Assembly (NCBI GenBank): GCA_014058105.1
Contig: JACGCM010002238.1
Span: 1,426,001 to 1,490,000, forward strand
Direction: 5' to 3'
From: Kingdonia uniflora
Taxonomy: Eukaryota > Streptophyta > Magnoliopsida > Ranunculales > Circaeasteraceae
DNA length: 64,000 nt
Part shown: positions 1-64,000 of the stretch, one piece after another
Layout: every line of letters starts with the position of its first letter
Position numbering within the stretch: the stretch's first letter is position 1
Made by a program: the position numbers and the translations under genes
The notes under the pieces: model-generated
Databases searched by the model: none
What the model was told of the DNA's origin: nothing
What the model saw: the letters and a program-made list of their open reading frames with translations, nothing else

Positions 1-1
1 G

Positions 2-229
2 TTGTTTCAAGAAGCTCAAGAAATTCTTGATGTGCCAAGCAAACACTTATGCCAGTACCATAATGTTCATAGCCATGAGACTGACAACTGTTACTCTCTG
101 ATACGCATCTTTCACCGCATTCTCCTCGGAGGAAGACTCCATGAGTACGTAGCTGATGTCCAGAAGTTTCTTGAAGAAGAAACAAAAAGGAAGGAAGTCG
201 AACAAGAGAAAGTCCCAGGTCAAGCTTGA
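2..229 (+). pseudogene. Element A gag, C-terminal fragment
   Basis: A 75-residue open stretch ends in a lysine/glutamate-rich tail. It holds a run reading CQYHNVHSHETDNCYSL, the Cys-x-x-His...His-x4-Cys zinc-knuckle-like signature found at the gag/protease boundary of Tat-type elements. The same segment recurs in element B around 20110-20175 (minus strand), which confirms homology. The protein start lies outside the window. Confidence 0.75.
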
Positions 230-339
230 CATCTTTACATGATTGAGATTGAAAAAACAAGAAGCGAAAGAAAGATGACAGAATCACATCTTGCTGCAAA
301 AGGACATTATTAGAAAAGTCTAAAAAATTTCTACCCAAC

Positions 340-855
340 TTCAGGAAAGCCAGACGTCCATATCACATTTCCTTCGAAGACTGTGATACCAGCCATGCCA
401 AATACCCTCATAACGACCTACTGGTCATAATACTCAAAGTAGGACAAGACTACTTACACACACTTCTTATCGATACGGGAAGTGCAGCGGACGTATTATT
501 CAAAAGAGCAATTAATGTTTTAGGCCTCAAAGATTTGGTTAAAGCTTTGACAACAACTATTATAGGATTCAACGGTTTCAATGGATCAACCTTGGGTAAA
601 ATCGCACTGCCTGTTCAACCAGGACCAGAAACAACCTTCATCAAATTCATTGTCATTGATGCCGAATCAAAATATTTAGGAATCTTAAGAATGAATTGGC
701 TCCATTCTATTAAGGCAGTACCATCGACATATCATCCGGCCTTACATTTTCTAATAGATCACAGTGTTTATAAAATCAAAGGGAGTCAAGCTGTAGTGCG
801 AATGTGCAAAAATGCCACCACAAACTCATACACAACAAAACTTCTAAAGGCATAG
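340..855 (+). pseudogene. Element A aspartic protease
   Basis: The retropepsin segment reads LLIDTGSAADVLF, with the catalytic Asp-Thr-Gly at 472-480. It is followed by a conserved block ending in a YHPALHF-like motif near 730-750. This is the only one of the three Tat proteases here that keeps DTG; element B has DTR and element C has DTA. A frameshift around 350 and a stop at 855 separate it from gag and RT. It would cleave the Gag-Pol polyprotein in an intact element. Confidence 0.8.
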
Positions 856-984
856 CTATTACAGAAGGGGCCACCTCCAACGATCGAGCAACACGACACT
901 GAAGCAGTTGAATCTATAGAGCTCGATGGACCATGAAGAAATACTTTTATTAGCTTTAAATTATCATCAGAAGAGAAAGAAGCC

Positions 985-2395
985 ATGATGCAACTCTTAA
1001 AGAAAAACGTCGATATCTTTGCATGGTCTTTCCAAGAGATGTCAGGCATCGATCCATCAATTGCATGCCACAAGCTTAACCTCCTTCCATACATTAAGGC
1101 AATCGTACAGAAGCATCGCAATTTAACCCCTCCCACCGTCTTAGAGAAGCAGTCAACTAAGAGATGGACAAACTACTTCGCGTCGGGTTTATTCAAGAAG
1201 CCAAATATCCAAAATGGGTATCGAATATCGTGGTTGTCCCAAAGAAGAATCGTGGTTGTCCCAAACAAAACAAATTCACACCAAAAAATAATTTTCCCCT
1301 TCCTCTGATTCCTCATCTCCTCGACTCCGTAGCAGGGCATGAACTTCTTTCGATGATGAATGTAGCTTCAGGATATAATCAAGTTCCTCTTGTCGAGGAA
1401 GACCAAGAGAAGACAATATTCGTTACGAAAAGAGGTCTCTACTATTACACAGTTATGCCTTTCGGATTAAAAAATGTAGGAGCCACTTACCAACGACTAG
1501 TCACCTAAATGTTTAAAGACCACTTAGGAAAAATCATGGAAGTATATATCGTCGATATGATATGCAAAAGCTTAAACAAGAGGATCCTTGCGGCAATCTA
1601 CAAACCATCTTCAACATCCTTCGTACTTACCAAATAAAACTAAACCTAAAAAAATATCAATTTGGTGTTGTATCTTGGAAGTTTTTGGGACATCTGGTTA
1701 GTAAGAGGGGCATAAAAATAGACCCAACACAAATCAAAGCACTCATGGAAATGCCATCACTACGAACCTAAAAAGATATAGAAAAGCTTGCTGACATGAT
1801 TGCAGCTCTTCACAGGTTCATCTCAAAGTCATCTGATCGATGTAAACTCCTTTACCTCATTTTTCGTGGGAATCTAACTCCAACGTCCAAGAAACAATCC
1901 AAAGAAATAATATGGACCCCAAACTTTGAATTGGCTTTCCAAGATCTCAAAAGATACTTGGGGTGTCCTCCTATAATGAGTACCCCCATTGATGGCGAAG
2001 TACTGACGATGTACCTATCGATAACAGAAGACTCAATCAGTTCCGTTCTTATTCGAGAAGACAGAGGAGTGGAAAAACTAATCTACTTCATCAGCAAAAC
2101 TCTCATGCCTGCGGAAAAAAGATATACAACAACCGAAAAGAAGCTGCTAGCCTTGGTTTACAATTCTTAAAAACTTCGACCATATTTCCAAGCACACCCA
2201 ATCAAAGTCATCACCAAATTCCCCCTAAAGCTAGTACTTTCCAAAAAGGAGAAGGCCCGAAGAGTACAATAATGGTCTATTTTCCTAGACGAATATGATA
2301 TCTCCTTTGAACTACAAATCTCAATCAAATGTCAAGCAGTAGCCAATTTCCTGGCAGACTTTCCTGTCGAAGACCCCGAATGGGAAGAACTCAAA
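985..2395 (+). pseudogene. Element A reverse transcriptase and RNase H
   Basis: RT blocks are spread over several frames: GFIQEAKYPKWVSNIVVVPKK near 1175-1250, the YTVMPFGLKN block near 1440-1480, then YIVDM near 1543-1557 where an active enzyme has Y-x-D-D. The loss of the catalytic Asp pair means no activity. RNase H follows (about 1950-2390), with the ISKTLMPAEKRYTTTEKKLLALV block and the linker ending FLADFPVEDPEW. Numerous in-frame stops are present. Confidence 0.85.
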
Positions 2396-2967
2396 GAAAT
2401 ACTCACTGATGACTCAATTGTAGAACCAGATGCCTGGTTCAAAAGTACAGGATGGAGACTCTTTACAGACGAATCTGCGGGACCAAGAGATCGGTGATTG
2501 GCATAGTTCTTGTTACACCATCCAATCACCAAATTAAAAATGCTATCAAACTTCAATTCTATGCAACAAATAATAAAACGGAGTACGAAGCTATCCTACA
2601 TGGCCTCGAACTCGCATTAGCATTCAGAGCAGAAGAAATAGTTATTTATGTAGATTTTTAACTAGTGGCCAACCACTACAACAAGACATTCAAAACATCT
2701 GGCAAAATGGTTGACTACACCGTGCTAGTCGAAGAAAAAATGAATAAATTCAAGACATCAATAATTTCTTATCTTCCAAGAGTCAAAAACCGTCATGCTG
2801 ATGCACTAGCGTATATCGCCGCAATGCTCGAAGACAATGAGAAGAGAACCTTAGAAATAGAGGTACTCAAACATTCTAGTCTTGATACAAGCTATTCCAT
2901 GCAAATTCAGGCTACCGAAGATAAAGATCCCGAAGATTGGAGACAGCCATTTCTTACATACTTTTAA
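2395..2967 (+). pseudogene. Element A second (archaeal-like) RNase H
   Basis: The segment contains LFTDES, a KTEYEAILHGLELAL block and, after a stop at 2659, a block ending YLPRVKNRHADALAYIA. That set (first Asp, Glu in TEYEA, D-A-L-A end) is the type-I archaeal-like RNase H found between the ordinary RNase H and the integrase in the Tat clade. It is expected to help process the RNA/DNA hybrid. Degraded by one stop and several substitutions. Confidence 0.8.
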
Positions 2968-3000
2968 CTCTAACATCTTCCCATAAAATAAGGAAAAATT

Positions 3001-4080
3001 TTGGTTCCTGTTAGCGAAATGTCCACGGTTCAAAGTCTAGGCTGGGATACTATACAAAATCACTGGGGGAGGACTGCTCATCAAATGTATTTTTCAATGA
3101 GAAGCCTACATCAAAATCAAGGAGCTTCACGAAGGAATTTGCACCACACACGTCTTAGGTCGATCACTGGCACAAAAAACATTTACACAAGGATTGCACT
3201 AGCCAAAGATGAGACAAGATTGTGAAGACTTTGTACAAAAATGCTATAAGTGCCAAATCCACGCTCAAGACATCAAAAGCCCAGCCCTCGATTTATATGT
3301 CAGTAATGTTCTATGGTCATTCAAAAGATGGGCAATCAACATCATTGGTCCATTCCACCCAACATCGGGCAATAGAAAGTTCATTCTTGTAGCCACAAAC
3401 TTCTTCACTAAATTGGTTGAAGCTGTACCACTTTGCTACACCGATGAAAATGAAGTAATGAGGTTCCTCTGAGAATACATCATCACTCGATTTGGCTGTC
3501 CACGAATGAAAAGATCCGATAATGGTAAACAATTCATCAGTAGCAAAGTCCTCAAGTTCTTCCACAAATACAAGATCCAACTGATAACTTTGACACCCTA
3601 TTATCCATAAGGTAATGGCCAAGCAGAAGCTATAGACAAAAGCATCAAGTCAGGGCTAAGCAAGCGCCTCGATGAAAAGAAAGGAAGATGGGTAGAAGAG
3701 CTCCTCAGTATTTTGCAGGCATATAGAACAACTCCTAGAATATATATAGGTTGTAAACCATTTATGAAGGCTTTTGGTACCGAGGCTATTATTCCTTCAG
3801 ACCTCGATCTCCGAACTGCAAGAAGAAAAGTCACAGATGAAGAAACTAAATTTGGACTTCCATGTAATCTCAATTGGATAAAAAAAAACTCAAGATCAAG
3901 CAATCGCACACTTGGGCTGATACCACGACACTCTGTGAAATGCTTACAACAAGAAAGTAAGAATACGAGGATTTGGCATCGGCGACCTTGTACTTCGACG
4001 AATTCAAGATAGTACTCGACCTAAAAACTCTAGCAAATTATCAAAAAATTGGGAATGACCTTATATCTTTAACGACGAAG
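3001..4080 (+). pseudogene. Element A integrase
   Basis: The zinc-binding region ends CYKCQIHA near 3240. The core includes a WAINIIGPF block (the first catalytic Asp appears as Asn), RSDNGKQF near 3510 and GNGQAEAIDKS near 3612-3645, which keeps the last catalytic Glu. A stop at 3472 and another near 3608 break it. The C-terminal part reads through GIGDLVLRRIQ near 3975-4010 and stops; the usual 3' end of pol is eroded and the antisense ORF begins at once. Confidence 0.8.
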
Positions 4081-4129
4081 AAATTGGCCTTCATACGCTT
4101 GAAAGAGTCAATATTGATTTGATCAACTT

Positions 4130-4435
4130 CTATTTTGACTTCGTCAAGGACCTTGGCATGCTCCGCCTCCATCTACCTATGGGCAGATAAGATCTGTTCC
4201 TAAATATCTTCTTCAAAATCGGTCATCTGAAAGGCCAATGCCTTCTCTATCTCATCAGCCAGGTGAGCCTTTATCTGTTCGACCTCTTTCCTCTTCTCCA
4301 TCTCCGAGGCCTGCTTCGCCTCGCGTATGGCCACCTCCTTCTCTTTCACAACTCCCAGCTTCAGCTTCTCCTCCAATCTTTATTTCTCCTAGACTAGCTC
4401 ATCATTCTCCTTAATAAGCTCCTTCTCGATATTTT
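4130..4435 (-). pseudogene. Element A antisense ORF, C-terminal coiled coil
   Basis: Read on the minus strand the segment is rich in Glu, Lys, Ala and Leu (for example EEKLKLGVVKEKEVAIREAK), a predicted coiled coil interrupted by a few stops. It continues the antisense ORF whose N-terminal part lies at 11983-13702; the two are separated only by the CACTA insertion. Removing CACTA and one TTT target copy joins them in frame (…LLAYK-N-IEKELIKEN…). The function of these ORFs is unknown. Confidence 0.75.
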
Positions 4436-4800
4436 CACTACTAGAATAAGAGTCAATGGCCACTGCTCTGGCCGTGGCTAATACCATTCTCCATGGGTAC
4501 ACTCGTACTCAGGGTCGTGTCAACTGGTGGTGTGGCTAATGCTCAAGCACGAACTTGACGGTGGCTAATGAATCAGATATAGCCACAGGTATACCGTGGC
4601 TATTTCCTGGCTATTGGATACATTATAAACCGTGGCAAATGGCCCCATTGGCTACGAAATTTCCCACGTAATGTCCCGTGGCTAATACCTGTTAATCACC
4701 ACCATAATATTTGTGGGTAATGCTTGTTAATTACAACGGTTTCATCTGTGGCTAATACTCGTTATTTTCTACAAAACTAGCCGTGGCTAGTCATTTTACA
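4436..4800. repeat. CACTA left subterminal repeat zone
   Basis: At least seven variants of a CCGTGGCTAAT core occur within about 330 bases next to the left terminus (for example near 4472, 4528, 4593, 4633, 4678, 4732, 4784). In En/Spm elements such subterminal repeats bind the TNPA-type protein and are needed for transposition. Confidence 0.8.
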
Positions 4801-4809
4801 AAAAAGAGA

Positions 4810-4810
<1 letters not shown>

Positions 4811-4849
<39 letters not shown>

Positions 4850-4858
4850 CACATTTGT
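4811..4858. repeat. (TA)n microsatellite
   Basis: About 24 uninterrupted TA units between the subterminal zone and the NRPB2 fragment. A second TA tract of about 20 units lies at 5147-5186 inside the intron before the last NRPB2 exon. Confidence 0.95.
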
Positions 4859-5001
4859 ACAGTCATTACAATCACTCGAAACCTTTTAAAAAGCCCTTTC
4901 CAAATACACCATGCAATCCATGTTCGCTTTGAGAACTTAAAAATGAAACTAGTCCAGTTGGTAAGTGATACACCAAAATTCCCAAGGATTGAGAATAAAA
5001 C

Positions 5002-5143
5002 CTCTCGCCTCAGCTGCTTCAAGGTCTTCACCAAAAGATCACGACTGCGATGAATGCCAACCCAGCAACCATTGACAAAAAATTTGATAGCTTGATCAAT
5101 AACTACAGGGGAAATTTCCTAGATGGAAAATGAAAGAATGTTG

Positions 5144-5189
<46 letters not shown>

Positions 5190-5511
5190 AAGAACAAGAA
5201 ATAATTAAATCAGTATGCATATATCTTTGAAGAAAGTACCTCAAAATTTTCAGTACTCCACTCTTCTAACAATTCCAAAATTGGATTTGCTGTTGATCCT
5301 ACTGTGAATTATGCAGCTGACGAGGTTTTGCTAATTTCCCTACTCGAAGAGAAAAAAGAAAAAAAGTAAAATAGGGCACTGAATGTGCAAAACAGAACTT
5401 ACTGAAACAAGATATCATGTGAGTAGAAGAGATTTTACCTTCACGGCCTATGGGTGAGTTTAACCTTCTCAAGTGGGACATAGGAGATGCATATATTAAG
5501 CGATTCAACAC
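5002..5511 (-). pseudogene. NRPB2: Captured fragment of RNA polymerase II second-largest subunit gene
   Basis: Three exon blocks with introns are preserved on the minus strand. Exon 5439-5511 encodes [19 protein letters not shown] and GREG. Exon 5240-5339 encodes [12 protein letters not shown] then [20 protein letters not shown]. Exon 5002-5118 encodes ISPVVIDQAIKFFVNGCWVG and then a block ending TLKQLRRE. These match the Pol II-type RPB2 sequence rather than Pol I, III or IV/V. All junctions are GT..AG. Compared with the known protein, about 28 residues (the WGMMCPAETPEG region) are missing at about 5301, an internal deletion. It is a gene fragment inside CACTA and cannot encode a working subunit. 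Confidence 0.9.
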
Positions 5512-5564
5512 CTATCAAATGGTAAAAATATCACATGATTCACATTACAACAATAACCATTGTA

Positions 5565-8500
5565 GCATGCGGGTATAGAAGGAAGGTGTGCATGTTGTGG
5601 AGGGTGTTGTAGTTTCTGCCTCTTTGCCATTTCTTCATGCTGACGCTGTTGTTGACGCTGCGTTTTCTTTATCTGGAACTCGTGAGACGATTCATAATTT
5701 GGTAAGCTGTGGTGTAAAGCTATATTGTAGAATCAACAATTGTTAAAAATCGAAAAAAAAGTGATTTAAACATCTCAAAAGAGATCAAGATTCAAATCTC
5801 ATATGATTGTCATTGAGATCATGAGATGTGTCATGAATGTCCATCTCGATGACACTACCACGGATAGGGCCCAAATTTTTGCATCTTAATCTCTCACAAA
5901 AGGTCAAAAGTTGAACCTACATATTAAAAATGCCATAAGCCGGACTCAAAAGAATACATAGAACCATTTAATAGTATAGATCATACCTCTTGGGGTCATA
6001 AGGCAGGGGGTCATCCCAGAAGTACTCTGCATAAAGTGCGACCTTTGCAGATATTCTCTAAAGATAGGGCACAAAAACAAAAAAAAGAAAACATAAATTT
6101 ATGCAGAATGAGTAACAGGGAAACCAGCGAATACCAGTACTACAAAATTACAACTATGATATAGAAGGACAGAAAATCCTAGGAATGTCTTAAAGTGCAA
6201 CAACCTAGCTTGCATAGGAATAAAGTGAATATAATGTTCACTTGGAACTTGGAAGACTAGAACTTTTGGACAAAAGCATAAAATTATGAAAAAAGAACGG
6301 GTAGAGAATGGTTTTATGATTTTAATGCCTAAAAGAAACATGAATGCAAAATACAAAATAGTTTTAGTAATTCTAACATGACATTAACTCTTGAGATAAA
6401 GAATTTGACCCTAGTTGTGTCTGGCCTTTAATGGAAAATGACTAAAAAACAAAGAAGCTATATATACGAAATTAAATTTATTGATGAAGACATCGAATAC
6501 CAGTGATACCAACCTGCAATAATCCCCTGTTAAGCTAATTCAAAAATGCACCTTAGATCCTTTGTTACAGCATCATCCACAGTTCTCGAGGAATTTGAAG
6601 GACAAACGTTGGCCTGACCGTGAAACCATTATTGCTTGGTTTTCTATCTGCACATGACTCGATTGGTGAATAAGAGTGTAATTCTTCGGAGATGAAGGTT
6701 TCAGTTGGGAGTAGAAAGAATCAGAAAGGTTGGAGGCGGCCGTAACTTAGCATCACGCTAAAGTGACTACGACTGACATGGACCAACTTAAAATCAAGCT
6801 AGACACGTGCGGCACTCGAGACACCTGTCCCAAGTAAGCCTAATTACTCTTCTCTATCACATAATCTCAACGCATCACATAATCTCAACGCATCACAAAC
6901 ACTGAACAAAGGGTCTTTGAAGGCATCATTTCATTCAAATATCAACAACTATTACAAAGCACTATTACAAGCTTAAATTCCTTCTTGGGTGTATCGGAGA
7001 CTAGTCCTCTACATATATATGAAATTGGAAAACAGCTAAGTTCTAAAAGGAAACATCAAAAGTGGAGACGAAGCGTACTCCCCCATTTTCCTAAGCTAAC
7101 CTTTACAAAAATAAATGAAAATTTGTACAATGCTCTTTTACAACCTAAGGTACCTATATACAAAGCCTGGGCGTCACAACGACGTTGAATTCAAGTATAG
7201 TTTCCAAAAAAGAAGACCTCTGGCATAACAATATATGCCAGTCTCCAACTCACCAGGTTCTTTTTATTATATTCCTTCTCAAATTCCTGCCTTCAAAGAA
7301 ATACATACTCATTCAAATAAGATGTCAGAGGATAAAGTGAAGCATGAATGGTTGCATTCCTGACAAGGATTCATCCTTCCATCTCTAAGAGAAATGCCAT
7401 AGCCTTGTTGAATGTGAATACCATAAAAACTCAGCAAGAATATTTGATTAGGCTATGCACTGGATTACTCTACAATGCATAGGGTGACGTTATGACCGGT
7501 AGTATTTTTTTCATTTAACATTTAATTTAATAAATAATTAGCTTCTTTGATATCAAATAATTTTCCATTAAATGGCCAAATCTTTGTGATCTGATAAAGA
7601 TAACAATATAAAAATTATTCACAGCTGTGATTCTTAGCCAATCCTAGCTTAAATTTCATGTTCCGATGTGGTTTTGAAAGCATCTTTTATTTTTTAATGC
7701 AAAAGCCTTAATTAAAGTAACATTAACATAGAAAATGTGTTGCTATTTACATACTCCGCATGGAGATATAATTGCATTAGGAGTTGGAAATATTGGCTTG
7801 AAATATTCAACTGAGGATTAAATTCTTAGGCCTAATATACAACGCAAGTGCATAAGAAGCCATATATGAGTGTGTTGGGAAGTATCGAATGGAGCTTTTG
7901 CCTACAAAACCCCACTGAAATACCTATTAAAGGCCAATGACTGCACGCATGGCTTATTGTACGGATCTGAATTGGACGCTATATCTCTTTATGAGGCTTA
8001 TGCATGCATATGCAACCAATTAACAAAGTCTATCTATTCAATAAAGTGTCCTTAACATCCATTATCACAGTAATGTCCACAACAGCAAGAACGTGCAAGG
8101 ACAAATATGGTTAAAGTCCTGGATTTGTCCCGTACTAATTATATGTTACTTGAGAAAGTAGAGCTCATCAATATGTTTTGGCCCAAAATCAAAAATTCCA
8201 AATTACTTGTATCCATTGGATGGTTGTTCATTAAAAAGAGGGCCGATACGAATGTGTTATGCATTTAAATCTTTTTATTTTTCGTTTTTGCTAGTCTATG
8301 TTATGAAATCTACTTGGTCAACAAATACTAAACTAGAAGTAGTGTATATTAAACCACCAATAATAAGGCACAAAGATATTTAATCCCATCAACGTAACAA
8401 ACACATTGAGTCTTATAAACATAATAAAGAAACTATGTCTATTTCACAAATGAGATACCTGAGATGGATCAATGGTCTGCATTTTATCCAACAACTCCAA

Positions 8501-8784
8501 AGCATGGCGGTCAAAACTGTGATGCAAAACATAAGTGGTCATCAAACTAACCAGGCACAAAGAATATGTATCCATTCAATGTCATGTCCATAAAGCCGTG
8601 CCTACAAACAATTGCTTGGGGAAAGAAGGGAATGGACTACTCACTGTTTGAAAAACTCCCACACGCGCCTTTTCAGTGGCCTTGTTGGCTTGAAATTATT
8701 ATACCAAGGTATCCTGGAAACCCCAGGTCAGTTCTTCTAATTAGGAGTTCCACATAGCTCAAATATCTTGTTCAATTGCCCTTG
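5565..8784 (-). pseudogene. CDKC: Captured fragment of cyclin-dependent kinase C gene
   Basis: Four exons of the C-terminal half are recognisable on the minus strand: 8645-8784 (QLNKIFELCGTPN… then PWYNNFKPTRPLKRRV), 8459-8516 (FDRHALELLDKMQTIDPSQ), 5987-6057 (RISAKVALYAEYFWDDPLPYDP) and about 5565-5706 (LPNYESSHEFQIKK…EEMAKRQKLQHPPQHA). They join in phase through GT..AG introns, e.g. K-H at the first junction. CDKC with cyclin T phosphorylates the Pol II C-terminal domain. Here the kinase N-lobe and active site are absent, exon 8645-8784 has two stops, and the last exon runs into the NRPB2 fragment. A 2.4-kb intron-like stretch separates exons two and three. Confidence 0.88.
6058..8458. other. 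CACTA interior without an assigned gene
   Basis: AT-rich sequence between two CDKC exons. Short exon-like open stretches occur on the minus strand (about 6540-6760, 7300-7450), but none matches a family I recognise. It may be a CDKC intron enlarged by other insertions or by further captured fragments. No tRNA or transposase signature is seen. Confidence 0.5.
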
Positions 8785-9620
8785 CTACATTAATAATAAT
8801 TAAAAAAATGTACCAAATCAAAATAGACCGAAAGTAAGCAGCCCAAGAGCCGAGAAATACTGCAAAATAGAACCTAACATATGTAAAAAAAAAAAAAAAA
8901 AACTCTAAGCCGCTTGAAACTAATTTCGTGCAGTTGGCCAGTGTCAAAAGACTTTTTCATGGGGATCAGGTGCATGTCCTCCCCTTGTACTGTTTAAGAT
9001 CCATCAATAAATTACTATTTCCCAAAAAAAAAAAAAAAAAAAAAAAATTGGAGTCATCCGAAACAGGTAAATTTATTTTACCAGGAACATATTAAGGAAC
9101 ATTGTTCAATTGTCTCATGAGACATAACCCTTTTCAAAGTAGTCATAGCTACAATCCAGACTTACCTTGTTGAAGTTGACCTTGTTGTTTATTTGTAAAG
9201 GAACGTCAGTTGGAGTTTGTGAAAACCTGAAATGAAAAACTTAAGACTTGGCGCTTACATAACATTTGGAGTAAACACAAGAAATTAGATTGACTGAAGC
9301 AAAAGTTATAAGAAGAGCTTGGAAAGAAATATTGCCGACCTGATTTCCATTGAGTTCCTTTTACTTTCCTCTGCTGGGAAGGGAATACATGCACGAAAAC
9401 TAGCAAAATAAGCCACATAAGAGCCACCACTGCCAAAGTTCGAATATGTACAACATAAGAGCCACATAAGAGTAAATATGTCCTGAAATCCCATTGATAC
9501 AACAAGTACAACATTGGATTACAAAACAAGTACAACAAGTAAAACCATAAAATACCACACAGGTAATTAAGTCCATGAACTCAAATTCTGAACTTTTAAC
9601 TCGAATTACAAAATAAGTAC
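8785..9620. other. CACTA interior between CDKC and CSLE fragments
   Basis: The stretch contains two long A tracts (about 8886-8901 and 9025-9047). A clean exon-like block on the minus strand lies at 9183-9226, bounded by TTTCAG and GTAAGT and reading QTPTDVPLQINNKVNFNK. Another open stretch covers 9306-9494. I recognise neither; they could be further captured exons. Confidence 0.45.
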
Positions 9621-9957
9621 CTGAAAAATTGTTTGATGATCGCCTTTTCTAACACTAGAGCTCCATTCAGAGAATCTTTTATGTGATTTCCTTAGTTTTT
9701 TAGAAATCCTACCACGTTTGACTTCTTCTTCGATCCTTTGTTTCATTTCTTCATATAGTTTTTGAAAAAAAACATTCAAAGAATGACATAATTGTGTACT
9801 AGTATATTTTTTTTAGGTTGAATAACACATACCTTCATGGCTAGCCATTGACAGTCATTACGGGGTTCAGATTTCTCGGCAAAATAAACTTCTGGCGCTC
9901 TAGGCTCCATCTTGAATTTCTTGCAAAATGGTAACCAATGTGTCGCGAAACGAGAAG
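9621..9957 (-). pseudogene. Captured fragment of cellulose synthase-like E gene
   Basis: Exon 9833-9957 reads FATHWLPFCKKFKMEPRAPE then VYFAEKSEP. Exon 9621-9764 reads KLYEEMKQRIEEEVKRGRIS and then HKRFSEWSSSVRKGDHQTIFQ in two parts. The FCKKFKxEPRxPExYF block is the hallmark of the plant cellulose synthase superfamily. The following KLYEEMKxRIE…GRIS and DHxTI blocks fit the CSLE/CSLG branch better than CESA. The acceptor of the second exon appears mutated (TTTCAA instead of TTTCAG). The catalytic D,D,D,QxxRW core is not present, so this is a non-functional fragment of a membrane glycosyltransferase gene. Confidence 0.8.
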
Positions 9958-10653
9958 CTTATAAGAGAGCGTAAAAAGGATATGAGTCCATGGTTAATTA
10001 TGATATAAAATGACTCAAAACAGATAAGGTATCCCAAATTTTATCTTTGGTGCAAGTAATCATTACCTTCAAAATGAAATCTAGTTGAAGTGTCCCCTCT
10101 AGTCCTTTAATGAAAACGGCTTGTTATTACACAGTGTCAAATCAGCTAATGAGATACTTAAGTATATACTATGGTTGTTTTAAGAATTGTTACCTTCATG
10201 TAAGTGTCAAAATCTTCCAGCTTGCTTCTCCCTTCTATTGACTTCCCTCATGATTGCTTCACATTGATGACGACTTAGTAAACTATCAAAGTTACTAGTA
10301 AGAGGTTAAGTTCATATGAAATATATATTTACCTATTCTGTTTCCAGACTCCCTGATAGTGCACTAAGAAGTTGACTGCATCTCAGATATGTGGGAGAAA
10401 GATTTCTGAGACTTGTTTACTTTCTACTAAATGTTAAATAGAATTTATCCTCCGCCTACCGCATATTGATATCCCAAAACTATAAACTAATAAGCTAACT
10501 GCTGAATTCACTCTTGAATTATATTCGATAAAACTTAATAGCGTACACTAATATTCTCTATCAAGTAACACGAAATAAAATCGAAAATACAATACAAACA
10601 AAACTTGCAACACTGATAAAAAGAAAATAGGGAAAAGGCAAGGATTAGGTTTT

Positions 10654-10863
10654 TTAACGAGTACAAATCAGGTCTTCGTTGATGAAGTGACATTCTAAAT
10701 TTTCATCCCAACCATCGTATAAGTTCTTCTCCTTTACTACATCTCCGACATTAATGTGGCGAAGGTGAGCTGCATCCGCAAGCAGAGACGACATGGTGGT
10801 TTTCCCCGTTCCTGGAGTACCAGTCACTAAAATGTTCGGTTTTGTTCTGTGATTTTGCGCCAT
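10654..10863 (-). pseudogene. AK6: Captured 5' exon of adenylate kinase 6 gene
   Basis: The 69-residue ORF begins [20 protein letters not shown], with the Walker A motif GTPGTGKT at residues 15-22. It goes on through [19 protein letters not shown] to INEDLI, the N-terminal part of adenylate kinase isoenzyme 6 (Fap7/hCINAP family, about 175 residues, nucleotide kinase and 40S ribosome biogenesis factor). It stops four codons after the family's NEDL motif, so two thirds of the enzyme is missing. It lies within CACTA in the same orientation as the other captured fragments. The reading frame is intact from the start codon. Confidence 0.88.
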
Positions 10864-11457
10864 GTGTACTCAACTGCCAAGAGAAGATAAGTTTGGTTTC
10901 AGTAGTTGTAAGCTCTAAGTTAGTCACTACTTATCATCATTAGCGAAAATATACATTTCTACACTAAATCATCAGTATGAACACCCTATTAATAAAATTT
11001 CACTCGGCTATACAATTACTAACAAAATCACTAGGTAAATATCTAATTTTTTTTTATCATAAACCCCATTACTAAAATTTTATCTAACTTTTCTCACATA
11101 GTGAAATGTGTAACAAAAAGATCGATTTTTTTTATAATAATCTAATTTTCAACCAAAATATACAAACCCCAAACCTGAACAAGCATTCACTAAGTATCTA
11201 TGTAATCAACACAAAATATTGGTTCTTATCAAAATTAAAACCTTATCACCAGAGCCCCCCAAAAAAACACCAAATTCAATTTCAATGAATCCCAAAAAAA
11301 AAACTAATTTTACGAATTATTACAAGTTTTTAGAGTTTTTACCTTCAATTTGAGTTTCACCAGCATGAATTTTATCATAAATAAATACTACAATAAACCC
11401 TAACGATGAATTTGAAACCCTAATTGGAGTAACAACTAAATCTCTCAAAAATCGAAC

Positions 11458-11585
11458 CTGATCGAGCTTGGTGGGTTTGTGTTTCCTCTTGTTCACCAAT
11501 GGTTTCTTCACATCATCAGCTGGGTAAAATTTTAGGGCTTTCTCAGTGGGTGCTGGTGCAACTGCTTTAACTGCTCTCACGGAGA
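11458..11585 (-). pseudogene. RPL6: Captured fragment of 60S ribosomal protein L6 gene
   Basis: The minus strand encodes KALKFYPADDVKKPLVNKRK followed by HKPTKL, a close match to the conserved KFYPAEDVKKPL…KPTKL segment near residue 60 of plant eL6. A GT donor-like site follows (CAG|GTTCGA) and AT-rich intron-like sequence continues to about 11330. The N-terminal and all later RPL6 sequence is absent. It sits nearest the right end of CACTA, so a promoter carried with this fragment could in principle drive transcription leftwards through AK6, CSLE, CDKC and NRPB2 pieces. Confidence 0.72.
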
Positions 11586-11982
11586 TTAGGTAGCTGCTCC
11601 CAAGAGAAAGATGTCATGAATCTTAAAACAAAAAGTGGATAATCTGAAGTTGGAGATTCGAAGATTGGAAATCAGAAATTGAAACTTATGAGATTAGAGA
11701 TTCGAAGAGAGATACGATCAAAGATTTTGGGAAGAAATTTGCTTCACAGTTTCTGAAATTTGGATGAGAGAGTTTAGAAACGAGGGAAATAGAAATCTGA
11801 AATTTTGTATCCAGCATTTTAGCTAGTTATTCCACAGTTTGGCACGAACTAGAAGTAGTGGCACAAAAAACAAATAGGTATTTGCTTTAGCCACGAATTT
11901 TAGGGTTTGGCCACGGTTAGGTTTATAACATTTTGCTACTGCTGTGTCACCGTGGCTGTTGGTCCATTTTCTAGTAGTGTTT

Positions 11983-13702
11983 TGTAAGCAAGAAGCTGAT
12001 TTTTCAAAGTCCCAGAACCAAGAAGACGAGGCTTCCTTTCAACCAATAATTTTTTGATATGTATTAATAGTTATAATGTGAGTTCTCGAGTAAGGGAGTA
12101 AGTTCTTTAGTCAAAGAAAAGCAGGGAAATTTTTAACCTTATTCATTATTCTGTGCCCTTCGATGAAGGATGTCGACAGACTCTTTGCTCCAGCTAAACA
12201 GTCGAACAACTTTTCCTCAAGAGTAGTTGCCCCAGCGGCATAGGACTCAATGGTTCGCTGAGCCTCAACATCAGAACCTTCAAGGTTCTTAACAACCTTG
12301 GCCTTCACCTTGTTGGGAGAACTTTTCTTCCCATCAATAGCCGTCTGAGGTACCACAACAGTAGACTTCGGGGCACTACAAATCCCCGATTCAACTACCC
12401 CAGCCTTCTGTCGAACCACCCTCTTCGATGGCTGTGCAGGAAGAGCAGGGGGGTTGGCCACTTTCTTTCTCTTCTTCCTGAAGGTTTCACTCAATAGGGC
12501 CTCTCTCTCCATCGCAATAGAATTAGTGGTGTACCCACTGAGAGCAGGATTCTTGAGTGAGAAACTAGCATCAGCAACCCGTTTGTTCTTTGCAGACATC
12601 TTTCCATCGATAAGGGGGATATCTGACCCTTTGGTTGGCGATCTTTTAATACCCGCCTTTTGGAATAGACCTTCGACCTTCTCTTGATCGGCAACCAGAG
12701 AGTTGAGTCAACCGTAGTAGTTGGTCGTTATGTCATAAAACTTCTCCTGGATCTTTGAATTTCTATCGACCTCCTTCAGATCTGTACAGAGACAAAACAA
12801 AAGACAATTAACACAAGCCCAAAACAACAAGCAAGTCAAAAATTTGACAAACATGTTTCCTAGAGACACGCCTAGATGGAAGTACTTCATTTTTAGAGGC
12901 TCCCCTGAATCTTTATGGTCGAATTCATAATTTTTAGACATCAGGAGACAATCAGCAAAGTATTGCCCCCCTCTATAGACACCATCTCATAAAATAGAGG
13001 CCTCTTCAGAAATCTCGCCAAGTATCTATAACCCACTTTCTGCGGATTATGTTTAAGTGTGCAATACACATAGAGATCGTCAACACTTATCAACTCTTCC
13101 CCCCTCTCCCTTAACTGACCATTTATCACCCCCACAACCCTAAAAAGATCGTACATGTTCGGATTGAACTACCCAGGGGAAACATCAAAGAAATTTTTTA
13201 AAAAAATCTGATCAGCTTGAAGAGGAAGCTTTAACCCCTTCGTAATCTGTTCTCGATGCACCAGTATACCGTTCAGTGGGACATCTTGATAAGTCATTTC
13301 CCAATGGTATACCTCCAACCTAATATCTTTGGGGATACCATACTTTGACTTGAAGTTCAGTATCTCAATGGCCTCTGGAGCCTCCCCGTAGTACTCCATA
13401 TCTTCATCTTCCATAACTTTTGTCTCCTCTCCTTCCCCACCCCCACTAACATACCCTTATCAATCACTCGCCTATGGCTCATGATCCGCATCGGTGTCTG
13501 TCCTCTTTCCATCTTGAACTTTGATGGGCTGAGCCTCTAAGTTACACCGATTCATACTGGCAACATCAACACTATTTTACCCACCCAATTCTTGGACGCA
13601 AGTGGTTACATCAATCACTAATGGTTCTACGTCAAAAAGGTTATAAAAAATTCTCTCTCTATCCGTATCATAATAGTTAGAATTTTGGACTGGTTCAGCC
13701 AT
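11983..13702 (-). pseudogene. Element A antisense ORF, N-terminal part
   Basis: The likely start codon is at 13700-13702 (MAEPVQNSNYYDTDRE). The segment 13414-12941 reads [19 protein letters not shown], then [18 protein letters not shown] and [20 protein letters not shown], which resembles the domain Pfam calls transposase (putative) gypsy type (PF04195), the N-terminal domain of antisense ORFs in Tat elements. A basic, Ser/Lys-rich linker (12111-12599) leads to the coiled coil continued at 4435-4130. Splice-like signals suggest introns near 12783-12860 and 11990-12110. Several stops make it a pseudogene. Role unknown; domain assignment is from memory. Confidence 0.65.
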
Positions 13703-14478
13703 TTTTTAATCTGAAAATCATATCCCTTTTTTACGTTATCAAAGTATCATACCTTATACATTATTCTATGTTCATATGATAATATAAATACGGTTGTCGA
13801 GTATTACTCTCCAACCACTCATCCTCTCTGTTACTGTAATTCCTTCGACATCATTACATCAGTTATCGATACCACTTTCTTATCAATTTGGTTAAGTTAT
13901 AACATCGATATCTTATATTATTGATAACTACTTACTTTTTATACTAATTTTTATCGAAGTTTATACAGGATTCAGATAGCTTCTCGAAGACGTTTTGTCT
14001 GCCATCCTGCATCCCGCCAAAAAAAACCGATTCCAAAAAAATTGATTTTGCGTCAGCTCCGGCGAAAAATCCGGTACCAATCAGAAAAAATCAAGAACAC
14101 CGTCTCCATACATCCTACGACTCCCGTAACACATAATCTCATCGGAAATAACCCCAAATCCCACCGTCACACCAACGGTGCCCGAATCTCTTCCTTTCTC
14201 CACCTCACCCCAAATCAACACCAACACCCACCTCTAAAACCCCCCAGTATCATCAATGATCCTTCCACCATCAACCTATATCCCATTTCCTCTCTAAACC
14301 ACCAAAACGGTAGAAAAACCCTAAAAGTTAGTTTCTATCAAATTCTCCCAACATCATCATCCTTACTCAAATTACTTTTACCAATTAGTTCGTACACGTC
14401 TAAACTACAATGGGTTTATGCGAATTCATCATTACAAGCAATTACAATCAAAACAAAAATTCTCAAAACAAAAAAATA
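13703..14478. other. Region upstream of the antisense ORF
   Basis: No coding region is supported on either strand. On the minus strand this would be the 5' flank of the antisense ORF and may hold its promoter. A Pro/Ser/Thr-rich open stretch on the + strand (14042-14482) has no recognisable domain. Confidence 0.4.
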
Positions 14479-14934
14479 CTAACCTTGGATTCGTGCACCT
14501 TCCAAATCTCTCTCATTTGTGCGCTTAGCCTTTTTAATAAGAACATCAATCTCCTTAGTACCAATGGTGGATAGAGAAATAAGAGAGTGACCAAAAAAAT
14601 TTGAGCTCAAAGATTTTTTTTTTAAGTCAGTGGAGTATGAACAATTGGCAACCACGGAGGTATTTATAGTCCACACGCAACTGTTCATCGTACCACCTCG
14701 AGACCATTCGGTTAGCCGAGCGTAATGCCTAGCACGTCTCTTCTCGAAGTCTTTAACTCTTTGCCTCCTATAAGACAACAGACTCTCACACTGTTGTTCT
14801 AAGCCATCTAAGCACATATCTACCACCTTTGTGTTATCCATATTTACTAGTACAACTCTTATATGCATAAAAAGGACATGTACATCCAATTCTTTATACC
14901 TCAATACATCACCTACAGGAACACACCTAGCCAT
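14479..14934 (-). CDS. Small antisense ORF 1 of element A, unknown
   Basis: A 151-residue ORF starts MARCVPVGDVLRYKELDVHV. Its middle is charged and helical (a CESLLSYRRQRVKDFEKRRARH run, written here only in outline). It is the first of three similarly sized minus-strand ORFs spaced about 600 bases apart between the main antisense ORF and the 3' LTR. Position and layout (M-x-x-Arg start, then a Glu/Arg/Leu-rich helix 50-70 residues on) suggest the three are diverged copies. No family is recognised. The last 50 residues look non-conserved. Confidence 0.4.
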   Translation of the reverse strand: MARCVPVGDVLRYKELDVHVLFMHIRVVLVNMDNTKVVDMCLDGLEQQCESLLSYRRQRVKDFEKRRARHYARLTEWSRGGTMNSCVWTINTSVVANCSYSTDLKKKSLSSNFFGHSLISLSTIGTKEIDVLIKKAKRTNERDLEGARIQG

Positions 14935-15134
14935 TATTCCTTGAGCACCTATAAAAATATCTAATAATATTTACCTTTTCTTTTTCTTCTTCCAATTTTC
15001 ATGGGACAGTTATAACCACAATTCAAAATTAAAAAAATATTCAGCAACATAATTACCTAAAACATCGAACAAATATAACATTCACAATTCAAAGATTATT
15101 TTTATTAATCATTGAGAAACATTACATCACATGC

Positions 15135-15492
15135 TCACATGTAGTTACATTTGAAGCAAGGAACATGGTTCACTTGCCCACATGGGATCAACTGTCCTCC
15201 AGCAAGAATAATATCCTCCTGCCTAATTTCAGCCTCTGCCATGAGCAGCAAAAGATCACAACGTTCATCAGCTTCCCGAACTTCATCTGTAAAGATACCA
15301 TACCAAAACCAACGATCTGTCTCAACCTCGATTTGTTCTGGAGACATATTTGCAATGTCCAGTACACTTATATCAGGTAACTCATCGGCTACCTACACAC
15401 ACCCAAAGTACCGTTCCTCCACTTCAGCTATCTTAATAGCCATACGACATTCCTCCGCATCTTTATGACAGCGTGAACGAGTCCTCACCATT
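15135..15492 (-). pseudogene. Small antisense ORF 2 of element A, unknown
   Basis: The start MVRTRSRCHKDAEECRMAIK near 15490 is followed by EERYFGCV, one stop near 15395, then an open helical stretch (PEQIEVETDRWFWYGIF…DERCDLLLLMAEAEI) ending with Cys residues at CFKCNYM. The RYFG motif is shared with small ORF 3. Without the single stop it would be about 118 residues. No known family is recognised. Confidence 0.4.
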
Positions 15493-15885
15493 TATACACC
15501 ACTTCTGCCAATCTCTAAACAAGACTTGCCTATTAATCACAGAAGATCTAGAAGATTCTAACCAACATATATCTTTGCCCTATGATCAAGCCGCGAATCC
15601 GGGAATCTCATTCTCTAGATATTTTAAGGACAACTCGTCCTGAAGATATTTACTATTATGAAATATGGGTAATTCGAGTAACCAAACATGTTCGAGAAGA
15701 CATATTTTCAGCATTCCAAGTTCGAGAAACTATCCTAACTCGAGCTACAACCTACACCTTACATACAGGTCGATGCAAAATCAAAAAGATGGATAAAACA
15801 ATTTATTCCGCGAAACACTTATTATAATTTTTTTTTCATTTTTTCCTACAACTCGTTACAAACAAGGCACCCAACGGCGCAACCT

Positions 15886-16208
15886 TTACAGTTGTCCTCC
15901 TTCACTAATGCCAGCACACGCATCTTCCTTCTTCACCAACGCAATATTACGGTTCTGGAGACTACCAACACGTTCCAAATCCTTCAGAATTATAGAGTGC
16001 AACTGACAATGGTACAAATAATCCTCTTCAACCGCATTCACCACTACCTCGTTTATCCTCTCATAGATTGGCTCCACCGGTACCAACGTCCGACTGGACA
16101 CGCACAGTTTGCCAAAATACCGTTTAAGCAACTCCTAATACTTGTAGTGCATACGGTTGCGAAATGCCTCATCACAGAGCGGATCCCTCGTCATCACCAT
16201 CTTACCAA
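15886..16208 (-). pseudogene. Small antisense ORF 3 of element A, unknown
   Basis: The start MVMTRDPLCDEAFRNRMHYK near 16208 is followed by one stop, then ELLKRYFGKLC, PVEPIYERINEVVVNAVEED and a Leu/Arg-rich helix ending SEGGQL. The M-V-x-T-R start and the RYFG motif match small ORF 2, and length and spacing match too. It lies 250 bases before the LTR. No known family is recognised; about 105 residues if the stop is ignored. Confidence 0.4.
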
Positions 16209-16459
16209 CGGGAGAAAATGACCTTCTCAAGCACACATAAGGAGTATTTATATGAACAAATCAATGAATCACAACTCCCAAGAGTAAAAGGTAGCATTTA
16301 CTATCCATTGGAACTCTAACAACCCGGTCAACCAACCTCTTAGGGAACCGTTCCAGGGTTCTGCACAGTTTACACATATCCATTCGAGAACTCTATTTCC
16401 AATTAATACAATTTTCTTCTCGACACAACAACACGTAATTATATTGAGAATAGGGCGAT

Positions 16460-16934
16460 TGTAGTAGCATATTCCCCATATTCGACAAAAAGAAACTAGC
16501 AGAACTTAGTCAAAAATATTTTATCATTCAAGAAGATGTCATATCTGCAACTACAGATCTCGACCCACTACAGTAGCCATTACGCTTGATCAAATAAAGC
16601 CGTTACAAGAAGATCCGTAAAGTTCCCCCACTGCCCACCAAAATAGGAAACCATTTATTTTTCTAACTGCCCATATCCATTATAAATATAGGTAGAGTAT
16701 ATGTTAATCTGATGGGAGATTCTACTATTCATCTATCACTCACATTTTCATTATTCATCAACAATTGTAATAACTAGCTCATATTAGATTTTATTACTTA
16801 ATCCCCCTCGAGGTTGTGGTTTTTATCAAGTTTTACAGAGTTTCTACATAAAATCTAATGTGTCTTAGTATCGAATTGTAATCTCCTTACGAAAGTATTT
16901 GCGAGGTTTACCATCCAAAAAATATGCCATTACA
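16460..16934 (+). repeat. 3' LTR of element A
   Basis: The 475-bp unit begins TGTAGTAGCATATTCC and ends GCCATTACA. It aligns along its length, in reverse, with the 5' LTR of element B at 22071-22493, including a shared CCTCGAGGTTGTGG/CCTCGAGGTCGTGG block. A purine-rich GAGAATAGGGCGAT just before it is a possible polypurine tract. The next base begins element B pol sequence. Confidence 0.85.
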
Positions 16935-17520
16935 GTAATGAAGGGTGATATATCGACGGTACTGCTTTGATGGAGTAAAGCCAACTTTTCCCTAAGATCC
17001 CCAAGTATTTGGATTCAACATCGATAACAATGAATTTGATGAAGGTGGTCTCTGGTCTTGTTTGAACAGGCAAAATGATCTCTCCCAAGGCCGATTCTTT
17101 TGAACTATTAAATCATGTGATGGTTGTTATTGAGGCTTCGACTGAATCTTTGAGGCCTAGAACGTCAACCGCTCTTTTGAAAAGTACATCAGCTGCACTT
17201 CTAGTATCGATAAGGAGTGTGTGTAAATAGTCATGTCCTACTTTAAGCATTATCACCAATAGATCATCATGAGGGTATTTGACATGGCTGGTGTCGTAGT
17301 CTTCGAAGGAAATATAATATGGATGTTTGGCTTTGCTAAAATTGGCTAGAAGTTTGGCAGATTTTTCGGACAACGTCATCTTACAGCAGGATGCAATTTT
17401 GTCATCTTTCTTTCATTTCTTGCCTTTCTCAATATCGATCATATAAAGATGTCGAGCTTATCCTTGGCCTTTCCCTTGTTCGACTTCTTTTCTTTTTATT
17501 TCTTCTTCAAGAAACTTTTG
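16935..17520 (-). pseudogene. Element B protease and pre-RT region
   Basis: The open stretch 17113-17379 begins with KSAKLLANFSKAKHPYYISF and contains LLIDTRSAADVLF, where the catalytic Asp-Thr-Gly is changed to Asp-Thr-Arg. A stop near 17110 precedes the conserved block FIKFIVIDVESKYLGIL at about 17000-17050. It aligns with element A 330-750. Not functional. Confidence 0.8.
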
Positions 17521-17544
17521 GACATCGATTACATACTCATGGAC

Positions 17545-20086
17545 TGTCACGCCCCAAAATCCGATAATCGGTAGCTTGACCAATTACTAGATTCTAAGTA
17601 GTGCAGGTCGGGGAATCCGAATATTCTACCCCACAAATAGCCAAGCCGTAGACAAATTCTGGCTCGGCTATTCACATATAGCAATAATCATCAGAGTAAA
17701 GAAATGAAATGACAACATAGCGGAAGTGAAAAACATATATACATATATGACAAAAATATATACAATGTCCAAAATAAGGTACAACAACATACGCTGAGAT
17801 AACAACAAAAGTTTAAACAAAAACTGGCCGGCAACGTCAACTGCTCCAAACACTGCTGAGGCTCTTAGCAACTCAAACTACTCAACCTCTGAAAGGGGGG
17901 AAACCATGTGAGAGTGAGCAAAACCACGGCTCACTGAATAACCAATAAGTCTAAATAACATACTAGTAAATAGATACAGATAAAGAGAGTGAAGTGAAAC
18001 AGATAGAGTAAGTTAAAGTAGAATAATTGTAACTAATAGATTCATGATCCAAGTAACTGAGTAGTAAGAACATAAAAGAAATATAAGAGTAACCAGAGTA
18101 AGAATAAGGAATATAAGAAAAGGAAGGAATGTGACAATGAGGGAAAGATGCAATGATATGCCAATGATGTGAAATGTGCTAAGTTCTAAATGCTAAATGA
18201 GTTGATGTTGAAAGCGTGATGCAATCCTATTATAATAATTAATGGTTGATCAACCGCTAGCATGTTTAACTTAAAGAGATCTGTTAAAGGGATACAATGG
18301 GTACGATTTTTGTCAAGCTCGACCAAGCTAGTGGATACTCACTTGATCAAAGTGTTCCGGGCTTTTCAACCCACGGAGCCAACGTCCGAACTGTATTTCA
18401 TTCCGAGGAGTTTCAACCTCAAGGATAAGCCCTGTATCGGATTGTAAATACTTTCTCATACCTTCCCACACTCCCGGATGGGTTTATAAGGTATGATAGT
18501 ATCCATCCTGGACCCACCTACTATTTCAACCCGATGTAGGACTCCTGCGATCTTATCGGAAGTCAAGCGATGTAGAGCTTTGTTATGTATCCGATCTCGA
18601 TAAGTTAAAAGAGTTGGCATGATTTAAAAAGATACAACAGATCCCGAGGATCACAATGTAACAGCCGTGTACCCGGCAAACAAACATAGGATAACCACTT
18701 ACAAAAGAGGGTGGCAACAATCCTAAACAAAATGCCAAATGACTCGGTTGCACCATCTAAACCGATGAAACAACAACCTAACCGTCATCACAACTAAACA
18801 ACCTTAGTCTCTAGAAGACTGAACCCGACAACAAGAATGCAACTACTAGTAACTACACTAACAACTTCTAGCAAAACCCAAAGCCAATGTAACTATAGTA
18901 TCTAAAGAGTTAACAATTATACGGAGAAGTAATATGAAAATAAACCCTAACTGATCACAACACTTCTATGCTCAGAGTACTACTCTAATCAACATCTATT
19001 AGCTAGTAGAGGAATTTAGAAATGAAGGGAAAACTCGTCTGAAGGAAATCCCGAGTCCTGCGGAAAACCAACCCGGAAACCCAACTACGATCCGTGGAAA
19101 AGCAAATGGAACGCCTGGTAATCTTACACACACCAAGAACAACAAACAACCAAAAATTTAGGGAAACGAGAATAAAATTCAAACCCTAGAAATCAAATCC
19201 TAAGCCAAATCAAGCGGAATTGACGGAAAGGAATAAGGGAATTACTTACCGAGGATAGGAGAAGAGATCGCAGCGAAGCTGAGGAAGAATCCGCGAGTGA
19301 AGAGGAAGGTTGGATTAGGAGTGAGGAGAAGAGTGGAAGAGGTTAGGGAGAGGAGAAAGTGAAGGTGTGAAGGTGTGAAGAGTGGAATGTAGAAATGAAG
19401 TATATAAACCCAGACACAGCTGAAATCGCGCCTCTGTTCGAACAGGGAAGATCCTGTTCGAACAGAACAAAGCTTGTTCGAACAGAATGTTGCAGGGATG
19501 AAAGAAAACTATCCCTTGAAGATCCTGTTCGAACAGAACTGGTCTGTTCAAAAACTGGACTTACCAGAAAAGCTAAGGAATTGCCGGGAGACACCATGGA
19601 CCACCCTGGGCACCCCGGAACTCCACGAACCACCTCCACCACCACACAAACACTTCTACGAACCCAACCAAGGTTCCGCAAGGTGAACACACCACCTCTA
19701 CCGCCCCTCGGCAACCAAAATGCCTAAGCCCCCAAAAAGGAATCCTTTCCTCAGGCGACCCCAGAAATCCACTGGCCACTCCAACGATTCACTGGAACCA
19801 CCCCAAATCACACACACAACACATAAATACCACTACTAAACTTTCTACAGGCTCCCAAGGCCACAAAACCACCTCTAACTCCAAAACACCTCTGAACCGC
19901 CCAAAACTACTAAAGGAATCTAATACTAAACCACCGAAAGGAATAAATAGATGCATAAATGATGAGTAGAATGGATGAAAGAGTACATGCGGAACTTAAC
20001 GTGAAGGAACGGAATCTAATATGCCAATGAGATTAAGAATAGGATTAAGAGTGAATATTAGGAATAATTAAATACGGGCCATTACA
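17545..20086. mobile_element. 2.5-kb LTR-like insertion (probable solo LTR) in element B gag
   Basis: The unit starts TGTCACGCCCCAAAATCC and ends GGGCCATTACA, i.e. TG..CA, and is flanked by the 5-bp direct repeat TGGAC (17540-17544 and 20087-20091). Removing it restores the element B gag reading across the VH(E)YVIDVQKF site. No pol coding is present inside, so it is best explained as a solo LTR of a long-LTR retrotransposon; TGTCACG…-type ends are common in plant chromoviruses of the Tekay/Del group, a tentative assignment. Confidence 0.7.
19432..19557. repeat. TGTTCGAACA palindrome array inside the 2.5-kb unit
   Basis: Four perfect GTTCGAACAG-type palindromes plus one variant (GTTCAAAAAC) fall within about 125 bases. 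The same motif is arrayed in the GYP LTRs and in the GYP1/GYP2 insert. Confidence 0.85.
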
Positions 20087-20089
20087 TGG

Positions 20090-21985
20090 ACCCTTCCTGC
20101 CATGACAATACGGTGAAAAATTTCTATTAGGGAGTAACAGTTGTTAGTTTCATGGCTATAGACGTTATGATACTGACATTGAGGTTTATTTGGGACATCC
20201 TGAATCTCTTGGGCTTCTCAGAAGAGTTTATCTACCCTTAGTAACGGTAATATAGCTGATAGGGTGGTTATCATAGGAGGTAAGACTGGGACAGGTCGAT
20301 CTTATTTTCTATCTTTTCGTTTGACATTGTCGTTGTGACGCCCACACTGTTTGGCAGTAACATTGTTTATTGGTTTTGAGTGTGGCAGTAAGAGAACACC
20401 GTTTGAATGGATAACAAAAAAACTTTTCATCTTATCTTTCTTGGATCGTTCGAGTTCGATGTAGCTATTAACCATATCGATCCTCTCTGTGACAGCTTTA
20501 GGTTGGTGGAGTGTAAGTTCTTCTCAAACTTTAGAATCGATGTAGAGAGCAAAGGTAAATGTCGGTATGACAATCTTGAGATTTGAATTCCCAATTTTCC
20601 TCGTTTCTTGCAGGAAATACTTATAAAATTTTGCCAAAGTTTCCTTCACGCCTTTTCAAAAAAGAAAAGGGAATCAACCGTTATCTCACGTTCATTGTCG
20701 TTGTGACGCCCACACTGTTTGGCAGTAACATTGTTTATTGGTTTTGAGTGTGGCGGTAAGAAAACACCGTTTGAATGGATAACAAAAAAACTTTTCATCT
20801 TATCTTTCTTGGATCGTTCGAGTTCGATGTAGCTATTAACCATATCGATCCTCTCTGTGACGGCTTTAGGTTGGTGGAGTGTAAGTTCTTCTCAAACTTT
20901 AGAATCGATGTAGAGAGCAAAGGTAAATGCCGGTATGACAATCTTGAGATTTGAATTCTCAATTTTCCTCGTTTCTTGCAGGAAATACTTATAAAATTTT
21001 GCCAAAGTTTCCTTCACGCCTTTTCAAAAAAGAAAAGGGAATCAACCGTTATCTCACGTTCCTTAGCATGTGCGTAGTTTGACTCAAAAAGTCGCTGTAA
21101 TAGGGTGAAGCCAGTAATCGAACCTTCGGGAATGGTGTGGAACTACCTTAGTGGCTCTTCCTTGAGGCTCATGTTAAACAGTTGGCACAACATATAATCA
21201 AGCTTGGAGTATTGGCCGACGGTTGCTTTGAAATAACGGACGTGGGTAAGTGGGTTGGTAAGGCCTGCATATTGGTAAAATTTTGGCATGTGAAAGTTGT
21301 CTAAAATTGGCATGACTTCGAGATGAGAGGAAATCGGGTTAGTCTCTATCCTATCCAGACCGAATCATCAACTTGGATTGTCTAAATGCATGACTTGACT
21401 CCTATTGTTCAAGTTGTCTAAGGTAATGAATTGTTGGAGAACGTTTGGTTCAGCCGCTGCTTGTGGATAAAAATCTCATTGTCCTTCTAGGCCCAATCAC
21501 TCTCTAACTGGTCATCTAAGAGGTGATGGTGAGGTTTGAGGACGTGTTCGTCGACTTCTTTGAATTATCGATGCTGATGACGTAAGGCCAAAATATTGAG
21601 ATGTTCTATCTGGGTTCCTGGATTGAGACCTGGAAGTTCAAATTCGCTCTTCCCTCAGTAGGCTTTCCCTCTGGACAGCTCGCGACCGATGATCACTTCA
21701 GGCCTGTGGAGGTGATCCTTGTCGACCAGTGAGTCGATCTTATTGCCTTTGTAAACTTTTTATCTCTTTTTGATACGTTCGGATTTGTTATTCCAGGGCA
21801 TTCCTCCTCTCGTCCCTCTCAACTTGGAAAGCTTGAGTGTGAATCTTTTGATCTTTCAGTCGCTGGTTCCTGTCATATTCCATATGCTTCAGAAGCTCGA
21901 TAATAACATTGTGGAAATTAACAGTTTCTGGCTAGACGGTGACTGAAATATCTTAATTGTTTCTCTGAGTACTGAAAAAACTTCT
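20090..21985 (-). pseudogene. Element B gag
   Basis: The start codon is probably at 21983-21985 (MTNMNLRSF). The N-terminal third is Arg/Gln/Glu-rich. The middle, around 21080-21300, holds the Tat gag block FYQYAGLTNPLTHVRYFKAT and FHTIPEGSITGFTLLQRLF. Near 20110-20175 a zinc-knuckle-like YHNVYSHETNNCYSL matches element A. Many stops and a 368-bp internal tandem duplication disable it. Gag would form the virus-like particle shell in an active copy. Confidence 0.72.
20325..21060 (-). repeat. 368-bp tandem duplication in element B gag
   Basis: Copies at 20325-20692 and 20693-21060 differ at about five positions by eye, so the duplication is much younger than element B itself. Both begin CATTGTCGTTGTGACGCCC and end TTATCTCACGTT. 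Confidence 0.93.
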
Positions 21986-22045
21986 GAGGTTCATGTTGGT
22001 CATGAAAATGATTGGGTAGAATAAATATTTGGTAAAGGAAAAATG

Positions 22046-22070
22046 GATAATTCCCACAGACGGCGCTAGT
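22046..22070 (-). promoter_or_regulatory. Element B primer-binding region
   Basis: Directly after the 5' LTR the minus strand reads CTAGCGCCGTCTGTGGGAA, close to the GGCGCCGTCTGTGGG string often seen after the LTR of plant gypsy elements. Element C has a related string, GGTACCATCTGTGGGAA, at the same place. Confidence 0.6.
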
Positions 22071-22493
22071 TGTAATAGCTATTTTCCAGAAGGGAAACTT
22101 TGCCAATACTTCAATAAAGAGGTTGTAATTCTAAGCTATAATACAATAGATTTTACGTGGAAACTCATTAAAACCTGAGAAAAACCACGACCTCGAGGAG
22201 GGTTTTGAGGGTAAAATCTAATATATGTTAGTTATTATAATTGCTCAATGATTGAATAGACGTAGATAGTGAAAAATGTATACGGGCAGTTTCAAATAAT
22301 TGGTCTCCTATATTAGTGGGTGGTGGGTAAACTTCTCGAATCTCTTGCAACGACTCGATTTGATCAAGTGTGACGATTACTGTAGAAGGTCGAGATCTGT
22401 AGGCGTGCACTTGACATTTTCTCGAATGACCACATACCTTCGACATGGTTGTATTAGTTTCTTCTTGTCAAATCTGAGGAATATGCTACTACA
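22071..22493 (-). repeat. 5' LTR of element B
   Basis: On the minus strand it starts TGTAGTAGCATATTCC and ends ATAGCTATTACA. It is clearly homologous to, but well diverged from, the element A LTR, showing A and B are different subfamilies or old copies. Confidence 0.85.
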
Positions 22494-23091
22494 GTCACTC
22501 ACAGACAGAACCGACATAAACGACAAATAGACTCTTTAGGCCGGACTTGATTTAGAGATTTTTGCTTGAATCCAACTGAGACAGGTTGGTCTTACCAGGA
22601 AGCTATGGCGAAAATAGAGATTTTGGCTCTCTATGTTTGCCTTTAATGCCAATATGGAGAGTTGACTACAAATACTTTATAACTAGCATAACTACTTCTT
22701 ACAGGTTATGGTTAATTTTTCGATGCCTTTAAACCTCCAAATTTCATGTTTGGGGTTCGTTCAAGGATTCCTTCTTCATTTTAATGATGTTGTTTAATTT
22801 CCATCATTTGGTGTGGTTGTTTACTATTTACTATGTTTGCTTTTGAAAATAAAAGCCACTACTGTCCGACTCCATTGGAGACACTACATGTCTAAGTTAT
22901 GTATGACCAAATCTTCATATTTCCAACTTCTCGGCTAAATTCAATCCGTGTGGTTTTGGAGTTAATGTTATCGGACTAGCTTAATCTACACATTAATGGA
23001 GTTTGCTCGAATGTGCGATCATTTTCACCCTTATGGTGAAATACATAGTATAATACTATTACTGATCTGTTTTAAGATGATAATCTAGTAC
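22494..23091. other. Intergenic, nothing recognised
   Basis: AT-rich sequence between the element B LTR and an LTR fragment. No coding, RNA or repeat feature supported. Confidence 0.5.
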
Positions 23092-23380
23092 TAATCCACA
23101 ATAAGAATAAAGAAACCCTAAAACGAATAATTGTACGAAGAACAAACTAATTGGTTGGGAGAAATCCCTTTAGAGCTTCAATTGCTTAATTGAAATCAAT
23201 TACAAATGAATTTCTCTCAAACCCAAAGTCTCTCTCTTAGAATTGCATTGATCTAACATGATCTAATCTTGCCTAGCCTTGCCCTTTTTATAGGGTTACA
23301 AGTTCCTAGTTACAAAATATGACAAATGTGCCTTAAACGCTTAAAAAAATAGGTTGAATTGCGCCTCTGTTAACTTCAAA
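23092..23380 (-). repeat. Diverged LTR fragment of the GYP family
   Basis: Starts TAATCCACAATAAG on the + strand and follows the GYP1 LTR sequence (AGAGCTTCAATTGCTTAATTG, TAGGGTTACAAGTTCCTAG) up to about 23380. The TTCGAA palindrome part and the terminal CCTCCTGGATCA are missing, so it is truncated. Confidence 0.7.
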
Positions 23381-24191
23381 TATAACATTATATTTGACTA
23401 AAAAATTATCTAGATTCACTTCTCCTCTCGTAAATTTTTTTTTTACGCTTTTTGCGACCATGACATGGTCAACTTGAGGTGGAAAAAATAATTAAAATAA
23501 AGTTCTTATTTAATGACATCAAGAGAGGTGATGGTTTTTACCAATTAAGAGGTTTCCACGCTAATTTATGCGTGTTGGTGATTATTTGTTATTACTTACG
23601 TTCTGATCATATTTGGTGTGAGATACTAAGTTTGAGATGGATATTAGGCTTAAAATTACGATTTTAAAGACTTTGCAATCCAGACTTTGAATTAGCAGAG
23701 CGAAATAGTTGTTTCTGAGAAATTTAAGCCTGCCCACAAAAAAGAAGAGGAATTTAAGCCCAGTAGCCTAAAAGATGGATATTAGGCTTAAAATTATAAA
23801 TGTCTCTAACAACCTAGTTTAAGAGTATCGAATATGAAACCTAGGTCTAAAATACATAATCGGATACCCTAAATTTTGTTGGGCATATCCGAATATTGTA
23901 TTTTAGCGCTAGGCACTAAAAAGTTAGGCCCTCCAACTATAATAATTCAATTGCCCACATCTGGATACCGTCAAAACTTTTAGAGGAACAAAATATTTCA
24001 TCTTTTGTAATGGTATCCGGTTCCGGAATCACATTTGGCGGGAAAAAAATCTTGCATTTTTAAGTCCCTATCGAGTTCTTGAAATAGATATGGGTGTGAT
24101 TATACCGCCACGTGTTATATAATCTCCGTATCTTGTGTTATTATAACAGAAGATAACGAGACCCATTCTCATAATTTTCACCAAAGTCAAA
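23381..24191. other. Intergenic, nothing recognised
   Basis: Low-complexity AT-rich sequence. The string GATGGATATTAGGCTTAAAATTA occurs twice (about 23634 and 23774), a short direct repeat. The last part would be promoter/5' UTR of the DUF538 gene. Confidence 0.45.
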
Positions 24192-24199
24192 CCCCAGAG

Positions 24200-24209
24200 C
24201 AGGGGCGGA

Positions 24210-24242
<33 letters not shown>

Positions 24243-24499
24243 GATCGCGCCCCAAGAAATTTGTTAAAAAAAATACCTATATAGGTATTTAATTGATTTT
24301 TTTTTAAATATGTATATTTTTTTTTTGTTCTAATGACAACAAGGAAGGTTAGCTCAACTGGTAAAGTGAGGAAGGTTCAATTCTTGATGTCATCAAATAA
24401 GAATTTTATTTTGATAATTTTTTCACGCTTTACCTTAAGCTGATCATGTCATTGCCGTAAAAAAAAAATTGGGTGGGGGGGGGGGGGCTCCGCTCCTGC
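24200..24499. mobile_element. hAT-type MITE with poly-G tract
   Basis: Ends are CAGGGGCGGATTTAGG and GGGGCTCCGCTCCTG, inverted repeats typical of plant hAT elements. The 8-bp target duplication CCCCAGAG lies at 24192-24199 and 24500-24507. The interior holds a run of 28 G (24214-24241) and a second G-rich run near 24473-24487. It also holds a tRNA-like stretch: TAGCTCAACTGG (A-box consensus) followed by GGTTCAATTCTTG (B-box-like). It sits a few bases before the DUF538 start codon, so it lies in that gene's 5' UTR or core promoter. Confidence 0.88.
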
Positions 24500-24518
24500 C
24501 CCCAGAGACCAACCTCCA

Positions 24519-24950
24519 ATGGCGACCCAAGCAATTGAGACCTACAGAGACACAGCCGAGATCCACACAGGTCACGAATCCTGCAAGAAACGATCCCTCG
24601 AGGTGCTCCCTAAGGGATTATTACCACTTGACGACATTCTGGAGGTGGGGTTGAATCGTGAGGCAGGGTTTGTTTGGTTGAAGCAAATGAAGAGCAAGAA
24701 CCATACATTTACGGATATTGCGAGGTATGTTTCGTATGGGATAGAGGTGAGTGCGTTTATTGAGAAGGGGAAGATGAAAAATTTGACGAAGGAGTATTTC
24801 AACCGAGATCTCGATGGAGAGTGAGGCGATTGAGTTTAGGACTCCCTTGGGGCTTTCTAGGGTTTTACCTTCGTCTGCGTTTCAACTCAAGGAGGGAGAG
24901 GAGAAGAGAAGAATTAGGCCATGTTTGGCTTTGGGTTTATTTTTACCAAT
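24519..24950 (+). pseudogene. DUF538 family protein gene, frameshifted
   Basis: The ORF opens MATQAIETYRDTAEIHTGHE and carries the DUF538 blocks LPKGLLPLDDILEVGLNREA, GFVWLKQMKSKNHTF and RYVSYGIEVSAFIEKGKMK. It stops at 24822-24824 after 101 residues. A +1 frame then continues EAIEFRTPLGLSRVLPSSAF and ends near 24950. The family is usually about 150-170 residues in one exon with an I-x-F-x-T-P-x-G-L-S-R-x-F-P block near the end, so one frameshift and loss of about 20 residues explain the break. DUF538 proteins are plant-specific and of uncertain function. The hAT MITE just upstream may have hastened decay. Confidence 0.82.
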
Positions 24951-26512
24951 ATATATTTCATAGATAAAATAGCTGAAGCTGAAACGTTTTTCGCTACCAA
25001 AATTCATGTGAAATTGCTTATACCATGAAAATTTTGTCATCTGAACATTTCCAGTGATTGGATAGCAATGACGCTTCATTCCACCGTCCACCATCGTTTT
25101 TTGAGATATGGAAAATCTAAATAGTTAAAATCACATTAATGACTTGATTAAGTGGGAATTTAATTTAGACGGAAATAAAGGAGAGCCTGCATTCTCCTTT
25201 AAAGCTTTAATGTTTTTCAAGATATGACTTAAATGAGAATTTAGGCTGAAAATAAAGGAGAACCTTCATTCTCCTCTAACGCTTTAACAATTTTTTAGAT
25301 ATGAAAAATCTAAATAATTAAATTCTCATTAATGACTTAGTTAAGTGGGAATTTAGATAGCTTAGAAAATGTATTTTTTTTATAGGCATGGACACTCCTT
25401 TTGGGACGTGATGATTTGAGAAAATTTATCCATATGGATATGATCTCTTCCTACTTATAAGGTCATTTCAATATTCCTACCTCTTAAAGTATAATGTCCA
25501 AATTTAGATAAAATGAACAACTAAAAACGGGAATAATGTGTTGTAATACAAATATCTTTTGTGTTGATAAAAATATTGAAATAACTTGCTTTTTGGTGAG
25601 GATATTAATCATATCCAAAAAGAGAAAAACATCTTGAAATATCTGTGTTCCTAATATATAAAAAATGAGTAGATTAGTGTCCCAAAAGGCTGTCCACATA
25701 TTCGCTCCTGCATCAAATTCAATGGATACATAGGTAAGCGAAGGTTGCACCAACAACTAAATAATTATATGTGGTCAATTAGTAGCAATCATATAAATTT
25801 GTTTTAAAAAAGTTGTGCAAAGCACGACCGCACAAGAAAACTAGTCTGGGACTGTTACAAACCTAGAGCAATTAGTAAGTAAATTATGATCACAACTCAA
25901 AAATGAAAAATAAAAAGATGTTCTTAATTTGAAACTTTAGATCACAAATGCTGATTCGATAATCAGCGGAACTATTCAAAAAAGCAATTCAATTTATCTC
26001 CTCATTTGACAACAATCTCATTACTATTATCCCCAAATTATTCATCAATAAACCTTGAAGAATAATCAGAGATTCTTAGTTTGTAATTCTTGAATGAATG
26101 CCTACCAAGAAGTCGGCAGGTCATCCAGTTCTGCACCAAATCAAAATCGTTCTTCACAAGTCAGTACGATAAGCTGTTGTTACACCAACCATTTCAAACA
26201 AAATACCATGAATTAACTTACCAAAAAAGACACCGTTAAAGTTGCTACAGCGATTTCGAAACTGCGTTATTCCAACTCATGCATGGATTCTCATAAATGC
26301 TACATAATTTGCTTTAATCCCCTCGTACCAAGGAAGAATCACTTACACGATTAAATTCTCACATATTGCCTGCGCTTACAAGCAACATCAAGATTTAGGC
26401 TATGTAGTGGTAAATTACAAGGGAAATGCTTAGACTTGCAACTGGAAACAATCTCTGCAAGAAGAAACTTATAGGAACTACGTACTGGAAGAGAATCGAG
26501 AAATCTCGTTAC
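24951..26512. other. Intergenic, nothing recognised
   Basis: AT-rich sequence with a diverged direct repeat: a block with GATATG…AATCTAAATA, AGTGGGAATTTA and GGAGA(G/A)CCT(G/T)CATTCTCCT recurs at about 25105-25200 and 25215-25360. No gene is supported. Confidence 0.5.
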
Positions 26513-26825
26513 TCAAAGGTCCCACTTGAGATCATTGAGATCAAGTAAATAGATCTGCTGGACTTTTCTGACTGAACTGGAAATAAAGGAGCATTTCTGC
26601 AAAGGATCAGGCAAGTGGGTGCTGTACGTGCCAGAGAAATTACGGCTTTGGTTCAGAACCGTAAGATAAAGAAGTTGACAGGAGTGAAGGGGAAAGAACC
26701 TTCCATCTGGTTCTCTCTCACTCAAAAGTATACTTAAATGATGCGTCTTGTGGAAGACCATATTGAAGAGTCCCCAGTGGTCTTTCTCACTTGTGGCCCG
26801 TTTCAGCACTCGACCTTGAAAAAAA
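26513..26825 (-). other. Exon-like open stretch, unrecognised
   Basis: After a TTTTTTTTCAAG acceptor-like site near 26820 the minus strand is open for about 100 codons (from RVLKRATSEKDHWGLFNMVF to the stop at 26513). No family is recognised. It lies downstream of the maturase gene in the same orientation, so it may be an untranslated or terminal exon of a neighbouring transcript, or chance. Confidence 0.25.
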
Positions 26826-26913
26826 ATGAGAAGAATAGGGAAATTAAGAGAGAATCTCATGGAAAATGCAAAGAATAAACAAACTGTCAGTTTTCCTATT
26901 TTTGTAATGTTAT

Positions 26914-27281
26914 TGATCAAAACTGATTACGCGGAAGCCAATAATCAATAATAACACCAGTTTTAACAAAAGGGATTAGGTTCGTGAGGAACCCTAATTT
27001 TATTAACTAGAACCCTTGTTCTGAACAAGACTACTTTAACTTAATTAACTCTATTAACTAACCAAGAAACTAATAACCTAGACCTTTTATAGAACACAAG
27101 GGGGGTTAGAATTAGGAACCCTAATTCTAATTGAAATAGAATTCTACTTAAACCAGGAAATTGCAAATAACCTAGGTTGGGCCTCTCCAACAAGGCTTAA
27201 GCTAAAGACTAAAATACAAAATATTAAATAAACATAGGTGGTACGGTGGGTAAACTAACCTCTGAGAGATGCGCCACATCA
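26914..27281 (-). repeat. 3' LTR of element D
   Basis: A 368-bp copy matching the right-hand LTR closely over its length, for example GATTACGCGGAAGCCAATAA and GGTTCGTGAGGAACCCTAAT in both. Confidence 0.88.
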
Positions 27282-28745
27282 AACCCTTCGTCTAAGAAGA
27301 TTTCGTCTACGAAATCAAGGGGGTAGTGCTCCAGAGAACTCACGCACGTAAGCGCATCCCGTAGAACGTGCACGAAATTTGTACTGTGGAACTTTTTTGG
27401 AAATCTTGAAGTCTTCCGCGAAAATTTTCCGTACCCAGAGATTGTACCCAAGAGTGGGGGTACGATGTCGTCACCGACATCCCTACGTCCATCGACGTCA
27501 AAAATCAAAAAACCGAGAAATTACTGTAGTCCGCTCGCTCCTCAACACCTGTTACAAAACCTTCCCAAAACGGATCAACATACGAACATAATTCTTCGTA
27601 TCGGGCCATCATCTCCCTTATACAGATCAAACATTTGGATGCCCATTTGGATGCCCTGGACTGTAACATAAGTGAATGGAACTGTTGGACGATGCCGACC
27701 TGCATCTCGTGTTCCGTACGTGTCTCCTGAATCCACTGTTGAGTAGTATGGTGATTGGTAGCTACTGAGTAGCTACGCTAGCACTGGCTCGGCTCGCCTT
27801 AAGTTTGAAATTAAAATTCATAACTTGGTGTACTGGTTTGTGGGCCTGGGTTGGTGGAGATATCGGCTCATGCGTGCTAGGAAGTCGGCAAGGCATGCCA
27901 CGAGGCATGCCCATGAGATGTAATACCTTTTACACAACACTTTTGTTGACATTGTATTTGTGTGGGACCAACTATTTGGGATTGAAATAGGTTTGGTGCA
28001 CCTAATAGTAGGGGATCACCTACCCTTCTTTCTCCCCCACGATCTGTTCCAACCTCGCTCACGAAATCTTCGATTTTAATTTGGACTCTTTTACCGGCTA
28101 GAGCTCCGGTCGTGGATGCCCACTGAACTCCAGTAAGTGAAGCGGTCACTCCACCTCCTCGACTTCTCTCTTAGTAGACGCTAAATCCGCAACCGGAATT
28201 TCTTGGTACCGTGAATCGACCAAATTTCTGGTTAAAACTTTGATCTTTTCAGTTATTGGAACCCCATAGAAGGTTTCTGTTGATCCCCTCTCACCAAGCG
28301 TGATTCTCTTGCAAAATTCGGCAACTGGTTTTTTTTGCGTCGTCGAATTTAGCTTCAGTAGGTGTTGTTGGGTTGTCTCTAACGCTGTTTTTGTTGGTAT
28401 TGTCGGGGTTGAGGTCGGCGTTACTTGGCGTTGTTCGGTAGTCTCCTCATGCCGGTGGCGTGTGTGATGGTTGGTGGTCGTGGCCGGACCTTCGGCGATG
28501 GTTCGGATTTCGATTCCCAAAGTGTTAAAAGCCTCGGTTTTGATTCCAAGACTTACAAACGAGTTATTGAGATCATTGCTCCTCGCGGCGATGTTTGCCT
28601 ATAAAGAAAGAGTTTTGGTTACACCCAACGGGGGGGGAAGGCTCCTTTACCCAAAGCCTCGACAAGCCCTTCAAGCTTATCAAGATTATATGATATCCTC
28701 GCTACACTGTCGGCGAACGTAGGTTTCTTTGTCGCGGGTCTTCCA
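27282..28745 (-). pseudogene. Element D internal coding remnants
   Basis: On the minus strand a start near 28740-28756 gives MPRGRPATKKPTFADSVARI, then frameshifts. Open pieces follow at 28146-28520 (Thr-rich, then RYQEIPVADLAS), 27505-27705 and 27224-27508. The basic start and position after the primer site suggest a gag-like protein, but no zinc knuckle or pol motif is visible. I cannot assign a superfamily. Confidence 0.4.
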
Positions 28746-28806
28746 CGAGGCATCTTTGCTCTTGAAACTGACTACTCTTAGATCTAACGTAGCTTTGGTA
28801 CCACTT

Positions 28807-29957
28807 TGATGTAAAACTGATTACGCGGAAGCCAATAATCAAGAATAACACCAATTTTAACAAAATGAATTAGGTTCGTGAGGAACCCTAATTTTATTAA
28901 CTAGAACCCTTGTTCTGAACAAGACCACTTTAACTGAATTAACTCTATTAACTAACCAAGAAACAAATAACCTAGACCTCCCCTTTTATAGAACACAAGG
29001 GGGGTTAGAATTAGGACCCTAATTCTAATTGAAATAAAATTATACTTAAACTGGGAAACTACTAATAACCTAGGTTGGGCCTCTCCAACAAGGCTTAAGC
29101 TAAAGACTAAAATACAAAGCATTAAAAACATTAAATAAACATAGGTGGTACTAGGCCTGTTTTCGGATCGGAAATAGAGGGGGTCGGAATTTTTCCAATT
29201 TTTTTCGGAACTATAAAATCTATTCCGATCTGATCCGATTTTTTTCAGAACTGTAAAAATAATTCCGAATTCGGAAATTTCGGAATCAATTCGGAATAAT
29301 TTCGGAATCACAAAGTTCTCAATTCTTCAAATCAAACCATAATAACAGAGTTCTCACTTCTCCAAGAATCAAAGATTCAAAATCGAAGCCAGAGGAGAAC
29401 TGAAGCCAGAGAGGATATTTAACTTTTCTTCTTCGTTACGAATCAAAATCGAGGCAGTGGAGAATGGAGAATGGAGGCAGTGGAGATTTAACTTTAGAGT
29501 AGAGGGAATGGAGGGTAAAGATTTAACTTAAGAGTGGAGGGCAGTGGAGAATGGAGGTAGTGAAGAATAGAGAAGAAGAGGCGGTGGAGAATGCCCTAGG
29601 TTAAGAATCTTAAGGTGTAATGTTTTATGTTTCAATTCGAATTATTCGGAATTAAATCGGATTAGAGGGATATTCAGAATATTTTTCAGAATAATCGGAT
29701 TGGAGGGTATTTGGGATAATCGGATCAGATGGTTTTCGGAATAATCGGATCGAAAAATTTGGAATTTCATAATTGCACACAGCTATCCGATTCCGATCCG
29801 AATTTTTTCGGAAAAATTCGGAAATCGGAATTGCAAAATATGGTTCCAAAATAGGAAATATCGGATCGGAAATCGGAAAAAATCGGAAGTTTGGACAAAA
29901 GTTGCAGCCCTAGGTGGTACGGTGGGTAAACGATCCTATGAGAGATGCACCACATCA
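28807..29957 (-). repeat. 5' LTR of element D, split by a hAT MITE
   Basis: Parts 28807-29151 and 29913-29957 together match the left LTR. The break is the MITE at 29152-29912. Confidence 0.88.
29152..29912. mobile_element. hAT-type MITE with TCGGAA repeats, nested in the element D LTR
   Basis: Terminal inverted repeats TAGGCCTG and CAGCCCTA, and an 8-bp target duplication GGTGGTAC at 29144-29151 and 29913-29920, show a hAT insertion. Both ends are filled with TTCGGAA/ATTCGGAAT/CGGATCGG repeats that could fold back. No transposase ORF is present. Confidence 0.88.
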
Positions 29958-29962
29958 GTTAT

Positions 29963-32321
29963 GCTCACACTAAGGTTCATATCTCCATGTACATGTTCTA
30001 TATCTATGATTTGTGTCTCAAGCAAATGTGAGTAAAATTTCTAGGATTTGACTATGCCCAAGCAAATCGTCAAGGTACACTATAGATCACAAACCCCACG
30101 CCGTGTCGCTAATAGATAATCAATTACCAAACTCCTGCGGAGAGAAAGAGGAACAAAAACCCAGAGCAAAAAACATAGAGAATGGATGACAATGCCGTCA
30201 CTAATGAATTCCATCACAAAATGTGTACTCAGAAAACAGAGCGATTTGTCTTAATGTTTGACATCCATGTTTAACGAACTAGTGAGCAATGCTTGGAATT
30301 AGTGATCATGGCCGCAGAAGGATATAAGGCCAAAACGGGAGGGATATTATCACCTTTGATTGCAATGATGCTGTACCCAAAACAGCTAACCATGGGACAA
30401 CATTATATCTCACAGAATCCATCAACCAACTGGGATCTCAGTCAATATCATGTTACTAAGCATCACGTTCCTCTAGAAACGTTACCCACACCAACCTAAT
30501 AATTTCAGTCAATCTATCAATTTTATAACTTTTGGAGACATTTTTTAATAAAAGACTCGCAAACCAAACTTTTAGCTTAAATTTCACAATAACACATTAG
30601 AATCAGAATGCAGTTTAACTGTTTAAGCCTTTTAGGTAATGAAGCTCTGTCATGCTATATTAACCTCTACCAAAATAAGCTTCCAGTAATAAGAGTTAAG
30701 TTGCAAACTATAAGAAATTAAACAAAATGTTGGAGATAAAGAACAGATCCTTACCATAAGATATACAAACTTCATGGATGCATTGTACTTAATGACCAAG
30801 GAGTTTACCTGTTAAATAACAAGGAAAGAAACACAAAACTTAGTAAACTATTTGAAAAGGCAGCTAAATATTCTGAGAATTCACAACAATGTCGAACATA
30901 AAACTCTTATGGAATAGATGTAAATCCTGAATCGCATCTTACAAATGCTTAATGAAGAATGGTACATATCAAATTGCAGACAGTACTAGTCGAATTTAAT
31001 CATCTTTATTCTGAAAACTCTGCACAAAACCAGCATTAAAAGCTAAATTCCCTTCAAGCCAAGGGAAGGCTTCTTATGAAGAGAGGCGGAACCTTCAAAG
31101 TAGCAGCTAATCATCATAACTTACTGTCACATCTCCATGGAAACCAATCACCGATCAAACCTATAGCTTCCTCTTGGTTTCTCTAAAACACTATCGCTTT
31201 CTATAGACAGACGCACTAGAAAGTGCCTGGAAATCGAGAAATCGAAATAGCTAGAGGCTTTAGGCTCAAAAGTGGCTAAGTAGGCTAAGGGGGTTGGGGC
31301 GATACTCTCTTCTCAAATAGCCATCCCTCTCCGAATGACTATTCTTGTTGCTGCTCCAGCCAGAATGGAAGGAGAACATGAAAATAGCACAGGCTAGGGC
31401 AAAAAAGAGCCCCTTGGTGTTAGCCCATAAACCTCCCTTTGGTGTCCCTTGGCTTACGACCATTACAGATGTTACTTGGCAATTTTCAGTAAATCCCGCT
31501 ATTATAAGATTTACATGTAATTTATCTGAAACATATAGTACTGCTGGGTTTTAGTTGTCTTCACTCTTCATTTAGGTCTCTGTTTATTTCAATTTTTCTA
31601 GATTGTTAGAAAGCAATCTCCTCATCAAAACTAAGTCAAAGTCAAATATTTTACTTCGAAGTACGCCAAACTACTAACTATTCTCAGCACCCACTATTCT
31701 CCTTAAACATTCACCGTGAACTCCATTACCAGATTGTCAAATATCAATTACCTTATTCTGTATAATTTTCTTTGAAACAACTTGATCAAAATAATATTTT
31801 GGTATATGAAACTAGTTAATTAAATGTATAAATCTTGAGAATCACCTGGATCTACAAGCATAACATTGCTTTCAAATAATCAAAGACGTTGAAAAAGCGG
31901 ATTGATACAATCATACACATAGTACAATAAGCAACTAGGTAACGATTCAACAGACAAATAAGAGCATGCTGAAATGAAAAAAAAAAAAAAAAACTCTAGC
32001 AATAACGCATGTTGGAGTTACAATTTAAACGGATTAGGTGCTATCAAGGTTCTAGCAACAGACTTAAGAGTATATATTTTTCAACTGAGGTAAGGGGTCG
32101 GAAGAAATACCATGATCATTTTGAGTAAGAGGCATGCAATGGTGCCCTCTGGCTCTGGTAGCCTTGATGATGGATCAAGCATCAGCTAGAGAATTGCACA
32201 TGAATCTACTGTGAGATTGACTACACAGTATAATACAAGGCACCAAATGTGATAGTCTTTAATCATCTTTGGGAAGAAATTTGATCCTTTCAACTGGTTA
32301 CGAAAGTAAAAGCAGTGTTGC
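29963..32321. other. Downstream flank of the maturase gene
   Basis: No coding region is supported. On the minus strand this is the 3' side of the maturase gene and may include its 3' UTR. A short open stretch near 31266-31463 matches nothing I recognise. An A tract lies at 31977-31992. Confidence 0.45.
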
Positions 32322-34406
32322 TCAATGGAAGCTTCCTAATTGTATGAGATCATCATTATTACGAGTCTGACAGGCCCAAGCACCTCGAGTTTTGAAGTCC
32401 CACACAATCTTGGATATTTCATCTTGTGGAAAAGTTAAGACTTGTCGCTTTACTGATCTATGCAATTCACAGAAGAATTTAGGGTCATTCAGTCTAATAT
32501 ACTCACGAAGCACACGCTCATGATCTGGGACCCAATTCCTAGGAAACGGCGTGTAGTCACATGAGGGAATCAATGCCATGTGAGAGAACTGAACACCTTC
32601 AATAGCCTCAATCAGTCCCATCCTTAGTAGATCTGAATACTCAGGTGCTGCATTGTTACTACTGTCCTTCAAAGGGCGGCTAAGGTTACGTGAGGCAATT
32701 CCATATACCTTGGCACGGGATTTAAGTCTATATCTCGCAGCGTAGAGCTTAGCAAGAGAACTCCGTATAACATAAGCACAAAATCCGACCACTTTCTTCC
32801 TGTTATCTGCATATTTATACCAATCTGCTATGGTCTCAAGGAACTTATTCATCTGAGAATTGGTGTGTGATTGGGTCGCATAGAGCATTGGGGTGCAAGG
32901 CAATGGCTCGGGATCTTTATCACCTTTAACAAATTTAAGGCGCCTGAATTGGCGAATACATTGTTGTAAGCTAGCAGTAACTGAGAGTAAAGTCCCAACG
33001 CCCTTCTCGCTCACAATTTTCCCCCCAGTTGCCGTGTAATGCAATGTTGGGTGTATCACCCGAAGACATATTATATGATCTAAGAACTGAATTCCCCTTG
33101 TGATGTGTTCCACCTCCACCTTTGAATTGTCTAACCCGATACCAAATTTTACCTCACAAAATTCTATCAAATCCTTTCTCATCTCTACTGCATCCTCTCT
33201 AGGTCCCCGAATTCCTACCAATACATGAGCCCCATGTCGGATGTAGTCCATTTTTCTCGTCATCTCCCTCCCGCAAGAAGGAACAAACTCCGGCCACGCA
33301 GGGTTATGGCTACCATCATTGATGTTTTCTTTCCATATCGAATCAAGTTTTGAGGGGCGAAAGAACTCAACTATTTTGTCTTTCATCCAATCATCGAATT
33401 CATTAAGAGTTATGTTTGCAAGCAAAGGACTCAAAATGCCACAATGACCATAGGATGGGATATTCGCAGCTTCAATGGGTGCAAAGCTATAAAAGGTTCT
33501 CAACCAATACGGATCAGGCTTTGGCTCGTGCTCATTTAAAATTTTCTTTTTCTTACTTGCTACCTTTTTTTTCTTTCTCTTCTTCTTTAACTCATGTTCA
33601 CTCTCATCTTTAGACTGATTCCTTGCTGGGGCTTTAAGGCCAGATTTAATCAACTTCAAAACCTTCTTATCCTTAACAACCTTCTCTAAACAACCCATCA
33701 TCACATTTGGTGTCACATTCTCAAGAATGTCACTCAAATTCACTTTCAAGAACCAAAGATACCCAGCAAAATTACTACGAATGGTCCTAATAACCGTATG
33801 TGCATTCCGACCAGGTCGAAATGCATGAGACTTCGTCGAGAACCTTGGTTCAAACACAGGTTCCATTACAAACAACAACACTTCCTGAACTACGCGGTCT
33901 TGAAAAGTAGGCTTATCAGATTCCAACAAAGCCCTTAGCTTACTCTTCGACATAACAAACGGCTCCTGTTTATCACTGGGGGACATGAGAAAAAGTTGGG
34001 TTTTCATTCCCCACCTAAACTGTCCATTTAAAACAGCTTTTTGAAGCAAAAAAATGTCATTAAGCACATTTAAATGAATGGCATTCCGAGGAGGGAAAGA
34101 CCCGGTTTCTTCGGCATAAGAACGTTGGTAACCCAATACCCACAAGTCAAACTTATTGAGGAAACCAGTGAGATTGGAGAAGGGCTGGGTGGTGGAGTTA
34201 GAGAAGGTTTTGAACCATATATCGGCGCAAATTTCAATGGGGTCTTGTTTCATGAGTGAGTAAACATTGGGGTGTTGTTGTTTTGGTTGGTTTTGATGAG
34301 GGAGGTGGTTTAGGAATGGTGGGTGAGCAGAGGTTGTAGTGATGGATCGGAGGAGGAGGAGATTGAGATTGGATGGAAGGTGTTTGATGATTGTTCTCAA
34401 AGACAT
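32322..34406 (-). CDS. nMAT1: Nuclear-encoded group II intron maturase, mitochondrial (nMAT type)
   Basis: An uninterrupted 694-residue ORF. Residues 1-50 are rich in Ser, Thr, Leu and basic residues with no acidic residue, a likely mitochondrial presequence. Residues about 110-480 form a degenerate group II intron-type RT domain with FQDRVVQEVLLFVMEP, SHAFRPGRNAHTVI and a GHCGILSPLLANITLNEFD block. The RT active site, normally R-Y-A-D-D, reads RHGAH near residue 390, so DNA synthesis is not expected. A Lys-rich insert lies near 268-290. Residues about 530-580 (KYADNRKKVVGFCAYVIRSS, then LAKLYAARYRLKSRAKVYG) are the maturase X domain that binds intron RNA. Length (nMAT1 about 711, nMAT2 about 735 in Arabidopsis) and lack of an endonuclease domain fit nMAT1/2; nMAT1 is my best guess (about 0.6). 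Known role: splicing of mitochondrial nad introns. Confidence 0.95.
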   Translation of the reverse strand: MSLRTIIKHLPSNLNLLLLRSITTTSAHPPFLNHLPHQNQPKQQHPNVYSLMKQDPIEICADIWFKTFSNSTTQPFSNLTGFLNKFDLWVLGYQRSYAEETGSFPPRNAIHLNVLNDIFLLQKAVLNGQFRWGMKTQLFLMSPSDKQEPFVMSKSKLRALLESDKPTFQDRVVQEVLLFVMEPVFEPRFSTKSHAFRPGRNAHTVIRTIRSNFAGYLWFLKVNLSDILENVTPNVMMGCLEKVVKDKKVLKLIKSGLKAPARNQSKDESEHELKKKRKKKKVASKKKKILNEHEPKPDPYWLRTFYSFAPIEAANIPSYGHCGILSPLLANITLNEFDDWMKDKIVEFFRPSKLDSIWKENINDGSHNPAWPEFVPSCGREMTRKMDYIRHGAHVLVGIRGPREDAVEMRKDLIEFCEVKFGIGLDNSKVEVEHITRGIQFLDHIICLRVIHPTLHYTATGGKIVSEKGVGTLLSVTASLQQCIRQFRRLKFVKGDKDPEPLPCTPMLYATQSHTNSQMNKFLETIADWYKYADNRKKVVGFCAYVIRSSLAKLYAARYRLKSRAKVYGIASRNLSRPLKDSSNNAAPEYSDLLRMGLIEAIEGVQFSHMALIPSCDYTPFPRNWVPDHERVLREYIRLNDPKFFCELHRSVKRQVLTFPQDEISKIVWDFKTRGAWACQTRNNDDLIQLGSFH

Positions 34407-34700
34407 TATTTTTCTTTTGTGGGAGATGATGTAATGTAACGTTAGTTATAGATATAGATAGTAAGTAATCTTAAACATTAAAAGTGCTCAAAATCAATAA
34501 ACAATGGTGAATTATAAGCTCCTCAGAATGTAGTCAAGGACCATTACCTTGTGATTTCAGAGAAATAAGAGACCAGGCAACCAGTTGTTTGAGGAAGAGA
34601 GACCCCATAGTTCAGTGAAGGGGGAGAGGAAGGTTAGGTTAAGTCAAGTCAAGTCAAGTCAAGTCCAAAATACATGATGCTTTATTTTTATGATATTTTA
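34407..34700 (-). promoter_or_regulatory. 5' UTR and possible 5' UTR intron of the maturase gene
   Basis: Upstream of the start codon the minus strand carries a GC-richer block (about 34551-34640) ending CACAAG|GTAATGG, a good donor site, with a possible CCACAAAAG acceptor near 34414. This suggests a 5' UTR intron, an inference only. A (TCAAG)n microsatellite of five to six units lies at 34636-34664. Confidence 0.35.
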
Positions 34701-35215
34701 TTTTTGGTGATTCCAACTGTGCTTGGACTGGTGCTCAAACTCAAAATTTCAAGCTTTGCTGGGCGTTAGCGAAAATCCTTGTAGTTGCCCTCTGCTAAGC
34801 GTAAGCGAAAACCCCTGTAGTTGCCTGGGGGCTTGAGGTTTTCGTGCTCTGTTCTAAGATCCAACTCTCCAAGAGAGCAAGAAACTCGTGTTAAAGAGTA
34901 TTATTGGCATTCGTAAAAAGTGAAGTGTCTCTTTTAAAATTAGAAGATACACTTAACAAGTATACATTTCTCATCCTTTTTGAGTGGTTTTTTCATGCAG
35001 GTTTTCATACTTGTTTTGATAAGTCGTACTACTGAGTTTGAGTCTTCCATCAAGCAAACTAGTCAGACTCTAATCAAAGTTGCAGACTCACTCGCGGTCA
35101 TCACATAATCATTTCGAGTCATTGGTGATCAAATTTAACAAGATACAATCCCCACTGTCACAAACGAGTCATTCGGCAAATTTCAGTGATCATCAACAAC
35201 AAAAAATAACATGCC
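34701..35215. other. Intergenic, nothing recognised
   Basis: A short direct repeat, (C/G)TAAGCG/GTTAGCG-AAAA(C/T)CC(C/T)TGTAGTTGCC, occurs at about 34765-34790 and 34797-34825. No gene is supported. Confidence 0.4.
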
Positions 35216-35306
35216 ACTAGGCAAATGACTCTGGGCGTTGATGTCCCAAACACGCCCTAACTCACTTATAAAACAACAATTAACGAACCACAAGAGGGGC
35301 AATAGC

Positions 35307-35543
35307 ATGAGTAGTAGAGTTGAATTAGAGCGGGAGAGGGTTTCTCCTGCATTATTTCAAATGGAATCCGAAGTGATTCTTCCTTCAATCAAACCCGTCC
35401 TTTCTCCTTCAGATTTTGAAACATTGCCCCAACAGTCACAACAACACATAATACTGTTGCAAGAACAAGCTTCTACTGACCCTCTTCCCTCTTCTTCATC
35501 GCCACTCGTCCTTACCGATAATTTCCGCGACAAAATTATTAGA
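35307..35543 (+). pseudogene. First-exon-like ORF of unknown gene, cut by a solo LTR
   Basis: An open frame starts MSSRVELERERVSPALFQME and reads on through ESEVILPSIKPVLSPSDFET and ASTDPLPSSSSPLVLTDNF to the LTR at 35544. The sister copy (about 50660-50895) has several stops and frameshifts. It looks like the N-terminal exon of a plant protein rich in Pro/Ser, but I do not recognise the family. The residues after 35544 belong to the LTR. Confidence 0.4.
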
Positions 35544-36199
35544 TGTTGGGTTTTATATCTTCAAAAAACTGTGGTTTCTTTAGTCCCACATTGCTTGGAA
35601 GATTTGTTTGCTTCCTTAATATAACCTTGGTCATTTATTCTATATGTTGGGCGGGGCCTCGGACTTGGGCCTATTCGACCTGGACTAATTCGAACTAAGT
35701 ATATTCTACCTAGACCAATTCGGACCGAGTCTGGTTGAGATTCAAACCAAGTCTATTCGACCTGGAGTTCCTAGTAGACCAAGTCTATTTCAAACTAAAC
35801 TCTTTCATTTGGAATTCCTAAATTGTAACTGTTTAGTAATTAAGTTTTGAACGATTCACTTCCGTTTTCTAATCGAAAACACAGTTCTTCTCTTCTCTAC
35901 AATTTAATCATGAGTCTAAAATCCGAGTAAACTAATTGAAAATGCAAATCATACGAAGGTTCTTCTTCATTGCAAGAGAAGTTCCGACTTTGTTGTTTTA
36001 CATTGAAGGCGACGCAACAATCAACTGTTTGCAAAGGGCAGTGCGGCGAAACGTCTTAAAGATAGAGACCTAGTCCTCGACTCAGCATTTCCGGATCATC
36101 ATTTCAATACCTCTCGTTCGTTTTGCTCTTGATGTTGTTTTAAGGATCTTTACTCTCAAATACTGCTGCAGAGGTAAAACAGTATTAATTTCCTTAACA
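35544..36199. mobile_element. Solo LTR in segmental duplication copy 1
   Basis: The 656-bp unit starts TGTTGGGTTTTATATCTTC and ends TTTCCTTAACA. The 5-bp target duplication TTAGA lies at 35539-35543 and 36200-36204. It is absent from copy 2, so it inserted after the duplication. A TGTTGGG start followed by AGTCCCACATTG is common in plant Ty1/copia LTRs; superfamily is tentative. Confidence 0.85.
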
Positions 36200-36352
36200 T
36201 TAGACAAGCAAAAAGAAATACTAGTAGAAAAGAAAAAAGTTAACAATAAATACTGAATATTCTCTTTATTTTTATGTTTTAATTAACATTTTATTGACAA
36301 CTCCAGCTATATATGCGAAGTACATAACGAAAGAAAGAAACACACAGTAACC

Positions 36353-36923
36353 TTAATAACAATCATAAGAACACATGCAAAACAAAGAAGCCACTCCAAG
36401 AATATTGACACAAAATCCATGGCCATTAGAGTACTTAAAACGGCAGTGTCCCTCGCACCTTGATTGTGAGTAGCAATTATTTCCTCCACCAGTGGTACAC
36501 GTTTTTGCGTTAGCCATGAACATCATTGTCTTACCTGTACCACCAAATAATAATGTCAATCTTTCTAACTAATTGAAAATAAGATCAAAAACCATGACTA
36601 TTTGAGCAATAATTTCTTCGTTGATAAAACTTTCGTTTTCTTTATTGTAATGCAAGTAAAATTGCACACAGAGGGAAAACATATTTTCATAGCAACAAAA
36701 ACACATTGCTTAGATGATAATACAGTTGCACAATTTAAAATTTTCTCCCTTAATGACTTATACAACCATCACAACATGGAGATGCCGCATTGATGCACCT
36801 TCATACAATGACTATGGTATCTTATCGGTGCTTATGAAAGAATCTAAATTTTTTTTTGAACAAACCTGAAGAGAAAATGAGAAGAACAAAGAGAAAATAA
36901 AAGATGGGTGATAACTTGGCCAT
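36353..36923 (-). CDS. Defensin-like peptide gene 1 (two exons)
   Basis: Exon 1 (36866-36923) encodes a signal peptide, MAKLSPIFYFLFVLLIFSS. Exon 2 (36353-36534) encodes the mature peptide. The intron (36535-36865) has GT..AG ends and splits a Gly codon, the usual plant defensin layout. The 79-residue precursor has eight cysteines spaced C-x7-C-x5-C-x3-C-x10-C-x10-C-x1-C-x3-C, the CS-alpha-beta pattern of plant defensin-like (DEFL) proteins; mature cores include NAKTCTTGGGNNC and CMCSYDCY. Such peptides are secreted and act in defence or reproduction signalling; which role applies here is unknown. The paralogue at 51030-51594 has the same structure and about 90% identity. Confidence 0.88.
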
Positions 36924-37050
36924 CAGATCTGATGGTAACAATTGATACACCCAAGAGTTTGTGGGATCTGATGATAACAATTGATATATGTACGTATTAT
37001 CTGCGATAATAATATTAAACGCTCGAAATATCTTTTATTAGATTATACTT

Positions 37051-37878
37051 GTACTATCCGTGACCAAGTCACGGCTAATACGTCGACACGCATTCGGCGC
37101 TAAATATATTTAAATTTCGTAAAAATAATATTGATGAGTTGATTATCGACTGATATGCCTTCGACGACGGTGAGCTCAAATTAGAGGTTGTTTTGCCACC
37201 AAGAAAGGTATCGCCAACCCTCCCCATCATTTTCATAAATCCAACTAAGAAATTACAGGTCTCATCACGTATTCCTAAAAGATGTAGATCCACAATTTTT
37301 TTGAACTCTCAAATTTTGAAGATAAAAAAACCATACCACATATAAGAGCAACACTTTTTGTTAATTAAAATTTACTAAATTAGAACGAACTGAGTATCTC
37401 TAATAACGGATTAAAAATACAAAAAAAATGCATAGATCCAAGAACAACCATAATAAAAGAATAAAATTATTCAAAAAAAAAATCCCTATATTTGTAGAAA
37501 TGTCGGTCCAGATCCTGGGAAACGTTCATAAACCCAAGAGTTTAACAATGAGATTCAGCCTATAAGGCTATAAGTACAATCAATTACAAGCCAGTTGAGT
37601 CATTTCTAGGGCATATAGATTATACTCGTGATGTAGTTTCATAGAAAGTACACCATTATTACAAAGTTGAAACGGAATCAAATATGTTACTATTAATTCC
37701 TTCAAATTTTATAGCAAGTGATACAACAACGCCTACTGGGAGGATGAAGTCTAAAGCCATATACTTTTCATCTTTATTAACATCTCATAGCCAGGGGTTG
37801 TTCTTTGTTGTTGCATTGAAATTTAAGTCATTTTGAAGCGATCTAGTTAGGCATGGAAAAATATTTCCATGCGCTTGT
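37051..37878. other. Intergenic, nothing recognised
   Basis: AT-rich flank of the defensin-like gene and left flank of the copia element. A short minus-strand open stretch (37075-37293) is unsupported. Confidence 0.45.
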
Positions 37879-38039
37879 TGTAGAAATAAATAAGAGAAGA
37901 TTTTATTACTCTTGAATTTATTTATTAGATTACGTCATAACCTCTCTTTATATAGTAGATGATCATTAAGCTAATTCTACTAGTACCCAATGTGGGACTA
38001 TGTTTAGTATCCTACATTTAGTATATTCTATATTCAACA
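37879..38039 (-). repeat. 3' LTR of element E
   Basis: Begins TGTAGAAATAAATAAG and ends TATATTCAACA on the + strand; about 95% identical to the other LTR. Confidence 0.93.
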
Positions 38040-38046
38040 CTCCCCC

Positions 38047-39995
38047 TCAAGATGGAGCATAGATGTCAATCATGCCCAACTTGTCAATCACTTCATTAAA
38101 TATTCGCCCACAAACTCCTTTCGTAAGAATATCTGCAAGTTGATCTTCCGACTTCACGAATGGAAAACATATGCACCCTTTGTCAATATTTTCTCTGATA
38201 AAGAACCGATCCACTTCAACATGTTTCATACGGTCATGTTGAATTGCATTGTGTGCAATCATAATTGCTGTTTTATTGTCCAGTGTAGATCCATTGCTTT
38301 CATGAGTTTAAATCCAAGATCCTTCAACATATTCCGTATCCATAGTAGTTCACATACTCCATGAGCCATACCCCGAAACTCAGATTATCCACTTGATCTA
38401 GCAACAACCTTTTGCTTCTTAGCTCTAAATGTCACCAAATTCCCGCATACAAACATAAAATAGCCTGAGGTTGACCTCCTGTTCGTCATATCTCCTGCCA
38501 AATCTGCATCGGTGTATCCCATTACTTCCATATCACCACCTTTCTGGAATAAGAGACTTTTTCCCAGAGATTTCTTCAAGTACCTTAGTATTCGAAAGAC
38601 CGCCTTCATATGTTCTTCACTTGGATTATGCATGAATTGACGTACGACCCTAATGGCATATACAATATCCGGTTGAGTATGGGAGAGATAAATTAGTTTT
38701 TCCACTAAACGTTGGTACCTTCCTTTGTCACATGGAACTTGATCGGGAAACATTCCCAATTGATGATTTGCTTCAATCGGTGTATCTACCGGTTTGCAAT
38801 CAAACATCCCAATTTCTGCAAGAAGGTCTAATATATACTTTCGTTGAGACATGAAAATACCTTGACTTGATCTTGCAACTTCAATGCCTAAAAAGTATTT
38901 TAACTGTCCCAAATCCTTCATTTCAAATTCTCGTGAGAAATAGTTCTTTAGTGCCTCCATTTTTACTGAGTCATTTCCAGTAACAACCATATCATCAACA
39001 TAAACAATAAGAGCGGTAAGCTTGCATGACTTCCGTTTTATAAATAAGGTATGATCAGAATTACTTTGTCTATATCCAAATGCCTTTATGCTCTTCGAAA
39101 ACCGTCCAAACCAAGCTCGTGGCGACTGTTTTAACCCATACAATGCCTTCTTTAATTTGCATACTTTTCCTCCTTCAGAATTTGTGACTCCAGGTGGTAT
39201 CTCCATGTATACTTCTTCATCTAAGTCTCCATTGAGAAATACATTCTTCACGTCAAACTATTGTAATGGCCAACATTGATTAGCTGCAAGAGAAATGAGT
39301 ACACAAATAGTGTTTATCTTTGCCACTGGGGTGAAGGTCTCCTCGTAATCCATACCATACGTCTATGTATACCCTTTGGTAACTAGTCTGGCTTTTTACC
39401 TATCAATACTTCAATCTGAATTCATCTTTACAGTAAAGATCCAACGACACCCAATAATACGATATCCGTGGGGTTTATCAACAAGTTCCCAAGTGGAATT
39501 CTTCTGTAATACATTCATCTCTTCATTCATGGCTTTCTTCCATCGTAGATTTGATAGTGCTTCCTGCAAATTAATAGGAATAGATACAGAGGATAATTGA
39601 TTCATAGTGCATATAAACGACTTAGCCAACCTATGGGTGGACACATAATCATAAAGTGGGTATTTGGCTTTAAAATTGATATCTGGTTCATAAGTAGATT
39701 TTGGAATACCTTTAGTAAGCCTTTCTGAACGTCTAGGTTGAATATCATTAACAGTATTAGGATTAGGTAATACCTGAGGTTCGGCATTCTTTGGTAGTGC
39801 TTCGGTAGATGGTGTTAGAATGTTTGAGTCATGGGCAACTTCTACTACTTCAGCTTGATCTCCCCCTATCGTCTGATCCTCTCTATTTATACGAAGTTCA
39901 TCTTCAATACCCTGATCTCCCCTTGTCATCTGATCTGCTTCACTTTCATTTTCATCATCAGTTAGGTTACTACGCTTATTTAAATTACTCGTCAA
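38047..39995 (-). pseudogene. Element E reverse transcriptase and RNase H
   Basis: The RT begins near 39600 with NLRWKKAMNEEMNVLQKNST and continues after a stop near 39260 as MKNVFLNGDLDEEVYMEIPP, with the active-site block LIVYVDDMVVTGND intact. Then follow GQLKYFLGIEVARS, GYTDADLAGDMTNRRSTSGY and, after another break, the RNase H end HVEVDRFFIRENIDKG…DQLADILTKGV. Catalytic residues largely survive, but at least three frame breaks remove function. Confidence 0.9.
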
Positions 39996-39999
39996 ATCC

Positions 40000-41163
40000 T
40001 CTAGTTCCTAAAACATATCCCCAATAATAGGGAACTTTCCTTCACCATCATTATGTTTCTCCCCCTGAAGGGAAGATCCTACAAAATACTCCTCCAATTA
40101 TCGAAATGAAACATCCAAAGAGATATACACCTTCCCCTCTACAAGATCATAACAACGATAACCCTTTTTAAAATTAGCATATCCAAGAAATACACACTTT
40201 TGAGCACAATGATCCAATTTTCCTCGCTGATGGTTAGGTATATGAACAAAGACAACACATCCAAAAACACGTGGTTCTAGGTTTGGTATTGCAGGGATAG
40301 TGATAAGATCATGAAGTTTTTAGAAGGGGGTCTGAAATTCAATGACCCTAGATGGTGTACGGTTTATCAAGTAAGCAGCATATTTTAACGCTTCTCCCCA
40401 ATAATTCAATGGCATATTCATTCCAAAAAGAGATGCAAGAGCAACTTCTAACAATTGTCTATTCATTCGTTCAGCTAACCCATTTTGCTGTGGGGTATAA
40501 ACATTAGAGGTTTGATGTCGAATGCCGTTGTTTGTCAAGAACTCTGTCATATCATTACTAGTGGATTTTCTTCTATTATCAGATTGGTACACTTGTATCC
40601 TCATTTGGAATTGGGTCAAAACCATCTGATAATTTTTTAAAATACTTCAAAGACTTTACTTTTATGGGTAACTAGGGATACCCACATCATACGAGTACCT
40701 CATCAATAAAAGTCTCAAAATAACAAGCTTCAGACAATGAAGGAATACGTGCAGGACCCCATATATCAGAGTGAATAATACTAAAAGGTTTTGAACTTTT
40801 AGTAAAACTTGGAGAGTATGTAATACGATGACTCTTAGCGAGTTCACAAATATCACACTTAAACTCTGAAATACTATAATTCAAAAATAATGACTAATTT
40901 AATTTCTAAAGATACCCGAAGGAAAGATGACCCAGTCGCCGATGCCATAACCACACATTAGCTTTTGCTTCTTCAATTCCTCCGACTTTATTTACCTGAT
41001 GAATTCTCTGCTCTTCACTATTAGTCAGGTCCAAATAGTAGAGATTGTCTTTTCTAACACCACAACCAAGAACCTGCCGAGTCACTATGTCCTGAAAAAT
41101 ATAGAACTGAGACCAAAACGTCACGGTACATTTAAGTGCAACAGTGATCCTACTGATAGACAA
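40000..41163 (-). pseudogene. Element E integrase
   Basis: The gag-pre-integrase block ends WLWHRRLGHLSFGYL (40906-41163). Next come the zinc-finger part CDICELAKSHRITYSPSF and IHSDIWGPA with the first catalytic Asp (40687-40884), then a stretch with YTPQQNGLAERMNRQLLEVA carrying the last catalytic Glu and INRTPSRVI (40320-40625). Frame breaks lie near 40900, 40660 and 40320. The order integrase before RT confirms Ty1/copia. Confidence 0.9.
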
Positions 41164-41207
41164 GATATTGTACTCTGGAGCAGGAATAATAAGGACAAAG
41201 TTTAATG

Positions 41208-41463
41208 TCAGGGATTCAGATATGTCAGTGAACCTTCTCCAATTACAGGAGAAGAACTACTTTTTGCTGTGTATATAGAGGTTTGGGTTGAAGGTGTAAT
41301 GGATGATAATATGCTAGAGTCGTTTACCATGTGATCTGATGCACCAGTATCAATTAACCAAGTACTATTCAAAGAATTTATAAATAAAACACTACCTTTA
41401 GTTTTCATACCTGATTGGGCAACATTCACTGAAGTCGAAGCCTTCTCTAGGTTTATGAGACGC
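41208..41463 (-). pseudogene. Element E protease
   Basis: The stretch STWLIDTGASDHMVNDSSIL holds an intact catalytic Asp-Thr-Gly. It is followed by VIGEGSLTYLNP. It begins right after the in-frame stop that ends the short gag remnant, with no room for capsid or zinc-knuckle sequence between. Confidence 0.88.
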
Positions 41464-41799
41464 AATTATTCAGTTAACTGCTCCATATTAGCAGATAGCT
41501 TGGAAACTGTTGTTTCCAAAATCGTAAGTCTATCGTTGGAATCGCCCATCTCCAAATCATCCTTCTTCGTCGATTTAGGTCTACGATGAATCGTCAACGG
41601 ACTCACAAAACTTCCCCTTCGTTTGCGTAGATCTAAAAATCACTGTAGCAGTCTCGAAATCACTGTAGCAGATAAAAATCCACAATACGATGGAGAAGAA
41701 CAAAAGAAATAAAGAGCTTCAATTCGAGATTCACAGCGGAATTTAATTCAATTCAATTCAAAAGAACCATGTTCAATTATCGAACCCGCTCTGATGCCA
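41464..41799 (-). other. Element E leader and gag remnant, gypsy-like
   Basis: After the primer site the leader reaches a start codon at 41549: MGDSNDRLTILETTVSKLS, then NMEQLTE, a TAA stop and LRLINLEKAS. This whole stretch (41440-41620) is homologous to the leader and gag start of the Ty3/gypsy element GYP1 at 48655-48840 (MGNSEDRLTNLEMKISYL … stop … LHLINLAKAS), including the stop at the same codon. Confidence 0.8.
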
Positions 41800-41960
41800 T
41801 GTAGAAATAAATAAGAAAAGATTTTATTACTCTTGAATTTATTTATTAGATTATATCATAACCTCTCTTTATATAGTAGAGGATCATTAAGCTAATTCTA
41901 CTAGTACTCAATATGGGACTATGTTTAGTATCCTATATTTAGTATATTCTATATTCAATA
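41800..41960 (-). repeat. 5' LTR of element E
   Basis: Begins TGTAGAAATAAATAAG and ends TATATTCAATA on the + strand, directly followed by the CTTGT target duplication. Confidence 0.93.
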
Positions 41961-41965
41961 CTTGT

Positions 41966-42732
41966 CATCGTATACGAGCTTGAATATTATTCATAGAAAG
42001 AACATGATCTATGATGCTCCACATAAGATTACAAAGGAAATCCCTGAATCATCTTCACTATTTTGGCCAATTATATGAAATAAATTCACATGAAATAAAG
42101 TTAAGACCCCACACTTCTTCAATGTACCATAAATATATCATTAAACCTTAAAAAAAATATGCATATCCTTCAAGGAAAATACTCAAGCGTAAGCAAATGT
42201 CCCATTTAGCATAATAGTTAAAATAGCAGTAAACGCAAACATATAACCAATGGACTTCCAAGGACTTTTGAAGGATCTCTATCTTCCTGTGCTTAAATTA
42301 GATTATTGTAAATTTAAACTTTAACACACCATGTATTCATAGACAATTACTTAGATATACAAATTGCCAAGCGTTGTGAGCTTGTCATAAATCATAATCA
42401 CTTAGTAACACATGTTCCAATAAGAGTAATATAGAGAAAAAAAAGAATATGCTATTTCATTGAGGATTTTTTTTAGGTTTTACATGATAGTGAACCAAAA
42501 CTGAAGTGGGCTTGGAAATCCTTTGTGCCTTCATATCGGATGATCCCATTTTATTAGTGATTATTTTATAAGTTTTACATGCATGACCATTGATCACGAG
42601 CATGCTGATAGACCGTGTAAAACCCATCAAAACATAACATCGGTTCAAATAGAATAAAAAGTATACAATAAAATTATAGGTCCCCGGATTATACCTTTGG
42701 GATCTATCGCTTTTGAGTTTGCCTATATTGCC
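41966..42732. other. Intergenic, nothing recognised
   Basis: AT-rich sequence between elements E and GYP1. No gene or repeat is supported. Confidence 0.45.
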
Positions 42733-42737
42733 TTATC

Positions 42738-43302
42738 TAATCCACAATGCGAATCAAGAATAACTTAATAGAAGAATAGTACGAAGAACACACAAATTGG
42801 AGGGAGAATTCCCTTTTAGAGTTTCAATTGCTCAATCAAATCGATTACATTCAAATTCCTCTCAAACCCTAAGTCTCACTTTCTAAACTTGGATTGATCT
42901 AATATCATCTAATCTTGTTTAGCCTTTCCTTTTTATAAGGGTTACAAGTTCTTAGCTACAAAACTTGGACAAATATGCCCTTAAATGCCTAAAACAATAG
43001 GCTGAATCATACTTATGTTCAAACAAAACAAGTCTCTGTTCGAACAAAATAAGTGTATTCGAACAAACTAAATGTCTATTCGAATAAAAACACTCAGACA
43101 CGTGTTTGTTCGAATAGACTTAAAAGTACATACCAACAAAACTAAGTGTATTCAAACAGACATTTTGTCTATTCGAATAAAAATACTCAGACATGTATTT
43201 CTTCGAATAGACATAAAAGTCTATTCGAACACAAATGGGTGTAAAGTCTGTTCGAATAGACTTTAAAAAAAGTCTAAAAAATACTCAGATCCTCCTGGAT
43301 CA
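42738..43302 (-). repeat. 3' LTR of GYP1
   Basis: A 565-bp unit running from TAATCCACAATGCG to CCTCCTGGATCA on the + strand. Its right half (about 43015-43265) is an array of TTCGAA-centred palindromes. Confidence 0.88.
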
Positions 43303-43674
43303 TGGCTCTCCCCTTTAGGAGCCTTGAGCTCCTGCTCAAGCTAGAACTGAAGATCTGGGAATGCGGCCATGCCCATTTCCCTGCTGTACCACTTTGACTT
43401 GCTAGGTAGTTGACATTTCTTCCCAACTCAGAACGACTCAATACTCTTAGGATGCTTAGAATATAATCCCCGTAGTAAATGTACTAAAGTGCGATTAACT
43501 ACTTTTGTTTGCATGTCAGTTTGTAGATAAAAAGTGGTACTTCTCTTCAACTTAGTATCCATCATCCCCCATAACGATATCCAGAAATTCCCCAAAAAGT
43601 GGTTATCCCTATCAAAAATAATAGAAGAAGGGAGCCCAAAATACCTCCAGACTTCTTTGAAAAAACAATCACGC
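43303..43674 (-). pseudogene. GYP1 integrase, C-terminal part
   Basis: In mixed frames the minus strand reads FKEVWRYFGLPSSII, DRDNHFLGNFWISLWGMM, LKRSTTFYLQTDMQTKVVNRTL and stops near the polypurine tract. It contains the second catalytic Asp region (DRD) but the last catalytic Glu region reads TKVVNR. The first half of integrase lies at 44158-44650, beyond the solo LTR. Confidence 0.8.
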
Positions 43675-44157
43675 TAATCCACAATACGAATTGAGAAACC
43701 TTAATTAGTAGAAAAGTATGAAGAACAAACCAATTAGTTAGGAAAAATCCCTTTTAGAGTTTCAATTGCTCAAATAATCGATTACAATCAAATTCCTCTC
43801 AAGCTCTAAGTCTCTCTCTGAACTCCCATTGATCTAACATCCAAGATCTTGCCTATCCTTGCCCCTTTTATAGGGTTACAAGTTCCTAGTTACAAAAAAG
43901 GATAAATATGCCCTAAAACGCCTAAAGAAATAAGTTGAATCGCGCCTCTGTTTGAACAAAACAAGTTTTTGTTCGAACATAAAAGTGTATTCGAACAGAC
44001 TTTAGTTGTATTTAAATAAAACACCTCAGACGCTTTTTTGTTCGAACAAATTTAAAAGTATGTTCGAATAGACCTTAAGTCGTTAGAACGACTCCAAATC
44101 TTGTTCGAACAACTTGGTCAAATTTTTAATAAAACCATCCTAGATCCTCCTGGATCA
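43675..44157 (-). mobile_element. Solo LTR of the GYP family inside GYP1 integrase
   Basis: A 483-bp unit from TAATCCACAATACG to CCTCCTGGATCA, homologous to both GYP1 LTRs. It is flanked by CACGC (43670-43674) and CGAGC (44158-44162), each one change from CGCGC, which is the uninterrupted sequence at this place in GYP2 (52284-52288). So it inserted with a 5-bp duplication and then recombined to a single LTR. Confidence 0.85.
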
Positions 44158-44650
44158 CGAGCTGCTCTTTCCCCGGTGACCGTGTTCTGGCATAGAATAA
44201 GAACAATCATCTAGCTAAATCGATCCACCACCACAAACAAATAGTCATTCTTACATTTGGTTATGAGCAAACCACCCATAAAATCCATCGAAATGTTATC
44301 CCAAGGTCGGCTAGGAAATGGTAATGGTAAGTACAGTCCTAACTTTTGATTGGAAAGTTTCGATGTGCTGTATAACACGCAACCATGAACCACACGAGTA
44401 ATATCCACTTGCATCTTTGTCCAATAGACACAACGCCGCAAATTTAAAAGAGTCTTCTCAACATCGAAATGACCTGCCACCCGGGAACAATGTACCTCTC
44501 GAATCTAATACAAACGGTCTCAACCCTCAGGAATACATAATAGACTACCCCTGTAAATCAAACCATCCTTTAATACATACTCGTATGTCTTACCTTGCAG
44601 CAACTTCTCGTTAATCACACTGAGTTCCTTGTCGTCGTCATACCCTATAA
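44158..44650 (-). pseudogene. GYP1 integrase, N-terminal part
   Basis: The open stretch 44211-44480 reads MAGHFDVEKTLLNLRRCVYW, CVLYSTSKLSNQKLGLYLPL and PFPSRPWDNISMDFMGGL. This spans the end of the His/Cys zinc region (one Cys lost) and the first catalytic Asp in MDFMGGL. YLFVVVDRFS follows. It is split from its C-terminal half by the solo LTR. Confidence 0.85.
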
Positions 44651-46010
44651 CATATTCAGAAAGAATAATAGGCTATATCTGCATAGTTACCAACAAAGTG
44701 GAAATAGTTGGTAATGGGGGCCGTGTTAACATATTAGCCATTTTGTTGTCCACTCCTTTCTTTTACTTGATCATCAAGGTAAACTGTTATAGGTACGACA
44801 TCCACTTCATATGACGAGCTTGGTGTAGTTTGGACTGCGTAAATAAGTACTGTAATAGTTTGAGATCAGAATGTGCCACAACCTCCTCTAATAAGTAACT
44901 CCGCTAATGTTTTACTGATTGATATAATGCGTATAACTCCTTATCGTAGGTAGGATAGTTGCGTACTACTTCTGTAAACATCTCAGAATGGTAGGCAACT
45001 GGCTTCCCATCCTGGAATAGGATTGCCCCCAATGCATAGTCTGATACATCTGTCTCGACCTCAAAAGGCTACTACAAATTAGGCAACGCAACGCTAACAC
45101 TGGTACATCTGTAATCTTGTATTTCAATAACAGAAAAGTCTTTTCATGGTGATCTTACCACACAAACTTTACCCTGGCCTTTGTCAAGAAATGTAACGGT
45201 ATGGCTATTTATGAAAAATGTTGAATTTTTTTTTGCAAATACTGACAAGAACCCATAAAACTCCTCACTTCTGTCACTGTACGGGGTCTAGGACAATTAG
45301 TAATGACCGGGGCCTTCTTTGGGTCGACCTTAAGCTCACCGCCACCAACAATAAATCTCAAGTAGACTAACTGCTTCTTTCCAAACTCCTACTTCTTCCC
45401 ATTAAGAAAAAGTTGTTATGATTGCAAAACACCTAACACTTTACATAAATGCACAAGAAGCTCCTCCCATGTTTGACTATATATTAAGATGTCATCCAAA
45501 TACACAATCACGAAATCATAAATAAAAACACGAAGTACCTCATTCATTAAACGCATAAAAGTTGCTGGAGTATTGCATAACCCAAATGGCATCACCAACC
45601 ACTAAAAGAGTCATTGCTTGGTCTTTAATGCTATCTTCTAAGTATTTTCTTCCTGGATTCTAACTTGATGGTAACCCGACTTAAGGTCCAGCTTGGTAAA
45701 AAACTGAGCCTTCTGTAACTCATCTAAAAGCTCATCAATCCGTGGAAGCGAATAATAATTCTTCACAGTAATCTTGCTCAACGCCTGATAATCCACATAT
45801 ATTTTCTAAGTCCCATCCTTCTTCGGCACCAATAACACCGGTGAACCACAATGTGAGCAACTTGGAGTAATAACCCCTTGCTCTAGGAGTTCTTGTACTT
45901 GTTTCTTGATTTTATCATACTCTGTGACAAAAGTATGATACAACCCAATATTGGGTAGTGGCTCACCATTCACCAAGGTGATATCATGCTCTACCTAAAA
46001 TATTCATATT
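44651..46010 (-). pseudogene. GYP1 reverse transcriptase and RNase H
   Basis: The RT starts near 45990 (VEHDITLVNGEPLPNIGLYH), continues LLEQGVITPSCSHCGSPVLL and a palm block FTKLDLKSGYHQVRI, and keeps the active site [12 protein letters not shown] near 45490-45515. RNase H follows, with frameshifts. At least six stops are present. The linker motifs place it with chromovirus-like gypsy elements, though no chromodomain is visible. Confidence 0.85.
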
Positions 46011-47085
46011 TAGAGTTTGTTTAATTCCTTGTCTAGAATAGGTGTCAGCACTACCTCGTGGTTACTCGTCATCTGAGATTAAACATAGAGCAACTACAAC
46101 TGGACTGACACTGAACAGGTACGTGGGTTTGTACCTCTTCGCTCAAAAATATCAAGCCCTTAATATTATACAAAATGTCAAAAAAGAAGTGATATCTTTT
46201 GGAGAAAAAGGTTTTTGTTCGAACATGCTTTTGTTATGTTCGAATAAATTATGCTCAAGCATACTTTTTCTCTATTGGAACAGGTTGTTCAGAACTTTGT
46301 TTATTCGAATAGGTTTTTGTTATGTTCGAATAGACTCTGTTCAAACAGACTTTTTCCTTGTTCGAACAAGTTACTCAGAACTTTGTTTATTCGAATATGA
46401 TCTTAGTTCTGTTCGAATAAAATATTGTCTATTCAAATAAAACATTGTCTATTTGAATAGACTATTTCTCTATTCGAACATACTTTGGGTTTTTGGTTTT
46501 TCAATAAAAGATATCATTTCTTATTTCACTTTTTAACTCTTCCAAAACCTATTTTTCTAAGGCTTGAGATTTTAAAGAGAAGAAAGATTTCAACGAGCGA
46601 TTCAATGTGATGTAAAACTCAAATTAAATCAATCAAAAAATTTAAAAACCTAATTATTGATTTGTAAAGCTTGTGAGTTTCAAGCATGGATACTTTGACG
46701 GGAGATTGAAGCAAGATATTGCTAGAATGAAGAATCAATTGCAAGGGGATTTATTAGAAGAGAGGCAACCACGGGATATGTTTGTCGAGTTTGTAAGTAA
46801 TTGAACTTTTGTAATTTTATTTTAATATTGGATTGTTTATCTGTCGGCCAATTCGACAGCGACCTGTAGGTTTTTCTCCTGGGAATGATTTCTACAGGGT
46901 TAAAATTGTTTGTTATTGAACTTAATTTACCTTTGCTTGTTGTCACTAGAACATTGGACCTACTTGAATTAGGCTAGGGTTAGACCATTAATTCAAGGTT
47001 TTGTTTGAACTTATTAATTTTAACCTAAAATTAATCGAAATTGGTTAGTCTCAAGTAATTATTTATTTTACCCCATCCCTCTTGC
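46011..47085. other. One-kilobase non-coding block between GYP1 protease and RT
   Basis: The block has no gypsy coding. It includes an array of about ten TTCGAA-type palindromes at 46218-46480 and an AT-rich part with ATAGGTTTT…CTTGAGATTTTAAAGAG. The same block is present at the same place in GYP2 (about 54140-55085), so it predates the split of the two copies. I could not find clear target duplications. It may be an old solo LTR. Confidence 0.55.
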
Positions 47086-47089
47086 GCGA

Positions 47090-48763
47090 CATCTTTTCTA
47101 TGCCCAAAATTAAGTCTTTATACTCCTCTTATAACTTCCCCATATTGGTTTGTTGCTTAGGAGACATTACCAAAGTAGACAATACCTTAGTCGATGGAAC
47201 CTCTTGAACCGGTCATACCAACAATACTACGAACTTGCCTCCCGCATTAACCAACCTCTTCACCTGAGTCACCGTTACTAAATTATTGGTAGTGATATAT
47301 TCCTTGCAAGCATTGATATGAAATTCCTTCCCCTCCTTTACAAGATGATACTTACGAGCTCTATGGTAAAGGATTGCATCTCGGTCCCAAAGATTAAGGT
47401 TACCCAAGATTACTTGACACACGTCTAATGGAACCACCTCACACGTCACTTCGTCAATAAACTTATCAGTAATCGCAAACTTCAATGTACACTACTTAGT
47501 GACCTTCAACTCTGCGCCTTTCTGAATCCAACCTAAACCATACGGCTTAGGATGAGCCACAGTAGCCAAACCGATCTTCTTTATTACCGCCTCAGAGATT
47601 AAATTCTTTTGACTACCCGGATCAATGATGGCTTTAACTAAGCTCTGTTTTACTTGAATGCTAACATGAAAAAGTTCTTCCCGACTCACCTTTTTGGTAG
47701 TTATAGGTTGCTTGAACATTAGAGTAAGCTTAGGATTTAGCTTATCAAAATTTGGAAAATCAACAATCGTTGCGGCTAGTGCACATTTCTCTTTCTTGTT
47801 CCTCTTCTCCATTGGCTTAAGTTTCTGGTGAATTTTCCAACATTTATTTGAAATGTGCCTATTTGCCTTACAATGACTGCAGTAATTCCCCTTGGATGAA
47901 GACCCCTCTCCTTTGGACTCCCTTTTATGCTCATTCTTACAATTAGACTTGTACCCCAACTTGCCCTTGTCATCTTTCTTGTCACTCTTCAAATACTTAC
48001 CTTCAATAGTAATTGCTTTAACGGTAGCATCTATGATATTTTCTACAATAAATAGCTTTAACTCTCTTTTAATAGACTCCGACAAACCTACCGTATGTTT
48101 CATGAATACCTCATACTCATCCACATCAATGTTCAAAGCTAACTCTTGGTTATGAAACTCTGTAGTGAACTGTTGTGCGAATTGCCCAAACTTCTGGCGT
48201 AAATTGTGCCATTTGTACCATTGCTCTTGTTCATACCCAATTGGATAAAATTATTTTCTTACTAACACCTTAAACTTCTTCTAACTCAAGCTTCCTACTT
48301 TGTGACATTTTCGATAGGACTTCCACCACGTGAGTGCATGACTTGTGAATTTCAATGTAGAAAAACAAATTTTATGAGCATTGAAATATTTATAAACAGA
48401 AAAATAGGTCTCTATCATATCTAACCAATTATCTAACTTCTTTGCATCGATTGAACCATCGAATACCAGAATTTCAATTTTAAAGTTGATACGATGATTA
48501 CGCATAAGATTTATTGACTTACCAATACCCGATCGCTCCTTAACGGATTCGGCATCACTGGAATCACTATCTACCTTCTCAGTACCCTCGTCTCTATCCT
48601 CCTCCATAATCCCTTTCTTCTTTGAGTGTTCTTACCGCTTCACCGAAGCGGAAGCCTTCGCGAGGTTTATGAGATGTAATTACTCTACCAACTCCCATAG
48701 AATAGTAGTTAGGTAAGAAATTTTCATTTCCAAATTCGTAAGTCGATCTTCAGAATTGCCCAT
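47090..48763 (-). pseudogene. GYP1 gag and protease
   Basis: The start codon at 48761-48763 gives MGNSEDRLTNLEMKISYL, with a stop 10 codons later and another soon after. The capsid region is open at 48281-48607 (VFDGSIDAKKLDNWLDMIET, HALTWWKSYRK). The zinc knuckle CSHCKANRHISNKC is near 47840-47885. The protease has AIIDPGSQKNLIS near 47625, i.e. Asp-Pro-Gly at the catalytic triad position, and QVILGNLNLWDRDAILYHR near 47390. Stops lie at 48281 and 47490. Confidence 0.85.
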
Positions 48764-48912
48764 CTCCAAATTTGTATTCTTCTTCGAGTTTGGTTTTTGG
48801 TGAATCTTCAACGGACTCAATAGTTTCTCCTTCGTTTACTTGAGTCGGTCATGTCTATAGACCATAAACCACAATCACCCCCGATAATCGTTACTGAAAA
48901 ATTGATACCACT

Positions 48913-49460
48913 TAATCCATAATACGAATCAAGAATAACCTAATATAAGAATAGCAGGAAGAACACACAAATTGAAGGGATAATTCCCTTTTAGAGTTTC
49001 AATTACTCAATCAAATCGATTACAACCAAATTACTCTCAAACCCTAAGTTTCTCTTTCAGAACATGGATTGATCTAACATCATCTAATCTTGCCTAGCCT
49101 TGCCCCTTTATGAGGGTTACAAGTTCCTAGTTACAACACTTGGACAAATATGCCCGCCTAAAATAATAGGTTGAATCATGCCTTTGTTCGAATATAAAAA
49201 GTCTCTGTTCGAACAGAAAAAATGTATTCGAATAGACTAAATGTCTATTAGAATAAAAACACTCAAACCCGTATTTGTTTTGAATAGACTTCTTCGAATA
49301 GATATTTTGTCTATTCGAATAAAAATACTCAGACAAGTATTTCTTCGAATAGACATAAAAGTCTATTTGAACACAAAAGGGTGTATTTCAATAAACTTTT
49401 TAGTCTGTTCAAATAGACTTTAAAAAAGAGTCTATGAAATACTCAGATCTTCCTGGATCA
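48913..49460 (-). repeat. 5' LTR of GYP1
   Basis: A 548-bp unit from TAATCCATAATACG to CTTCCTGGATCA on the + strand. It is clearly homologous to the 3' LTR and also rich in TTCGAA palindromes (49185-49430). Confidence 0.88.
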
Positions 49461-49465
49461 TTATC

Positions 49466-49863
49466 ATAGTTTGGAAAAAGCAAAACTGGGTTAGTAATTG
49501 AATCCCGGTCACCCAACGCCAAATCAATAGAGTGGACTGCGATAGTTCTTGGTAAATAAGAATTAACACGGGGAGGTGGGTGAACATAAACAACTTCGAA
49601 AGGTGTCATCTTAATAAAGGCATTATAGGAGGTATTATACCACTATTCTTCCTAAGGAAGCCACTTAGTCCATGATGATGGTGCTTGCTAGCAAAACATC
49701 GTAAATAAGCTTTATGAGAAGGATTTACTACTTCTTTTTGCCCATCCGATTGTGGATGATAGGCAGAACTTTGAAAAAGTTGGGTACCTTGTATCTTAAA
49801 GAAGGTTTCCCATAATTGGCTTGTGAAGATGGGATCGCGATCACTTTCAATTTTTGGGGGCAT
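49466..49863 (-). pseudogene. Integrase fragment of another gypsy element, minus strand
   Basis: The open stretches read DRDPIFTSQLWETFFKIQGT, SSAYHPQSDGQKEVVNPSHK, AYLRCFASK and, after a break, MTPFEVVYVHPPPRVNSYLP then VHSIDLALGDRDSI. These are the integrase core and C-terminal region of a gypsy element different from GYP1, which inserted into it at TTATC. A plus-strand copy of the same region follows at 49960-50400. Confidence 0.8.
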
Positions 49864-49959
49864 ACTATGAAGTTTAGCAACGTCTTTAACGAAAATTCAG
49901 CAACTAAGGAAGCAGAATATGGGTGTGAAAGAGGGCTGAAGTGAGCATATTTTGAAAGA

Positions 49960-50400
49960 CAATTAACTTACAACCAAGGAAGATGCAAGGTACCCAATTT
50001 TTTCGAAGTTCTGCATATCACCCACAATTGGATGGGCAAACGGAGGTGGTCAATCGTTCTCATGAAGCTTATTTATAATGTTTAGCTAGCGAGCGAGTGT
50101 CTTCCTTGGGCAGAATGGAGGCAAAATACTTCCTATCATGCTTCTATTAAGATGACTCCTTTCGAAGCTGCTTTTGGTCACCACCTCCCTGTGTTGATTC
50201 ATATTTACCGGGAACTACCGTAGTCCACTCTGTTGATTTGGCACTTCATGACCGGGATTTAATCTTGAAGATACTAAGGACAATCTCAAATTACCCAGAC
50301 ACGTATGAAGTCTTATGCATATCAAAAAAGAATCGAGCGAGTTTTTGATGTTAATGATTGGGTTTCCTACGCTTACAACCCTATCGCCAACTAACCCTTT
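49960..50400 (+). pseudogene. Integrase fragment, plus-strand inverted copy
   Basis: The + strand reads SSAYHPQLDGQTEVVNRSHE, AYL (stop) CLASE, then a diverged part with VDSYLPGTTVVHSVDLALHD and RDLILKILRT. It is homologous to 49466-49863 in inverted orientation, leaving a spacer of about 100 bases. Frameshifts and stops are present. Confidence 0.78.
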
Positions 50401-50569
50401 TTGATGTCAGAATGACATCTACGACAACAATTACGAAGGCGAATATGAATATTCGTCGATGACTACTTTCAAACGATCAAAATCAGATCCTGTGTAAAGA
50501 TAGTTGACTGATATTTTAATATTCAAGTCAAGTGTCATGCTAGTGGTTGCCTCTTCAGGGTTTGTCTCG

Positions 50570-51745
50570 ATAGGTAAATGACTTTAGCGTTGATGTCCTA
50601 AACACGCCCTAACACACTTATAAAATAACAATTGACAAACCACAAGAGGGGCAATAACATGAGTAGTTGAGTTAAATTAGAGCGGGAGAGTATTTATCCT
50701 CCATTGTTTCAAATAGTATCCAAAGTGATTCTTCCTCCAATCAAACTCATCATCTCTCCCTCAAATTTTAAAGCATTGCCCCAATAATCTCAACAATACA
50801 CAAAATTGTTATAAGAACCAACTTCTATGGATCCTCTTCCATCCTCTTCATCGCCACTCGTCCTTACCAACGATCTCCGTGAACAAATCGTTTGACATAC
50901 AAGAAATACTAGGGAAAAAAAGTTAATAATAACAACTGCATGTTATCTTTATTTCATGTTCTAATTAGCACGTTATTGACGACTCCAGCTATGTATGCCA
51001 AGTACATAACGAAGAATCACAAATTAACCTTAATAACAATCATAAGAACACATGCAAAATATGGAAGCCACTCCAGGAATATTGATACAAAATCCATGAC
51101 CATTAGAGTACTTAAAACGGCAGTGTCCCTCACACCTCGATTGTGGGTAGCAATTATTTCCTCCACCGGTGGTACATATTTTTGCGTTCGTCATGAACAT
51201 CATTGTCTTACCTGTACCACCAAATAGTAATGTCAATCTTTCTCACTAATTGAAAATAAGGTATAAAAACATGACTATTTGAGCAATAATATCTTCGTTT
51301 ATAAAACTTTTGTTTTTCTTTTTATAATGCAAGTAAAATTGTACACAGATGGAAAACATATTTTTAGTGCAACAAAAACACATTGCTTAGATGATTATCA
51401 GTTGCATAATTTAAAATTTTCTCCCTCGATGACTTGTACGACCATCACAACATGGAGGTGCCGCATTGGTGCACCTCATATAATGATTGATCTTTTATCA
51501 CTGCTTATGAAAGAATTCCCAAAAAAATGAATAAACCTGAAGAGAAGATGAGAAGAACACAGAGAAAATAAAAGAAGGGTGATAACTTGGCCATCTGATC
51601 TGATGGTAAGAATCGATATGCCTAAGATGGTGGGATTTGATGATAACAATTGATATATTGAAATTGTAAAAGGTCTTTACAGATGCACGCATTATCAACG
51701 ATAATAGTATTAAACATTCAAAAAATCTTTTATTTGATTTTATAT
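50570..51745. repeat. Segmental duplication, copy 2
   Basis: Matches 35216-37050 without the solo LTR. The remnant of the + strand ORF (about 50660-50895) is broken by stops; the defensin-like gene is intact. Confidence 0.88.
51030..51594 (-). CDS. Defensin-like peptide gene 2 (two exons)
   Basis: Exon 1 (51537-51594) encodes the signal peptide MAKLSPFFYFLCVLLIFSS. Exon 2 (51030-51211) encodes the eight-cysteine mature peptide with NAKICTTGGGNNC and CMCSYDCY. The intron is 51212-51536 with GT..AG. The precursor is 79 residues. Against gene 1 I count eight amino-acid differences; all eight cysteines and their spacing are kept, and no frameshift has occurred, which suggests both genes are or were under selection. 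Secreted antimicrobial or signalling peptide by family; exact role unknown. Confidence 0.88.
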
Positions 51746-52130
51746 GTTAAAAGTTAAGTTCAGTGAGATCTTTATTGATATACGTACGTAGAAACTTTCG
51801 ATCATACATAATACTAATCACTCATTATTAAATTTTTCTTTGAATTTTTTACGGTAAATGTGATGCACAATTAATTCAATTTTATGAGTAGCGGACATTT
51901 GGCATTTCTTTACTTTTTGTGATAATTAAAAATTTAGTTCTAATAGGTCTTCATAGATATACGCAGCATATGTCGATAATGCTTACTTACTAAATACTCT
52001 CAATATCTTTGATTAGATTTTTCTTTTAGATTTCTTACGATAAAGTTGATACACAATTAATTCAATTATTTGAGTAGCAAGCAATTGACATTGCTTTTCT
52101 TTTTGTGATAATTAAAAGTTAAGTTTTAAG
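51746..52130. repeat. Diverged tandem repeat, period about 187 bases
   Basis: Two units share TTACGRTAAA, ACAATTAATTCAATT, TGAGTAGC, TTTTTGTGATAATTAAAA and AGGTCTT at matching spacing (e.g. 51850 and 52036). The first part of a third unit overlaps the end of the duplication. Non-coding. Confidence 0.7.
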
Positions 52131-52261
52131 AGGTCTTTATATACACTAGACTCATCACCCTTCCTACGCACGGTTGCCCAAGTTCTTTACGGTAGATCAT
52201 AGAAAATTATGATAAATTTTATAACATTGAGAAGATGGAAGTATTATTGTTATTATGATTA

Positions 52262-52900
52262 TACGGTAGATCTAAGAAAAACAATCGCGCTGCTCCTTCC
52301 CCGGTAACCGTCTTCTGGCACAGAATAAGAACAATCATCTTGCTGAATCGATCTACCACCACAAAAAAATAGTCATTTTTACACTTGGTCATGGGCAAAC
52401 CACCCATAAAATCCATAAAAATGTTCTCCCAAGGTCGGCTAGGAACTAGTAATGGTAAGTACAGTCCTAACCTCTGATTGGAAGGCTTCGATGTGTTGCA
52501 TAGCATGCAACCACAAACTAATCGAGTAACATCCACCTAGATCTTCGGCCAATAGACATAATGAGGAAAATTTAAAAGAGTCTTCTCAACCCAGAAATGA
52601 CTTGCCACCCGGGAACATTGTGCCTCACGAATCTAATGAAAAATGGTCTCCATCCTTTGGAATACATAGTAAACTGCTCCTATAAATCAAACCATCCTTC
52701 AATACATACTCGTATGTCTTAGCTTGCAACAACCTCTCGTTAATCACACTGAGCTCCTTGTCGTCATCATACCCTATAACGTATTCAGAAGGGGCAATAG
52801 GCCGTATCTGCCTAGCTACCAACAAAGTAGAAATAGTTGGTAATGGGGGTCGAGATAACATATCAGCCATTTTGTTATCCACTCCTTTTTTATACTTAAT
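52262..52900 (-). pseudogene. GYP2 integrase N-terminal part and RNase H end
   Basis: The open stretch 52219-52536 reads CMLCNTSKPSNQRLGLYLPL, PSRPWENIFMDFMGGLPMTK and FFVVVDRFSKMIVLILCQ. Upstream (52625-52906) is MMIKYKKGVDNKMADMLSRP, the RNase H/integrase linker. Homology ends at about 52262, leaving integrase without its catalytic second half. Confidence 0.85.
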
Positions 52901-54130
52901 CATCAAGGTAAACTGCTGTAGTTACGACATCCACTTCATATGGCGAGCTTGGTGTAGCTTGGACTGCGTAGATAAGGACTGTAATAGTTTGAGATCAAAA
53001 TGTACCACAACCTCCTTCCTCAATAAGTAAATCTGCCAATGTTTCACTGATTGATATAATGCATAGAACTCCTTATCATAGGTAGGATAGTTGCGTACTT
53101 CTCCTATAAGCATCTCAGAATGGTTGGCAACCGTCTTCCCATCTTGTAATAGGATTATCCCCAATGTATAGTCTGACGCATCTATCTCGGCCTCAAAAGG
53201 CCACTGTAAATTGGGCAACGCTAACACTGGTGTATCTGTAATCTTATGCTTCAATAATAAAAAAGTCTTCACATGGTGATCTTCCCACACAAACTTTACT
53301 ATAGCCTTTGTCAAGGAATGTAACGGTGCGGCTATTTGTGAAAAATGCTGAAAAAACTTCCATAAATACTGACAGAACCCATAAAACTCATCACTTCCAT
53401 CACTGTACAGTGTCTAGATCAATTAGTAATGACCGAGACCTTCTCTGGGTTGACCTTAAGCTCACCGCCACCAACAATAAATCCCAACTAGACTAACTGC
53501 TTCTTCCCAAACTCGTACTTCTTCCCATTGAGAAAAAGTTGTTATGATCGCAAAACACCCAACACTTTACGTAAATGCACAAGGTGCTCCTTCCATATTT
53601 GACTATATATTAAAATGTCATCTAAATACACAATAACGAAATCATCAATAAAAGCATGAAGTACCTTATTTATTAAGCGCATAAAATTTGTTAGAGCATT
53701 GCATAACCCAAAAGGCATCACCAAATTTGTTGGTCTTGAACGTTGTCTTCTAAGTATCTTCTTGTCAGATTCTAACATGATGGTAACTCGACTTAAGGAC
53801 CAGTTTAGTGAAAACTGAGCCTTCTGTAACTCATCTAAAAGCTCGTCAATCTGTGGATGCGGATAACGATTCTTCACAGTAATCTTGTTCAGCGACCGAT
53901 AATTTGCACACATTTTCCAAGACCCATCCTTCTACGGTACCAATAGCACTGGTGTACCACAAGGTGAGTAACTTGGAGTAATAACCCCTTGCTCTAGGAG
54001 TTATTGTATATGTTTCTTAATCTTATCGGACTCTGTGATAAAAGTCTGATACAACCCAATATTGGGTAGTAGCTCACCATTTACCAAGGTGATATCATGC
54101 TCCACATAAAATATCTATATTTGGAGTTTG
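52901..54130 (-). pseudogene. GYP2 reverse transcriptase and RNase H
   Basis: The RT has [39 protein letters not shown] and the intact active site [12 protein letters not shown] (53542-53913). RNase H is largely open at 52922-53314 with EAEIDASDYTLGIILLQDGK and YPTYDKEFYALYQSVKHWQI. A few frame breaks lie between them. Confidence 0.87.
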
Positions 54131-54139
54131 TTTAATTAT

Positions 54140-55085
54140 ATTTCTAGAATAGGTGTCAGCACTGCCTCGTGGTTACTCGTCGTCAGAAATTGTACATGAA
54201 GCGATTACAGTTGGACTGGCACTGAACAAGTACGTAAGTTTGTTCCTCTTCGCTCAAAAATATTAAGCCCTTAATGTTTTATAAAAGGTCTGAAAAGAAG
54301 TGATATCTTTTGGAGATAAAGGTTTTTGTTCAAACATGCTTCTATTCTGTTCAAATAGACTCTGTTCGAACAGACTTTTTCTCTGTTTGACAAGTTACTC
54401 AGAACTTTGTTTCTTCGTATAAGATCTTGGTTTTGTTCAAATAAAACATTGTCTGTTCGAGCAGACTATTTCTCTATTCGAACATACTTCGGGTTTTTGG
54501 CTTTAAAATAAAAGACATCCTTTTTAATTTTACTTTTTAACTCTTCCAAAACCTATTTTTCAAGGGCTTGAGATTTTAGAGAGGAGAAAGATTTCAACGA
54601 ACAATTCAATGTGAATTAAACTCAAATTGAATCAATCAAAGAATTTTAAAACCTAATTATTGATTTGCAAAGCTTGTGAGTTTCAAGCTTAGATACTTTG
54701 ACGGGAAATTGATGCAAGACGTTAAAAGAATGAGAAATAAATTGTAAGGAGCTTGATTAGAAGAAAGGAAACTACGGGATACGTTTATCGAGTTTATAAG
54801 TAATTAAACTATTATAATTTCGTTTAAATAATGGATTGTTTATCTGTCGGGCGATTTGGCAGTGATATGTGGGGTTTTCTACTGAGAAAGGTTTTCCATG
54901 GGGTTAAAATTGTTTGTTCTTGTGCTTAATTTACCTTTGTTTGTTATTACTAGAACACAAGACCTATTTAAATTAGACTAGGGTTTGACCCTTTAATTCA
55001 AGGTTTTTTTTCCAGTCTTATTGATTTTGACCTAAAATTAATCGAAATCGATTAGTCTCAAGTGATTATTTATTTTACCACATCC
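54140..55085. other. One-kilobase non-coding block in GYP2
   Basis: Homologous along its length to 46011-47085 of GYP1, with a shorter array of TTCGAA-type palindromes (54325-54485). Same position between protease and RT. Confidence 0.55.
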
Positions 55086-55089
55086 CTCT

Positions 55090-55305
55090 TTCGCTGTATT
55101 TTTCTATGACTAGAAAAAAGTTTTTATACTCCTCTTGCAATTTCCCTATATCGGTTTATTGCCTAGGAGACATTGCCAAAGTAGACAACACCTTAGTTGA
55201 CAGTCCTTCTTGAACCGGTCGTACCAACAATAATACAAACTTGCCGCTTACATTAGCGAACCTCTTCGCCTGAGTTGCCGTTACTAAGTTATTGGCAGTG
55301 ATATG
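55090..55305 (-). pseudogene. GYP2 protease C-terminal remnant
   Basis: The sequence follows GYP1 47095-47310 (AKRLVNAGG-like and STKVLSTLAMSPRQ-like blocks on the minus strand) and ends at the element C LTR. Confidence 0.7.
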
Positions 55306-55920
55306 TGTAGGGGTATATCCCTCGATCTAACCTAATTCGAGCTATTTACAGTTTGAACTACCTCCATATCAGACTCACGCATTTTACATAGGACATAAAC
55401 AGTCAACATTTACACCTATGCCACGAACTAATGAAGAACGTGGGTCGAGCACAACAAAGAAACATGAACAAGTTAAAAACATCATTCTCTTACAAACTCA
55501 ATAGTTACTCAGTCAAGCACCACTTACCACGCTATTCGGAGAACGTGCTTCAAAACGATAGAGAACTGTGGACAAGGCCTATATAAAGAAAGAGTTCCAG
55601 AAGAAACAAGGACTAGAAAAATATATGTGAAATCACCAAGAAAACAACATTTTCTAGATTCCCGAATACCCAAACTTCTTATCTTCAAGATCAAGCATTT
55701 CTAGTTTGAGAGATCACTTATAATTAGATATCAACCTCAAGCAATAAAAGTTACTATTACAAAAATCTTCAACTCGTGGTCATGGTTTTTTACCTATTAA
55801 AAGGTTTTCAACGCTAAATCACCTGTGTCATTTTTTATTTCATATTAGTTTTTGTCACAGGAACATTGATGTAAGAGCTAATTCTGAGCCATCTCGAGCA
55901 TACGGAATTAGGCCATTACA
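55306..55920 (+). repeat. 5' LTR of element C
   Basis: A 615-bp unit from TGTAGGGGTATATCCC to GGAATTAGGCCATTACA. Ends resemble those of the A/B LTRs. The bases that follow, TTTGGTACCATCTGTGGGAA (55921-55940), are the primer-binding region. Confidence 0.85.
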
Positions 55921-55997
55921 TTTGGTACCATCTGTGGGAAAGAAAACATTTCCACGATATCTTAAGGCATATATTCACACTACTACAAATTTCAATC

Positions 55998-57800
55998 ATG
56001 GTCACTTCCAGACGACCAACAACCAGAATCCAGCTCGATCTTTCAGTTGAGCCAGAACTTCTTATAGAGCTACGGGTGAATCTCCATGTCAAAATAGAGA
56101 AGCACAATGAGCTCAAATGTCAGTTAACTCTTGACCGAGAGCTCCGTGAGAAGGAGCTCGAAGTTGAACGACAAGCTCATTTGACAGCATTCAAATGATG
56201 TGAAAAACATATGACAACCATGTAGACTGCATTACAGGCTCTGCAAGATACTCAACAAGTTCCTCTAACAAGGGATCGCGATCAATTGCCATAAATCTCC
56301 TGGGTTTCTACGCGGGAAAGGTTGGGACCTCGAGGAGCCACCAGCAAAATAATTTCTAGAAATATTCAGCACGAACATTAACCTTCCATTCATTTGGGTG
56401 GCAAAGTTCAGTATGAAATCAGTAGAGGTCACCCATTTTTCAAGCGACAGGAGGAAGAACAGTAACCTCAACATCAAATTCCAGTACGTGTCGTTTGAGT
56501 GAGGGTGTCGATACTCATAATCCTCAACCTCCTCGTCAAGCCACTTAACTGACTTATCAATATGTTACACATGAGCATATGGATCAGCGTATCAAGGAGT
56601 TGATCGAAGCACAAGTTTTGGGTACTACAGATGACCTTACCAAGTTTTAAGGGAGTCCAATTGCCAAAGAACTATTTGTTATGGAAATACCAAAAGTTTT
56701 CCATACTCTGAAAATTCACAAATACAAGGGTACCGATCCAAAGGAGAACATTCAACAATATCGTGATTTATTGGGGTTATATTCCAATCTAAACCACATA
56801 CTCTAACGATTGTTCGTAACGAGTCTACAGGAGGAACCGCTCCGGTGGTTTTACTATTTATCTGAAGATTCCATATTCACATTCGATCAGCTGTAGAAAG
56901 AATTCATCAAGACGTATGCTCACAATAGAAAAAAAGAGAAGAATTTATATTTCCTTATTAGTATTAAACAGTCACATGGAGAGAAGCTCGAGGCTTTTCT
57001 AAAGAATTTTTTAGAGCTCGCGCGTAAAGTAGACAATCTCGATCAAAAAATAGCTATTACTGCTTTCACCAACGTGCTCCAGCTCGACTGCAAGGCCAAA
57101 TAACACCTCTTCCTCAATAAACCTGTGACCTTGGAGGATATGATCGCCAAGGTTAATGGTTATGTCAACCTAGAAAAGATGATGTTCGAAAGGCATAAAT
57201 ATACTAAATTCATCCTAACTACGAAAGGTCCATCCATAAATCGAAGTACTGAACCAATGGAGGATTAAGGTGATCAAAAGCACTCTGAGGGAAATACCCT
57301 AGGAAAGGCAGTTCATTACCCAAACTGGTCCTCCCTAGGATGAATGTTTGAATCTCCATAATTTTTCTAATCTTCTCCAAGGATAAGCTATACCGTCCCT
57401 CTCAACTATTGAAGCCAATCGAGAACCTCCCGTAATGCATGCATCATAAGGTAAACCACCATTCTGCTGACTACTATTATGCTTTATAAAGGTGGCTGGA
57501 GTTTATTTTCAAGGCGGGACGAATGTTTGAATATATTATTAACCAGGAATAAAACAAGGATGGTAGTTATAAGAAGTAACTTAAAATTGTCCAGATCGAA
57601 GATCGTGCTTAGGAGAAACACCTCTACCATATATACTATAGTAACATGATCAAAATCCATAAGATTACCAACTCTTATTGATTCAAGCGCAGGAGACTAT
57701 CAGAATGCTATGATCTCACACCTTAAGATAAAGAAGCCAAGCTTCTACCTGAGTCAAGCAATCGCCGACTTGGGATCTCCTTTGAAGATTGCGACATTAG
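55998..57800 (+). pseudogene. Element C gag
   Basis: The start codon at 55998 gives MVTSRRPTTRIQLDLSVEPE and a charged helical region (HNELKCQLTLDRELREKELE), stopping after 66 codons. Later blocks in broken frames include FHTLKIHKYKGTDPKENIQQ-like sequence near 56700 and FSSRLQEEPLRWFY-like sequence near 56815, the retrotransposon gag core (PF03732-like). A weak zinc-knuckle region and protease linker follow. At least ten stops are present. Confidence 0.75.
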
Positions 57801-58170
57801 TCATGTAAAATTTCCACATCATAATGTATTAGTCATACTTCTCAAGATGAAGAAGTTTGTCATGCACACAATAATGATCGATACTGCAAGTGGTATTGAG
57901 ATTATCTTTCAGAGCACTATCGACCAAATGGGATTGGCCGATCAAGTTATTCCAAGTGACACCGATATCAGTAGATTCAATGGTTCTAAAGAAGAGAGAG
58001 TAGGCAAGATCACCTTACCTATTATCACAGGACCAGCCACCATTGACATCATCTTCTACGTGATCAATGCCAAATCTTGTTATCTCAGGATTATAGGCCA
58101 CTGTTGGATTCACAACATAGAAACAATCACTTCCACCTATCGTCAAACACTTCGTTTCAAACACAATTAA
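57790..58170 (+). pseudogene. Element C protease
   Basis: The open stretch 57847-58170 reads HTIMIDTASGIEIIFQSTID, with the catalytic Asp-Thr-Gly altered to Asp-Thr-Ala, then ISRFNGSKEERVGKITLPII and the conserved block ending TYRQTLRFK. It aligns with element A 440-770. It is not catalytically competent. Confidence 0.8.
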
Positions 58171-58429
58171 GGTATCTATGATATCAATGGCAGTCAAATG
58201 CTTTCTCGAGCTTGCAAAAATACTATCTCAGCCATTCTAGATACCTTTGACAGATATGTTGCATAACAATTGCAGAGAGCTGATCACCTTGATGATCAGC
58301 CTTTAACAGAAGAGCCTACAGAATAAATCACATTGATGGACCTAGCAGAGGTACTTTTATCAGTACCAAGTTGGTCTAGCACGATTAGGATGCTCTCATT
58401 CAGTTCTTATGACTTAATCGAGACATTTT

Positions 58430-59830
58430 TGCATGGACTTTTGAAGATATGCCTGTGACCAATATGGCCAAGGCATGTCAAAAATTTACCATCAACATCA
58501 ACGCCACAACGATCAAACAGAAATAACGACGACTATCACCTCACTTTTGAGATGAAGTTAACATGGAGATTGGGAAATTTATCAAAGTGGGATTCATTCA
58601 AGAAGCCAAATATCCAGATTGGATATCCAACATCGTCGGTGTCCCAAAAAAGTATGGAAAAGTACGAGTTTGTATAAATTTTATAGATTTAAACAAACAC
58701 ACTCCAAAAGATAGCTTCCCTCTTCCAAACATCCATCAAATCATTGATTCCACTGTAGGTTATGAACTCCTATGAGTGATAGTCGCTGCTTCTGGATGTA
58801 ATCATATTCTACTGTTGGAAGACCAAGAAAAGACCACTTTTATTACTGAAAGAGGACTTTAATGCTACAAAGTCATGCCCTTTGGACTCAAAAACGTAGG
58901 TGCGAGTTATCAACGGCTGATGACTACTATGTTCAAAGCATATCTTGGAAAAGTCATAGAAGTCTACATTGGCAATTTCTTGTGCAATAGCATACAGACA
59001 GTCAACCACATTACAGATCTTAACACAATATTCAACATTCTTTGATCTTACAGGATGCGACTTAATCCTGATAAGTATCAGTTCGGAGTACATTCAGGCC
59101 GATTCCTTGGCTATCTCATCAGCAAGAAAGGGATTGAAGCCGATCCATATCAAATTCGGGATCTTCTCAACATGCCGTCTCCAAAGGTGACGAATGACGT
59201 ACAAAAACTTGCATGCAAGATTACCGCTATTAACTAATTCATTTTAAAATCTTTAGATCGCTGTCATTGACTGTTCCTACTACTCTGCGGTTGTACCAAA
59301 TGAGGAAAAATTTAGCTAAATGTAGAGATCCAATGGACATCAGAATGCGAGGCAACTTTTCAGTATCTCAAAGCCTATTTGGGGGAGTCTCCCATAATGA
59401 GCACCTCAGTAGATAATGAGGAACTGATCATCTACCTAGCAGTTACAAATACTTTAATCATCTCAGTTCTCATTCGACTTGAAGGAAAAATTAAGAAGCT
59501 ACTCTACTTCATCAACAAAACCCTCACTCTAGCGAAAATGAGGTATTCTAAAATTAAAAGACTTCTTCTAACTCTTGTTTATACTTAACAAAAACTTTAG
59601 CACTACTTCCAAGTTCACTCAGTCAAAGCCATGACGAACTACCCACTCCGAGAAGTTTTATCCAAAAAAGAGAAATCCAGGAGAGTACAACAATGGCCAG
59701 TCAGTTTGGGAGAACATGATATCAAGTTCGAATAACGTCATTCCGAAAAGGGTCAGGCCATTGCCAATTTTACCATGTATTTTCCAGTGGAAGATCCCGA
59801 GTGGGAGGAGCACGATCCTGACCTTGAAGA
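58430..59830 (+). pseudogene. Element C reverse transcriptase and RNase H
   Basis: The RT has KVGFIQEAKYPDWISNIVGV, INFIDLNKHTPKDSFPLPNI (58563-58775), the CYKVMPFGLKNVGASYQRLM block near 58865, and then YIGNFLCNS where Y-x-D-D is expected, so the active site is lost. RLNPDKYQFGVHSGRFLGYL marks the thumb region (59055-59115). RNase H follows with MSTSVDNEELIIYLAVTNTL and YFINKTLTLAKMRYSKIKRL (59379-59588) and ends near the FPVEDPEWEEHDP linker at 59780. Confidence 0.85.
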
Positions 59831-59879
59831 AGAAATTATAGAAGATTCACCCACCAAAGCATTTGACGAGCGAGCTGAA

Positions 59880-60310
59880 TCGATTACAAGGAAAGGGTGG
59901 TGACTTCTTACTGATAGATCAGCAGTACCTGCAGGGTCAGGAATTGGAATTGTATTGATTACCCCTTCTAATGATAGAATTGAGAAATCAATCTGCTTGG
60001 ATTTTGAAGCCTCCAACAATGTCACTGAATACGAAGCTCTCATTTATGGACTTGACCTCGTACTTGGGCTCAGCATCCCAGAACTCTCAGTTTACACAGA
60101 TTCACTACTCATCGTCCACCATTACTCTAAGCAATACAAGAATAATAACAAGATGATCAAATATGCAGCCCTCGTTGTAGATAAGATGGGCAAGTTCGCT
60201 CAAGTAACTCTTAATTATCTTCCTCGAGGTAAAATTAAATACGCCGATTCTTTGGCTTATCTAGCAGGGTCTTGGAAACTGAAGCTCGATATCTCCAGAT
60301 TGGAGTAATA
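59880..60310 (+). pseudogene. Element C second (archaeal-like) RNase H
   Basis: The segment begins LLTDRSAVPAGSGIGIVLIT and continues with NNVTEYEALIYGLDLVLGLS, VYTDSLLIVHHYSKQYKNN and NYLPRGKIKYADSLAYLAG. The Asp, Glu, Asp and terminal Asp-Ser-Leu-Ala positions of the Tat archaeal-like RNase H are mostly preserved. It is better preserved than the copy in element A. Confidence 0.82.
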
Positions 60311-61632
60311 TCAACCCCCAACATTGATCTTATTTTTGTATGTACGATCAACACTAGGGGCAATAATGGGGAAGACGACGATTGGCGAAAGCCCTTCCTT
60401 ACCTACCTTGGTACCGACAACGAATATAAAGGATCCCTTCCAGCAAATTTAAAGGAGCGTCAACAGTTGATCGAAAACTCAAAGCGCTAAATAAATCAAA
60501 ACAATTTTTTATATTGTCGTTCAGTCATGGGGCCTTACCTCATGTGCCTCTCCATAAATAAAGCAGACGAGATGCTCATCGATTTACATGAAGTAACTTG
60601 TGGCTCCAATGCCGCAGGTCGATCACTCGCACATAGAACAATTACACAAGGAGTATTCTGGCTAGACATACATAAGCAAGCAGAAGAGTACTCACATAAA
60701 TACGATACATATCAACGACATAAACAAATGATCTGCGCCGCTGCGCTCGAACTACATGTAAGCAAGGTGTTCTGGCCATTCAAATGAAGGGCGCTCGATC
60801 TTGTCGGTAAATTTCTTAATTCTCCAGGTAACCATCGATACCTGCTCATAGCTACAGATTATTTTACAAAATGGGTAGAAGCAGTTCCACTCTGTCGAAC
60901 CAGGGGAGAAGAGGTCATATATTTTATTTGGAAACACATCATTACTCGATTCGGATGCCCCCACCTAATTCGTATCGATAATGGGCCACAATTCATTGGA
61001 GAAAAAGTCATAGTTTTTCTCAACAAATACAATATCATATACTTACCATCCAACCCCTACTACCTTCAAGGCAATGGCCGAGCTGAAATCACTAATAAAA
61101 CCATCATGGATGCACTCAAGAAGAGGCTTCACTCACAGAAAAAGGAAACTGGGTACGAGAGCTTCCTCATGTCTTATGGGCATACCATACCACTCTACAT
61201 CAATCAACTAGATGTACCCCATTCCTCCCTGCCTATGGGACCGAAGTCGTCATTCTAACAGAATACTATCATCCAGTCAAAGATCACGAGCTAACTGACG
61301 AAGAAAACAAATTCGAATTGGCCTGCAACCTCAATTGGATTAATGAGACTAGGGAACACGTTATTGCTAACCTAGGTCGACATCACCATATGCTGGCCAG
61401 TTTGTATTACAGACAAGTCAAAAGTTGTACTTTGCAAATCGGCGATCCCGTCCTCCGTAGAATCCCTTAACACAGAAAAGTGCCACATTTTAGGAAACTA
61501 GCAGAAAATTTGGAGGGTCCATTCTTTATTGCTAGTTTTACTTGACTAGGATCATATTATCTCATGACTGAAGAGGGAGTTCATATCTCAAATCTTTGGA
61601 ATACTAGGCGACTGAAACGGTACTATCGTTAA
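60310..61632 (+). pseudogene. Element C integrase
   Basis: The start is near the DDDWRKPFLTYL block (60380). MGPYLMCLSINKADEMLIDL, HEVTCGSNAAGRSLAHRTIT and CHKYDTYQRHKQM (His/Cys zinc region, one Cys altered) are at 60527-60787. The core includes ALDLVGKFLNS, RIDNGPQFIG and QGNGRAEITNKT, so all three catalytic acidic residues can be seen. The C-terminal part ends with GPFFIASF, SYYLMTEEGV and LWNTRRLKRYYR before the stop at 61630-61632, the typical end of Tat pol. Several frameshifts lie between these blocks. Confidence 0.83.
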
Positions 61633-61769
61633 GTTCATCACTACTCCATTTTAAATTCTCACTTTTTCCATTCCAAAAGTGAGATTTTTATCTCCATACA
61701 ATGTACATCCTTTTTTATTCAATGAAAACTTCTAAGTTGTTTCCCATTTGGCTCTCTACTTACGTAAAC

Positions 61770-62200
61770 AATACATAGATTAAAGCAAAGATAATACTAG
61801 TTTTTAATCGACCTCAATTCCGATTAAAGCAAAGGTAAAACTTACTTTGATCGACTCTATTATACTTTACGATTAAAACAAAGGTAATAATAGTTTTCAA
61901 TCAAGGAACTCTACCAGACATAAGATAAACCAAAGGTAAAACTAGCTTTCATCTCTCAATATGGTTGCGACATTTATACTCTGCGATTAAAATAAAGCTT
62001 ATACTAGTTTTCAATCAAGGAACTCTACCAGACATAAGATAAAGCAAAGGTAAAACTAGCTTTCATCTTTCAATATGGCTGCGATATTTATACTCTGTGA
62101 TAATAACGAAGGTAATACGAGTTTTTAATCAAAAAACTCTACCAGACATAAGATAAGGCAAAGGTAAAACTTGCTTTCATCTCCCAATATGTATGTGAAA
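61770..62200 (+). repeat. 114-bp tandem repeats after element C pol
   Basis: Units start at 61871, 61985 and 62099 (GATTAAAACAAAGG, GATTAAAATAAAGC, GATAATAACGAAGG), each with ACTCTACCAGACATAAGATA and AAAGGTAAAACTAGCTTTCAT. A shorter diverged unit precedes them at 61778-61870. Tandem repeats in the region between pol and the 3' LTR are a known feature of Tat elements and can seed satellite DNA. Confidence 0.9.
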
Positions 62201-62350
62201 GATACTTTTTCGGGTTACATATACATACACTACAAAGGATCATTTATTACTATTGGGAGGTCAGCTACGCTTTCCCCTAAAGCAGTAGGATGATCAGCCA
62301 TAAGTTCTCGAGCTCGCGCAGTCACAATAATCCTGCCTTGTACTAACAAT

Positions 62351-63712
62351 TCAGCAGGTCGTGAACCTAACTCCATGACCTAACTCCATTTCTATGGAGT
62401 TCATACAGTTTCCCCGATCTACTTCAGCTTTACAAATGCATCCTCTACCCGAGAAACCGTCGTGCAAGGTATTCCTCCCTAACTCGAGCCTTCTAATCTC
62501 TTCAACAAAATAGGCGATCACTGTTATTAACATCTTTGAGTGCGATGCCTCTGACATAATCATTTTAGCAAAATTCTCTCTGGTCGCTTGAAGGTGCTCT
62601 TTCAACCTCTTATACCGTGCTTCTTGCCATTCCATGTGACTATTTGTGCAGGACATAAATTCGATGTTCTCCTTTGCCTTTTTATCATCTTTAACTGATC
62701 CAGCTTGGTTCATCACCCTCAATTTCACCACCTGAGCACGAAATTCCTCAAGCTCCCTGTCTTTACTTGCACTAAGCCCAGCTGGAGAGTTCTTCAATCA
62801 CTCATTTTTTTTATTTATTAAAATCTCCTTACATCTTAAAACACGCTCTAACTCTTGTTCCTTGGCAAGAGCAGCGTCCAACTTACTTTGGCACTCCCTT
62901 AACCACTCATTCCCTTTTTGTGCGTGACCTTGAGTTTGAGCTACTTTTCCCTCCAACTCTTTGATTCGAGCTGATAGGCTAACTACATCCCCTTAAATAA
63001 GGGAAACCCTAACATTACCTTTATTCTTCGGTGAGCGCTCTCCGACTTCGGCATTTTTGGCGCATGAATTGGCCTAAGCCAAATTGATCTTCAATTGTGC
63101 CACCCTCTCATTCAATTTATCACATTTCCTTTATACCAACTGAACCTCTATATCTTTAGTAGGTATAGCTGCAATCCACTGCTAAACCACAACTTCAGAG
63201 TTAGATAGGTCATTTCAAGCTCTCTTTAGCTCGCTATCTTTCTCAACCATTTTCTTCTTCAATCGCTCCAGTTCGCTTCTTGTACTCACTAGATCAGCTC
63301 GAGTCTGCTCCTGTTCATTCATTTTGCTAATTATTTGGTCCTTCAAACAGGCCACAAAATGGCATAATTCTTTATTTGGCGTTTCTAACGCCTATAAACG
63401 GTATCGGGCCATGTCAGCATCCCTACTATTTACCATCATCGCCTCATTCTAGTTTTTGAGTTTTGCTACCCTTACCTTTATCTCCTCGAGTTTTTTTTGC
63501 CCTTTACTAATTTCGGCATCCTTCTCCCCGATCTTCCGAGTGAGGTCATCAGCAGTTTAAGTTACCTTAACGAACTTGACATGTACCTTTACATGTTGAT
63601 CTTCCCCTTCTTCATTTGCCTCTCTCATTCTATCAAACTCTACCGTAAATTCTTGGTTACATTGGCGTGCCACTTCTTCACTCAAGTGAGCTGACTCCAA
63701 TTCGACCTACAC
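62351..63712 (-). pseudogene. Element C antisense ORF, coiled-coil part
   Basis: On the minus strand a nearly continuous frame runs from about 63712 to 62351 with roughly eight stops. It is almost wholly charged heptad-like sequence, for example NEQEQTRADLVSTRSELERL, LSARIKELEGKVAQTQGHAQ and KLDAALAKEQELERVLRCKE. The last part (62351-62797) is open. An acceptor-like TGATGTGTAG|GTCGAA near 63712 suggests an intron before it. It corresponds to the C-terminal coiled coil of the element A antisense ORF (4130-4435). The N-terminal domain should lie beyond the window. Function unknown. Confidence 0.7.
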
Positions 63713-64000
63713 ATCACAGATACAATATATCAAGTTCAATTCAGAACACTCACTCAATGCATACATCTTATTTCTAATAAAATTTCTATTTTTTGACATC
63801 TACTGTGTAAAACTACTTCTAAACTTAAGGTTAAAGTATGATCCCAATTTGATAAACAATAACGTATACTTCCAATTCCAAGGTACACATTCTCTATATT
63901 CTAACTTTTTTTAATACTTTGATATTCTCTGTACACAATTTAATACTATTGTCCATAAACTATTGACAAGTTTTTGGTCTGTCTTTATACTTTAATTTTT
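63713..64000. other. Probable intron of the element C antisense ORF
   Basis: AT-rich, no open frame; on the minus strand it precedes an acceptor-like site. Intron status is an inference. Confidence 0.35.

Follow-up and report, generated by a model that had tools for sequence, protein, structure and literature searches.

A non-autonomous CACTA element with captured pieces of five host genes in Kingdonia uniflora

The CACTA family Tpn1 from Ipomoea nil, as far as the available text describes it, contains non-autonomous members which keep their termini and subterminal repeats and whose interiors were exchanged for various captured host genic regions. The 3-bp target-site duplications (TSDs), the average length of 7,081 bp, the small number of transposase-bearing members and the occurrence of chimeric transcripts are reported in the same article (PMC5105172), and the earlier work of Kawasaki and Nitasaka (2004) on Tpn1 is cited there and in PMC8195511. 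In soybean, the 5.7 kb CACTA element Tgm-Express1 unites exonic and intronic pieces taken from five host genes, among them the cell-division-cycle kinase gene CDC2; it is located within the intron of a host gene and its chimeric transcripts were proven (PMC1947982). For Arabidopsis, rice and maize, two articles describe Pack-CACTA or Pack-TYPE elements, non-autonomous CACTA transposons that carry genic DNA, in many cases from more than one locus, and gain new DNA through neighboring insertions mobilized together (PMC8903248, PMC13317346). Shared ends and captured host fragments are likewise described, in the passages available, for the lettuce LsC1 and for Chenopodium CACTA elements (PMC8195511, PMC8978399).

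Ends and target site of the element

The window, a stretch of 64,000 nucleotides from Kingdonia uniflora, contains a 7,544-bp non-autonomous CACTA (CMC) element. We consider it, with a probability of about 0.94, a Pack-CACTA element which gathered host pieces of at least five separate genes as stepwise modules and was amplified by transposition. Its limits are the following:

4433-4435, no strand: left target-site duplication TTT, with empty sites at 39 paralogous places
4436-11979, no strand: non-autonomous CACTA (CMC) element, 7,544 bp, defined by ends, TSD and subterminal repeats; full-length siblings L009 and L010
4436-4800, plus strand: left terminal and subterminal region, present at 40 or more places in the genome, counting the window
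11690-11979, plus strand: right terminal and subterminal region, also in L009, L010 and L014, and at 72-75% in L020 and L027
11980-11982, no strand: right target-site duplication TTT, from the flank comparison

The sequence CACTACTAGAA occupies positions 4436-4446 and its reverse complement positions 11969-11979, with no further exact copies within the window; allowing at most one mismatch, there are 3 matches versus 1.15 expected by chance. These ends belong to an imperfect terminal inverted repeat of 28 bp (75%) which starts with CACTA, as in the CMC (En/Spm) group. The 3-bp duplication TTT/TTT lies within T runs, but joining the flanks on this basis leaves the flanking reading frame unbroken; a duplication of 4 bp was rejected because the joined flanks are then frame-shifted. 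All of the 39 other places listed (40 of 359 candidates were scored) cross the joined-flank junction, and their genomic length differs from that of the joined-flank query by about 10 bp or less, so that these paralogous sites are empty. The element is inserted in repetitive, gene-like sequence. Subterminal repeats are present at both ends: the motif GTGGC/GCCAC occurs 10 times in the first 400 bp (mean of 0.43 and maximum of 3 in 1000 shuffles) and 4 times in the last 160 bp (mean 0.17, maximum 2), and 5 times in the interior, where the mean is 4.0. The exact ends, the TTT/TTT duplication, the shuffle test and the empty sites thus bear out the CACTA ends, 3-bp TSD and subterminal repeats of the original prediction.

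Captured pieces and their donor genes

Between these ends lie intron-containing pieces of NRPB2, CDKC (a CDK9-class kinase), a CSLE-like gene, AK6 and RPL6, together with a nested solo LTR:

4879-5568, minus strand: piece of NRPB2 (RPB2) that covers four exons in part, along with introns; donor L055
5570-6060, minus strand: C-terminal exons of CDKC (AEYFWDDPLP..., YESSHEFQ...RQKLQHPP), outer limits approximate, outside the donor-aligned stretch
6774-7178, no strand: nested solo LTR, 405 bp, TSD ACGAC, missing from L009, L010, L011 and L014
8326-8957, minus strand: middle exons of CDKC (NKIFELCG..., ...HALELLDKM) with introns; donor L057, the lower limit being the edge of the donor piece compared
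9534-9977, minus strand: CSLE-like cellulose-synthase-family fragment, two exons and an intron; donor L056
10428-11447, minus strand: AK6 fragment; donor gene L036+L047
11464-11568, minus strand: RPL6 exon (AVKAVAPAPTEKALKFYPADDVKKPLVNKRKHKPTKL), with non-exon sequence around it; match to L058

In the AK6 piece, about 580 bp of upstream sequence precede the ATG at 10863 of the first coding exon, and the intron after this exon is included in part. Pfam alone found no kinase in the single CDKC open reading frames and no RPL6 family in the element, and Rpb2 domain 3 scored only below the cut-off; the names CDKC, RPL6 and NRPB2 are based on matches to PDB sequences and on donors. With these matches, and donors for four of them, the five pieces and their common minus strand agree with what had been read from the DNA. 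The absence of a transposase was also confirmed, the longest internal stop-to-stop open reading frame having 124 amino acids, and host coding DNA without transposase between the ends is what characterizes Pack-CACTA elements. Scans of the window for tRNA and Rfam families gave no matches.

Donor genes elsewhere in the genome, another Pack-CACTA character, were found for four of the five pieces. The NRPB2 donor (L055, 685-941 and 1119-1524) is 88-91% identical to the window piece, the CDKC donor (L057, 1375-2001) 95.1% identical to 8326-8957 and the CSLE donor (L056, 723-1168) 92.6%; the AK6 donor gene lies on contig C2607. These four donors are spread over as many contigs, none of them closer than 60 kb to a contig end, and all are fuller than the captured pieces, having exons missing from the element. 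RPL6 genes exist on three contigs, among them C715 and C2449, and among the stretches compared (40 of 94 candidates scored) no RPL6 donor was found: the sole exon match is L058, an intron-less and frame-broken RPL6 copy, 95% identical over 105 bp to the window exon.

The comparisons with NRPB2, CDKC, CSLE and AK6 showed that the donor introns are kept in the pieces. Retained introns and splice signals, as in genomic DNA, would also suit a degraded host locus in which five neighboring genes or pseudogenes happened to lie between CACTA-like ends. We rejected such a single broken locus, whose probability is practically negligible, because the donors are on four different contigs, L009 and L010 contain the bundle within the same ends, and the paralogous sites are empty; capture by the transposon thus withstood the comparison with an unbroken locus. 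The retained introns likewise exclude an mRNA source, despite short poly-A runs at about 8884 and 9024. That the cargo was reverse-transcribed from mRNA, or captured by a Helitron or a MULE, with the CACTA ends arriving later, is extremely unlikely. Helitrons have no TSD and possess 5'-TC and 3'-CTRR ends, and the element described here differs from them in its CACTA ends and its TSD. Helitrons and Pack-MULEs collect gene fragments too, according to the soybean article (PMC1947982), but the outermost limits here are CACTA ends with a 3-bp TSD, common to L009 and L010.

The original prediction gave a 7.5-kb element with clean CACTA ends; to this are added the interruption of its interior by the nested LTR and the shortening of the NRPB2 piece. 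The same LTR sequence, 94% identical, flanks an open reading frame of 1614 amino acids in L013. At 5303-5305, about 180 bp of the NRPB2 donor are gone, a stretch kept in the donor and in L009, L010 and L011. One place on contig C2442 aligns with the whole NRPB2 query over 696 bases and, to judge from this alignment, may share a loss there.

Relatives in the genome and assembly of the cargo

The left end of the element occurs at 86-100% identity at no fewer than 40 places (40 of 375 candidates scored), and of the 39 others 20 were fetched for comparison. Both ends are present in 5 of these 20 copies, so the termini are shared, as the capture model requires. Repeated copies with both ends, another mark of Pack-CACTA elements, are represented by L009 and L010, full siblings which share the ends and the bundle; a further sibling, L011, is broken on the right. 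The siblings differ from the window element by 5-7% in sequence. The window element, L020 and L027 have perfect TSDs, and those of L009, L010 and L014 are imperfect. In L020 and L027, both ends enclose cargo from other genes.

All five pieces were found in three other copies and subsets of them in further ones. The CDKC piece is near-full in four transposon copies and one donor. Combinations of the other modules were seen at 23 loci at least, window included; for NRPB2 a single place was retained at each locus (40 places out of 74 matches), and for CSLE the 27 longest matches out of 40. Counts for the left end, NRPB2 and RPL6 are lower bounds, from 40 scored candidates each. Because copies with all five pieces exist beside others with subsets, the cargo would have grown module by module and spread. 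RPL6, the most widespread, is probably among the oldest modules.

Domains of the tnp2, Transpos_assoc or DUF4216 type were present in L012, L017 and L028, among the open reading frames of the 7 fetched copies (out of 20) that were tested. These three have the left end of the window element and no right end within the 10 kb fetched, and their transposase domains are split over separate open reading frames. We propose that a large CACTA family supplied the termini, between which DNA of at least five separate host genes was taken up as genomic, intron-containing pieces, possibly by fusion of neighboring insertions or by gap repair. Amplification would have occurred by cut-and-paste transposition, with a transposase presumably supplied in trans by related elements.

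Orientation, decay and comparison with known systems

The original prediction considered so many sources in one orientation unusual. This rarity is now less supported, since Tgm-Express1 also has five fragments, as stated in the available part of its description (PMC1947982), and L020 has two pieces per strand. The role of both NRPB2 and CDKC in Pol II transcription had also been stressed; because the sister elements L020 and L027 carry unrelated sets of genes, this link looks coincidental and the functional theme was set aside. Among the pieces recognized in four elements, 11 of 13 are on the minus strand (window 5/5, L027 3/3, L020 2/4, L026 1/1), counting a kinase of L027 below the Pfam cut-off and L026 known from its left end only. 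The one-sided binomial P of 0.011 is post hoc and concerns pieces selected for being recognizable. The transposase open reading frames of L012, L017 and L028 are on the minus strand too, and the single orientation of the window cargo is a weak hint of bias. It is conceivable, though rather unlikely, that gene uptake by this family is biased toward the transposase sense and that promoter-capturing elements transcribe the whole string as chimeric RNA; capture or survival would then favor this direction, the captured promoter here being perhaps that of AK6.

A functional cargo inside the same element was also considered: transcription, for which the captured upstream region of AK6 might serve as promoter, would run through the CSLE, CDKC and NRPB2 exons, and the chimeric transcript would yield a protein or small RNAs acting on the donor genes. 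The common sense of the five pieces, the AK6 piece with its upstream region and with an exon that is free of stops in the window copy, and the chimeric spliced transcripts reported for Tgm-Express1 (PMC1947982) would fit. The middle CDKC exons of the window copy present in-frame stops, however, the NRPB2 piece lost about 180 bp, and the AK6 exon is interrupted by stops in 6 of 17 copies. In these copies (donor L036 and its near-copy L033 left out), variable sites amount to 34/66, 23/66 and 28/66 at codon positions 1, 2 and 3 and to 117/377 outside the exon. Judging from this alignment, the AK6 exon, the one piece tested, is under neutral decay, since it combines stops with the lack of a codon-position bias, and it shows no purifying selection. 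A functional cargo is therefore highly unlikely, and the pieces of this Pack-CACTA element are most likely now without coding function.

The locus is a clear case of stepwise exon assembly by CACTA elements, with donors, subsets and the five-gene form all in one genome, and its siblings allow dating. It provides a usable system for studying DNA uptake and a possible orientation bias, and it affects gene annotation, as captured pieces mimic real genes. The existing picture of CACTA gene capture is left standing, with nothing overturned.

Compared with the available descriptions of known systems, the window element resembles Tpn1 in the retention of termini, the captured host genes and the 3-bp TSD, a likeness at the level of the published description; membership of that family is defined by the 28-bp Tpn1 terminal repeat. 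Like Tgm-Express1, it is of the CACTA type and combines exonic and intronic sequence from five genes, one a CDK-class kinase; unlike this 5.7 kb element located in an intron, it measures 7,544 bp, lies in repetitive gene-like sequence and has siblings 5-7% different. It shares with LsC1 and the Chenopodium elements the common ends and the host fragments inside, but the Chenopodium cases present pieces of one gene each alongside transposase domains, versus five genes and no transposase here. From Pack-CACTA elements, in what is described of them, it does not differ in kind, the fusion being suggested here by the mosaics. The element thus joins a known kind, that of Tpn1, Tgm-Express1 and Pack-CACTA, with similar cases in soybean, morning glory and Arabidopsis.

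Ends and insertion site of the element

The original prediction of a CACTA element at window 4436-11979 proved correct, with its ends, 3-bp target site duplication (TSD) and subterminal repeats all confirmed. Exact copies of CACTACTAGAA occur just twice in the window, at 4436 and 11979, oppositely oriented and facing inward, and both are contained in a 28-bp imperfect inverted repeat. At both ends, but not in the interior, GTGGC/GCCAC motifs show strong enrichment. The element is flanked on both sides by TTT and, because the surrounding sequence is T-rich, the TSD was checked in two further ways, through the flanking reading frame and by searching the genome with the flanks joined. Removing 3 bp at the junction leaves the flanking minus-strand frame continuous, while removing 4 bp shifts it; the frame meets stops farther out, and the flank is therefore not an intact gene either. 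The joined flanks were found at at least 39 other places with 77-85% identity (best 40 of 359 candidates scored), and in all 39 listed places the genomic stretch across the junction differs from the query by no more than about 10 bp in length, which means that the element is absent. The sequence around the insertion site (3900-4435 and 11980-12707) is gene-like and repetitive, with paralogs at no fewer than 39 places; a Pfam search of the right flank (12114-12707) gave no match.

Elsewhere, the window presents three further features:
32325-34445, minus strand: 707-aa ORF, probably of a nuclear maturase gene, in which group II intron maturase and reverse transcriptase domains are recognized
44158-47298 and 52286-55304: segment of ~3 kb in two direct copies, 82-85% identical
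20325-21064: 372-bp unit, tandem x2, 98% identical

Identity and origin of the cargo

Sequence comparison with solved structures supported all five cargo names: the NRPB2 piece matched RPB2, the AK6 piece AK6, the RPL6 piece eL6/RPL6, the kinase piece (exons joined from the sibling copy L009 and the window) a CDK9-like kinase, which we take to be plant CDKC, and the remaining piece a cellulose-synthase-like protein, presumably of the CSLE subtype judging from its sequence. Pfam concurs for Rpb2 domain 4, cellulose synthase and the AK6 P-loop (AAA_18); Rpb2 domain 3 scores below its cut-off in the NRPB2 piece, and the short CDKC and RPL6 ORFs of the element gave no Pfam match. All five gene fragments lie on the minus strand, as predicted. 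Fuller copies of four of the genes are present in the assembly that contains the window (1.003 Gb, 2693 contigs).

Donor genes and the window segments they match
NRPB2: L055, contig C115; has exons on either side of the captured stretch; 5303-5568 at 91%, 4879-5305 at 88%
CDKC: L057, contig C323; kinase-domain exons absent from the element; 8326-8957 at 95%
CSLE: L056, contig C1332; 9534-9977 at 93%
AK6: L036 and L047, contig C2607; has the remaining exons; 10428-11447 at 93% over the first 579 aligned positions and 77% over a further 399

For NRPB2, CSLE and AK6, similarity ends within the donor stretch on both sides of the piece. The CDKC match has its upper limit at 8957, and its lower limit is that of the fetched donor stretch. 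RPL6 genes were located on three contigs, and an intron-less, frame-broken RPL6 copy matches the 105-bp exon alone and nothing beyond, which is what capture from an intron-containing gene would predict. Contig C115 has two NRPB2 copies in the same direction, L054 (at about 53.6 kb) and L055 (at about 63.7 kb), ~10 kb apart, and six other loci are similar to the more distant one (70-81% to the window).

Copies, modules and relatives

The left end occurs at at least 40 places, window included (best 40 of 375 candidates scored), and 20 copies were fetched for comparison. Two (L009 and L010) are full siblings of the window element; a third sibling, L011, has its right end broken. L014 matches the window element at both ends, over much of the NRPB2 part and across the CSLE-AK6-RPL6 part; its middle differs and recurs in L015, L019 and L023. 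What L015 and L023 have in common with the window is limited to the left end and the AK6 module. For the remaining 14 of the 20, the left end is the main part in common. The CDKC piece is nearly complete in the donor as well as in four transposon copies (window, L009, L010, L011), with weaker single-exon matches at four further loci (9 candidates, all scored). By position, the left end is combined with NRPB2, CSLE, AK6 and RPL6 at five loci, window included; these four pieces occur without a scored left end at three, CSLE with AK6 and RPL6 at three, AK6 with RPL6 at three and CSLE with RPL6 at four. The RPL6 piece is present at at least 40 places (best 40 of 94 candidates scored). We infer that the cargo grew stepwise and that RPL6, adjoining the right end, is among the oldest modules.

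L026, a copy known by its left end, carries another portion of the NRPB2 donor gene (2251-2972, 1.65 kb inside the copy); this locus was probably captured from a second time, independently of the first. NRPB2 pieces are fused to other sequence in L048, L049, L050 and L053; in L050 and L053 the neighboring sequence matches window 9132-9343 at 90-95%, so modules were re-used in a new order. Domains of tnp2 type were found on the minus strand in L012, L017 and L028, all with the window's left end, in a test covering ORFs of 7 of the 20 fetched loci. Gene capture is not confined to one family member: L020 (8,168 bp) and L027 (8,515 bp), each with both ends and a perfect 3-bp TSD, carry other cargo, namely MYB and extensin (plus strand) with RabGAP-TBC and PPR (minus strand) in L020, and DUF4336, a kinase (E = 9e-7, below its cut-off) and a TRP1-like ubiquitin domain, all minus strand, in L027.

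Age, decay and comparison with known elements

The window element differs from L009, L010, L011 and L014 by K2P distances of 0.047-0.075 over about 2.1 kb which, at substitution rates of 0.7-1.3 x 10^-8 per site and year, correspond to roughly 2-5 million years. Among 17 copies, variable sites in the AK6 exon number 34/66, 23/66 and 28/66 at codon positions 1, 2 and 3, and 117/377 outside it; stops interrupt this exon in 6 of the 17, the window's own being open. The AK6 tree has a poorly supported backbone; in it the donor's branch (0.045) is of a length also seen among the copies, so little time may separate capture from spread. The window's CDKC piece has stops, its NRPB2 piece has lost about 180 bp, and a 405-bp solo LTR (6774-7178, TSD ACGAC) is nested in the element and missing from L009, L010, L011 and L014. 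Sequence 94% identical to this LTR flanks a 1614-aa ORF in L013.

Among published elements, soybean Tgm-Express1 contains fragments of five genes (PMC1947982), Tpn1 elements have interiors swapped for host sequences (PMC5105172), and maize Pack-CACTAs often hold DNA from several loci (PMC8903248). Given these precedents, the window element is a good further example of a described type, not a new type.
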